Shown here: one piece after another, positions 1 to 64,000 of the stretch
Position numbering within the stretch: the stretch's first letter is position 1
Layout: the number at the start of each line of letters is the position of its first letter
NCBI RefSeq assembly: GCF_910592395.1
Contig: NC_088318.1
Location: 13,020,349-13,084,348, forward strand
Length of the DNA: 64,000 nucleotides
Reading direction: 5' to 3'
DNA from: Lineus longissimus
Taxonomy: Eukaryota > Nemertea > Pilidiophora > Heteronemertea > Lineidae
Program-made: the position numbers and the translations under genes
The notes under the pieces: model-generated
Told to the model about the DNA's origin: nothing
Seen by the model: only the letters and a program-made list of their open reading frames with translations
Databases searched by the model: none

Positions 1-120
1 AGTAAGTTTTCAAAATGAAAATCCTTTACCTGTAGCTTTTTTAAAATGTAATTAGGACAACTCAGTACATTTAGGTTCAAGTCACATCGGGAACAAAGCC
101 TTAACAGTTTCCATACGTAC

Positions 121-3100
121 GTGGTTCTCCAACTTTCAATATCTCACACAGCATCTTTGTAAGCTCAACACTCGCTCGGGCAAAGGGGCAATCGTGCTCA
201 TCCAGACGACAAGAATTTTCCAGCACAACCTGAAATATTTTGGCAATTATGGGTAAAATAGAAAGTGTCTGCCGACTCACCAACCAGACCTGAATGTGAC
301 GAAAAACATTTGCTCTGCAGTTTCAAGCAATGTCATGACGATAACTCTTGCTCATGCATAACTACACAATGCTTGACGACGAAAATTCAGTTACAGATCA
401 GAAGGTCATTTAACACGAAAATGACCAAAGAGAAGATGGATCAAGAATATACCTTTGTATAATTCTCCGCATGATTCCTGGCAAAGAAGACCATAACATC
501 TAGCGCAAGGATTCCCGGTGGTGTCTCCATAAAATCCTGTGCTGGATTAGCGTGGTTCTGTAATGAAGAGCAATGGCTAAAATGTCACCAGCGTCATGGA
601 TTTGACTAGTTCTCAAGGGAATGTCAACCAGCCATGTGACCAATCTGTAATCAATTTAATCAATCTGTGACCAATGTAGCCATTCTGAAACCAATGTTAC
701 CAATCTGTAATCAATGTAATCAATCTGTTAACAAAGAAGCCACTCAAAACAAATTGAACCTACTTACATGTTTACTTGCTGTGATCCAACCTACAGTGAA
801 GAATCAATGATGGCCTATCATAGAATCTATAATGGGAGATCTGATGCTTGAGACAACCATCATAGAATCTCAATTCTTACTTTTATGACAGACCCTTTGC
901 CTGTGCAATTGACCTACCTTAAATCCAAGCTTTTTATAATCCAAAGCAAAGTTGCTCTGTTTCTTTTGGTTGATGGTGGCTCCAATTGGAATGTCAGAGT
1001 CAAACGCTATCATCCGAAGGTCCATGATCTCTTTCATTGTATTCTAAACGAATCAGAAAAGAACGCATTACATCTATGTAGCAACTTTGGAACCCATTAC
1101 AGGGGGACGTATCTAAAGAGTCTCCTCCTTACAATGCCAAAAAGGACACCTGTCACAAAACGAGTTTTGAATGGCCCAGTAAAAACCAAAGGCAGGAATA
1201 ACATTTTTTATTCAAAAATTTCAGGACACCAGATGGTTATGCAGTACTCAATATTATTTTTGCCAATGAAAAGCCTCACCATTTAGTATTTACAAGATGT
1301 TTTGTATCAATCAATCTAAATCAGACCATGTCGAGGTCCACTTCAGAAGATTGGGAATCCAATGGGCACACACAAAAAAGGTTAAAAAATGCACTGGTAC
1401 ACTCAAAATCATGTAATTGATCAATAACATTTTATTGCAGAGCAACTCATTTCCGCCTTATCGCTGAATCATACCTGATCACTCTGTTCAATACTGGTGT
1501 GCATTCTTTCCTCCAGCTGATTGAAGAGCAGACTCTGAAGGACATACAGCTGATGTGCCATCTCGTTGCCAAGGGACTGAGCTCCAGTTCTGATGACATT
1601 CTGCCAATACAAATCAGAATAGATCAAACACTTACAGAGAAATAGTTTACTAATGAAACAGGAGAACAAATACAAGAGAAAATCCGCCCGCTTCTTTAAC
1701 AGCAGTGTCACTGTGGTCAATGGGTTTGCAAGTCATTCACTACGCATGCATGACCAATGTAAGGCATGCAACACTACAATTTGAATGAGTGAGCAAGAAC
1801 ATGCCAAGAAATTGTGAAAATCTAACTCTACTACATGTAGCATACGTTTCATTATTCCATTATTTCATAAAATGCAGATAGTCTGTGTATTCTTTTCAGT
1901 TCACAAAAATCTCTATTCCCAACAGCAATTACTTTCCATCATGTCCATCATGCCAAACTTTTTTACAAGGTACATTAAATGAATAATCCTATTTTAACCC
2001 TTGGTGAGCCATATTGGTCTTGCAAAAGTAATAGTGATCCAGTTCTTGACCATGCCATTCCCCTGTGCAGTGTTTGCTTCAAAAGGACAATCTGCAATAT
2101 TTCTCACCGAGCTGGTTTGCTCCTCCTGGGACCGAATAATGTCCAACAGATCAAAGGTGTACTAGCATTTGAAATCAAATGGGAGCAAAGGATAGTTATT
2201 TTTAAATATAACAAGAATACAAGTACTCAGAACAATCGGCCCCTTTCTTGATTGATTAGCAGTACGTGTTATGACACGCTGTACGTGTTATGACACACTG
2301 TACGTGTTATGACACGCTGTACGTGTTATGACATGCTGTACGTGTTATGATGAGTCAGGAATTTTACATGTAGTTCCTTTAAGCCATGCCGGTTCATCAA
2401 GAAATACAATCATGGGTTCTCCTCAGGATCGAACCTTGGTCCTATTCACATGATAGCCAGCAGTGATCATCACCAGGCTATGAGGCTCCTATGCATACTC
2501 ACACTTCTAATGACATCTCTGATAGTTCTTGACTGTAAGGCTTCAGCAATTTTCTGAAATGAAACAAGAGGAAATTTGACTCACTATGTAAGGTCAGTCA
2601 GACTCAATGAAATTTTAGATTGAGATCTGGGGAACATATTGTGGGTTCCCTAGTAAAACCTTGATATATAGTAATATGACGTAGCAGCCAGGACAACAAC
2701 ACAAGTAGTATCATCAGCAATAACTGGTCACACTAGCGTCTGTCCCCAGCAAGCAGATCACACGTTGTACCAGTCGCGGAGACTTGCATCTTTTTAGAAC
2801 TCACCTTTCTGTTTTCAGGTTCAGCGCGTTGGAACATGGCATTGATCAGTGCGATGGTGCCTTTCTGGATCTGAATCTGCGAGTTTGAGCTGGAAACAAT
2901 TCAAAACAGGAGTCAGACATTAAAGACGTAAAAGGGGAGGTTTTTTACTGAAGATATTCAACTGAAATCAGATACGGAAAGAGGGTCAAGTCCCGAGAAA
3001 AATGGCACGCTGCTTTTTTGTGACTTCACACAGAAAATGCAGCCATCTAACAAAGGTTTTCTTTCACATTAAACTTCATAATACGAAGTACCTTTAAACT

Positions 3101-6100
3101 CTCACTTTGTAAAAATCAGACCCATGAATCAGAACTGCTTTGAACTCGTTCATGAGCATTTGAAACCAGATGCAAAATCTGGAATTCGGTGCGAACTTCT
3201 GTAGATCTTGGCACTATGGCACTATTTTTCAAGTTTTCAAAGACCAACTGCACTGAATGCCGGTAGCATTCATGTCTATTCTTTAAACAAAAATAATACT
3301 TCGGACATACCGGTACTGAACTACATGTAATACCTACCTGAGATGGTGAGTAAGTTTTTGCACCGTCACTTCTTTCTGAACGATTGCATAATTTGTCATA
3401 CTGCTATAGAAAAACAATAGGAATTGGTGTCATTTAACTTAGTTTAGAATAACTGCAGACAAAGTTCAAATTGAAAAATCAAGACAAGATCAACGCAAAT
3501 GTGGGTGGTCCCCACTCTGCCTTACTCTGGAATTGATGTCACATCACCCATTCATTACTGTAAACAGTTCAGGAAAACTGACAAGTTACATTTCCATACT
3601 TCTCATTTAGGAAAACTGACACAGATCTCGACAATTTTACCCACTGAAAGTTGTCAATGTCATCACTGGGGAAGCCCTCTAAATATGTGGCTCTGCATGA
3701 ATGTGCGCAAACTGTGAAATTTGAGGACTGAGTATCCCTGCGACAACTTTGATTCTTGACCGTTGCAGTGGTGGAGTGGCAAACCATTCTCGTGAAAAAT
3801 CTAAATACATGTAAACTCAATACCTGTGAAGCACGATGGACTCTAGGATTTCTAAAGAAGACTGCAGGGCCACCGCATCCACACCAACTTTGTGATTGCT
3901 TACGAGGTTGGAGACCTGAAAGCACAAGAATTACCAGTATCCGAATCATGGCTAGATGAACTGACTTTACCTGCCACTAGGGGCCAAGTCGGTTTATTTG
4001 CCAAGTGACTCCAACTTTGGCCTGAGGTAGAGCACCAGTGACTCAAATGACCAATGACTGCTAAGTCCATTGATGATGATCTCGGAGTCTGACACAAGAA
4101 TCGCGCACTGGACACCAACAAGGATCAGATCATATGAACAGGCAATGAATTCATTTTTAAAAGGTTTGGAGGTTCACGGATAGTATGATTTCAGCTTTAC
4201 AAAACAATTCTTATCATGACCAAACATCCTCACTAAATTCAGTTTGGGATGAAACTTCTTTCAATAGACAGTAGTAGTATGAATTGAGATATTATCCAGC
4301 TTAGGAGAAATGGGAGAAATCATAGCCAACTCACCACTTCGATGAATTTCTTTTCGAGAACGTCCCATGAGATAGTCCCATGATCCATCAGCTCTACAAA
4401 TGACTTGAGCAAGTATGCAAGGATCTCACGAGTGCTGGAGGTAGAAGAAATTCAGTCAATTCTGTTGTCGATTCAATTGAAAAATTTGAAGTTTTAAAAA
4501 AGGGTTTTGGCACATGTTGTAATATCTGAAAAGTAATGGTGTGATTTGAGAGCAAGCATGGGGTTTAATAACTTAAATACAGCATATTTGTGTGAACGAC
4601 TTTTAAGTCGCCTTGATCGATAAGGGGGTTGATTTCTACATGTACATTTCACATAAGTCGAAGATTCGTAACATAAAGTGCAAGGGTTTATAATCGCAGG
4701 TAAGCAAGGTGTGATCACAAAAGAGCAGAGTGTTAGTGCTGGAGTGTTAGGAATTAAGTCAACATGTATTATAGGATTTGCTACTAAACAAGAGGCAATC
4801 ACATCAAACTGAAATTAGGAATTTCACTTGTTGCATCAAACCTGCAGATTAATGAATACCAGCAGCAACCTGCAGCTCAATGATATTGAAATTGTTTCAG
4901 ATTTAAGAGGAATATTCAACGTTCTACAATCCCGCCAACACATAAACCAGAGGTTAATTAAAACAGTGCCGAGACATTTTGAGATGAGGAAGTTTTGACT
5001 GCTAACTAAATAAAGTGCCATGTAAAACAGGCTAAGTTACCTAGCCACCGCATCCCATCCTAACGGGTAGAAAATTGGTGCCTCTTCAGAAACTACCACC
5101 AAAAAATGAGAATTGGTGAAACTATGCGACACGACACCACAAAATGTGTCACTTTGCACACGTGATGATTTCGAGCTACAGGCCCAAAGAATGCATTGTG
5201 CACCAAAATTTCCCAACATTTAAAATATTTTTATTCAATAAAAATAGATAATAATAAATCTTGTCTTTAGCAATCATAATTTAATATTAATACAGCAAAC
5301 ATATACTTTATAGTTATACTGACTAAAGTTTCAAATTGGTTCATATTGGCTTTTTATGTTGATGCCTCACTTTCAGGTCAACATTTCTCAAAAAAAACGG
5401 AGACAAAGATGGCTTGCGACCCAATTATGATTTGTCATAACTCTGTCAATATTTAAGCTTTAATAAGCTTAGATTCTAAGTATTTTGCTGATATGTGTAA
5501 CTCACTTCCCCAAATTCGCTCAAGTGACTCATTTTGTGGTGTTTGGTCACAAACATATTGGTCATCAAAGAAACTGGATTTACACCTAGAGAAAGGAGGA
5601 AGACGAAGAATACATTGGGTGAAGGATGAAGAACACAAGCACTTACATTTGATTCTTCCAACTGAAAATGGACAACAATCACATTGAAAATCCTTTGAAC
5701 TTTTATTCAGAACTATTAAAAGTAAGTAGATTGGAACAGCTCTGCTTCATTATTGTAATAATCACTGTAATTTTTACTTATTTCAAAATATCCCTTCGTT
5801 TTTTGATGGGGACACAAAGACATGAAAGATTAGATGTAAACTTCTTAGATTAGGAATGTCAAAATGTCTAACGATATTTAGATAAGAAAACTGGGAACTG
5901 TGCGAGTTATGTGGTGTCTTGAAGCAATTTGAAATTCAATACATACTTGGGTGATTTTGGAGAGCTGAAATTAAAATAGACACTCCAGTTTTAAAAGACA
6001 TGCATTGGGAGAGAAAGCTGAAGTTGAAATGCAATCATTCAGACCAGATAACATCACTTGAAATAACAGAATGCTTAATTTGATGTGATCCATATATACC

Positions 6101-8739
6101 ACTATGTCTCACAATCCAAAAAGCATTCTATTGGATTAACTATTACCATTCCCCGCTGTTTGGAACCTTTCAAACATATATGATTAGAATGTTGCAGCAA
6201 CATAACTTTTCTCTTCAAATCAATTGTAAGCAGAATATATCAGTCTCAGGTGGACGGAAACATTCACCAATGTTTATGAACAGTTACTGACACATGGACA
6301 GTGCTGTCATACCACAATCCCTCCAGCATGTGACCTTCAAGAAATATGAAAAGTCTCATCCGTGATGTCATATGATGACATTCCAAATCAACATCATTAG
6401 CCTAACATCACTTTTGTCACCAAACATTTCAAAATTCGGACTACTTACTATCCTTCACTGTTAACCATCTTAACGATAAGCTGGAGACCATTAATAAGGA
6501 TGAACTCAGAGGCAAATGTCGGATCACCAGAAAGTTTGGTGAGTTTCCCAAGCACCGAGGGGAGCTCTTCATGTGCACCGTCCATCAACTTCTCATAAAT
6601 CTCCTCGGCGGTTTTACTCTGAAAAAAGTACAGTGGAACCTCCCTTAGCGGACACCTCTCTATTAAGGACAACCTCTCTATTAAGGACACTAGTTTCAGT
6701 CCCAAAATGGTGGTTTCGATTCAATTTGACCTCTCTTATCAGGACACCTCCCTATTAAGGACAGCACTTGTCAATCCCGAGGGTGTCCTTAATAGAGAGG
6801 TTCTACTGTATGTGAATGTACAGCAGAATCCCTCTTTGTCTGTGACAACTAGGTATCTGACAATGCTGTCTTCAACACAGAATACAAAAGCAGCTGCTCT
6901 CAAAAGCATTTGCTCAGCATGTGGCACTCTCTCTTACAATGTCAATGACATATACTCAAAGACCACAGAATTTTGTATTTTCAGCAGCTACGTGTTACAA
7001 AACACTAAAAATACAAAAGAGACACAATCCAGAGCAAATTGACACTTTCGTTTAACAATAAACACAAACTGTACGTCCATGTAATTTGATTATAATCTGT
7101 TATTGAAGTACATGTAATAGACCTTGATATAGCTTGTCCTTCTGGGAGCAGGTAATGTTTCAAAGCACCTTTATTTTTTTCAATTTGGAGTCACAATAAT
7201 ACTGTAAAAATTGAGACAAAACTATAACTCTTCCTTATTTACACTTTCCTCTATATCTTAATAAACCTTTCTACTTACTGGTGATGACGCTAGACGTAGG
7301 ACATGGCCATTCTTGATTTCTACACGATTCTGAAATCAAACAAACTTTTTGTTAATAATATGAACAATTTTCGAAATATCACCTACGAAAAGAATAGTAC
7401 TTTCTTTGATTTTGACATCAAATACTTTCTTAACAAGTACATAGCAGACAGCTGAAGACTGGAATAGGCCTATTCCTCTCCTCTGCAAAAATAACAATAT
7501 TGTCCAACGAATCTACCACGGTATGCCAAGAAATCAGACTCTAATATAGCTTGAAATAATCTGACCGGGGACGGACGATGATACATTAACTTTACATGTC
7601 AGGTCAGTTTTCAAAAAGATCCCTTTGTTTGTTGGTGTTGTCCGGAGATTTGCAATTTACTATACAAGCTATCAGCTCCCTTTTTACCATTTCCAGCTCC
7701 TTTTTTGGACTTACCCGTTCAGTGATGTAAGTTGTTTTGTGCTGCCCATCTCCATCAGTTTTGAGAGCAAAATTCTGAGTGTTATCTAATGCCAACCTGG
7801 GTTAGAACAGAAAACAGTTGCAACAGTCATTTAGAACAGTTGGTGTCGCAAAGCTTAGGGGGGTGATGAGGGTCTTTAGAGTCAGCTGCATTCAGCAGCT
7901 GATTATCATGTATTGGCAAGACCATAAATTTGAATTTCCCTAGATAAGATTATTGAACATTTGTGTCCAAGAACAAACTAGTTCAATGGGGATTTGTGGC
8001 AACAGTGAGAGTATCAGTCACCCATACTTACAAGTCACATAAATCTTTCACCACAGCTGCAAGTGGACGTTGCTAAAAGACAAAAATATATCAGTCACAG
8101 TACATCCGTTATTCAAGTCAGAGAAAATGGCTAAATCAGTACATAATCAAGTCTGAAAGAGAGGCTAAATAGTTAGCTGCCGACATAGTGTGCAACATCA
8201 TTGTGGCAAACTATGCCAATGAAAAAATGATGAGAACGGGCTAGGCAATGGACGAAGACACAGGAAGGCTCTCTCTCACTCGAACTCAACACTGTCAATT
8301 GTCAATCTCATTCTCAATCGACCTTTTCGAAAAAGTTTGTTTTGGCGCCTACCAGTCAATGAGTCATGCGTTTTACCTGTGGAAGAAACGGTGGCTAAAA
8401 TTTACAATCCCCGATCGGAAATGACGTAGATTGATCGATTCAACTATGAATACATTGAACAGTGGCGCCTCTTTAGTCAACCGATCACCTTTTTTTGGGC
8501 CGTGAACGGGGATTGTAAACTCGTTTCGAAACGGTCACCGTTGCTTATGCTATTGGTATTGTCCAAAGTCGGCTTAGGCTTCTAACGTGTTCCGAGTGTG
8601 TGCATTTGTTTTGCTGTCGAAAAGGCCCGACGACCTTGTGTGGTAATCTCACCTGATCCAGTTCCAGAAACTGGGTTTCATGACCGTCCACAAGGACAGC
8701 CACTTTCCTGATGTGCTCCTGTACTTGATTTATAGGCAT
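121..8739 (-). CDS. ELMO: ELMO (engulfment and cell motility protein), N-terminal ~440 residues; 3' end outside window
   Basis: ELMO proteins bind DOCK-family exchange factors and activate Rac in phagocytosis and cell migration. Sixteen minus-strand coding exons join in frame: 8653-8739, 8032-8072, 7715-7796, 7279-7329, 6449-6618, 5947-5964, 5647-5661, 4335-4434, 3824-3915, 3338-3400, 2805-2889, 2503-2553, 1475-1600, 918-1043, 453-557 and 121-229. The start is the ATG at 8737-8739 ([19 protein letters not shown]). Family landmarks: [13 protein letters not shown] in the N-terminal domain, [14 protein letters not shown] and [11 protein letters not shown] in the armadillo-like region, [34 protein letters not shown], and [20 protein letters not shown] in the ELMO domain. 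The last visible exon ends with a GTACGT donor, so the rest of the ELMO domain, the PH domain and the proline-rich tail lie left of base 1. I cannot assign it to a vertebrate ELMO1/2/3 type; a single invertebrate ELMO is likely. Confidence 0.95.
615..740. repeat. Imperfect short tandem repeat in ELMO intron
   Basis: Variants of 'accaatctgtaatcaatgta' recur about every 15 to 30 bases (gaccaatctg, taatcaat, gtaaccaat forms). It lies in the intron between ELMO exons 453-557 and 918-1043. No coding content was seen. Confidence 0.6.
2263..2352. repeat. 19-bp tandem repeat, five copies, ELMO intron
   Basis: The unit tacgtgttatgacacgctg starts at 2263, 2282, 2301, 2320 and 2339; the last copy is truncated. 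Copies differ by single substitutions (cacactg, catgctg). Confidence 0.9.
2390..2495 (-). repeat. tRNA-derived SINE-like fragment in ELMO intron
   Basis: On the minus strand it contains AAGGTTCGATCC, close to the Pol III B-box GGTTCGANTCC. The + strand piece gggttct..tcctatt..gatagccagcagtg recurs in diverged form at 22259-22332 and 52928-53000, so this is a dispersed family. No intact tRNA cloverleaf is evident. Confidence 0.5.
5647..5964 (-). other. ELMO: Two tandem ELMO microexons (18 and 15 nt)
   Basis: Exon 5947-5964 (18 nt) has a TTTTAATTTCAG acceptor and GTATGT donor; exon 5647-5661 (15 nt) has a CCATTTTCAG acceptor and GTAAGT donor. Both lengths are multiples of three and both sit in phase 2, so including or skipping either keeps the frame. 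Together they add 11 residues (reading YSPKSPNWKNQ across the joins) between MVNSEG and TREILAYLL. With both included, the spacing from MV..S to FVELMDHG is within one residue of my recollection of vertebrate ELMO, which suggests constitutive use. Confidence 0.75.
6631..6808. mobile_element. MITE-like element, copy 1 (ELMO intron)
   Basis: Starts CAGTGGAACCTCCCTTAGCG and ends in the inverted AGGTTCTACTG, flanked by TA on both sides (6629-6630 and 6809-6810). The interior repeats 'ctctctattaaggaca' in both orientations. It has no coding capacity. The TA duplication and CAGTGGAACCTC termini are typical of a non-autonomous Tc1/mariner/pogo-type element. Its edge lies 12 bases from the 3' splice site of ELMO exon 6449-6618. 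Confidence 0.8.
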
Positions 8740-9955
8740 GTTGATCTTCAGGTTTCACTATAACATGTATGATGGAAGAACCACAGCCCTTGGGATGGCA
8801 GTGCAACTGGCAGTGCCACTGGCAGTGCAGAGGGTTAATCTGAACCCGGAAGTAAACAAGATAATGATAAGATGAGGATGACAGCAAAAAAATAACCAAC
8901 GTTTTTGCCTGGTTATAAGACAAACGGATCTAATGTGAGTCTGTCAAAGTCATAAAATGCTGCCAAAGGGTATAACCCAGCAACTCAACACCAATTCAGC
9001 CTCAGAAATCGACTGAAAGAGACGAAATATCACCAAACAGTGCTCCGTCAAGTCCGTCAGACGGCTAACCCGGCTAAGGTGGTATCAGGTCGTTTCGCTC
9101 CCTGTCCTTTTCGCCCGCAGTCGTTTCTCCAAGCGTCGTCAATGGTGATCATCATTACCAAGCCGTTCTCGCTCGACCAACTGTCTCTGCCACAGTTGGC
9201 TCGGCTCGCCTAATGGTGGACGGGGCTCGTGAAACGGCTTTTTTCCTTTAATTTTGCCAGAATACGATCCATTCATAAGACTAAAAACAAATCCAAAAAA
9301 GGGTTTTCATTGTCAGAGCGACGCCGTGGAAGGTCACATGCCTGAGATAATAGATTCATGCGAGAAACATGCATAAATGCACAAATCATGTTTGAAGTGA
9401 GGGGAAATGACGCCGTGATCAGTCGTGCTGTCACCTGATCACGGATCACGGCAACACTGGGCGCCCATGACTGCGCCATTCAGTGTTAAAATCTAAATCT
9501 TTATTACGCATCTGTTTGACACAAATACACTTCACAGTGTTATGAAAAAAACTAACACGACATCCTTAAAATATTTTTTTATCAAAACATAACAAGAGGG
9601 CTTTTCAATCCATGTTAGAAGCAGCGCACTATACACACTGCATCGGTGTGTGGACAATCAAACTGTGGCAGAGGGACTATGAGAATTTCAGCGGGTGCAT
9701 GTAAAATTCGACAGACGGACCGAAGTCCGGTAGATTGCGACGAATGCTAACGAAAGATCAGTGACCTGCCAAAGATCACACAGCATATTACCAAACGATT
9801 CCTTCTTTGTAGATTTGACAACCGTGGAAAGCACATCTACTTTGCGGACACGTGTACTTTCCCTACTTTTCAGTACCAGGGAGCGAAACGACTTCGATTT
9901 GGAGCGAAAGGACTGGGGGCTAAATTCGGCTAAGATACATCCGGGCATTTTCAAC
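8740..9955. promoter_or_regulatory. Shared intergenic region between divergent ELMO and TMEM70-like genes
   Basis: About 1.2 kb separates the two start codons, so both promoters and 5' leaders should lie here. The stretch is GC- and CpG-richer than its surroundings around 9050-9240 and 9400-9470. No TATA box was seen at an obvious position. It also holds pieces of a dispersed repeat (9120-9190, 9686-9745) and a short inverted repeat around GTCGTTTCGCTCCCTG (near 9090 and 9880). Confidence 0.55.
9120..9745. repeat. Two segments of a dispersed repeat also present at 36.6-36.8 kb
   Basis: The segments tctccaagcgtcgtcaatgg..ctcgaccaactgtct (about 9126-9190) and gcgggtgcatgtaaaattcgacag..cggtagattg (about 9689-9740) recur in the same order but closer together at 36640-36755. 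The shared order argues for one transposable-element family with a longer insert here. No ORF or terminal repeat could be defined. Confidence 0.45.
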
Positions 9956-12354
9956 ATGGCTGCCTCCATGTCAAGGTGAACCGGCGGGAATTTTTACTTT
10001 TGTGATGTTATAAACACTTATTTCAGGGACTTTTCTGGATATGCTTTGCAATGAACAATCATAAGATCCCAGAGTAGTCAATAGATCTGTTGGAGCATCT
10101 AGGCATCACATTTTTAGCTCACCTCTTAGCAGAGGTGAGCTTATCCCATACCGTGGCGTCCGTCGTCCGTCGTCGTCGTCGTCGTCGTCGTCGTCCGTCG
10201 TCCGTTAGCAGGGCACGTTTCGTAACTGTTAGAGCTATTGAGTTGAAACTTGGTACACATGTACCCTTATGTAATGACACCTTGGAGACCAAGTTTCGGT
10301 CCGATTTGTTTCATGGTTTGGCCACCAGGGGGCCAAACGTTAAAAGTGAAAATATGCAATATCTCCCTTAATAGTAGTCGGGAAATTTTGAAAAAAATAT
10401 GGTAGGTACTTCTAGCAAAGGTGCATCATATATCCTCCGGGTTTTTGATTTGACCTCCTTTTCAAGGTCACAGAGGTCAAATGGTGTAAATTGGCCATTA
10501 GGATGTAACGATGGCACATTTCTAAACTGCAATGACTATTGATACCAAATTTGGTACACATTTACCCATTAGTCAGGTGATCTCAGGGACCAAAGTTTGG
10601 TCCAATATGATTCACCACTTGACCACCAGGGGGCAAAATCCAAAAACCTTAAAAATGTGATTATTCCTTAACTTCTTGCCCGATTGCCACCAATTTGATA
10701 TCATGGGTACATCTAACCACCATACAGTTTATGTCACACAGGTTTTTAATTTGACCTTCTTGTCAAGGTCACAGAGGTCAAATGGCGTAAATTCGCCGTC
10801 AGGCCGTAACTATGGCACGTTTCTAAACTGCAATGACTATTGATCACAAATTAAGTACACATGTACCCCTTGGTCAGGTGATCTCAGGTACCGAAGTTTG
10901 GTGCGATCTGATTTGCCGTTTGGCCTCCAGGGAGGGGGCCAAATCCTAAATTCTTCAAAATGCCATTATTCCTAGTAATGACTTGCCCGATTGGCACCAA
11001 TTTTATATCATAGGTACATCTAATTCTAACAACCATTCAATGTGTCACCCGGGTCTTCTTTGATTTGACCTACTTTTCAAGGTCACAGAGGTCGAATGTA
11101 CTGTAAATTGGCCATTTTGGGGAAATTGTAATTGCTTGGACCTACATCAAACCTAACACTACATGACACAATATCATGCTCTTTATCCATCTTTCCTCCA
11201 CATGAGGTGAGCGCAATGGCCCTGGCCATTTCATTCAAAATATTTTGGATTTATTCATTTCAGGTTGCTCTCTCCTGGTAACTGGACTCATCTTATGAAA
11301 ATATCCAGAATGACACAACAGATATTGCAGCGAAAAGTCTATCAAATTCAAATAAAGGTGAGAGCATTTTATCTGACAATCTGTATCAATCATCAATCAT
11401 GTATTTTTGGTTTTGTCTGGTTAGTGGTAGTAGTCATTCAGTCAAAAGACGAGAATGTAACAAAGCAGAGGATGGACCAACATGAGTTGAAAACATAGTG
11501 CCGTAGTGGAACAAGAAATTGTATAGAAACGGCCCATTTGGGACCACCTTTCGGTGACTTCATGTATCACTATCAAACTGAAATACTTGGTTGCTGCCAA
11601 TTATAGATTGGTCATTTCTAATCCATTTTGATACTTTTTCCAGGTCCAGCCTATCCACAGAACAAGCCTATCTACTGTCTGCAGAGGTCCAATCATGTTT
11701 GGAAGATATCATATGACCAGTCGTCAGTCTTTCGACATTCAACTCCGTCATATCGTCTCGAGAGTTTCAAAGAAAAAATTCACAGCTCAGAACAAAAAAG
11801 ACGGTATCCCTACGGACTATATACTAGTATACAACGCTAGCCTAACAAGTAATATGTATTACTGCAACATAATTTTACACGTTATTGCCAGCTTAGCTAT
11901 ATTACTCATAGTAAAAAATTCATATGAATACTACCAAATAAAGAAGAAGTTCAACATTTTCGAACCACCTTTGTTAACCTGGATTCTTTCAGGTGTTGTG
12001 GCCATGATATTTTTATTCTGTTGCCGTGGGCTTGCTAGAAGGATGCTGCTTCGTATATACTACAATGAGACGTCTGACACTTTCCGAGCTGTCTGTATAA
12101 GTGGTAATAGCATCACTCGTAAAGTAATCGAATTCACACCGCAGGATGTGCTGCAGAAAGACATTACAGGATACATGAAACATTTCTTTGGAAATCTGAT
12201 GATTTACGGCCGAGCATACACAGTTGAGGACCGGGATTTCCGAAGTCCGCATTATTATAATCATATGATGCAATGGGAGAAGCCAAAGACTGTAGAGTTT
12301 GATGATCATATTGACAGTATCTTCAGAAATAGACCACCGAAAGATCGGATGTGA
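9956..12354 (+). CDS. TMEM70: TMEM70-like mitochondrial inner-membrane assembly factor
   Basis: TMEM70 assists assembly of mitochondrial respiratory complexes, mainly ATP synthase. Exons 9956-9975, 11264-11357 and 11644-12354 join in frame to 274 residues (vertebrate TMEM70 is about 260). The start ATG has a strong context (aacATGg) and is the first ATG in its frame. The N-terminus (MAASMSRLL..) is basic and poor in acidic residues, as in a mitochondrial presequence. Two hydrophobic segments follow DYILVYNASLTSN: IILHVIASLAILLIV and LLTWILSGVVAMIFLFC. Next comes RIYYNETSDTFRAVCISGN, matching the post-membrane part of the TMEM70/TMEM186/TMEM223 superfamily. The C-terminal region with DRDFRSPHYYNHMMQWEKP resembles TMEM70 most. 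TMEM186 is the alternative. Intron 1 contains a ~1.1 kb repeat. Confidence 0.75.
10112..11230 (+). mobile_element. ~1.1 kb repetitive element with terminal hairpin and three internal ~300-bp units
   Basis: It begins with the hairpin agctcacctct..agaggtgagct, then a GTC-rich microsatellite, then three to four diverged units of about 300 bp. Each unit has a 'ttggtacacatgtaccc'-like segment, an 'accaccagggggc'-like segment and 'tcaaggtcacagaggtcaaatg'. It ends near aggtgagcgcaatggccctggcc, echoing the start. No ORF of transposase size is present, so it is non-autonomous. Elements of this look are widespread in marine invertebrate genomes (recollection). It fills most of TMEM70-like intron 1. Confidence 0.75.
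10156..10205 (+). repeat. GTC trinucleotide microsatellite
   Basis: Runs of gtcgtcgtc broken by gtccgtc near the left end of the 1.1 kb element. Confidence 0.9.
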
Positions 12355-12606
12355 TTTTTAAAATTTGGCACCAGTTTGGTACTTGTAGCATAGTTCTGGA
12401 CTGGAATTTCAAGACTTTTACATGTACATTTATACACTCCAATCCAGAATATGGATGCATGTGAAAATTGGACTGTTTTTGGCACCCAATTAATTACGGA
12501 GGTCATGTTTATAGATGGTGTAACTTCCTGGTGAAAACAAACGGGCAAAACACAAGCTCGGCTGCAACTAATGTGTACATGTATTGTTTCGTGAAACACA
12601 TTTAAG

Positions 12607-12612
12607 AATAAA
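12607..12612 (+). terminator. Polyadenylation signal AATAAA, TMEM70-like gene
   Basis: Canonical AATAAA about 250 bases after the stop codon at 12352-12354. It gives a short 3' UTR that ends before the convergent SVEP1-like gene. Confidence 0.7.
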
Positions 12613-12729
12613 ATTTGTCAACATGACCCAAAGTCTTTCTAAATTTTTTAAAAGTTCTTTTGCCACAAGTGTTGCTCTGATGGCGTTTGCTGACCTACAG
12701 TACAGGATTTTTCAGATTTCAGAATCTGA

Positions 12730-13098
12730 TCATCCATCTTGACCCCGCAATGTTTTGAGATCGCCAAGTGGTGACGCAAACGCATGAGAGTCTGGATGCT
12801 GATCATCAAGAGTTGGACAGTTGGAGTCCCATGTTTTGTTCAAGATGGCAACAGAGTGAGCCAAGATACTCTCCAAATGGGTGGCGTCCACAACGGAGTA
12901 TTGCAAACAGGTCCACTTAACATTCCCCACATCCTCAAGAGCTTGGTCACAACCTTCCGATGGAGGGACAAACAAAGCAACAGAACATCGGCATTTATGT
13001 TTCTTGACCGGATCAAAAGGTCCTAGTGAGACATGTTTTTGTCTGCTTTGTCCTCTGACAAGGACATACTCTTCGGAAAAACACGAATAGAGCCACAC
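12730..13098 (-). pseudogene. Orphan open frame of 122 codons without ATG; possible gene remnant
   Basis: The minus-strand frame is open from 13098 to a stop at 12730 and reads like protein (KKHKCRCSVALFVPPSEGCD, VDATHLESILAHSVAIL). No ATG opens it and no convincing splice acceptor precedes it. It begins just downstream of the SVEP1-like gene's poly(A) signal, so it should not be part of that transcript. I do not recognise a family. It could be a decayed gene, a transposon coding fragment or a chance ORF. Confidence 0.3.
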
Positions 13099-13117
13099 AA
13101 TTTTATAAATTGTAAGT

Positions 13118-13123
13118 TTTATT
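13118..13123 (-). terminator. Polyadenylation signal AATAAA, SVEP1-like gene
   Basis: TTTATT on the plus strand, about 245 bases past the stop codon at 13367; the only canonical signal seen in a suitable position. Confidence 0.65.
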
Positions 13124-13366
13124 GCATTGCCCTTCAGTGAAAAAACTACAAAATTATAAGGCGGCTGATATGTATTCAGTTACTCATTCAATCTATTTAC
13201 AACGATTTACAGTACATGTACCTATTGTTCAGCAGATTGGAATGCAGCCTACGTAACATCTATGATACCCTTGCTCATTTTCATAAGGCCAAGATTATAC
13301 ATGTACAACTGATCACAGTTACTTCAAAAGGCTACAAAAAGGCAAGCCCAATTCATGGAACAGAAA

Positions 13367-14646
13367 TCAGAAATACTCTCTCTGTAATTTCTCTTTCTCG
13401 TGCAGTCGGAGTATTCGTTCTTCCTCTTGTCGATAAGGTAGCTGCGGCAGTGTACGCGCCTTTGGGTTGAAGACCGGTGGTGGGCGTTTTGGAAGCTCAA
13501 GGGTTGGAATGACCGTTTTTAACGGAAGGATACCCATATAAATATCATTGTTAGAGAGTCCAGCTCCCACAGTTTTGTTTCTCGCCTCTTTGGAGATACT
13601 AGCCCCACTTGTATTTATTTGTTTCTCTACACAATCTTGCCTCGTCTCTTCAAAAATTGGCAGCAGGATATCATTCACATCAAACACAGCATTTTCCCGT
13701 CCATTTTGATTCCTCTTTAACCTTACACGATTAATCCTCGGGCTTGTTTTGCCAATATTCCGTAAACTCTCAAAACTACGTTTCAGACTATCTCTAGGGG
13801 AGGTCTTCTTTAACGATGTAAGACTCGCAGAACTTATCTTTAAATTGTCACTGGATGCAGACTTGCTGCCTTCATTATTGAGACTTTCTCGGCTTAGACT
13901 GATAATGATTTGTCCGTTAAGATTCTCATAACTATCATCTGGACTTGGAGTTGTCTGATGAGAAATACTTGATTCGCCCCCAGAGCTTCTTTTGCATTCA
14001 ATTGCAAGGTTATCACTCTCACATGGAGAACTAGATGGATACTCGAACGAACAGAATCCTGTATTAGGTAAACGTCGCTTATTTCTGGCAGAACTCATTC
14101 CAACGGGTTCTAGGTAATCATCTTCAAATGCAAGATTTTCCTGCCCAGCACCAGAAACGTTCAAATCTCTTCGTGTTTCTGATGGGACGTCACCTTTGTT
14201 TTGATCCACACCTGATTTTGGTCGTTCTTCTGCTGGTACTGTGCCCCTCAGGGGATGAGCTTGTGACATTCGTTTGAAGAAACTATTATTCCTCTCAAGA
14301 TCTGCCCTGGTGGTGACGGCATATGGTGTTGGCTCGTAGTTGATGTCAGCATAGACATGCTCTGAAAATGGGATTGCTATATAAATTATCTTGGCACATA
14401 ACAAGATTTATGGCAGCCTTGCTAACTTTAAGAGAAATAGAAATCCTTGATGCCTTGTTAAATGGAAGTAACACACCATAGAAGCACTCATCTTTTTCTG
14501 TGATGTAGTAACCTGCATATCCTCTATCATAGATAGATTCATCCTTACCCTCAAATTGTTGTCGTACATGAACATCATCACCAGGGTCAGGCTCAAATGC
14601 TGTGTTGGAGATCGAAGAAAGGACAACATCACCATGATACGGTTTC
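13367..14646 (-). other. Cytoplasmic tail exons with tyrosine and proline motifs
   Basis: Exons 14549-14646 and 13367-14361 encode most of a ~380-residue Ser-rich hydrophilic tail. Candidate signalling sites: YADI, YEPT, YLEPV, YENL (the YxN form preferred by Grb2 SH2), YMGI, and proline-rich KRPPPVF and RTLPQLPYR. The C-terminal stretch (EEERILRLHEKEKLQREYF) is charged and probably helical. No kinase or other folded domain was recognised. Confidence 0.8.
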
Positions 14647-17600
14647 CTGAAACAGCGAGTCACAGAGCTTAGAAAGTCACAGCACTTTTGGGATAGGTCT
14701 TGTAATGCATCCGTTTGGGACAGGTCCTGTAATACATTTGGGCTGAAATACATCTGACTTACTAGAACACCAGTATGCTGACACCTCCACCTGTACAACT
14801 GATATTATTGGCAACTCTCGCTTGAGAAGAGCTTGTCAGACCTACTGTTAAAGGCCACTATGCCGTTCGTGTTAATTGTACTTGCTTGTGGCTAAGATAA
14901 ATAGGAATAAACAATGCCAAAGTGCAGTTGTTATGTAAGCAAATTTGCTGAAACTTTACATTTGTAGTATGTCTACAATACAGTACTGTTGAAATTCATA
15001 TTCAGTCCCTATTCATTCAAATGGACATTTTCAAATTTTAATTCAAGTTCAATTTTCACATTTTTGAACAAACAGAACAGGCCTTTAGGGCTCTTCAACA
15101 GACACTTGAAACAAACTTGAGTGCGCACTAATATATTGATTGATTACTAGGATCAGGGTAGATATACACGGAGTCAAATCTGGTGCTCACGATATTGAGC
15201 CAAGCTGGGATAGGTCTTGTTAAGAGCATCTGGTAAATATTTAAATCTCAAGCCTTCAGCTCTGTAAAACACTGACTTATTACATTTCAAATGAACATCC
15301 AGGGAGGCAGAAGTCGATCATCACTCTCGATTGGACAATCCACCAGTACTACTAACCCCACTATTTTGCTTTAGGAAATGCCTGAATACATAGGTCAGTC
15401 AGGTACAACATCTCACCTGTAAGTTTTACTCGTAGAACTCTTGCTTGCATACACCTGGCGACGTCTGTTCCTCACGACTGCTACAATCATGAGACACACT
15501 AACCCACAGACAATACAACCAGTAACAGCACCCGCCGTGATGTAAACTTTGTTGTCATCTCCATCTGGCACGGACATTTCTGTAAGAAGATTGTTTGCAA
15601 AATGTCAATCGGGGAATGCACATATAATTTATACGAGGGAAGTAAATGGCTGGCAAATTTTTCTTCCTTTTGGTATTGCAATCTTTCTCTGTGTACAGGT
15701 TTATGAGGATATTAGCGTGCCACTACAGTTGCGTGCCAATTTCATTTATTGGCTAGTGATTTGATCTACAGCCAGGGAAGAGAAGCCACTAACAGACTGC
15801 TGTGCACTTGTGCTTGCCCTGGCATGGGCGCCAGGTACAGAGAAATTTGAGCCTCTATGATATGACAAACTGGATTGGCAAAACTTTAAAACTTATACTT
15901 ACTCTCGATTTGAAGTTCAAATCCAAAATGTTGAGAAGCAGAAAGGTCCCCCAACTTCCCATTCTTGAGCTCTTCACGCAGAATACTCATCATGTCATCT
16001 TTGGTGATGGCAGGTTCGTCTTCATACTGGACGAGCTGGAGTGTGAAGTCCACCACGACACTGCCCTTCCTGAAAGTGGAAGGCCACTGCATCTTTGCTG
16101 TTGACAGGTTAAAGTCCACAATTTGCTTTTTCTCTTGCAATTTGGAAAGCAATGGCAAACTTAAAACACACCAAATTGTCAACTCGACTGCAATAACCTT
16201 TAGATTCTGATTTTTTCCTGCATCATGGCGTAATGAGTTCGAGGATGCCTGATGTCATTCTCCATTGACCACACTCAATCTGATTTATGCACATCGTAGT
16301 CACCATTCTGAACTGCGGTCACAAGACATCATGTCTTTAGACCCTCATCAGGAGCTGATTTCCAATAGAGGAATACAATCTACTATTTCCATCCATGTCA
16401 CCTTTAGGAAATACTCACCTGATACCATTGATCTGGATGGATATCTTGCTTGATCCTCTTTTCGCTAACGGCATATATACTTGATGAATCTGGAACACAA
16501 ATGGTTAAAAAATTTAAAACTGAATAAGAAAGTCTTAGTTAACCAAGACAGGAATGTTTGATTCAGACTTCGATAGTTCTTTTAGATGTTGAGCACGCAG
16601 ATGATATCTAATATGAATTTCAAGATCAACAGCTTGTTACATAGCCTTTTTGTAATGCAAGTTGTTTAGTCTTGAAGCAAATTTGACAACTCACTGCTTT
16701 CTTGAACTCGGAATCAAATTCCTTGCTCTCCTTCAGATTGTCGCTGTACACCATCAGTAAAGTTACAGTCACATCGTATGAAGTTTTAACTTTCTTTCTG
16801 ACGATGTCACAGTAGTCCCCTCCGAAACCATCAGGACAGCGACACCTGGTTGTGTTCCCATCAAACGAACAGATCTCTCCATTATGACAGGCAGTAACTC
16901 CACAGAGATCTGAATAGTAAAACGAATCGACATTAAAGTTGTGAAAAATGGCTCCATCCATTCCTTATCCCCCCCCCCCCTGTCAAAACTAACACTCCTT
17001 CTGCTTTCTGATTGTTAGGACAGCTATAACTTCAGGTCAGCACAGAGACTTCCAATACATATCTGCAGCTTCCCCAATGCAGAAACTCTGTACTTGTCAC
17101 AAGTGCTGGCCCAGCATCCTCTTGAGACACTACACCTTTAAGCACCATAGAACAGATACTAGCAATCTTACCTATCTCTGATGTTGTCTTCATGACACTT
17201 GTTTCCATCTTGACGGGCGTATCAGGTGTTGTACGGACAGGCGTCGGTTGTATCTCTGGAATAGAGCCAAGCAGGGTTGGCAGAACAGACGTCACCCTTG
17301 CAGTTGACGTCATGCCAGGGAATGAAGTTGGATTCGGCGTTGGTCTCGGTGTTGAACTTGAACTTGAAGAAGTAGAGGAACTTTGCATGTCAGGATTGGT
17401 TGTACTTGGTATATCCTGGGACTGCTGATGTATTTCAGATGTGGATTCAGCACCTTGATAGCGTAGGGTTGAAGATTCTAAGATCGTTATGTCAGACATT
17501 GAAGTGACAGATGGGAACATTTTTCGGACGAGCTCACAGTTTTCCCCGTCAAATATTTCAGGGCATAAGCAAGCATAATCACTGCTACTAAGATGCACAC

Positions 17601-20600
17601 AGGTTCCACCATGTTTGCACGGGTTGGAATCACAAATAGTTGGTAGTTCACAATTTGGTCCCCAGGTGATGTTTGGAATTTCAGGGCAACGGCACAAATA
17701 ACCAGTGTCATCTGCATTCGATAAGACACATGTGCCGTTATTCAGGCACGGAAAATGGTTACAGTTCGGTTTGTAGGAAATGGTACAGTATCTCCCGACC
17801 CAGGGGATGACGCATCTGCATTCAAATCCAGTCAAATCAGAGAGGCAAAGTCCACCATTTTGACATGGTTCACCCTCACAGAAGTTTATCCTCTCGTCAC
17901 ATAGTCGTCCATGAAATCCGGCAGGACAAACACAATGAAACATATCATGACTCTTGACACAGGTTGCGTCATTTAAGCATGGATTGCCTCGGCAGTCGTC
18001 ATAGTTTTTCTGACAGAAATCGCCGATGGTTGAAGCTGGACATAAACACTTGTAGCCTTCAGCCATTTTGATGCAAGTACCGTTGTTCAAACAAGGCATT
18101 GATCCGCAGAGGTCCACTTCATGGTAACAGTCCCGACCTGGAAAAGATTATTTCAATAAAGAAGTTGCTTATGACCTTGGGCAAATCACTTGACTAACTG
18201 ACTGTGATGTTAATGACTCACAAGGGAATATTAGTGGTAAATTTAAGTGACAGGCCCAGCTAATCAGCTAACCCTCCTCTTAAGGCCATTGCAAGAAGCC
18301 TGAGCACTCTAAACGTTAGAGGGTCTACTTGGGGATAAGATCAGTTGCAGATGGGTTCAAGAACTCGGTCAATGTCACAGCTGGACGAATGACTGCACTT
18401 TTCCAGTGGCAAATTCTACCCACCTAAATATCCTGGTAGGCAATTACACCTCCAATCATCCAGACCGCTGCCATCGACACACGTCCCATTGTTCTTGCAA
18501 GGAGATGGCTGACACTCGTCCAAGGGATTGTCACATCGGTCCCCCACCCAACCAGGCTGGCAGCTACTGCAGGAGTAACTCCCCAACAGATCTGTACATG
18601 CATGGTTCCCATCACAATGGTAGACATCGGGGTAGAGACACTCATCGACATCTAAAGAAAGTGAATTCCAAGAAAAATTTCTTTCAACTACAGTAGAATA
18701 TATCTTAGCTGAATTACAACTGGAGTAGCTATTGTAGATTATGAATAACAGCTCTCGATTACGGTTCAAAATGACTCTTCTTGTTACTAAAGCAAAGCAA
18801 CTCCTTCTCATCCAGGCGCCAAAACTACAACAAGAGAGTCTCAGGCACAATGACGTTTATGACAGAACCTCATTGCCTGTGCAAGCGGGAATTCGAGAGC
18901 CCATGCCAAGTCACATCACACAGGGAATGTTCCAGAGACTGCCCTGTCTCTCAATGCTGGTGCACAGCCAAACCCTGAATTCAGCCCCAGTTCACCACAT
19001 CCTCCCCATCAAAAAGTTGTCCAAACATAACAAATTCTGGAAAATAACCCCCTGTTTCTTAAACTTACCGAGACAAAAACTGTCTGTCCTCAGTTCGACC
19101 TCCCCCTTGATGCCTCTTGGGAAATCCAACCAAGACAGGACATTTCCTGGATGGGTTGTGCACGTCGTTCTATCACTAATGCCTCTGATTTCCTGGTCGG
19201 ATAGAATATCCTCAAACACTTGAACCTGTGAAAGCTCGCCAATGAACGATTCACGCCGATTGAAACTTCCACCGATCGAATCTTGTTCTTGTCCTGAAGT
19301 GAGGAATGGCAGGGATTTCAATTACACCATATCTAGACCATTTGATGACATATCCTGACATGATTTGTATCACTCGGTTTGTCGATTATAACAATTCTGA
19401 TGAATTCAAGGGCCAATAGTGGGTAGATGGATGAACAGGCTAGCCCGGTTAACCACCTGTGACATCACACAAGCGTTAATAATGTCCTTGTGTTTGACGT
19501 TATTTTGTTATCTCAAAACGGACAGACAGTATGAGCCTACCTTGTGAAGTTCTCCAGTTTATCTCCCAGACCATCATCAGTTAGTCCATGCAACATGCAT
19601 CATGCTCAAAGCAACATGCTAGAGCTTACCAAGGATAAACGACCCGCCACCTTCAATATGCGTATTACTTGCCAAGCCGGTTCCTTCCACTGCCAGCGTG
19701 CCATTGAGGTGGACTCGCCATAATCCTAATGTTCCTTCCCAGCTGATACACACATGATTCCAATGCCCATCATTGAGACGTAAGCCAAGGTGTGCAACTT
19801 CACCATTAACGAACAACTAGAGAAGAAGAAGATTATTACGATCATATTCTATAGAAGGGATGACAGGCATACAGGTAGCTTGACTGAAGAGAGTTGCTAA
19901 AATATCATATAGGTCTGAATCTCAACCAAGTACAGTGGAACCTCCCTTTGAGAACACCTCTCTAATCAGGACACCTCTCTATTAAGGACAAGACTAGTCA
20001 GATCCAAGCCTAAGGGTGTCCTTAATAGAGAGGATCGACTGTAGTCACACACATGCGCAAGGAGTCTAACCCAACAGCAGGATAGACAGTCGAAAAGGTA
20101 CTACTGCAATCTATCTACAACTTTTCAAATTACCCAGTACAATTACCTGGTCGCCATAGTCGTAGAGAGTAAAGACGTTGCTACTCTCAGCAGCTAACCA
20201 GTTACTGCTTGCACCGTAAGAGAATGGTGTCCCATAATTTAATTGGTCATGTGATCTCATCCAGAATGCAACAGTTATAGTTGTCAATTTCTCTGCCATG
20301 ATTGTCACAATAGCACAGTCTGTAATGCTCGGCTTCTTGAACACCAAGTCAAACTCCTTACTATAAGCTGTAAGTTAGAAGAAAGAGAAACATACCTTTA
20401 GGTGGGATAAAGTTTTATCAGAAGATATTGAAAACTTAAGCTATCAGTTACTTATTATGTTGTGCCCATGCTACATTTTGAATGAGATAATGCCATAACT
20501 ATCGACTGCGGTAAGTTGGCCGAGATGCGGTCAGTTGGCCAATTACCCAGTGCCAACATAGTTGCTGTTATTTACCAAACCAATTCTTTAATTGTTTTGA

Positions 20601-23600
20601 AGTCACTCATCTTGCATTACAGACACTTGAATTGAAATAATGACTTTTTTCATCGTTGATAAAATCTTAAGTTGGACATGCCTTTCAGGAGACTAAAATC
20701 ATACATAAGCTGTATCAATACATACTTAATTCACAATTCTTCCCAGCAAATCCATCATGACATCGACAATGGTAATCAGCGACATCATCAGCACATATCC
20801 CACCATTCAAACACGGCTGACTATCACATTCATTGATGGTGTTTTCACATTCTGGCCCAGAGTAGCCTTCCATGCAATCGCATGTGTGGGAAGTCCCTTG
20901 TGATTTGCAGGTTGCACCATTTTTGCAGGGGGTACCGATACAAGCATCTAGGATAGCCTCACAGTGTTCACCTAAACAGAGAGGAGATTAAAATTCCAAT
21001 CTTATGTGAGAATAATACGACTTCAATACTCTTATAAGCCAAAGCTGGCGCACGGGCCCTTTCATTAGGGAACTAGGTGACACTATGATAAACAAACTTT
21101 TATGCGGTGATGAAAAATCAAACTTACCAGCAAAACCAGGAAAGCACTCACAACGGAATCCACCCACAAGGTCAGTGCAGTTGCCATGGATACACACACC
21201 CTCTGTACAATCGTCCACATCATGGTCACAGTTTTGACCGCTGTATCCCATCGTGCAGTAGCAGGTGTAGTTGGCAATCGCGTCAACACAGGAACCACCA
21301 TTTCGACACGGAGCAGATTCGCACTCATCTACTTCAAAGTCACAATGTTCACCGGTATAGCCAGGTAAACATTTACAATTGTACCCATTGACCTCATCGA
21401 CACATGTAGCTTCATGTTGGCAGGGTGATGACATGCACTCATTGACCTCCGCAGAGCAGTCGTCATCGGTCCATCCAGCATCACAATCACAACTAAAGCC
21501 GCCTTTTCCATTGATGCATCGACCGTGTGGGCAGACGTTCTCTTGACAGTAGTCAATGTCTAAAAGAGACCAAAATACATAAGTTCCAATGAATTGAGAA
21601 ACTATCGGGCATCAAATTTCTCACACAATGAGCCTTAATTTACCAGTAGTATACTACAGTATTGAACTTCCACAAATAAATCGCAGTCACAATGACCTTG
21701 AGTGGGCATTGCTGAGTAACTGAAGGTAAGTCACCAAAAGTGTAAAGTTAATTTGATTTGCTCTCTGTCAATCATAGTCTCGCAAATATTCTGTCGGCAA
21801 AATGGTGGTTCAGATTTTGACAATTCCGCAGGCACGATTTAAAAAAACAACAAACTGACACCTACCTATACAAGAATGCAAACTGTCTGCCCCAATGTTC
21901 AAGGTCTCCTTCAGATCTGGACAGCTGTGACAGACCTGGGCACCAGGGTTTGGTTGGTACGTGTTGAAAGGACAGGGAACGCATGGCTCCAGACCTGAGG
22001 AAGGACTGTAATATCCTGGACGACATTCATCTAGAGAAGAACACTTAAAATTGAATTTTGCACGACCAATATAATGCCTCTTCATTTCCCATGTCTCAGT
22101 CAGTGTCAGAGCAACTGATGCATCGACTCATTACTATGGAATTCTCACACGCGAGTTCCTGAATGAAACCCTCTTGTCTCAACTTACTCTTGAATATTCA
22201 TACATTATGTGTAAAGAGCCAGGAGTTTTAGTTCAGTACATCTTGGGAAGAAACATACTAGCTGGGTTCTCACCCGAGATTGAATTTGGCATTGGCATGG
22301 TTGCCAGCAGTGTTAACTGCTTGGCTATATGACTCTTTCATAACTGGTGACTAACTGATTGAGTAACTGTCAAATGATTGATGAGGCAGACTGAAAACTG
22401 ATACACCAAGGAATATCTTTGTCTTACCGATACATTCGTAAGAAAAGCTTGCTCTGATACTGAGGGTCCCAGTTCCCGGTGGGCAACTGTGACATCTCTT
22501 AGCTCTGGACTCAACTTGATATGTCCCAAAGTCACAGGGATCACATGGCTCCAGACCCGTCACTGAAAATGTACCTGGTCGACATGGATCTGAAAGACAC
22601 AAGATGTAAAAGAAGTTTATTTTGCAATTTTGTGAAATTGCAACTTTTAAGCTCACTGCACTATTTAATTTGGTGTTTTTACTACCCCACTGTAACAGTA
22701 ATTTCTTTTTTGTGGCCAGATGTTTTTGCAAATACCGAAAACGTGAAAATAAAGGCACCCAAATAATTCCGGGTATTCAGTGTTTTGGTAGGCTACTCTC
22801 ATCATCATCATCGTAACAAGGTCAGAGGAATAATACTGTTGAATGATTAACTCAGGTTGAAGCAAGTTATTTCTCTGAAATAGACATGAAAAGAAAAGTG
22901 ACTCAGAAACTTCTTTAAGAAATGCTTACCAGAACAGTCTTCAAATGCAATAGCCCCAGGTCCCATTGTCATCTTCTTGTCCGGGCAGACTTCACACTCC
23001 GTACTTGCTTCCTCATCCTGGTAGAAACCAACTTGGCAGAGTTTGCAATCTACCCCATTGTGGTAGCTGCCGATAGGGCAGTTTACTGAAATGGATTAGA
23101 ATGAATTCCTTGAGTATTCATGTGACTTTGAAGAGAATCCCCACCATCCTGCAGCCCCCGTCCAGAGAGCCTGCATCCCAGGACAACTCAGGAGCAGCGG
23201 TAGCGCAGGTATTGCTTCTGACCATGGAGCAGCTGATACTGAGAATCAAATAGCTTGACTTAAACGATATAAACCCACAACCAATTGGGTTGAGAATTAG
23301 ATATCAACAAACGCCCTGATTATTCTGGCCCTTTTAACTTAACTAAAGAGACTCATCAGAAAGTTCTGTCTCTAAAGACTCAATTTCAGCACATGTGAGC
23401 ATAATAGTAGCTGGGATGAACTCACCACATCGTGCACTGTAATCCTCCAATACCAAAATCTGTCCAATTGTACAATTTGTCACAAACCCTACAGTCATAT
23501 TCATCCCGAGATCAGCGACAAGTTGAGCTGAAACGTTCACCCCAAGGCCTTCTTTGTTTACTTCATATTCAATATCCAAAAGTTTATACTTTAAATCCGT

Positions 23601-26600
23601 CTGCATTGTTTTGGTGATAGGAACGCTCGCGTCTGCTTCAGCCTCAATGGAGAATTCGACTAAAAATGTAACGTTTTCGTGTGCCGCGTCTTTTCCTGTT
23701 CCATCGTCTTTCGTTTTGTCGTCATCTTCAACTCCATCTCCGCCTTCTAGTCCATCTGCCACAGGACGAACAGACCTACGTGGCCTGTAGTGATAATCAC
23801 CTTCAAAGTATGACCTCTGACCCTGTGAATCTGACCTTTGACCTTCAGAATCACCATCCGATGGTTCATTTTCAAAAATGTGTTTCGTGACAGGCCCACC
23901 AGTTGTGTAAGATGGTGCTTCTCCATTCTGCATCAGGACATGTGACGGTAGACTCACGTGACAATGAACACGTACATCTTTTAAGTTACACTTGATATCA
24001 AGTTGGGTGCAAATACTGCTTGAATACGATGTCAACTTTTGCCAACTCATGATGCGAATATGCTCCTTGACTGTGACATCCAGACATGACCCGCCATAAT
24101 AATGATACTTCACCTCACCACGTAGTCTTGCACGCCCACTCCTGTACGTTCCTGGAAAAAAAGGTTGAGATGAATTATCAGATTATTGCACAGCTTGTTG
24201 GATAAAATCTTTGGTCTGTCCCACAATACCACTTGAATTGGTGAAGCTTCCAAGATAGATATATTCCTGGATATTCAGAGTTCTTTGAACAAGATTCAAA
24301 ATTGAATAAAATTCCCTGTCCCTGACTTCACTTCTATCAGGCTTTCTAAAGGCCCATCGCTTCAATAAATCGGCCATGTCAAGTTTTATTTTGAGCCAGT
24401 TCATTGCACAACAGGCATAAGCTTCTCAACATTAGTAACTCCAAACTCACGAGAACAATGAGGCCACTTTTCCATCCAATTGCCGTTGCTATCACAGTAA
24501 TAATAATCCGATGGTGGGAAAGCGAAATCATATTGTTCGTTACACATGACACTGCACTGCAAGAGAAACTGGGCACCCTTGTGGCAAACAGCTACACCAT
24601 TTTGAGGCTCTGGCAATCTTTTACAAGATTTTGCTGAAAGTAAAGATGGGACGAAAATCAGCTGAGGTGTTATAAAACTGATGAGTAAGTTGTCTTCGCA
24701 CTTCACCTCTGTAGTCCGTTCCAAGAAAAAATGGCACTCCACACTCCATGGCTAACTTGAGTGCAACTCGACAGCTCAACTAAGTATAAGTAACAAGTGC
24801 TGACATCAAACCCTCCCATACGAAGAAAGTTAAAATGGGTCTCCAAAGGGCTTTTTAATGCTCATATGAAATTCGCTCTCAACCAAATATAACTTACCCG
24901 TGACATTGACAGAAAACTGGCAGACGACCTCCTGGAAACCATCAGGGTAACAATGCACTTGATGAACGCCTAAAGAAAACCTATCACCGCTACCCCTGGA
25001 GCAGTGATAGTTGAGCGTCTCGTTGTCCTGGTCCAAGAAGATGGGATCAGGCCAATGGACAGTCATGGATTGGCTGGTGACATTGGCAATGGTGATGTTT
25101 GCGGGGCAGAATATGACTTTTGCATTACGCCCTAGAGAAAGAAGAAATGTTTTTATGAATCAGAATGATTTAAAACTGAACTCTACATGTAGGCTACTGT
25201 TTATTTGTACTCAATTAAAATGGACAGTTTTATTTTTCAGAAATTTTAAGAAATCGCAAAAAAACTGTATTGCAAAATGGGTGATAAGGGAACTTATTTC
25301 ATTTTTCCTCGCCTTACCTATGACATTGATTTTCCTGTTACACTGAGCCTGGTTACCAGCAGAATCTCTTACAACATACTGCAACACGTGGAGACCAACC
25401 AAGAAGATGTTCGACACCTGCCCATTCACCTGATACGTGAAATTATACGAGTTATCACGTATCGTGGGTTTGTTGCTTTGCCAATGGAAGATGGTTGTGT
25501 TCTGACCATGCTTGGTGTATGCGATGACGTCATCTGGACACGTGATAGCTGGAGGCTGTGTGTCTGAAATCAAGAAAGAAACGCACAATGAGAGTATAAT
25601 CACGATGACTGCATCTACCAAGTAGAGTGTGAGGCTCGGCAAATCATGACCAAGCTTTCTTACCGTGGCAGACAAGATCCTTCCCTCTCCATTTCCCGCC
25701 CTCCCCACACGTTTTTATCCAACGGTCAACGTCATTGCTGTGCTGCTTGATCGCTCCAACAAGTGGAAGTTGAAACCCGTCGCGACATATCACACTGCAA
25801 TGCTTGTTGTATGGCTGTCTGACTTGAGTGCAGGAGTTTGGGCTGGTCAACGTGTAGCTGATGGCCGGTAGAGGGGGACACCTGATGTCTGAAAGAGGTT
25901 CAAGAGATGAGTGGCTTGTTGGCAGTGAGTCAAATTCTGAGGCAAATAAACCAAACTGAAGCCTAACAGTTTTGCACAAAAACACCTTGGAAGAAGAACT
26001 CCTCCAAAGTGCAGAGTGAATACTGATGAAGATACAGACTCACCTATGCATTTTGCTGGAGTGCCACTCCACCTCGCATGCTCCCCACAAGTCCTATCAG
26101 CATCACCAAATACCATCTGTCCAGGCTTACAGGCAACCCGTGCTATGCTTCCAAACGTGGTGGTGCCATTGACATACTGCACATTGCCATCCGTGCTAAG
26201 TTCTTCAATTGTTCCACAGTCAACAACTGAAAAAAATATTAACTTACTTCTTAGGCATAACTTACTTTTACGGACCGGTATGATTTGCCATGATCACTTT
26301 TATGACTCAAGCTTTGTCTCCACTGCAATGGCAAGATGAATCACTCACAGGAATCACTCACTGAATCAAACTTAGCCCATGTGATTACCAATTTCACCCA
26401 CAAGCTCTTGCCTATAGTCACCCTTCTAAGTTGTAGTTGTTTGATTTCAAGTGTGGCATTAGACTCACCTTCACATTCCGGAGGTTCTCCCGACCATGAT
26501 CCATTTCCGTGACAAACCAGTGCAGGGAAACTATCAAGGCGGTAGCCTCGGTTGCAACCAAAATGACAGGAATTATGGGCGGTGTTACGGCATGAGACAC

Positions 26601-29361
26601 CAGTGTTTGCCACCTCAGTCAGGGTGGCGCCGGTAGCATGAAACTTGTAACCATTCTTGGGGGGTTGGAGGGCTGGACAGGTTATTACTAGAAATGGATG
26701 AAAGGAGAATATAAGGTTTGGTGGAGACATGGAGCATGGGTTTGTACAGGTGAACAATCAGACATGACAGATGACTGGAGAAAGGCAAGCTGTCCATACA
26801 AAGCTCATTAAGGCGAGCAAACCATAAACTTAAACACAGTATTTTCATTGATGATACTTACTCGTACAAGGTGCCCCAGGGTACGCCTGGTAGTAAGGTG
26901 GGAAACAGCCACATGATGAGGCAGCTACCCCGCTCGTGGTGCTGTTGGCACTGCAGGGAATGCATCTTGTCGGGGCCAGGTCAGGTTTGAAATAGCCCAG
27001 TCTGCAGGCTGAAAGTAAGTTTCAAGAAATGTTGAATTAACTTCATTTCGGAATTTGAATCTTTTTACAATTGACTTTATTCAATGTCTATGTGTATATC
27101 GAATTCAATACGGCAGAACCTCTCTATCAAGGACATCCTTGGGACTGATAATTAAAAGTGCTGTCTTTAGAGGGATGTCCTGATTAAAGAGGTCAAATTC
27201 AAAGGAAACAACCAATACCAGACCAAACCTAAGTGTCCTTTATATTGAGAGGGTCACTGGGTGGTTTGATAGAGAGGAGTTCGCTAAGGGAGGTTCCACT
27301 ATGTAGAATAAATCTGAAAGGGTTAATTCTATGAACAAGCTTTCATGGTGTAATTCATTTGTCATGAGTCAAGTGTTTTGGGTGGAGTCCTGTTATGATA
27401 TGAATCTTGATATAATTAAGTTACAGACTTCGAGGTTAATTAGCTGGGAATGACATGACCCATATTACAGATAACGATACAAGTTTTCATTATAGATTGT
27501 TGAGCTGTGAGTCTTAGTGCTTTTGTACAATATCAGATGAGTCATTTTCATTCATGGTTTAACCCTTTTCCAAATGATGCCAATCTTCCTAAAATCATTT
27601 CTGCAAAAGCATGCTCCAACTGTTCTACTTTGAAACCTTATAGAGACCAAACCAGTTTCACTTTCAGTGAACAGGTAAAGTGAAATTCTACGATAAGATT
27701 TTTCTTGACACTTCTCAGATTTCATCAATATCTTTTTGTTGTCCTTGAGATGCCATAGACAAACTTTGGTCCCTGATGTTACTCAGGCTGTAGCCCCCCC
27801 CCCCCCCTCATCCTGTGTAATGACCACCAATCTTGTGACAAAGAGAAGAATATTGAACTGTTTAAATCTGATGAAAGACGACAATGCAACTAAAATATCA
27901 TGAAAACTTTAATTTTTCGTTGTGTGACTTATCTGTAATTCATGATCAAAACAAACCTTTGCACTTGTCACCATTCCACTCATAGCCTGGTTGGCAGACG
28001 CACTCATAATCACCTGTGCCAGTGCCACACGTGCACAAAGCATTTGGTCCACATGGCTGAGGGCAGGTGAAGTCAGGCGAGGGGGTCCAAGCATCTTCCT
28101 GCAGATCTGAATGAACAGAGTATCAAATTTAATGGGGTTATATTTATAAATTATGACATGACATAATTCCCGACATGAGAACAATCAACAGAGGTCATAC
28201 TGAGAACATGTTGAAAATATGGACTAATTGGGGTTTTGGCGGTCACAGCTTGGCCCCCAAACATGCAAATTTAAGGGGAGCCATGCAGTGCTCATATTCC
28301 AAAATATAAGTACAGTATAGGGTATGATAAGTAGAGTGGTCACACTTTTTGATGAAGAGGCACCCCTTTGCAAGAATCCTTCTGCAAAAGTACCCCATTT
28401 TCTCTTGGATTGTACAGCCTAGTTGTGAACTCAAAATGACCCCTCCTCTTTCCGAAGACAATTTGACCACGCACAAAGCCCCTGAGGTATTTGACAGGGG
28501 GAGGGGGGTAATGGTTGCCTTTTGCTATCGTCCTCTGGTCCTCGAGGTTAGGAGAACCTTCCATTCAGGAAAGTAGAGCCGCCTGGGATGGCAACTTGAC
28601 CTGGGGCAAATGTCAAAAGAGGAAGAAGAAAGCCCTGACTCACCTCCATGTAGAGATCTAGCAAGTTGATGAAAGAGTTGGAAATCAGGGATGAGGAATG
28701 TATGATTTTGGCTCGGGTACGCAATCGACTCCAATTCCGTCAACTTGGCATTTTGGATCCCGAACGCATAGATCTCGATCTGCGGACCGTAATCTTGCTC
28801 AGGCCAATCTGAGGACCATTCTAGTGACAGGATATCATGGGCAGCACTTATGGGGGGTGGGCCGACATTCGATTTGCCATCGGTCAGGATAAAGATGGCT
28901 TTTTTCGCATCTGATCTTGAGTTGACGAGAATGTCCCTTGTTGCTCGTAGGGCATTGTACATTGCTGTGTATCCATACGGATCGAGTTTGGCTATATTTG
29001 TTCGTATTTGGCGATACAAGGCACATTTGTTTTCACGTGATGAATTAAGCCCATTGTAATGCACGGTGTAATGCGTGCTGAATGTTACTATGGCAACGCG
29101 GGTATTGTCCGCATCCACAATGAAATGTTCGAGAAGATTCGTAACAAAATCCAACATGGAATCCCAGCCTCTCTTAGGAACAGATCCAGATCGATCAACA
29201 ACGAACACCAGGTCAATTTTCGATGTTGTGTTGTATCTTTGGAAGAAGTTGGCGATTAGTTCCTGGCTTTCTGATAAGATGGTGCTATCATTGTGGAATG
29301 CATTCGTCTGTAGTATCATGGAAATGAAAAGGAATGGCAGGAGGAGGGATGGAATCATCAT
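13367..29361 (-). CDS. Membrane-anchored SVEP1-like multidomain protein (~2,575 residues, 26 coding exons)
   Basis: Exons in order: 28644-29361, 27957-28106, 26862-27008, 26469-26687, 26044-26226, 25664-25888, 25318-25563, 24898-25131, 24451-24633, 23426-24151, 22930-23085, 22428-22589, 21866-22030, 21128-21559, 20726-20971, 20147-20367, 19630-19816, 19069-19293, 18424-18651, 17172-18137, 16695-16909, 16419-16489, 15903-16069, 15417-15579, 14549-14646 and 13367-14361. Lengths sum to 7,728 nt, a multiple of three, and every junction is phase-compatible. The domain order VWA, ephrin-receptor-like, sushi x3, HYR x2, sushi, GCC2/GCC3, EGF x6, pentraxin is that of SVEP1, a secreted adhesion protein. 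Downstream it departs: EGF modules, Ser/Thr/Pro stalk, SEA, one membrane span and a cytoplasmic tail replace SVEP1's sushi array. Likely a type I surface receptor; ligands cannot be read from sequence. Confidence 0.88.
15417..15579 (-). other. Transmembrane segment exon
   Basis: After VPDGDDNKVY comes a single hydrophobic helix, ITAGAVTGCIVCGLVCLMIV, then a basic stop-transfer sequence (AVVRNRRRQVY). This gives a type I membrane orientation. Confidence 0.9.
15903..16909 (-). other. EGF module and SEA domain with G-SVVV motif
   Basis: Exon 16695-16909 carries an EGF (CGVTACHNGEICSFDGNTTR) and the SEA start (VTVTLLMVYSDNLKES..EFKKA). Exons 16419-16489 and 15903-16069 complete it (INGIRKGSVVVDFTLQL). 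The phase chain 0-2-1 selects this frame. GSVVV is the sequence at which MUC1-type SEA domains break their own backbone between Gly and Ser, leaving a non-covalent heterodimer. Confidence 0.82.
16969..16980 (+). repeat. Poly-C tract (12)
   Basis: Uninterrupted C run in the intron between the stalk exon and the SEA-containing exon. Similar runs at 27794-27807, 36882-36893, 49053-49064 and, as poly-G, 55640-55655. Confidence 0.95.
17172..18651 (-). other. Second EGF array (seven modules) and Ser/Thr/Pro-rich stalk
   Basis: Exon 18424-18651 starts with VDECLYPDVYHCDGNHACTD. Exon 17172-18137 adds five EGFs (e.g. CRGNPCLNDATCVKSHDMFH), then a mucin-like stretch of about 100 residues rich in Ser, Thr and Pro (SSSTSSSSSSTPRPTPNPTS). 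The stalk should be heavily O-glycosylated and hold the EGF array away from the membrane. SVEP1 has sushi domains at this point instead. Confidence 0.88.
19069..20367 (-). other. Pentraxin domain (three exons)
   Basis: Exons 20147-20367, 19630-19816 and 19069-19293. The second contains HVCISW, a match to the pentraxin signature HxCxSW, followed by EGTLGLWRVHLNG. The third resembles the SVEP1 pentraxin (GQEQDSIGGSFNRRESFIGE..FVGS-like..WLDFPRGIKGEV). The first junction is phase 0, one of only four non-phase-1 introns in the gene. Confidence 0.9.
19933..20041. mobile_element. MITE-like element, copy 2 (SVEP1-like intron)
   Basis: Starts TA-CAGTGGAACCTCCCTT and ends AGGATCGACTG-TA. At 109 bp it is internally shortened compared with copy 1. 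The interior has 'ctctctattaaggaca' and its inverse. Confidence 0.75.
20726..21559 (-). other. First EGF array (six modules)
   Basis: Exons 21128-21559 and 20726-20971 encode six consecutive EGF modules. Several start with D-V/E-x-E-C and have the N-x-G-x-C pattern of calcium-binding EGFs (VDECESAPCRNGGSCVDAIA, INECDSQPCLNGGICADDVA). Six EGFs before the pentraxin domain is the count I recall for SVEP1. Confidence 0.9.
21866..23085 (-). other. Three GCC2/GCC3 (ephrin-receptor-like) cysteine modules
   Basis: Exons 22930-23085, 22428-22589 and 21866-22030 each encode a C-x(2)-G-x-Y/F..C-x(2)-C module: CPIGSYHNGVDCKLCQVGFY, CRPGTFSVTGLEPCDPCDFG and CRPGYYSPSSGLEPCVPCPF. These repeats precede the EGF array in SVEP1. 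Confidence 0.85.
22259..22332. repeat. SINE-like fragment, second copy
   Basis: gggttctcacccgagattg..catggttgccagcagtgtta is a diverged version of 2410-2475 and 52932-52994. Located in an SVEP1-like intron. Confidence 0.4.
23426..24151 (-). other. Long linker exon with acidic segment and furin-type site
   Basis: A single 726-nt exon carries about 242 residues between the last sushi domain and the GCC2/GCC3 modules, the position of the unassigned region in SVEP1. It has a basic RPRRSVRP stretch matching the furin pattern RX(K/R)R, then an acidic low-complexity run (GGDGVEDDDKTKDDGTGKD). I recognise no domain family. Confidence 0.75.
24451..26687 (-). other. Sushi x3, HYR x2, sushi block
   Basis: One domain per exon. 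Sushi/CCP: 26469-26687 (CPALQPPKNGYKF..), 26044-26226 (VDCGTIEELSTDGNVQY..), 25664-25888 (RCPPLPAISYTL..) and 24451-24633 (SCKRLPEPQNGVAV..). HYR: 25318-25563 (PAITCPDDVIAYTKHGQNTT..VVRDSAGNQAQC) and 24898-25131. The order is the same as in SVEP1. These are adhesion and interaction modules without catalytic function. Confidence 0.88.
27111..27302. mobile_element. MITE-like element, copy 3 (SVEP1-like intron)
   Basis: Starts CGGCAGAACCTCTCTATCAAGG after TA and ends GCTAAGGGAGGTTCCACT. Same interior as copy 1, with more substitutions. Confidence 0.75.
27794..27807 (+). repeat. Poly-C tract (14)
   Basis: Uninterrupted C run in the SVEP1-like intron between exons 26862-27008 and 27957-28106. Confidence 0.95.
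28644..29361 (-). other. Exon 1 of SVEP1-like gene: signal peptide and VWA domain
   Basis: MMIPSLLLPFLFISMILQTNA is a good signal peptide. The VWA domain starts at KIDLVFVVDRSGSVPKRGW. The metal-site residues are intact: DRSGS (DxSxS), the Thr in PYGYTAMYNAL and the Asp in FILTDGKSN, so divalent-cation ligand binding is plausible. The 5' leader continues to an acceptor at 29387. Confidence 0.92.
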
Positions 29362-30599
29362 GCGAGATGGTTACATAGGGGACAGTCTGAAATGAGAAGT
29401 AAACATTGATTGGAGTGAGAAGTTACTTGATGGAGAAATTTAACAGGAGACACGGAATAAAACTTTAAAGGGAGACTCAAGGTGTGATCAGATGTGACAC
29501 GAAATGGTCGATGTAAGGGGACTATTCCATCTCACAGTACATCAAAATTATTCATGATTGAATATCATTATAATTATCACTGAATCAAACCAACCAAGGT
29601 CCTTCACCTTGTTACATGAAGACTTCCAATTTGACCCACCAACTCCTGCCTATAGTCCCCCTATAGATCACTGATATCAACACATACAGCTGATGTGCTA
29701 TATTCACTTAGATCAACAGAAACAAAATAAAAACTAAAACAATGGAAATTTTATCAAAAATCAAAATAGAAACAAGACATTCTACCCAGTGGTACCAAAT
29801 TGAAGATTCCTGCACTAAGTTCGAACCTTTAATTGAATTCTTACCTTATAACGAGAGAAATCTACAAATCATCACTTCATGGCATAAAACACAATGTTCC
29901 AAAACATATAACAAGTATCCGATATCAAATTTATCTATTGCACAGACAGTAGGCAGTGTATTGAGTTTGAATTGGAACCAACTGCAAGGCCAATCGAATA
30001 TATGAGAATACAATGTTTATGATACAAGTATTTGATAATGTTTCCCACCACTCCCACATAACTTTCTGGCTACATTTGCTCAACTTTGACCCCCGAGAAC
30101 GGAAATAAAGCATACATTTATAGATATCTTGATATGATGACAAAAATGTTATCATCCATCTTCGAGGGGGTCAGGTTTGTTTCAGTCCGAAGTGAGTCAC
30201 AGTTTTCCTGGAGGTATTGTCAACAGAGATAATTACCTAATCCAGACACCAGGCTTTCCATCATAGACCGGAAGCACAGCCTAGACTCAGACCACACACT
30301 TATCCCCCCTGGTCACTGAAATACCATGCCCAAGTTGTCCCTTCATGATTTCATGATGTTAAAAGAGTGTCAGCAAAAAACCTTGACTCCCCTATGTAGT
30401 CCATTTTGTCATCCTGATTGTCTTATCCACTGTGATGTCGGTAACAGGACAAGGACGGTCCACTGTGTCGTCTGGAGTGAACAAAAACCAGGAAGACAGA
30501 TGGATGCTACTTGGCTTTTCTAACTCCAATGAACACAGCTCAGAGAAGTACAGGTTAATGTAAAACAACCTAAACTGAAATATACAATGGTGTAGGCCT

Positions 30600-30710
30600 A
30601 CTTACCGTCGGAGGAAGGTCATCACTGAAGGACTAAACAGAAACAAGGAAGCTGTTCTCTACATAGCGACTAGGTCCCAACTAACACAAGACAATTAAAA
30701 CCCCAAACCA
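30600..30710 (-). promoter_or_regulatory. Probable 5' noncoding exon and promoter area of the SVEP1-like gene
   Basis: A strong donor (ACG|GTAAGT, plus strand acttac at 30600-30605) faces the acceptor at 29387 that opens the leader of the first coding exon. The transcription start is not visible. Sequence upstream of about 30700 has no TATA-like element in a convincing place. Confidence 0.5.
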
Positions 30711-32140
30711 TCCTCCTTGTCTCCCTACAGCATCATGTTTGATAAACTCTGCTGGAACCTCCGATGTTGTTATCTAAGTAAACAAGTTGACCTAAACTGC
30801 CACTTTCTATGTCACCATCATGCCTGCAGTATGTTGGGAATCCTAGTAAGGCCAAACAAATAATCTTAGTTTGGCCCAGCAAATTAATTGCATTGTTTCA
30901 CTTAGTGTGGTTGCGCCATCTCTGGCCTTGTGACAGTTTTCTTCCAACTTTCAGTCCAGCAAGCTCTGGTTGAGAACAAGCTGACCCAGGAAGAAGGGAG
31001 GGAGGAAAACAGTTCTTTACAATGATTTCACCATGGTGATCGAACACTCAATTCATCATGGTGAATTCAGCTATTACCATGGTGAATCTGAGATCTTTTT
31101 GGCCGAGGCCAATTCAAGAAAACACCTACCTTCATCTGGTTACCCTAAGCTCAAACCTATGAGCTTTTCCTAGCTCGAAAATTTCTATTCTAGAAACATA
31201 AACCAAATAATAAATTATTCAATGATATGTTGTTCTCTATATTCATAACAACTGTATCAATTTCTGTAGCTATTCTACAGTTTCTGGCCATATCTTCCAT
31301 ATTCAAATGCACCACCATCCTATAAATGATACTGAAAGCTTTCCTTGAAGTAAATATGTAGTGAACCAAACAAACAGCATCTCCATGGTTCACCTTCAAC
31401 TTAAGAAGATCACATTCACCTGTATTGAGATGTACAGATGCATATGAATGACCCAGTATGTATATAAACTTAAATTGAGATTGAGATTTACCTGCATAAT
31501 GGCAGGCAAGTCAGAGCATCAGTCCACCTGATCTTGACTGGAAATATCATTGGTTTTCCTTCAGATTCCATATCTAAGTGTATGATCATGACAGCCAACC
31601 TCAAATGAACCAAAGCTCAGGTGAATCTGCAGCTTGGGATGATTAGGTCAACATGAGGATTGACCCTCTTCTCTCCAGTTGTGGAAATTGGCATTCTTCC
31701 ACATTTTTGTTCATCCTATACACTGTACTTCTAACTTAAAATGCTTCACCTTGTTCCTTCTAGGTGGAGCTGTCTTTCAGCTTTTTCTTCTGCTCTGTCA
31801 TCATTGTTACAGTCCCTCAAGTGGTAGTTTCCAGATCAAATGTCAGACACCGTAATCATCATCATCATCAGTCAACACGCAGCAGGGGAGCACAAGCTTC
31901 CTCCAGCTAACCTACTCTTGGTCAGGTTCTCAATTTGGCGTGTGGTGTCAGCAGTCCTTCTCCATCTCCAGCAGTAATTGGGTGTACAAAGGATAGGACA
32001 TTCGCTGATGACCTTGGCATCCCCTGCCATGCGTCGACTGGTGCCAGGCGTACAATTCAGCTGGTTAATTTTTTGGCCCTTCCAGACTCATACCATCCCA
32101 AGAGTGGCCTTCGTATGGTGGTTTGCCTCCAAAGCTTAAT

Positions 32141-32291
32141 GGCAGATCCTCTCTATCAAGGTCTAGGATACCCTTTGGACTAACAAGTACTGTCCATGGC
32201 ACCAAAACTAGTGTCCTCATTAGAAAGGGGTATCTTTACTAAAGAGGGTGTCTTTATTAGAGTGGATGTCCTTATTGGAGAGGTTCCACTG
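32141..32291. mobile_element. MITE-like element, copy 4
   Basis: Left end degraded (atggcagatcctctctatca after TA); right end intact (aggttccactg before TA). The interior has four copies of 'tcctctatta/tctttactaaag'-type repeats. Confidence 0.65.
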
Positions 32292-34013
32292 TAGTCTCAA
32301 CATATCTTGATCCCACCCACGAGCGGAGCCCTGTAGGATTGCCAGGAACCAGGAGTCTGAGAAAAGGGGGCAAATTTCATGAGGAGATGGGCACAGGCAA
32401 GGTAAATTAGGCCGATTCATGCCCATCTATCAGCGTTGTCCACCAGTATCACTCCATCACCGACGATAAACTCCCCCTGATCGGGCGTTAGTGCTTTACT
32501 GCGCATGCCCACAGAATCAGCTGGACAGTCCACAATCCGGGAGCTTAGGGAGGTCACAACTGAGGAGCTAGTGGGCTTACACTATCTCATGTGATCACGA
32601 AGTGACGTGATGAGGAGGTGATATAGAATCAGCTCGACAGTCCACATGAGTAACGAAATCCTGTCAACATGAGGGAAAATAAACCCTTTTGCTGTGACAG
32701 CCTTTTTGGCTGACGCCATCTTTTGCCAACTCCGAATACCACTTCTGAACAGTAGAGCTTACTATTATCTCAATAGGCAAAGATATTTAAAACTGTCACC
32801 ATTTTATAGTGTAAGGTGACACTAAAATGTCTTTGACCATACCCAAAATAGATAGCTTGTAACTGTTACTGTTAGATGACTGAGAATAGGCAAAGTCAAT
32901 AAATCATATTCGATGGAATCATCTCCTTTATTTAAATTTTTTTCATATTTTACAAAATCTTGAAAAACCTGTGTTGTGTATTCCTTGCGGGCCATAATTG
33001 GAAACACTCTGGCACTGAAAGAGTTAGATTGTTAGATAAGATTCGTAGACAGCTTGTCTGTGAGAGGTTTCAGTGAAGATGGTGAAGGATTTAGATTGTT
33101 AGATATGAATATAAAACGTCAACTTACTCAACATCATACACATTCTATTTCTATGCAGAAGCAAAAAAACCTAAAATCAAGAAAGAAAATAATTTTCTGA
33201 ATGAAATAATAGAAGTAAGCTTACGAGGGAAGAGTTTCATTGGAAAATGAAACTAGTGTCCATTTTCACTTACTTTGAGTACATCTTTTTTAGTGACTGC
33301 ACTCAGAATCACAAGGCTTCTTCACAATATCAATCCAAAGTCATCTCCACACCGGAGAACCTGGCTGAACTAAATGCATTTCAAATAGACAAGCTCTGCC
33401 GGTCTTCCGGTTACCTAGGAGCTCTGTGCTGGTCTCGTGAATTCAAACGCAAGTCAGGTTGGGATTTCACCCTGCACGACTGGTCTATGGTAGTATCGAA
33501 GGCTCTCCAATTAATTATATATGTCTAATCTGCTGTCAGAAAGGCTACATGTAAGTCAGGAGAAAAGTGCCTAAGAACCAGTCTCTATAGCCGTAGTGAT
33601 GATTCCCCTCACTCCTCACCCCTCCCGTCCTTCACAGCAGACTGACCAACGCTGGGGGCAGACCGCCAGACTTTGGCTACACAAGGAATGCTCCTTACGC
33701 AATCTGTCCATTCTGCAAAATTGCCATCATCTCCAACACACTCTGTAAAGGTGGAAGGTTATTTGTGAGATCACCGAGTTTTCTCTGACCTAGCAAGTGT
33801 CACTGTCCTAAGAAATAATGACGATTTATACTGGTATCACTTACCTACATGTACCTCAAATATAGTTGTAAACGTGAAGTCTTGTACAAACCAGACAATG
33901 CCTCTTCAAACAAGTCTAGTTCCTGCAATAGAACCTTAGGTCAAAATTTTCCTGTAAAGTTCTTAATTGATCACTTGTTTCAGACTCGCAACTGCCACAA
34001 CGCAATCAAACAG

Positions 34014-34075
34014 TGTCAAGGTCATTGTTATCAATGTCAAGGTTATTGTTATCAATGTCAAGGTTATTGTTATCT
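34014..34075 (+). repeat. 21-bp tandem repeat, three copies
   Basis: The unit tgtcaaggttattgttatcaa starts at 34014, 34035 and 34056. Confidence 0.9.
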
Positions 34076-35114
34076 CCATTAACTGCTATCACCTCGATGA
34101 AGTCAATTCATCCCAAACGTGTTGAAAACATGATGTCCCCCTCATGTCCTAACACTGTTCTCCTCAGTTCTTCAACCAGACCATGTGACTTCCATTTTCC
34201 CTCCATCTCACTTTCTACCATAGCGACTCCGGGAAAATCCGGGAAATGGAATGGCCCAGCGCGCACCGCCATATTACCAAAGCAACTCTGCCTGCATCCT
34301 CTTACTGGATGCTGTCCCAGTGCTGCAGAGATAGCTATCAGTGGCTCAGTAGCCAAAGACATTCTACTAAACATGGCCATATCGAGCTACTTTCTTGATT
34401 GCTGGTGTACCTAAAACATTCGTACCAGTGCCTCAGCAATCCCTCTTTCAGTAGCACGTTTGACACAGTCCCAACAAAGTTGCAACCAATTTATCAGAAC
34501 AGTCTCCTCTTCTTAGCATTTGACTTAGAGAAGATTGACCTCCAAACACTCTCGACTTAAGTGGTATCCCAATAGCAGTCTGGCCATCAGTTCTCCTTCC
34601 AGCAACTCATTTGACAAAATGTTACCACCGTCCTAAACATGTTTAAGATATTCGTTGACAATCGGGTTTGGATTCAGCACATTTTCTCCTCAAACAGTCA
34701 CCAATCGTCATTTATCTCAAACTGTAGTCTGCTCCTCCACTGCTCATCTGAAACAACGCGGCACGTCTGGCTTTGTTCGTTATCCATCTCTCACTCTTGA
34801 CTACCAATTTCTGTAGATTCAATTTGAAGTCTGGAATGAAAAAGGTTAATTTGGTAACCAGTCCAAATTACTTATCATTGATTATGAAACTTTTACAAAA
34901 TAATAATAACTTACTGCCTTCTTCAGGCATTGTAAAAAAACAGCATGCACGTTCCAAAGCGATGGTTGAAAAAAGCTAGAAAAGAATTGTAATCAGACAA
35001 AAAAAATTGTGAACAGTTTAGTATTCTCAGCATTTTTGCAAAATGCAGAATTGAAGAGGCACACAAATAACGATGTTTATGGTTTCAGCAGTTAAGCGCA
35101 GTTAGAAACCAACC

Positions 35115-36437
35115 TTATTTCTGCTTCTTAACTTTGTCATCCTCAACAAGGCTGGTTCCACCCTGACTGATCACGACCAGGCCAACGAGAATGAGTGTCG
35201 CTCCCATCCACCACATCAATGATAATGTTTCCTTGTAGAACACGCGACCAAATATCGCCTGAAAGTGAAAGGACAACACTTAGATAAGACAAGATTTGTA
35301 CTATAGATCCATGCACTTGATTGGGAACAATGTTTACATAACATAGTGTTGGCCGTCGTCATGTCACCATGCATTTTTACATTACTGCAACGTGACGTGA
35401 CGCATCGTCTTCGTAAACCTTACTGGACAAATGAAACCATTGAAATATGGAACAATCGTTATTTCTCGTCCCAACAGTTTTTGTATTGGGCTACCCTACC
35501 TTAACTTGTTGGCCACCCCTGATAGAGGAAAAACCCAGTGGAGAACCCGAATGCACCCTTGTGACACGTTCTCTACTAGAAAAAACAAGGTATCCATGTA
35601 ACATGTAGGTACTTACCGTGCAAAACAAGTTGGCAGCAGTGTTTGTTACCACAGCTTCTACAGAAGAATTACATCCGCGGAGGGCCTTGACGAAGCATGT
35701 CCACATGATGGCGTTGAAGAGGAAGATGAGAACAAAGCAGCCAAGGCGGACATAGGCAACGATCTGAAATTATCAAGAGAAAAGCTTGTTGACTTGATGA
35801 AATATAGATTTGTTGCATTCCTTGGAAATGCAGTACCATATCTGAATGATAAAATGTTCTTTTGTGCCAAGGACACTACCACAACCAGTACATGATGTAG
35901 CTATAATGTTTGTTTGTTGTCACCCGCGCGGCCGCTGGTCTGGTCGTCTTATGAACGTGGTCTATAGAGAAGAAACTCGAGATGATTGGGCGATGGGGAA
36001 CCATCTGCATGTATGACTACCACTACAGACGGCTGGCTTCACGTCAGCATTCTCCTAGCTGGATGTGGCTAGCCACTTTGTCTTACCCTTTTTGTCACAA
36101 CCATGCAGGGATTGGGGGACTAAGCACAACCAGGCCCAGGCACAGGGCTACAGTGTACATGTATCTGTATAATGTGGCATGGTTACCACGGAAACAGGCA
36201 TGGCATTGCATGGAAGACAGAAAAGGGGAGATTACAACAATGACAGCAGAGACGTCGACTTACAGCTTGACAGTCCAGATTATCTATAAGTCTGTCCTGC
36301 TTAAGAGCGTCTTCAAGACGCTCACAAAGTTCCATCGTTTCCTTTCCAGCCATGGCAAGTTTTCCAACAAGAGATGCAACTGCCGCAAAGAATCCAGCTA
36401 AAACGGCAAGTCCTTGACCATACATTGTCAATGTCAT
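35115..36437 (-). CDS. TMEM42: TMEM42, EamA/DMT-like transmembrane protein
   Basis: Three exons, 36264-36437, 35617-35763 and 35115-35258, join at phase 0 to 154 residues (human about 159). The family is a short multi-span membrane protein of the drug/metabolite transporter fold; no transport substrate is established. Recognisable parts: GLAVLAGFFAAVASLVGKLAM, then LGCFVLIFLFNAIMWTCFVKAL, VEAVVTNTAANLFCTAIFGR and LMWWMGATLILVGLVVISQG, giving four hydrophobic spans. The start is taken at the first ATG in frame (36437); a second ATG follows four codons later. The tail ends in a lysine-rich DDKVKKQK. It is divergent from EMC8/9, 0.6 kb between start codons. Confidence 0.85.
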
Positions 36438-37021
36438 GGATGAGCATTTACACTGAACAGGAACCAATTAGCCAATTTGAAGCGACTATCTGATGGGCCT
36501 AAGATAAAAGTAAGAAATTGGTGGTCAGCTTTCTCGCCGCGATTTGTTACATCCTCGATGTACACATTGAGGGAGGGATGACGGAGTTCTTCTATAGTAA
36601 TAAAAGGTGACGCCACCATGATTACCATCAATCAATCTCCAAGCGTCGTTAAAGGTGACCAATATTTTCAAGTCACTCGACCTACTGTCTAATCTAATTT
36701 CGGCGGGTGCATGTAAATTAGACATTGGCCCGGCGCCCGGGAGATTGACCATTAGTATGCAGTATTGTCCGCAGTGAGTGTTTTGGTCTTTCTGTTTGTT
36801 TGTCGTGGTTGTGCCTATGTCCTGATCAGGTGTGAACTCCACCTGATGGCACTCAATTCAAATTTGGGCCAAACTATTTAACCCCCCCCCCCCACCACCC
36901 CACCACTTATCAACCAGACCTCTTCGCCATCAACTAAGTGCTCCTTTCCAGAATGGACCACGCCCAAAATTAACGACCTCGCCTCCAAGGCATCGATTGC
37001 AAGTGACCTTGACCCCCAATC
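36438..37021. promoter_or_regulatory. Bidirectional promoter interval TMEM42 / EMC8-9
   Basis: 584 bases between two divergent start codons. It includes a fragment of the dispersed repeat seen at 9.1-9.7 kb (about 36640-36755, gcgggtgcatgtaaattag) and a poly-C tract at 36882-36893. No TATA box is evident. Confidence 0.5.
36640..36755. repeat. Dispersed repeat, second copy
   Basis: tctccaagcgtcgttaaagg..ctcgacctactgtct..gcgggtgcatgtaaattag..gggagattgac matches segments at 9126-9190 and 9689-9740. Confidence 0.45.
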
Positions 37022-39107
37022 ATGGCCGACGTCGAAGTGAGCACGCGAGCTTACTCGAAACTCTTTCTTCACGCTTCAAAATACCCTCACTGCTCAGTAA
37101 ATGGCGTTCTTTTGGCAGAAAAACCAAAACAGAAGGAAACAAAGACCTTGAAATTTGTAGACTGCATACCTTTTTTCCATCTCTCGCTTAGTTTAGCGCC
37201 GATGTTGGAGGTGGCCCTCACACAGGTTTGTTGCATGATCTATTGTCGGACAAATAATCTGTTGTCGGATGATTTTGATTGTCTTGCTGACATTTAATAC
37301 TTGGTGGATTATCTCATAGCAGAGGGTCATTCAGTACATGTCCAGAGTTTTCATTTAGCTAGAGTCAGTTGCTGAGAAAAGTCAATGTCTCAATCAAAAT
37401 CGACAACCTGCGAAAACAACTTTCAGCCATTTTAAATAGAAAAGACCATTTACACTCGCACATTACATTGATTGTTTGTTTAAGGTTTTAATAATGGCTC
37501 TGAATCAGTGATTGATGTTCCTGGGTATATTGTTTCTTCTCCCTACCATAGTCTATGGATTCAGTTCATGTAATCTGTTGATTTATTTTATTTATTGTTA
37601 ACATGTTCAACATCTTCATATTTTCAGGTTGATTCATATTGTAAAAGCAAAGGTCTGGTGATAGCTGGTTATTATCAAGCGAATGACTATTTCAGGGACC
37701 CAAAGTAAGATACTTCATGTTTTATCACATGAGTAGAATTTGTCTGTAGAGAAAACAAATACATGTAAAATGATTGAGTTTTTTGTATCAAAGGAAAAGT
37801 TTGAACTACCAGGGTGGTGGTACTGGTACAATCATGAATTCACTTTCATTTGTATTTTGAATGGTTTGAGTTTTTAATCGCCCAGGTATTTCAATGCATA
37901 CTTCATTTCTTCAAAACATTTGTTTCAGCCTAAATGCCATTGCGCTGAGAATAGGAGACAAAATCAGAGAGCATTTCCCAGAGGCATTAATATTTATGGT
38001 AAGTTTTAGGAAATCATTGTTGGTGTTTTGTTGGCAGTGTTTCAGATATGATATTTGTGAATTAGTGTAAGGATTTTGTCTTAGAAAGTAGACTATGAGA
38101 AAAGACTCTTCTGTAATCTGTATTCTTCGAGTTTTGCCAAAATAAAAAGGGACTGCACCCTGACCCCAGCCCCCAAGCTTCAGATTCATTAGTTTCCATT
38201 TTTCAGAAAGTCATAGTTTGTCATGATTTATCAGACTTCCGCTCATTCACAGACAAATTTCTGAAACACCCCAGGTAATCCATCCACTCCAGTCGTACTC
38301 TTCTAATTCAATACTGTTGTCTTATTTCAGATTGATAATAGAAAGATGAGTGGTGATTGTGAGGAGGTAGTCTACAGAATACACCAGAACCAAGACGGAA
38401 AATGGAAACAGTTAGAAAATGTTAAATATATGTAAGTGTTCCTCAATTGAATGCTCATTCCGTGAAATTGATCTGCTGATTACTATAAACCACCAAAATT
38501 TCGTGGATTTCCTTAACATTAATAACAACCTCGGATTTGTCAGATTTTCGCAAATTGCTAAAATACAGATGCAGAAAATTTACAGATTAACAGTGTTTTG
38601 TCGACTTCATGGAAGTAGTCTAAAAAATGCATAATATCTGGTCCAGAAGACATTTAGAAAGAAGTGTCACCTTTGAGAAAGAAAATCTACTATACTATAT
38701 GCAGAGGCATTTATGACTAGCTATCTTGAACCATCATTGATCCACCATTGGTGTGGGTGTTCAGCGATGTTGAATTTGATATTGCAATGCATTATTATGG
38801 CGCAAAAACCAGAGTTACTAATACTAGCTCAGTTTGGCTGGGCATTCGTTCTTTTCTCCTTTTCTTCAGCTTATTGAATGAATCTTGGTGCAATTTGAAT
38901 GTTGTATCTTCTTAATTTCGTTCGTGACTAAATGAGAATATTCTCATTTTCAGAGACACATTGGAGCCAAACGCATTGGAAGCCACGAGCACGTTGTTCG
39001 ATTCAAAAGCCCACAGTATTCTCACCGATTTCGATAACCATTTAGACGACATCACCAAGGACTGGAGAAATGTGGACATTAATTCACATCTCGAGCATTT
39101 GTCCTAG
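37022..39107 (+). CDS. EMC8: ER membrane protein complex subunit 8/9 (EMC8/EMC9)
   Basis: A cytosolic subunit of the ER membrane protein complex, which inserts membrane proteins. Five exons (37022-37225, 37628-37704, 37929-37998, 38331-38431, 38954-39107) give 201 residues, close to the family's ~207. Hallmarks of the MPN-like UPF0172 family: [20 protein letters not shown] at the N-terminus, [31 protein letters not shown], and the C-terminal [15 protein letters not shown]. The JAMM zinc ligands are absent, as expected for this non-catalytic subunit. Invertebrates usually have one gene for EMC8/EMC9, so the symbol is approximate. Confidence 0.95.
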
Positions 39108-39225
39108 TTTATCACGATAAACCTCGCCATGTGTTTAACATGTATTTGTAAATCACTGGGTGTGTTTGAGGGGATTTGATATTTTAACTGGTATATGTTC
39201 GAATTGACACTTTCTCTGAGTGTGG

Positions 39226-39460
39226 TGCCACTGGTGGCATACTGGTTATGGTGTCTGACTCTCAATCCAGTGTCGTTGGTTCAAATCCATGTCTCATTGC
39301 CTCTTTGTCCTTCACAGGTCGAATTCTGGTGAGAGCTGAAATGACACCAACCATTTGATAATCCGGAGTGCCTCTGTGGAGACCAATAGTACTGACAGTT
39401 GTGTCTTTAGTAAAGACACTGGTCGGTAAAAGTGTTATATAAAAATCGCCATTACATTGC
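39226..39460 (+). repeat. tRNA-derived SINE in the EMC8/9 3' region
   Basis: An A-box-like TGGCATACTGG at 39235-39245 and a B-box GGTTCAAATCC at 39278-39288 lie 33 bases apart, the tRNA spacing. A ~150-bp non-tRNA body follows. No cloverleaf-forming acceptor stem was seen, so a SINE rather than a functional tRNA. Confidence 0.65.
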
Positions 39461-40136
39461 TTGGTGCATTGAAACTGGTTGGATGTTGGGTCCCTTTTGG
39501 AGTTTGTTGTCTGTTATCTTGCCAATATATAACATCTGAGTGAGAGACACAGACTATATCTTTCTTCTTCTAAAAAGAATTTGACATTTGAATCTGAGAA
39601 AAACTTATGCCTTTGTGTAATGTAGGGTAACCTTTTGGTTTGAGTCTGATTACCCATGCACCACTCTCCTCACTACCTACTTGGTTGTAATAATGTAAAA
39701 TTGGGGCTTGAAAAGCTATTTCAAATAATTGTCTGTAAATTTATTTCTGTTAGAATATTTATGTGTCTGGTGGGATGAAATAAGTGTTGATTGCATCATT
39801 TGGCAATTTTTTCTTGAATATTGTATTCACTTGATAAATGAGTATATGGTTGCTCCAAGAGAAATGAATTGCAGTAAAAACTCTCGGAAGATAGATTAGC
39901 CCTACATTGTTCGTTGGATGTATTCTTGAATTTCTATTGCGTCTACATTGTAGGGTATTGGAAGTGTTCCTTTCTCCCAAGTTCATTGGGCTGTACGGGT
40001 AGGGCCTATTATTTGACGCCCTCTATCTAGTTGGAGAACTTTGCAATATTCCTTGACCTTTTTCACTTCTTTATTTATGAATTTGTAACTTTCAAGTCGT
40101 GGGCCATTTATATTAGAGTTTGAAACAAGATTGTGA

Positions 40137-40142
40137 AATAAA
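40137..40142 (+). terminator. Candidate polyadenylation signal, EMC8/9
   Basis: AATAAA about 1 kb after the stop codon. Another AATAAA lies at 40797-40802; I cannot tell which is used. Confidence 0.4.
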
Positions 40143-40884
40143 AAGAAAAGTTCATGCCTTGTTCTTGAATGATACGTGTTGTCTTGTTCAAATTTGGCTG
40201 TACCAAATCTTGAGGTTTTAAGAAGGAATTGGGGAGAGCAAACAGTGATTACTATCTGGTTCTGTTTCTCAATATCGGGCTTTGATTTGGGTGAGACTTG
40301 GCAGAAATTTGAAAAATTGTGATTGCAGGGAAACAGACTGAACAAGCTTTAATTTCCCGCAAATACAGGCTGCTTACTGCTCCCCAGTCACACTCGAATT
40401 CTAATGTGATTTGCCCGAATTGCTGTCGTTTCACACCTAAGCTGTTTTCCCCCTATGTACTTGGTAGTTCTGCCCCCGATGTTAAAAAATTAACTTTAGG
40501 ACCAAAGAGATTTGAACATTGTTGGGGACAGTTCAAAACCTGACAATTATAAGTTTGCTCTGTAATCTGTCGAAAGAGTTGTGAAACCACCACCATGACA
40601 GGTATCTCTATTTGAGTAATATATCATTTGAAAAGCAGCAAACAAGTCCAAAGAAGCATGAGGTGGACTTAGACGGCTGAACAACCATGGGGCAAAAAGG
40701 CTAGGGGATGAAATGACTGTACTAATTGTAGTTCATGTACTTTGTACTTTCAAAAACCATTCTTTCGGCCAAAATGCATGGCTATACTAAGCTGTAAATA
40801 AAGCATTAGTATCAAAGGAGCCTTTTGTTCTGTTGTTGCTTGCAGTTAAACTATCATTCAATACAAACGCCAGTTGAAACAGGT

Positions 40885-42365
40885 TTGTCATGGTGTGAAT
40901 GTGTCACCTCCAAACAATGATTACACATCCAATTTCTCGGACCACCTCAATTGGTTGTCCCTTATACCGGTACTCGCAACATGAACGTCCTTCAATAAGG
41001 ATGAGGCATCCTCCCCTTCCAGACCACCTCACTCGGCTGTTTCTGGACACAATTTGGCTGCCTCTACTCGCAGTATGTAAGTTTCTCCTTCAATAATGAC
41101 GACGCACCCAATCTTTGGGGAACACCCAAAACGGATGTCTTGAAATTTTTATGTGTCATGATTATTGAAGGAGGAGACGTATTCACAAAGTGAGTTGAGT
41201 GAGACAGTCGATTGAGTTGTCCCCCAAAGGCTGGATGTGTACTTATACTCGAAGAAGGAGACTCTTGAATTTAAAGGTGTCACAGCCATTTGGGTTCAAA
41301 GGACATCACCAGTACAATCCTGCCACAGGCCTACTCCAGTCTCGTTCAGGAAGACAGAGGCTGAGTTGGTGGTGACATTTCCAAAAGATCAATTTATATC
41401 TCGTTGATACATGTACTTCTGTGGAGTGTGTCGCCACTTAATCAACTGGCGACATTAGCCAAAGACTCCCTCTGGCCATGTCCATAGAGACTGAGGTGTG
41501 ACGGTGGTGGTCCTTCAGAAGTTATTTCAAACCATGTCTTACTCTTTGATAGAGATCAGAGAGTATACCTTCTTAGGAACGTTTTGGCCACCCAAACAGA
41601 CTATGAGCTCGAGAGAAGACCCTTATCCCCTGCACGTGTGGTCATGTCCCTGAAGAACATTTCAGACCTTTTTCTTGCTCATGGACTGCATGGGGAAGGC
41701 ATCACCCAGACTATTGGTGGCACCTTGACACCATCGCGATTGTTTTTACTAATAATGTGAAGATTTATCACCATCGCTATTCTGAAAGACATTTGAAATT
41801 AGCACAATTGGTTGTCTCGAAGTCATGTTGACACATCAAAAGCGTTTCCTTGACACATGCATCCTAAGGACATTTCAACCACCTAAACACAATGACAGTG
41901 TCGCCTTCTTCAATAATAATCACAGATCCAACCTTTGCGGAACAACATACCAGTAAACAGGTTATTGAAATGGATTCTGGATATGTCCCAACAACCTAAG
42001 AGGTGACACTTTCATACCTTGAGTGGAGACAGTTGATGGAGGTTGTCCCAAAGAATGGATGTGTCATTGTTATTGAAGGGGGCGACACATTCACATTGTG
42101 AGCTGGGTTGGCCAACTCATGTGGTTCAAAGGTCCACAGGACTTGTCAAGGAGATTGTTTCAATCTGTCAACAGGACCGAGAGACGGCCAATTGTGGCAA
42201 TTGCAAATGACCTTTGGATAAGTGATGTTGACAAAACTTTATATTGTTAGTATAAAAGGGACTGAGACTCTTTGAGGTGCCACCAATAGTCAAGGTGATG
42301 CTCTCCCCTCGTTGTCCATGAGCGAGAAAATCTTTGTCTGATATGTCCTTTAGGGATGTGACCAC
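40885..42365. repeat. Mosaic of ~90-bp direct and inverted repeat units
   Basis: Diverged copies of 'ccttcaataatgacgacgca..ccaatctttggggaaca' appear near 40907, 40990, 41085 and 41913. Inverted copies ('attattgaaggaggagacg..cccaaaggctggatgtg') appear near 41160-41245 and 42045-42095. No gene was recognised here. Confidence 0.5.
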
Positions 42366-42414
42366 CTAGTGGGGAGTTGAGAATCTTCTCTCAATGTCGA
42401 TTTTTGTGGCCATT

Positions 42415-43290
42415 AGTGTCACATCTCCTGCCAGTAAATTATGCCTCCTACCTACTCTGATTGAGTAGGGTGGTGAGAGTCTTCTCTCATTGATGATTTG
42501 GTGGCCATTAGTACCACTATATGAGTGGTTGGCTGTGTCACATCTCCTGCCAGTAAATTATGCCTCCTACCTACTCTGATTGAGTGGGGTGGTGAGAGTC
42601 TTCTCTCATTGTCGATTTTTGTGGCCATTAGTACCACTATATGAGTGGTTGGCTGTGTCACATCTCCTGTCAGTAAATTATGCCTCCTACCTACTCTGAT
42701 TGAGTGGGGTGGTGAGAGTCTTCTCTCATTGATGATTTTGGTGGCCATTAGTACCACTATATGAGTGGTTGGCTGTGTCACATCTCCTGTCAGTAAATTA
42801 TGCCTCCTACCTACTCTGATTGAGTGGGGTGGTGAGAGTCTTCTCTCATTGATGATTTTGGTGGCCATTAGTACCACTATATGAGTGGTTGGCTGTGTCA
42901 CATCTCCTGTCAGTAAATTATGCCTCCTACCTACTCTGATTGAGTGGGGTGGTGAGAGTCTTCTCTCATTGTCGATTTTTGTGGCCATTAGTACCACTAT
43001 ATGAGTGGTTGGCTGTGTCACATCTCCTGTCAGTAAATTATGCCTCCTACCTACTCTGATTGAGTGGGGTGGTGAGAGTCTTCTCTCATTGATGATTTGG
43101 TGGCCATTAGTACCACTATATGAGTGGTTGACTGTGTCACATCTCCTGCCAGTAAATTATGCCTCCTACCTACTCTGATTGAGTGGGGTGGTGAGAGTCT
43201 TCTCTCATTGATGATTTGGTGGCCATTAGTACCACTATATGAGTGGTTGACTGTGTCACATCTCCTGCCAGTAAATTATGCCTCCTACTA
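42415..43290. repeat. 120-bp tandem satellite, about seven copies
   Basis: Units align exactly 120 bases apart (e.g. catctcctgtcagtaaatta at 42661, 42781, 42901, 43021). Copies vary mainly in 'gatgatttt/gtcgattttt' and gcc/gtc. Because 120 is divisible by three, one minus-strand frame stays open for 189 codons; I regard that as a by-product, not a gene. Confidence 0.93.
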
Positions 43291-43350
43291 ACTGACACTG
43301 ATTGAATAAAGTATTCAAAATTAATATCAATTACAAATCATCTTTTAAGT

Positions 43351-43356
43351 TTTATT
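43351..43356 (-). terminator. Polyadenylation signal for the long form of the 43.9-55.0 kb gene
   Basis: TTTATT on the plus strand, about 540 bases past the stop at 43892 and about 60 bases before the satellite array. Confidence 0.5.
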
Positions 43357-43891
43357 AGTTATTTCTGCCTATATGTTGATGACATAATTACTGTTGGAAT
43401 ACTTTACATTACAGCAAGAATACATCTTGATGATAGTGATACCTCTACACCCCAAAGATCATTTTCATTAATTAATGACACTTGTATAACTAATCTCTTT
43501 ATAAAGTAAAATGTACATATCACATTATATCACAGGCTGCTGCCACTAATACACAAACAGTATACAAACACGAGATGGCATACTGGCATGATTCTACAAG
43601 GTGTCTTGACAAATATAACAATGTCAATTACATGGTAGATAAAGGAACTGGTTTACTACAAACCAGAAACCAGGCTTGGCTCTTCTGGAATGTGAGGAGT
43701 AAAACAATATGTGACCAGTTACAACAAAACTAGATGCATGTCGCACAGAAGATGAGCCTAAATGACACCAGGAGACAATGGAAGAAATTGATGTACTCAG
43801 GTTTAAAGAGAGGCAGACAGCAGTGAAAGGAACAATTAGTCCATCTCATCAATATATCAGATATTCAAGGCGTATGGAGAACTAATGTACG

Positions 43892-46800
43892 TTAAATCAT
43901 TTTCAAAATTGCGTCAACATCAGTAATATTAGTTACTTTAAGGGTGACCTGCTGCACTTTGATTTCGGCACCATCTTGACCTTGCACATTTTCATTTTCA
44001 TAAACCTCATCGGCTGTCAGAGAATCAGCAGAATTTTCATCGTCCTCAGCCTCATCTTGAGGATCTGACAACATAGTAGTGCGACCGTTTTCCCTATCTG
44101 CATTCAATGATTCCTTCCCCTGTTCCAAATTATCACTTAAAGTAGCCACACATGTATCCCCCAATTCACCCTCTATGTTTACATTTTCTTCATTTTCGGC
44201 AGACGTCGTCTGCTCTCCATTTGAATCGAACACGTCCACACTTTCAACATTTTCAACAGTTTCATCAACAATCTCATTGTCATCATCAACACCATCGTCA
44301 GCATTGTCATTAGCATGACTTTCACCATCCATACCATTGTCATGAGCATGATTTTCACCATCAGTACCATTGTCATCAACGTGATTTTCATCACCATCAA
44401 TACTATTTTCACCATCAACATCAATGCCATCATGAACAGCCACAACATTTTCATCATTCTCAAAACTGTTGTCACCATTCATGCCATCAGTGGTTTCTCT
44501 TTTAAGAATTGCACCAGCGTCAACATTAGCACTGTCAGAATTATCAACACCTGTATTATCAATGTCTGTATTGTCAAAATTTTCAACACCTGCATTATCA
44601 GCATCTGCATCATCAGAATTATCAACATCTGCATTGTCTATGCCACTTTCAACGTTGTCCACCCCATTATCAATGATTCCTGTATCCTCATTGGATGATG
44701 CACCCTGCTCCATTTTTGCCTCGTCAATCCCACTTTCGACCCCGCTCTCCTTTCCACTGTCGTCTGCCCCCGTGCCAATGACCTTGAGGTCCAGATTCTG
44801 CTCGGAGAAGGTCACACTTTTAGAAGACCCAACACGCTTTCTACTCTTGATCTCATCCTGCAAAAAGATGAAAATGCACTGCCTTTGCACTTGGTCAAAA
44901 CATTCTTTCAGCTCCTCACTCCGAATGTGTTTTGATGATATTGATAAGTCACGCCCAGAGGAAGACTTCTTTGTCTTTCTCTCACCAAAATCATTTGGAG
45001 TTGAAAGAAGTCGTTTACCACCGGGAGTACGCCACAACATTTTACAAGCATGGATGACTGCAGTTTTCTGAATGCTCCAACTATGGCCAAGTACCAATGC
45101 CATATTGGGCTGGTATTACAAACCCGAATGAGTACAGAAGTCTATCGACAGAAAGTTTAAAAGAGGCCTATAGATGGCATACCTCATTTTGTAAAATTCC
45201 ACTGTGGCTGCTAGCCACACTTCTTGATCTTGGATGGCCAATTTGATCTGCAAAAAAAGAGGACATGAAAACCTCGGGGCATGATAATTATCATAAAGTA
45301 CAATTGTTGATGACGCATGTCTTCATTATGAAAAGGCTTTTCTCTCTTACTCACCTTTAGATCTGAGGTCCCTGTCTTTGCCAGGTTGAGTAATAAAAGT
45401 GTGACCATCTCCGACCTCCGTTGCACTGTCTACTTGTGAATAATGATCACCTGGTGCCTGGTATTTACCCCGCTAGAAGAGATCAGATAATAAGACTTCA
45501 GTGAAGAATAATCGTCTGAAAATTAATTTGGCCTGGAACATCGATTGAGGATGCGGCCCAGTTAAAACGAATTTGCTTGGTCAATGCCAGAGGTCCATAT
45601 TCCCACTGGCTCTCATCCCTTGTTGTGAGTCTTGCTGTTTAACACTTATTGTTCACCTGGCCAAGCAGTGCTGCTGGCCGAGGAAGCCAAGGACTGGGGA
45701 GATTCCCCTGCTCTTTCTGAATGATCCTTATAAGGGTTCTTTCTTGACGCATGCGCCATTGACAGTAACATAACTTGGCCTTTGAGAGCGACATTGTCCC
45801 CCTGGTAAGCCTGATGAATGTTACTTAGAGGGGTAAGTCGTTAGTTCACATCTCATTACTCTTGGTCCAACTTAATCTATTTCCTAACTTTAAAACGGTG
45901 TCATTGAAGTGGGATTTTATACTAATTGAGTTTGGGAACTTCAAGGTAGTTAAGGTATTCTCTGATTGGAACTCCAAGTTTACAGGCAAGGAGAAAAATC
46001 CATGCATTGAGTCACTTGGAATGTGAAAATAAAACGTGTCTGAAATGCAACAAATGTGCTGTGCAAGTTGTTGGCAAACATCCGCAGTTGAAATCAGCAA
46101 TGCAACATTCCTTGATACTGTTAAACCCTTTATTTTCCCACGCCTAATATTTTTGCAATTTATGAACACAAGGCAAATATCAGGGGTACAAAAGTGTTCA
46201 ACTTCAAGCAATCATGTTTTTGCAAACAAACAGATCAGCAAGAAAGAGGAATTTACAGTACATGGAAGTTTCAACACTTGGAACATGCAACACTGCTAAA
46301 CATGCAAACAAAATATCAAAAAATTATTCAGGATCCATTTTGATGGCTATATGATCTATCATGCTAAAGATTGACATGTATTTACAAAATTCGCAAAACT
46401 GGTGACCAATCCATATGGCATGCCCTTGAGTGCATTAAAATTCAACCAGGGATTGAATGAACTGAAAGGGTTTCAACACCACCCAATAAACTGCATCAGA
46501 CACCTAGAAAATGTTTGCAATTCTTATCAGGCTATATCAGCTGAAGTATGTTGGAAACAGAATTGGTTGATTTAAATGTGTACAAGCATTTTCCCACACT
46601 GTCCGTTCCAGCAAGTTGACTCATGTAAACTACAAACACTTTTCTGAGAAGTCCAGCTCGAGAAGAACATGTACCACATGTAGTCGAAATCAATTTTCTA
46701 CTTTAATTCAAGTAAAATATTTGCAAACATTTTAAAGTCATGGCCGAATTCATTCAGAAGGCAATCCAGTAAACTCCAAACATTATACTCTTACCCAAAC

Positions 46801-49800
46801 ACCTTTACAACAAAAATGATATGATTTTTTAATGCATATTGGACAATGTCGGAGTGGGCGACATGGCGCCTTGGACAGAATCAATATGGAATCATTATGA
46901 ACGGGCATACAAATATTGAAAATCAAGCAAGGAAATTTGTATTATCAGCAGACCAATGCCGCTGTTGATAAAGTAAATATCTACTGTTGTTGATTAAGTA
47001 AATATCTACTGATATGGTACTTTTTTGGCCAAGGAGGTAAGCTTTTAAAATGCTTTGGAAAGGAAACAAATATTTCACTCACCTCTTGAACTGTATGTCT
47101 GTATTCTCCACCACCAAGCCTGTAGGGTGCATTGAAGGAGAAGAGGAAGGCAACAGGCAGAAAAAAGGAGAGGGAGAGAAGCATGGAAGTGAGGATGTGA
47201 GGATGTGGGAAGAAGAAAAGACAGTTGGAAGAGAAGAGAAGATTGCAGTTGAATATGTGCAGCAGATTGAAATATGAGCAGATGAAAAATGATAAAATAT
47301 GAGCAGATGAGAATTGATCCAATTTGTACAGATGAGAATTGATGAGAGGGGAAAGATAGAAAAAGATGTTTTGGAGGAAAAAGAAAAAAAACAAAACAAA
47401 CATTAGTGTATTTCACGGCACTGAATAAAGAATGTAAACAAACAGCAGCCTTTGCATTTATTTTATTTCAATTCCTTTGCCCTTGGTTTAAAATTGCAAG
47501 GTTGCTTTATTTCGAAAAGGTGTGTACAAACGTCAAGTCGAAAGATATTCATATGTATACAAATGTATTCTGAAAGTTCATATGTTCATTCAAGTCTGAG
47601 AGGATTCTTCGACAGTCCAGCTAGGTCAAGGTCAAGTTCAAACTTTGTTTCAAGGTCAAACTTGATTTCAAAGTCAATATACATGAAAGGTCAAGTCTAG
47701 GTCAAGGTCAGCGCAGCATGTCCTGTTTATCCCTTACAAATGTTGTGAAGCAAGCAGAGCGAACATTCTGGTTTCCCTGTCTCTGGCACCTGCCAAGCAA
47801 GTTTAAGCTCATGTTTGCAAGTTTGAGACAATGCGTTTCCATGTTTTGGTTGCAAAGCCTTAAACTTTCTGCTCGATTGTGGCACTGCCCCGAACAGTGC
47901 TGAACATTTTTTGAAGATATTCTTCAGCCTAAACTTTGTATTTAGCTCAATTTCTGGTGTAATGCGCAAAATAAATGGCTTGAAATTCAACTCTGGCAGA
48001 AATTCAATGTCATACACCGACAGTTTAGTATCGTCACTGTCTACATCCGTCTCGGCTGTTTTGCCAGTAGAACAATTTGCAGTACTTGGTGTACTTTTAA
48101 GCAAAGGCACAAAACAGGTAGAAGTTCCCTCTTTATCGTAAACCATAGGCATCTTGTACGGTAAATGCAGTTGCCTTTTCATTCTGTGCAAAAGCAAGAG
48201 GTACCGTAAGGAGGTGAATGCAAAATAACACGTAGCACTGGCAGACGCACTGGCAGTCGTCAAAATTATTTGATGAGTTATGCATTGAGACTGTCACAGT
48301 AGACTTCAATATGTCGTCAATAGTATAAGCATTACAAAATGCGCAATCAATTCCAAAATTGCTTAGGACAGGGCCTGTTTTATGACAGGATGTGGCAACA
48401 TTTACCCCCGCTTAACCTTAAAACCCAGCTTTACCTCAGTGTCTTCGTCATCTGAGAATGGCTTCTCTCCCGCAACATCTTCAACTCATTTTCATCGATT
48501 ATATACCGGTTGTGCAACAGAGCGGGTGTGGCAGACATGTAGTAGAGCCGGTCAACCCGGTATCCCTTCACCTATAATGAAAAAAACAACACTAATTTAT
48601 TTTAAGTGTTAATTGATGTACACATGAGACCGACATTGCTTTGTATTCATGGATCTTGCCCACAGATCGAGTGATACATTCTGGTACCATACCATGCTTC
48701 AAGCAATGGCTTCAAACCTTTCAATTACTGTAAAGTGATTGGGTTGAACACTTCGGAGCTACTTATGCTCATGAACATTTCATTTGAAAGGCCTGGAAAG
48801 CCTCCTATTTCACCTCTTCCATTGCATACCTCTGACGTCCTCTTCAACGTCCGACACCTTTCCAAAGCCTTCTGTCCAGCCTCTAATCTTACAGACTGCT
48901 CACTTCCATTTAGTTTGCTGCCGTCTGCGGTCGATATTAAGCGACTCTCCGGAGTTACACTCGTCTGTAAGATAGTGAGAGTACAATTTAATAAAGCTGG
49001 CAAAAGTTGTCTTAATCAGCATGATCAGAGTCCATCACTGGCTGATGCACTGCCCCCCCCCCCCTCCCACATCGCGAGTCTATAAAACCCATGTACATTT
49101 ATCGTTGCGCAGTCAAGTGCTGGTGGCAAGAGCTAGACTTGAGATCGAGGCCTCAGACAGCAGGGTATCTCCTACTCTTTGCAAATGACCCCGAGGATTA
49201 TTTTCAGTGCACACACCAAATAGACTTTTGCCTTTTGTCAACCAGTCGAGCAGCTCTAGTGAAAACATGTTTATTGAACCATGCAACATGACTGATTGTT
49301 GACAGGCAGTCAAACGCGCTAACCACTGGACCACAGGGCGTGGGCAACAAACCATGCAGAAGATTGACCACCTTGCAGAACGTCGAGTTCTCTTGATATG
49401 AGAGGTACGATAACAATTAGACATTTTAGATAGTAGGATATTTTGCTTTTCTGTGAATAAACTTATGATATCTGTTTAAGTTAGTCCATGCGGTGATTTT
49501 ATGCCTGCTGCGCCAATCTTTGTGGCGCAGGCTCAATGGGTAACAACTAAAGATAAATTTGGACAATAAAAGTGCTTCTTCATCAAAGATATCAAGCGCT
49601 ATGGACTTCAAAAACATTTTTCTGTTTTTAAGCTACTTTTATTGCACTCTTCAACTTCTTTTTAGATAGCTTACCAAGTATCTTTCTGAGCATATTGACA
49701 TTGGCCGGTGGGTGGGTGTTTTGGCAGCACTTCTTGGGCTTACAACTGGCAGTGGGACTTGTTTGAACCTGCTAGTGGAACTGAAAGAAAAAAGTAGATA

Positions 49801-52800
49801 GAACTAGCAGTGGGACCTGTTTAAACCTGCTACCGTACTTTAACTGAAAGTGGTAAGTAGAACCAGGTGTGAGACCTGTTAGAGCCATGTATTCAAACTA
49901 AAAATCGAAAGGAGATAGAATCGGCAGTGAGACATGTTTGAATTGAACCTCGTATGAAATCAGTGGTCTATTTAAACATGTTCAACTGATATACTGCTTA
50001 ATTCAGATGATACTGTTTGACTAGTTGCTGCATGTCAACTGGAGATTTGATAGCAAAATATTAAAAATTAGGAAATCACTTACCAAAATGACCTAGGTGA
50101 CAATGATCGCTGAACATTGATTTCATCTGTTTGAACATTGCTCGAAATCTGAAATATACAATGCAAGCTTGGTTATAGCATGTAACAATGACTGTTGAAC
50201 ACTGATTTAATCTGTTTGAACAAAGCTGGAAATCTGAATGGGCAAGAACTCTATTATCTGTTCAATATCTAAATACCAGCACTTCAGACGAAACACAACT
50301 GAACAATCTGAAGTTAAAGACCTACAAAGTTCATGAACAAACACTTTTATTGAGTTTACTCTAGACGTTTAAGCTTGTGAATTGTAAACTCGAAACAAAC
50401 AACAGCTTAAGGTGCCTTTCACTGGAATCGGCACACGCAAAGCATTCTCTAAATTCGTGAAGACATTTAATGTAAAGACAGAGATATATCCTACACACAC
50501 ATGTCTTAGATTTAGAAGTACTTGTGGAGGGTTTAAAGCAATCTGAAAGAAAAATATGTGGTTGTTTTTTAAACTCTGGCACCACACTGCCTAATCCTTA
50601 CAATCAACTTCTTAAAAGGCCACATGTTTCAAACTAACCTTTTGCTTATACACGTATTAAGAGTAAACGTGATTTCCATAGAACGAAATATTTTACCGCA
50701 TTTATCAGCTAAGGCTAAGGACAACTCTCTAATAAGGACAGCACTTGTCAGTCCTACAATGTAAGGGGGTCCTAGATAGAGAGGTTCAACTGTATTTGAC
50801 ATCACATCAGGGGGTAATAGTGATATCATAGCACCGAGATGCCTTGAGGGTCAATGTCATCAGAAATGAGGTCATGATTTTATCTTTATCAAGACTGTCT
50901 CTGGGCTCTAGTTTTCTCCTGCACCTGGAATACTCGATGCTCCACACCAGGTCATGAAAGTTTGTCAGGGAATAAATTTTGTTTATGTGAGACAGACCAC
51001 AGGTTTATTGTAACATATTATGGTAATATCAGACAACATGAAACAACAGTTGTCACAGCCATGAGTTTGTCACAGTTTACACCACAACTACTTCTGCGCG
51101 TATCAATGTATTGACATCTTAAAAGTTTACTACAGGTGCATGACGAAGCACTGACATCAAGAGCAAACATAATATAGTTTGAATAACAGCGACCACCAGA
51201 GCACCACACCTCTGGACCACACCAGGGTAGCGAAAAGCCTGAGATGAGGTTCTTGCGATACATAGAGAAAGACCAGTAATTCAATTGACAGTAAGATCGT
51301 GTCAAAGATGTATAAGATCACTGAAATCAAAAGCACTCTCAGTACTTATTTATATTCAAAATTCCCTCAAAAGCATTGCCCCAGACAGCAGTTTCACCCA
51401 GAGCCATAACCATTAGACTGCCAATGGATGACATCATGGGCGCCAAATAGTTTTTACCTGGTGCGCAAACAAAAAAAAGTCTTTCTCGAAATCACATCCA
51501 TTTTCGTTATCGGGTTTTCGCAGAGACCACTTCATTTGATTTCCGTTGATTCATAAAAGCTTCCGCTCCCACGTCAAATCAGAGAATTGTCATGATTACA
51601 TGTGTCCAGATAGTAGGCCAGTGCACTTAATGGAGGGAAAATCAATATCCAAATGAAATGAACTGAGTTATTTCTCCAATAAATACTTCATATGAATTGC
51701 CAAAGGTAACTCGTGAATGATTCAGCGAATGTCAGCAGAGTCGGAATGGCCTGAGTCGTCTCAGATTCATGGCATTCTGATGCCCGAGTGGGACAGGGAT
51801 ACCATCATGTGGGTGATATCATGACTGGATCACCCAAAGCTATAAATCTTAGCTTTGAGTCCCAGTTGATTGATAACACGTTTAGGCCCTAGACAAACTC
51901 AGTGGCTTTGATTATGTGACAGTAAAGCGGATGAAAACAGGGGTCACTTTTTTGATGGTGAAAAGCCATGAGGATAAACCCAAATTCTTTGATGCATTGC
52001 ACATGAGTTGGCTTAAAAAATATGCGGAGTAATCCTAAAAAGCCTAAAGATGGATCATCCAGGCCAAGACCAATAACGCATTGGATTTGAATAATGACTT
52101 TAGTCATAAACCTTTAAAAGACTAAGCAAGCAATCTACTTGGAATCATAGAAGCACTTGACAAATGCTTGACATTTATGAGCAAATTTAATCAGATTTAC
52201 TCTAATTTCTAAACACAAAGACTCAACTTTTTTCATTTCCTGTACACAAGGAGGACTATTTTTCGATTAAAATGTAGCATTCGTCTGAAACAAATTTTGT
52301 AACCTTTTTTAAGGTTGGGTGGTTAGGGCAGCTACCCCCTGGTTCACAATTCTGAGTCAATAGACTACTATGCTTCAGAAATGTCAACCCAATCCAGAAA
52401 ATCACAACGATTTTCCAGTCGTGATTATCATAAGCATGCCATAATCACAACCAATCAATACCTTTGCTCGATCCGTTCACCACTTCTGCGGATATTGATA
52501 ATTTCATTGTCAATATTTATAGACATAATGTTGTGGTTTCCCTCCAGCCAGTTTGAATAGTCTAGCCAATATTTAGTGCAAACCTTACTCGGTAATGTCA
52601 AAATATTATTCTGGGGCTCTTACAAGAGAAAAGCATGTTTTTCTAGTCACGCACAAGTTTACATAAATCTGGAAAATCCAGCTCAACTTGAGACTGACTT
52701 TGAGAACATTTCGTACAGGCGTTATAAAGGAATTTTTACCTTGGTCAGATTAACTGAGTGTTTCATTGCAACCGGTCAATGCTTTCTTTTAGTAGGTTTA

Positions 52801-55017
52801 TAAATTTAACTTGTGGATTTGCCAGGTTCGAAATATTGCGATAATTTGTTTAAAATAATCAACAAGAAAACGACAGGGTAAAATGTTCTTAATACACTCT
52901 TAGAAAGGTTTTTGAAGTTTTGAAAAACTTGGGTTCTGGGCGCTCCCCAGAACCGCACTGAGGCCCTATTGCATGGTAGCCAGCAGTGTCAATTACAACA
53001 TATGTAGGGCATCAACATTTCAATTGCCCTCCCCCTAAATGAATAATATAGTATCAAATTAAACTTATAGAACTCAACCCACGGAAAATTATTCGCTATA
53101 ATCAATATCAAATTTCAATCTTATTACTTTTTATGAATGGGTGCATACCAATTATGTCAAATGTTTGAACAGTTCTGTGCACTGATGCCAAGAACTTGTG
53201 ATATTATCAAAAATATTGATAGTCGAAAGCAATTGTAAACTTATGTTAGACTCTGCATGCCACAATTGACTGTTTTTATGGGTATTATAACCATATTTTC
53301 TTTTTAACTAAGACCCCAAACTAGCTTTATTTTGGGCCGTAACAACTGACTTAACCAGAATAAAGAACCCAATTAAATGGTGAGCACAAATTGTGACAAT
53401 GAATACGATTTTCAATAATCACCGCACGAATACATGATTGATTCACCTGACTACATTTGGCAATATATCATAACTGCAGAAAATGGCAAAGATGGCTGTA
53501 TAGATCGTTTCCACCATTCAAGCTTACATTTTGAATAAAACATCGGATAATAACATGGCAAGTAAATATCTAATAAACCGTCCTGATATTGTAAAGAATG
53601 ACCAGGTTAAGAATGACCAGGTACATTAGTCATTACTTTTACTTTTGCAATCTTCTTTTGGCAAATATTCATGGTACTAATGAAAGAGAAGCCGTAGAAG
53701 TTCAGAGAGTAGTTGAAGAATAGATCTATGGACCTATAGGTAGGGTCGAGATCTCATAAATCAGGACAAGCAGATTTACAATTCTCTAAGGTTAGGGTGA
53801 AATTCTTATTAAGACTAATGTATATGTGCTTACAAAGAGGTACATTACAAGTCCAATTTCAGTATGGAAGGCCAATATTCAATGGTTTGATATGTTGAAA
53901 TCATGAAGGAAAAAGTTTGTCTCATTCTGATTATTATTTGAATGTACAAAGCTCAGGCAAAATATGCAAACATTGAAAAAAATTTGACAAGGATTTAGTC
54001 TGAGCTCTCTGGCTAAACAATATGCAATATTGTAATCTTAATCTCAGTGATAAAACTAGCGATAATTGTCAAACATGTCAACGGCACAAAAAGTTTAATA
54101 TGTAAAAGCTTGCAATCAATAACCTTAGGTGATTCATATTCCACTATGCCCATGTGGCTTTAGCCAACATCTTAACCCCACCCTTGCAATGTTTGGTGAG
54201 AAAACCAATACCAGCAGTTTGGTATCAAGTCTTCTAGACATGATTGTAGAGCGCACTATCTGTCACTCTGATTCCTGATAGTGGTAGGGCACTACATTAT
54301 TTGCTCTCTTTGTACATTTTCTTTCTGTTGGAGATCAGGTAAATCGATAATTACCGGAATCACCATGTCTTGTATGTACTCTGGAGGAGTCCCACTTCTT
54401 TGCGCCACAGTCGCAGGTCTCTTACTAGCAGAAGGCAATCGATTTGGAGGCAACTTCTGGCGAATTTGACCTGATGATTTTGGTGGCTGCTGGGGATAGT
54501 TGCGTGTTGATTTTTTCGGCATCCATGACGACTTGAGCTGTATTCCCAGTCTGTTGGCATGACTTATTCTGTCCAGGCCTGGATTCACAATCCGCTTGTA
54601 TAGAAATTCACTTGGCTGAATGTCAGCTGTAGAAAAGAAATAAGGTTGCCAAAAAATGATGTGTTTATTCCTGTTGCTCTGTAGAGGACTCCACTGCGTC
54701 AATTGTCTGATATTTAGAACATCTATCTGATGGCGATGGAAAAACCAAATAGCTCAAGCACAAATGTATTCGCAGTCAAACATATCCTGCAGTTTTTCAA
54801 CGAACTGCCTTCCTCCCCAAATTTAGAGATCATTCAGAAGAACTTGGCCTAAACTGGCTGTCAGAGCGGGGTGGCAGTGTCAAGACGGAGACTGCAGAGT
54901 CGAGGGACAAGATGCCTGGTCAACTCAATGTTGACATGACCGTCACCATGTGTATGTCTTTTTTGCCAACAACAGACAAAATAAAGTTTGAATCTCCAAG
55001 ATCAGATACCTACCCAT
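43892..55017 (-). CDS. Uncharacterised multi-exon gene; long form ~697 residues with acidic tail
   Basis: I do not recognise this protein. Eleven exons join in frame: 55014-55017 (ATG G), 54355-54626, 50495-50542, 50084-50148, 49744-49780, 48830-48964, 48435-48571, 47083-47119, 45355-45472, 45183-45247 and 43892-45067, summing to 2,094 nt (698 codons with stop). The N-terminal part is basic and proline-rich (MADIQPSEFLYKRIVNPGLD, KSTRNYPQQPPKSSGQIRQK). The middle exon encodes YRVDRLYYMSATPALLHNRY, the best-looking conserved stretch. The last exon begins HACKMLWRTPGGKRLLSTPN and continues into ~280 residues rich in Asp, Asn, Glu and Gly. No signal peptide or membrane span. Weakest joints: the acceptor at 45067 (poor pyrimidine tract) and the exact donor of 54355-54626. 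The composition suggests an intracellular, largely disordered protein. Confidence 0.6.
44150..44720 (-). repeat. Coding low-complexity repeat (Asp/Asn/Glu-rich)
   Basis: Inside the last exon, short degenerate repeats encode VDN-x(2-6)-D-N-x-D blocks (DNADVDNSDDADADNAGV) and a DNG-x-DGE-x-H series (DNGTDGENHAHDNGMDGESH). At DNA level they are imperfect 15-30 bp repeats of 'tcaacatctgcattatca' type on the plus strand. Expansion by slippage is likely. Confidence 0.8.
47727..48183 (-). CDS. Alternative terminal exon of the uncharacterised gene (short form ~384 residues)
   Basis: A clear acceptor (CTCTTGCTTTTGCACAG) opens a frame of about 150 codons that is phase-compatible with exon 48435-48571 (exit phase 2) and ends at 47727. 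Overlapping AATAAA signals (plus-strand TTTATT) follow at about 47457-47467. The spliced short form is 1,155 nt, a multiple of three. The same upstream exon also joins 47083-47119 in frame, so the two 3' ends would be alternatives. Translation includes HLPYKMPMVYDKEGTSTCFV and KPFILRITPEIELN; no family recognised. Confidence 0.5.
49255..49345 (-). repeat. tRNA-derived SINE relic
   Basis: The minus strand reads GTGGTCCAGTGGTTAGCGCG, a good tRNA-type A-box region, followed by a decayed B-box (GGTTCAATAA). It lacks a complementary acceptor stem, so not a working tRNA. Confidence 0.5.
50707..50792. mobile_element. MITE-like element, copy 5 (truncated)
   Basis: ctaaggctaaggacaactct..cttgtcagtcc..gatagagaggttcaactg-TA. 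Only about half the element remains. Confidence 0.6.
50800..54354. other. Long intron of the uncharacterised gene
   Basis: About 3.8 kb between exons 50495-50542 and 54355-54626. I saw no phase-compatible extra exon. It contains the third SINE-like fragment and otherwise AT-rich unique sequence. Confidence 0.5.
52928..53000. repeat. SINE-like fragment, third copy
   Basis: gggttctgggcgctccccag..cctattgcatggtagccagcagtg is related to the copies at 2390-2495 and 22259-22332. Confidence 0.4.
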
Positions 55018-55639
55018 TGTTGAATAGCTCCCAGTCACGCAGGTCGAGAAAATAACTGTCAGGAACAGCTGTCACGATTCACAAGCTATCCAACGTCAGC
55101 AGGTCAGTCATGCATGAGACCCGACATGCATTTGCATGTCAAATCAGACAGCCGGGAAGGTAACTTGTGAGCTCTTTTCAAAAGTGTTTTTTCGCAATAA
55201 AACACAAAATAAAAATGATGAAATCCACTTCAAATGAAAGGGTGTGCTTTATTTTATTCCACTACATGACTCTTTTTTCAGTTTACGTCAATATGACAAA
55301 GTTAACACTGTTTTTATAACATAATCTCCGAGCAAATTTCAGAAGGAAATCGCCACCAATGTGTTTACATGACGTCACGAGCTGGTTACCGTTGTTGTCG
55401 TGACGCCGGTTTCTTTCCAGAAAGGCCGATTTTTCACTGTCGCCAGTGGCGAGTCACAACTTGCTTCCCAGACCGAGGACAATATTGGCTGGGTGTGGAT
55501 GATCTTTAGTATCGTATCATATCAGGCATCATATCAGGTAGAGATTTGTTCTTTGAGATGAATGTTTCCAGGGGAATGGTTCTTCTCAAAATACACAGAA
55601 GCTGATAAACATACATGTATTGTACATAGACTATGTCTT

Positions 55640-55655
55640 GGGGGGGGGGGGGGGG
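55640..55655 (+). repeat. Poly-G tract (16)
   Basis: Uninterrupted G run between the uncharacterised gene's start and the TP53RK stop codon. Confidence 0.95.
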
Positions 55656-55838
55656 AGGGAGCAGTGAAAAGCCCTATCTTCATTATGCAATTTGCAATTT
55701 ACTCTCCAAATCTCTAGGTTTCTGAGGCTCCAAACTGAAGCCAAAATGCCATTTTGTTTGGTCACATAGGGTTGAGTAAGAGACCTGCTGGCCCCTCCAA
55801 TAGAAAATTTTTATTCAACTTATTTGAAGCACGAAGTT

Positions 55839-56987
55839 TTACCCAACCATGGTTCTCTTTCGTCCCCGTAAACGCACTTCGTCCAATTTTTTCATGACCT
55901 CCACAGCACCTCCTTTACTGTGTTTTACATAACTTTTAAGCACATGGTTGAAAAGTTTCTCAGTGTTAGGATGAGTACTAAGAAAAGCCCTTTCTAAGAC
56001 GTACAAATCCACACCTTTGTCCTCTGCAACATTCTCAATATAACTCAGTCCAAAGTCTATCATGATCAGTTCTAAGTTCTGGAGATTAACAGCAGTTTTT
56101 AGTAGCATGTTCGACGTAGTCATGTCCCCGTGAATAATGTTTTTCTCATGCATTTTCCCAACAATAGCTCCAATCTTTTCTGCCAGTGTTTTGAGTTTCT
56201 CAACATAAGTCTCTGGATGCAGTTTCTGAATGCTAACGATTTGGTCCCTAACTGTAATCGATTCCTCGATGAATTCCATGTAGATCTTGTTCGTCTCCAA
56301 ATCCACAAAATAGACAACTGGAGTTCTGATGCCTGAAATGCAAACCAGAATTACATACATACCGGCTTAGGTCATGCATCCTGCGACAATAGGGGTTAAT
56401 GTTTGCTTCTCCGGCACTGCACACAAACTTATGGCCATGAGACATTAACCATCACTGGCATGGCCGAGCGATGAACTGCGGAAAATGCGGTGGTTGTCCT
56501 CAATTGACCATTGTCAGTGACAGACTTCCAGGTGTGGTGGTCGGTCCTATAAAGACCAGAAATTGATCGGTAACTGGTCATAGTTTATCGCCCAGTTCGG
56601 AGTTCCCTTTACCTTGGCCTTTTGGGTTACGGTTGTGATATTTATTCAGATAACATGATTCGTTTGGCGCGCGAGCCTCCGCTCCTGGCCCCATCCCAAT
56701 ATCGCTCCAATATTGGATTCTGATTATCCATCAGTAAAATTGGTGATTATTGCGTTAGGTTTTAGACTAAGACATAGAAACGGATTCTTACCATTCGCTC
56801 GGCATCTCATGATGCATCTAACTTCAGATTTTGTTCTCTGTGCAGTCAGTGATTTGTCCAGAGCAGGATGTCTGTAGGTTTTTGGGAATCTTTCCTTGAT
56901 AATGCAAGGTAAACCGTATAATTCTGACTTAAATATCCTTCCCTCAGCTCCTTGCTTCAACAACACGTTATTGGCATCGTTTGCCAT
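55839..56987 (-). CDS. TP53RK: TP53RK / Bud32 / PRPK, KEOPS-complex atypical kinase
   Basis: Bud32-family kinase/ATPase of the KEOPS complex, which makes the universal t6A modification on ANN-decoding tRNAs; the human protein can also phosphorylate p53. Two exons, 56792-56987 and 55839-56332, join at phase 1 to 229 residues (human 253). Motifs in order: glycine-loop equivalent [12 protein letters not shown], catalytic Lys in [30 protein letters not shown] with the helix Glu, [10 protein letters not shown] catalytic loop, IDFGLS metal-binding Asp, and the C-terminal [13 protein letters not shown] characteristic of the family. All key residues are present. It starts at the ATG at 56985-56987. 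The next gene on the same strand starts about 0.8 kb past its stop; a poly(A)-like TTTATT sits 24 bases after the stop. Confidence 0.96.
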
Positions 56988-59508
56988 GACCTAAATTGGG
57001 CGAAAAACTGCTTTTTGCAGATAAAAATCTTGGAATTCTTCAATTTTTGAAACCGGAACTACAACTACGCCATCTGTGCATTTTGCGATTTGGTGAAATC
57101 CGGAAATCCGTCCATGAACGTCGGAACCGAGGAGCGCCACTATCGGTGCTGAGATAAACCAGGCTGGTGGGCAAGAAATTTTACAAGTCTTTTGGCGGGA
57201 ATACTGCCTAAGACGAATCAGAGAGTAAAGTCAAGCCGACTGGTTAGGGCAGCTAGCCCGTGCTTGGAGCGGGAGCAGATCCATAGGGGGCGGGGGGGGG
57301 ATGCAGTGGGTGCGTACCCCCAGGGCCCCACCTTCCCACGTAAAGTTTCCTTTTGGCAAAAGTTTCTTGGTAAAAAAAAACGGTATAATTTGCCGGCATG
57401 TTGCTGGAAACAGTTCTGATATATATATTGATTAAAGTAGGACTTCAGTGAATTTCCAATCAGGAGACTCCATACTATCTTGGCGATGGATACCTCAAAC
57501 AGATCGATACGTTTTTTGCACAGAGCTCAGACTCTTTGGAGTCTCTCAGGGAATTCAATGTAGGCATCAACAAACACGGTCTGTTCAGCCTAAACCCGTA
57601 AGCGGCCCGTAACTCGCATTACATATACACATGTATTTATCATTCAACGTAAGCTAAATCATTTCCTAACAATGACGCAACGGCTTCTAAAATCGGCCGC
57701 GAATCCTGGCAATTAAACCTAACCGATACAAAGTATCTCATTTGCGAGCCTAATCCGAGAGATTCGATCCGATGAAAAATAAATCTTGCTCAGGATTGAC
57801 ATGGCGGCAAAGTGTATCTTACACTTTGCGTCAATTTTTTTGGCGGGTGAACCTACAGCTGCCATGTCTGAGACAATTACCCGCAGCCGCAATCAGTCTT
57901 TCACTGCAATGCCTGGCCTTCGTTAGCATGATTGCTTGAGGTTATTGCTGGCCTAAAACGTGGTGACCCAAGTCCAGCATGGCTGAGGTCAATTCCATCC
58001 AGATGCATGAATCCTTCATCATGCAGCTAATTTTTGACAGTGCGATTCGGCAATATGCGTCACGGTGATCCTCTGGAGGTAAGCATGGCGCGGTGATCCT
58101 TCTTTCTCTGTCCAGAAATCATTGATCAGCTAATTTTCGACATTGATCAGTCTCCGCATAAGGCTCTAAAAGTAAACACATCGCATGAGAAAAGGTACAT
58201 AAGAAAGTCCTTGGTGTTTGGTGCAATACCACTCACATGAAGATTGGAGAAATAATTAGCGAGTTATTTATGTTGAGCCGTCCTCGATGAGACGGTTTTT
58301 GTTCTTCTGAGTGTAAATACTAGTAAACAATGCTTGGGAAGATGCCCTCTGTGAGGATGCCGTTTGGTTAGCAATAAACAACAACATTGTCTTCGCATAA
58401 AGAAACACGTAATGATCTTATCAACACCAGCAACATTCTGGTGGAGAAGGCCGTTAGAGACCTTGAAAGTTATTAATGAGAAAAATGATTATGATTGCGT
58501 TTACTTCTTCATTTTTGGCTTTTTCTTCCAGCCTTTGGTCATTCAGTTTGGGAACCTTTTGGTTCCAATATGGTTGTCTGCCCAGGTTGTTTCTATCACG
58601 ATATTCGCCAAAACGCCAGGAACCTTTTGACCCTCGAGGTATCGCCTTCCAAATTCCAATCAATAAAATGTAATTACTTGGTCAAGATGGCGTTCCTCAC
58701 GACACTAAGAGATACACCCTCCGGTTGTCTGTACACCTTGCTCGTTGTATCTTGTCTTTGACACTCGCCACCTTGGAAGTTATGTTACTAACCAACTTGT
58801 ATACCGCCCGGCATCCATCAAAAACGTCAATAGTCAGTTAAAGGGACCACCTGGCCCTGGGCTTTCGGGCTACTCGCCACCCCATTTAAAAATGCAAATC
58901 AAAGATTTTCGCTTGTGTTGCGAGGCTGATGGACATGATTAGCGAAATTTGGGTTGGTCGACGGTTACATATAACACTCCGTTCGGGTTCTTGCGAAGTG
59001 TTTATTGCAGCTAATTTGTTTTTTCAACTCGGTTTGGAGAAGTCACGGTCCTCCTGGAAGCCATTTCTACATGAAAAACCAACATAGCATGCCCTATTTT
59101 TCCCTTTAATTCACTACCAACGCTATACGTGTATATAACTCTTGATTGGAATTCGGTAGTAATCAAAACAATGAGTCCTCTCTTCATTTGGGGCCTCGGG
59201 CACGTGCGCGATCCATCTCCTCTGATTACCGCCAAATCGCCCAATCTAAGATAAAATCTGCCCGATATACAGCGGCCATCGACCGGTCAAATCTTCTAGC
59301 AAAGATGAAAAGAATCTTTCAAGACTTTCAATTAGCCCAGTTTAATAAGTAGTTTATTTGAGGATCATTTTTCAGCGGAGAGTGGATATCTTATCCGCCA
59401 AGTTAAAGGAAGTAGTCATTTAGTGATAGAGATCCTGCTGTGAAAAATTTGTCATTGAGTCGTATCTTATTTTATTGTTAGTCAGGACACAAAAAAAACT
59501 CTGTCCAT
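56988..59508. other. Intergenic stretch without a confident gene
   Basis: It starts with the TP53RK promoter area (CpG-rich around 57060-57150). Two exon-like open segments stand out: 57464-57597 plus (CAG acceptor, GTAAGC donor) and 58505-58646 minus (GTAAAC donor). Neither can be linked to other exons. A tRNA-like ctggttagggcagctagccc at about 57239 resembles ggttagggcagctacccc near 52322. Confidence 0.4.
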
Positions 59509-60372
59509 CCATTATGGCAAGCCAAAGCGGAATTTATTCAAGACTTTAGAATTACCATTCAAGAAGTTAAATATAAGTTCAAGAAGGAAATATATGTTCA
59601 AGACTAAAATATGTTCAACCTTGAATCAAATGTTTTCAACCTTGAATAAAATATGTTCAACCTTGAATAAAATATGTTCAACCTTGAATAAAATATGTCC
59701 AACCTTGAACAAAATATATTCAACCTTGAACAAAATATATTCAAGACTCACGTGACCATATTCAAGACGCACGTGACCACAAAATTGATGACGTAGAGCG
59801 TAGAATCTGTGGTACTTCCGATGCGTTCTGTTTCACGACAGGCATTGCGCATTTTGAACCTATAATTTGCCTGATATGTCTGTGAAACATGTATCGACTC
59901 TGACATTCACTCGGCATCCATGTCATGATGTGTAGGATTACAGTACATGTCAGGTGTAGGCGGCTAGGTACGTGTACAACCATGTGTCAAAACCTCGTGC
60001 GAACAATTCGAGCTCCGAAACGCAACACAAGTACCATGGGTTCGGGAAAGTCCGGACGCGGGTTCGGGAAAGTCCGTAAAGCATCAAAACATGAGCAACT
60101 ACGTCATCAATTTTTGTGGTCACGTGCGTCTTGAATATGGTCACGTGAGTCTTGAATATATTTTGTTCAAGGTTGAATATATTTTGTTCAAGGTTGAATA
60201 TATTTTGTTCAAGGTTGACAATATTTGATTCAAGGTTGACAATATTTGATTCAAGGTTGACAATATTTGATTCAGGATTGAACAAATTTTGGTCTTGAAC
60301 ATATATTTAACTTCTTGAATAGTAATTCCACGGTCTTGAATAAATTCCGCTTTGGCTTGCCATAATCCATCG
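59509..60372. mobile_element. Foldback element with ~280-bp inverted arms
   Basis: The left arm (59509-59796) starts ccattatggcaagccaaagc; the right arm (60098-60372) is its inverse, ending gctttggcttgccataatcc. Both arms contain a tandem series of ~19-bp units ('ttcaaccttgaataaaatat') and end with a matching cacgtgaccaca..gatgacgtag block. The ~300-bp spacer is unique apart from a repeated gggttcgggaaagtccg. No coding capacity. Confidence 0.88.
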
Positions 60373-63300
60373 AGCCGGGACAAATATGTTCAAAATTTCT
60401 GATAGCGGTGCTGTGCCAGAGTTTGCGTCTTCCTCGGGTTTTGGTTATTTATAGGCGTTTTCCAAACTGGGTTTCCAACGGATTAGCTTCCAAGATCCGT
60501 CCACATAAATAATTAGCAAGGCCAGCTCAGAAACAAGAAAAACAATCCCTTCCTAGTCGGGACACACCATATATACATTTACCAACAATACAAGAATCCT
60601 GCCAAGTAAAATACGAAAAAGACGCCATAACAAATATAAAGCAATGTTTGCCCCATCCCAAAACAAAGACAAATATCTTGCTAATTTATGCTCGACTCTG
60701 GTAAAGATCCGTTGCTAAATCCAAGGATAATCCCTCTGTTTAGTTGCTCACACAATACACCAGCATTTCTTGTAAAAGATGGCTAATTTTCGTGAGACCA
60801 ATTTCCCAATATATCTACAGCAATACAGCACGGACCACAAAACAGGTTTTCAGTTATAATGATATGAATGATATTGGAGGTTGATTTGGGTGGCCCAAAA
60901 ACCCCTTTAGTTCTTTATTTCATGTTACTCATCCTGATGTCTCCTTTACTGGTTCCAATTTCCTTCACCGAGCGTCACTACCGTCAGTACACTCACTCAT
61001 GTCACTTATCGAACAAGTCAATTGAACCCACTGCTGGTGGCATTAATCCTAATATACCGTGATATCCGTCAATTTTCTGTCCTGTCGCACCTGAGACATC
61101 AGTTTCCCTCCCCTGCAGTGCCTGTCACTTTGTTTAGAAGTATCGCTCTCCTTGTGGCACCACCGAAGACCGTCTTCCTACCCCTCTCAGAATTGTTCGC
61201 ATCAAAATGGCGTTTTGGTGTCCTTCACACACTCAGGGATGATTTACTAATGTAACGTGTTCCTTTTCCCGGGGTGGTCTCTGTCGATCATAGTGGTGAG
61301 ACGGCTTGAGAGGCTGAGACACACACGACGCCGGGACATCGGATCCAGTCGCCTTGACGGGTATGAGAACGTAACAACAACCACAACATACAAAAATCAC
61401 AAATATTCAATCTGTCCTCGTTTGGAATTTATCAACACATCACAAAATGATTGATAACTTAGCTTGCCAAATCGCTGCATGCCGTTATTCAAAAAATTTG
61501 AAAATTAAAAAATAAGACTGAGTACGATTTCAATTTGTCAAAAATGATCTACTCTCGACGAATGGTGCCCGTCTGTCTCGCATCACGCGACAATCACCAT
61601 GTAAAGTGTCACATGTTTATTTTCTTAGTTTGCCCCAATCATGAAGTATTTCATCATCTTTTGTTTTTAAGTTGTCGACTCATCTTTGAAGAACGTGACC
61701 CGAATATACATGTATATGTCGGGCCCACGTAGTAGGTTTGAATCAATACGCCTGACCGAAAATCTGTTTGGTTTTGATAATCCTCAAAAAAATTCGATAT
61801 CTGTGACAAAACTTGCGAAATGATCATCTTTCCGCACCGTGCTTTCCGACTCCGACGAATAAGTCAACGAGTGCAAACGAAATTACAAAAAGCAGTTGAC
61901 GACTATAAATGCACCAAGTTTCATTTTTCTCGGCAGATTTCATGAAAAAGTCGGTAGGTTTGTTTTTATTTTGGAAGCAGAGCACGTTGCATGCCTAACA
62001 GAGGATGCCTCTGTTCTGGGAACATGGTTATTTACTCTGCAACCCAGCACATCCTCAAAATAATTTACTCTTTCTTGACGTTTTATCTTTTGCAGGTGAT
62101 TAATGTGAAAGAGGTGCCCCTTCCTGCTGGACTCAGATGAATTTGCACCTAGTTGTAAACATGAAGCCGGAGAAGGGTTATTAAGAACCAGAGTTCTACA
62201 GCAAAACAGTTTTAAGTTTATAAAAGCGCCACACCAAAGGTGGCTTTGTGCTCCTTTTAATTATTGGCATTTGGTTAAAATTAAGGTGCGTGTTCCTGCA
62301 GGCGACGGCCGAATAAACCGCGCTTTACTGAAATATTGCATGAGATTCAATGTGCATGTACCCTACCATACGTGTACCATGTACCAGGCCTGTAGAAGAA
62401 ATGAGATTCAGTTATTTCACATGCATTTCGATCAATTTCGTTGAGGAAGAACACCAGATCAGAACTAAGCATCACCTAAGATTTTGACTCTGCACCCAGT
62501 TCCACGTCACCGTGACAGTACCAAATAGAATCACTTTCAAAATATCAGAGCTAATTTGAATATTGTAAATATTACCATACGAAACAGTAAGCTGGTAAAC
62601 CGCCGGACAGATGGAGTTGGGCGGACAACGTTTTTCAGAGAGAATTGGTGATATAACGCAGGGAAGGCAACCAAATGAAACAGGCATCATATTGTAGCAC
62701 TGCATATCGACATTACAAAACTGTTTAATAATTCTCAATCTGGAACCAGTGATGTTTCGGCTGTTACAATAGTATTTTTAACGAAAAAATCCAAATAGAA
62801 CTTGGATATACAGTATGCATAAATCCTCTCAGAAAGGCTTAGGTTTGCGGTTCTTTCGAAAGCGCCATTTTAGAACACCGAAAGCATGAGTAACTTGATT
62901 TGGCTGAACAAGTGTTTTTGACGAGGTAGGAAGCTGTTCCCTTCTATAATTGATTGACCCTTTCCAACCTTACATTAGAAGAATGGGATACCTATAGTAG
63001 ATGGTACTAACCAGGAATATTCGCGGCGACTTTTTCGCTCATACGTGAGAGAAGACCGCACTCCGAGCGTTCATTTTCGCGATTTTCGCGCGAACGCACG
63101 AAAATTATCGAGTTGAACTACATAAAAGAAGACGCATGGTTAGACTTGTATCTGTTCCTTTCCATCACTGTTAATTGACCCTTTCTAACCTCACATTAGA
63201 AGAAGAGATACCTACTAATGAAGAGAACTTGCCCACCACGGCAACAAAACTACCTATATTTTGATTTTGACCACAGTGAACACGTGTAGAACAATTAGCA

Positions 63301-64000
63301 GACGATTTAGTTACAACTAACCATTGGCTAATCCTTGCACAATGTGGTCAAGACAATTATCCCGTCCGAAGAAGCAGTTGCTCCGCCAATTAACTGTCTG
63401 TGGTCAGCGCATACGCTGACGAGAACTGTTATGTTGCTGAAAATTTCCCGCGTCAAGCTGGACAGAAGTTGTATTTTGAAAAAGAGCTTTGAAAGTTTTG
63501 AAATTGATTAAAAATTTTGCGTTGGTTCAAGGAAAACCCGATTTCAATTAATTTGAGATATGTGACACTTTCCTTGCACAAAAGGCTAGGAAAAATCCGA
63601 GTGGCGTTGGTCGCTTGGTATCAGTATCGGGCCCAAATGTTACCCAAGCTGCAAGTTGTCGTTACCCCTTGTAAATAGAATCTATTTGTACGTACATATG
63701 AAAATGTTTCATTGGAATTCTAACCGGCTTCGACAATAATTTTAAGAAGAAAAGAGAAAGTGAAAACTGCACAATAACGTAGAATTATCAACTAAACTTT
63801 TCAGGGGTGTAGGGTAAAAAAGTCCGCCTTCATTATTTACGGAGGATGTAAATCTTAGAATAGTAAAGCAACGGACGTGATTAAACCAGTGCATTAATTT
63901 AGTGGGGGATGATGGATACATTTTTTAGTCAAGTTTGGCCTACATTTTTCTTTTTCGTAAACAAAGCAATTAAGGCAGTATATTTCCCAAAGGACCTGAT
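60373..64000. other. Intergenic stretch, nothing recognised except a short direct repeat
   Basis: No exon chain or family resemblance was found. The minus-strand frame at 62472-62738 contains several Cys (FGCLPCVISPILSEKRCPPN) but has no linked exons. A ~60-bp direct repeat lies at 62937-63000 and 63157-63215. Confidence 0.45.
62937..63215 (+). repeat. ~60-bp direct repeat, two copies 220 bp apart
   Basis: attgaccctttccaacctta..cattagaagaatgggatacct at 62951-62992 recurs as attgaccctttctaacctca..cattagaagaagagatacct at 63173-63212. Confidence 0.75.

What the first reader, a model, noticed from the sequence alone, without database searches (positions are those of the whole stretch)
13367..29361. 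A SVEP1-type ectodomain fused to a SEA domain, membrane span and signalling tail
The first ~1,700 residues keep the domain order of SVEP1, a secreted protein. The gene then lacks the long sushi array and instead has eight EGFs around a Ser/Thr/Pro stalk, SEA, one membrane helix and a ~380-residue tail with tyrosine motifs. I know of no described receptor with this architecture. It could be the ancestral or a lineage-specific form that anchors or signals where vertebrate SVEP1 acts as free matrix.
Basis: partly seen in the sequence, partly recalled or inferred. Interest (0 to 1): 0.88.

Follow-up and report, generated by a model that had tools for sequence, protein, structure and literature searches.

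The report
Membrane-anchored paralog of SVEP1
A ribbon worm gene encodes a giant cell-surface protein built like the secreted matrix protein SVEP1 but anchored in the membrane; the same form turns up in molluscs, an annelid, amphioxus and an acorn worm, so it looks like an old animal receptor family hidden under SVEP1-like and Notch labels.

Summary
A 26-exon gene on the minus strand (29361-13367) encodes 2575 aa: signal peptide, VWA, EGF, ephrin-like, 3 sushi, 2 HYR, sushi, furin-site region, 3 ephrin-like, 6 EGF, pentraxin, 8 EGF around a Ser/Thr/Pro stalk, SEA-like domain, one TM helix, 382-aa tail. A database prediction from Lineus (P0001) equals residues 652-2575 letter for letter, so pentraxin, SEA and TM lie in one predicted protein.

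The interpretation needs changing. The same genome also holds an SVEP1 with a sushi array (C4). TM forms from molluscs, Owenia, Branchiostoma and Glandiceps make one clade (100/100), apart from a secreted SVEP1 clade (100/100) with vertebrates and protostomes; two lineage-specific groupings are rejected. So it is an ancient bilaterian paralog, neither a replacement of SVEP1 nor a nemertean invention, and distinct from insect Uninflatable. Which clade branched first is open.

The tail is conserved: Y-[AED]-[DE]-[LI] 31-58 residues after the helix in 14 of 14 genes, in 0 of 85 other TM tails; an RxLPxLP-type motif in 9 of 14, 2 of 85. Cleavage and signalling are inferred.

The parts
28644..29361 (-). 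exon 1: start Met, signal peptide (aa 1-21), VWA (aa 50-233)
   Evidence: signal peptide read from sequence
26862..28106 (-). exons 2-3: EGF and ephrin-like Cys-rich module
   Evidence: module types read from cysteine pattern, ephrin-like supported by 2 stretches in the first 1062 aa
25664..26687 (-). exons 4-6: three sushi domains
   Evidence: exon 4 aa 342-410; exon 6 at lax threshold; exon 5 by cysteine pattern
24898..25563 (-). exons 7-8: two HYR domains
24451..24633 (-). exon 9: fourth sushi
23426..24151 (-). exon 10: region between sushi 4 and ephrin-like modules, no Pfam family
   Evidence: single-sequence fold uninformative, mean pLDDT 31
23775..23786 (-). furin-type RPRR site (aa 891-894)
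   Evidence: RxKR/RxRR in this region in 49 of 52 rows
21866..23085 (-). exons 11-13: three ephrin-like modules
20726..21559 (-). exons 14-15: six EGFs
   Evidence: number counted by eye
19069..20367 (-). exons 16-18: pentraxin domain (aa 1398-1608)
17172..18651 (-). exons 19-20: seven EGFs, then Ser/Thr/Pro stalk (aa about 1890-2006)
   Evidence: number counted by eye
15903..16909 (-). exons 21-23: eighth EGF and SEA-like domain (aa about 2045-2157)
16051..16065 (-). GSVVV, putative SEA self-cleavage between G2104 and S2105
   Evidence: published consensus GSxxV with x = V or I
15417..15579 (-). exon 24: juxtamembrane stretch, TM helix, basic start of the tail
15473..15547 (-). TM helix (aa about 2169-2193)
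   Evidence: hydropathy
13367..14646 (-). exons 25-26: cytoplasmic tail and stop codon
14342..14353 (-). conserved tail motif YADI (aa 2248-2251)
13436..13456 (-). RTLPQLP, class I SH3-ligand-like motif (aa 2547-2553)
13118..13123 (-). AATAAA, candidate poly(A) signal about 245 bases after the stop

Best explanation
The gene belongs to an ancient bilaterian family of membrane-anchored SVEP1 paralogs. Most likely working: the protein is cut by a furin-type protease in exon 10 and cleaves itself at G|SVVV in the SEA domain, but its pieces stay together at the cell surface. The VWA, HYR, sushi, EGF and pentraxin modules bind matrix or a neighbouring cell. The membrane stub carries a tail whose YxxL/I-type tyrosine and SH3-ligand-like motif recruit SH2, SH3 or adaptor proteins. 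Pulling or ligand binding may free the large ectodomain and change the state or fate of the stub. Shown here: gene structure, domain order, family, phylogeny, motif conservation. Inferred: both cleavages, surface location, partners, phosphorylation, mechanics and signalling.
For: Gene model and identical predicted protein from residue 652 on. Same architecture in other phyla. TM clade 100/100 with protostomes and deuterostomes, apart from secreted SVEP1. SEA profile match with shuffled control; GS[VI][VIL]V.[FYLVI] in 4 of 273 returned proteins (780,310 residues), all four TM members in the SEA position; a looser pattern gives 10 hits, the same 4 plus 6 elsewhere. Furin-type site in 49 of 52 rows; polydom is reported to be cut into 115-kD N and 270-kD C parts when secreted (passage of PMC10281526), which fits that place. 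Y[AED][DE][LI] in 14 of 14 tails and 0 of 85 other TM tails; [RK]x[LIV]Px[LIV]P in 9 of 14 against 2 of 85.
Against: No expression, localisation or cleavage data. Pfam SEA stays under its cut-off, only 3 of 8 pieces match it even at E up to 1, and no solved SEA structure was matched. The self-cleavage motif is absent in Mizuhopecten, P0121, Argonauta, P0021 and P0022, and the five gastropod-type rows (P0017, P0136, P0147, P0151, P0154) show no SEA-like stretch by eye, so SEA cleavage cannot be essential in every member. The tail pattern was written after seeing the alignment. SH3-like motif missing in 5 of 14. YxxL/I is also an endocytic sorting signal (recalled).
Confidence: 0.6

Rival explanations
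1. Tethered matrix anchor without signalling: the ectodomain links cells to matrix, and the tail motif YxxL/I is an AP-2 type sorting signal that sets surface turnover.
For: YxxPhi fits YADI, YAEL, YEDL, YEDI, YDEI (meaning of the motif recalled); no Pfam domain in the tail.
Against: Always an acidic residue before the hydrophobic one, an SH3-ligand-like motif in 9 of 14, and further tyrosine motifs in several tails suggest more than sorting.
Confidence: 0.3
2. One reading: ancestral or lineage-specific SVEP1 that replaces the secreted form.
For: SVEP1 order in the first 1,608 residues.
Against: Second, sushi-array SVEP1 in the same genome; two clades each spanning protostomes and deuterostomes; p-AU 4.6e-5 and 1.1e-75 against the two alternative groupings tested. 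An anchored common ancestor of both clades is not excluded.
Confidence: 0.04
3. Two adjacent genes joined by mistake (SVEP1-like part and SEA/TM part).
For: Phase 1 introns on both sides would let a false join stay in frame; P0001 lacks exons 1-7.
Against: P0001 joins exons 8-26; relatives from other phyla carry both halves in one predicted protein; 417-base intron 18 without poly(A) signal.
Confidence: 0.02
4. Ortholog of arthropod Uninflatable.
For: Uif rows share HYR, sushi, ephrin-like, EGF and a LamG/pentraxin-like block, and most have a TM helix.
Against: Three Uif rows (with P0237) form their own clade at 100/100, outside a fork of 29 rows with SVEP1 and TM-SVEP1 (98/95); their domain lists hold no VWA and their tails differ.
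Confidence: 0.03

Closest known systems
SVEP1/polydom (secreted; vertebrates and invertebrates)
   Same: VWA, sushi, 2 HYR, sushi, furin-site region, ephrin-like, EGF, pentraxin in the same order; neighbouring clade in the trees
   Different: No long sushi array, where Tie1 binds polydom (20th CCP; passage of PMC10281526); instead EGFs, SEA-like domain, TM and tail
Drosophila Uninflatable (Uif)
   Same: Large single-pass TM protein with EGF, HYR and sushi modules
   Different: CUB, C-type lectin and FA58C modules (passage of PMC3340373), no VWA listed, no SEA listed, other tail; separate clade
Cnidarian polydoms (Nematostella, Hydractinia)
   Same: Polydom core with sushi, HYR, ephrin-like and pentraxin (passages of PMC12549020)
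   Different: PAN/Apple, FA58C and CUB modules; treated there as matrix proteins; anthozoan rows are the outgroup in my trees
SEA-bearing TM proteins (MUC1, IMPG2)
   Same: SEA with GSxxV (for the motif) before one TM helix (recalled)
   Different: Ectodomain unrelated (recalled); SEA here is divergent and below the Pfam cut-off
Notch
   Same: EGF-rich, furin-type site, TM, tail (recalled); a Branchiostoma member is named NOTCH2 in the database
   Different: No LNR or ankyrin repeats found

Membership tests
SVEP1/polydom family in the wide sense | VWA, sushi-HYR-HYR-sushi, ephrin-like, EGF, pentraxin in order | tested here: met
SVEP1/polydom family in the wide sense | Groups with SVEP1 in a tree | tested here: met
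   inside the SVEP1 superfamily fork at 100, 98/95; exact order of its clades open
SVEP1 proper (secreted) | Long C-terminal sushi array | tested here: not met
   the C4 gene meets it
SVEP1 proper (secreted) | Secreted, no TM helix | tested here: not met
SEA domain family | Profile match to PF01390 above cut-off | tested here: not met
   18.4 against 26.4 bits, E 0.0025, best Pfam match
SEA domain family | Profile-profile match to known SEA domains | tested here: met
   E 1.6e-5, probability 79%; best of 60 shuffles 0.0042
SEA domain family | SEA fold and self-cleavage | not tested
   domain spans exons 21-24 and was not folded; motif GSVVV present
Uninflatable | Clusters with insect Uif | tested here: not met
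Notch receptors | LNR (PF00066) and ankyrin repeats | tested here: not met

The most novel reading that the evidence does not exclude
An undescribed bilaterian receptor family: a furin-cut, SEA-cleaved surface paralog of SVEP1 that reads matrix tension or a ligand and signals through a conserved tyrosine and SH3-ligand motif; vertebrates kept only the free matrix paralog, which now works through Tie1, PEAR1 and integrin.
Probability: 0.35. Interest if true: 0.85.

Novelty: new variant of a known kind. Interest (0 to 1): 0.72.

Why it matters
SVEP1 is a vascular and lymphatic matrix protein whose receptors PEAR1 and Tie1 were reported only in 2023 (titles in the listing). An old membrane-anchored paralog with a conserved tail says that a very similar ectodomain is, in many animals, part of a surface protein. 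It makes testable what the shared ectodomain binds, and warns that SVEP1-like or Notch labels in invertebrate data can hide a TM protein. I saw no paper on it in the listings (1 of 1 listed; 25 of 29; 15 of 113; 12 of 877; 3 of 3; 7 of 7), which cover open-licence PMC papers only.

Tried and rejected
Single-sequence AlphaFold of exon 10 gave pLDDT 31, no use. PDB search with the SEA part found EGFs and weak chance hits, and with the SEA profile nothing. A Pfam SEA search of the whole genome finds six matches, all on C6, none in the window, where the domain is split over exons. Two-gene, lineage-specific and Uif readings were rejected (see rivals). PEAR1 binding region on SVEP1: not found in the passages searched. 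My notebook said that the C4 sushi array is one exon from C4:22745921; a recheck shows 4 stops near its start, and the long open frame is C4:22746323-22752137, 1938 codons. Absence of the TM form in vertebrates and arthropods was not tested as such: 25 SVEP1-named long rows that I took for vertebrate (names often cut) have no helix, but the searches are limited by shared words and list at most 120 hits.

Full report
What is there. The minus strand of the window, spliced from 29361 to 13367, gives a single open frame of 2575 aa in 26 exons; each of 25 introns is GT-AG and 21 are phase 1. Pfam confirms VWA, Ephrin_rec_like, Sushi, HYR, EGF and Pentaxin. The tail has no Pfam family. One hydrophobic helix follows a SEA-like region; the tail is 382 aa.

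One gene, not two. P0001, named SVEP1-like and Lineus in the database listing, where the species is cut off (L. longissimus is my inference), equals residues 652-2575 of my model letter for letter, starting at a Met inside exon 8. So the splice junctions of exons 8-26 that I chose by eye are met by an independent gene prediction; whether transcripts back that prediction I could not see. Exons 1-7 are joined on splice sites, frame, a signal peptide in exon 1 (by eye) and full-length relatives such as P0003, P0006, P0008 and P0023. Intron 18, the point named for refutation, is 417 bases long with no AATAAA or ATTAAA.

Relatives. Three protein searches (the cap) gave 273 protein ids. I scanned 52 rows, the model plus 51 chosen ones, for hydrophobic helices past residue 300: 15 have one, that is 14 genes since P0001 is the same gene as the model. 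Names, several cut in the listing and completed by me: Lineus, Mizuhopecten, Argonauta, Owenia, Aplysia, Lymnaea, Bradybaena, Bulinus, Branchiostoma lanceolatum (labelled NOTCH2), Branchiostoma, Glandiceps; P0021, P0121 and P0154 show no organism. Three more rows (P0004, P0010, P0122) fall in the clade by ectodomain but show no helix; P0127 looks alike but is partial and was left out of the trees.

Two paralogs in one genome. HYR and Pentaxin searches of the genome each find just two places, the window and C4 (lower bounds). On C4, from about 22730620 to 22754427, tblastn with P0131 (a secreted-type oyster row, name cut at Saccos) shows VWA through pentraxin, then a sushi array, then terminal EGFs up to residue 3578 of 3589. 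The array holds an open frame of 1938 codons (C4:22746323-22752137), with 28 sushi-like motifs in its 1883 matched codons; the 4 stops before it lie in what looks like an intron. The last matched frame stops 85 codons on, after the EGFs and without a helix, and the scan of the next 6 kb of that strand printed no strongly hydrophobic frame. VWA pieces of C4 are 59-63% identical to P0131 and 32-39% to the window gene. Mizuhopecten likewise has both kinds (P0003, P0050) and Aplysia too (P0151, P0012).

Tree. From VWA, sushi, HYR, ephrin-like and pentraxin blocks (EGFs and exon 10 left out): a quick tree of 52 of 53 rows has the 16 TM-type rows as one clade at 100. A careful tree of 39 of 53 rows (14 left out by me as near-copies, long or partial) has TM, 13 rows, at 100/100 and secreted, 17 rows, at 100/100. 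Forcing protostome TM with protostome secreted rows costs 334 log units (p-AU 4.6e-5); forcing deuterostome TM with vertebrate SVEP1 costs 318 (p-AU 1.1e-75). These groups were named after a first tree, which weakens the test formally. Adding Uif and other rows (40 rows) keeps TM, 9 rows, at 100/100 and puts Uif outside. Not settled: whether TM and secreted SVEP1 are nearest to each other (87 in the quick tree, unresolved), since crinoid, Ptychodera, Diadema and one spider row form further branches without a helix in the scans made; and the order of the deuterostome TM rows (85/60). The simplest reading is a duplication before protostomes and deuterostomes split. Whether the ancestor was anchored or free is open, as Uif and some cnidarian rows also have helices.

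SEA domain. The best Pfam match of the Lineus piece is SEA at E 0.0025, below the curated score; 3 of 8 pieces match SEA at E up to 1. The 8 pieces are 7 membrane-proximal ones and one internal SEA-like stretch of P0021. Profile comparison with three SEA domains of the same genome: E 1.6e-5, probability 79%, aligned over GSVVV; 60 shuffles reach 0.0042 at best; with the motif masked 4e-4. GS[VI][VIL]V.[FYLVI] occurs in 4 of 273 returned proteins, all TM members at this place: Lineus, B. lanceolatum, Glandiceps, Owenia. A looser pattern has 10 hits, those 4 and 6 in other proteins, among them Notch-type rows. Autoproteolytic SEA domains carry GSxxV with x V or I (passage of PMC9478142); Owenia has L at one x. 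Mizuhopecten, P0121 and Argonauta have inserts there; P0021 and P0022 are too divergent near the membrane to judge; five gastropod-type rows show no such stretch by eye.

Cleavage in exon 10. An RxKR/RxRR site lies between sushi 4 and the ephrin-like modules in 49 of 52 rows (a 53rd, the approximate C4 protein, lacks this region by construction; P0159, P0091 and P0028 have none), including 16 of 16 rows of the TM clade in that alignment. Polydom is reported to be cut into 115-kD and 270-kD parts when secreted (passage of PMC10281526). That furin does it, and in this gene, is inference.

Tail. Y[AED][DE][LI] stands 31-58 residues after the helix in 14 of 14 genes; per-tail shuffles reach it in 0.25 to 2% of cases; 0 of 85 other TM proteins from the searches have it within 70 residues of the helix. 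[RK]x[LIV]Px[LIV]P is in 9 of 14 and in 2 of 85; in 8 of 10 protostome-type tails it lies within 31 residues of the end. The patterns were written after seeing the alignment, and the 14 are related, so these are descriptions, not tests. That RxLPxLP is a class I SH3 ligand and YxxL/I an SH2 or AP-2 motif is recalled.

Literature. Uif is a TM protein with EGF repeats that can antagonise Notch (title and passages of PMC3340373; the term SVEP1 does not occur in its main text nor in those of PMC12867482 and PMC13178913). SVEP1 is a PEAR1 and Tie1 ligand (listing). I saw listings and passages only, not whole papers. None of the titles and abstract starts listed names a TM SVEP1 paralog.

Judgement. 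The thing is real and conserved over three protostome phyla and two deuterostome phyla. Its receptor role is likely but unproven.

Noticed in passing
11632-12354 (+): Intronless reading frame of the TMEM70/TMEM186/TMEM223 family (Pfam E 4e-5), tail to tail with the SVEP1-type gene.
   Followed up: partly
55842-56366 (-): Kinase-like frame matching Kdo, RIO1 and EcKL models; reads like TP53RK/Bud32 (name recalled).
   Followed up: partly
42416-43288: Tandem array of 7.3 copies of a 120-base unit, 97% matches.
   Followed up: no
43895-45115 (-): 407-aa frame rich in Asp/Asn repeats, no Pfam family.
   Followed up: no
G000:C6:18033463-18060233: Cluster of six SEA matches; the three best carry GSVIV, GSVIV and GSVVI and at least one stands beside Thr/Pro-rich repeats; mucin-like gene(s).
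   Followed up: no
exon 10, 23426-24151, and relatives: Furin-type site in 49 of 52 rows of the SVEP1 superfamily, cnidarian rows included; may explain the known cut of polydom.
   Followed up: partly
P0021, P0022 (P0022 named Branchiostoma): A SEA-like stretch also sits between the ephrin-like modules and the EGFs.
   Followed up: no
P0008: The Branchiostoma lanceolatum member is labelled NOTCH2 in the database, a misname.
   Followed up: yes
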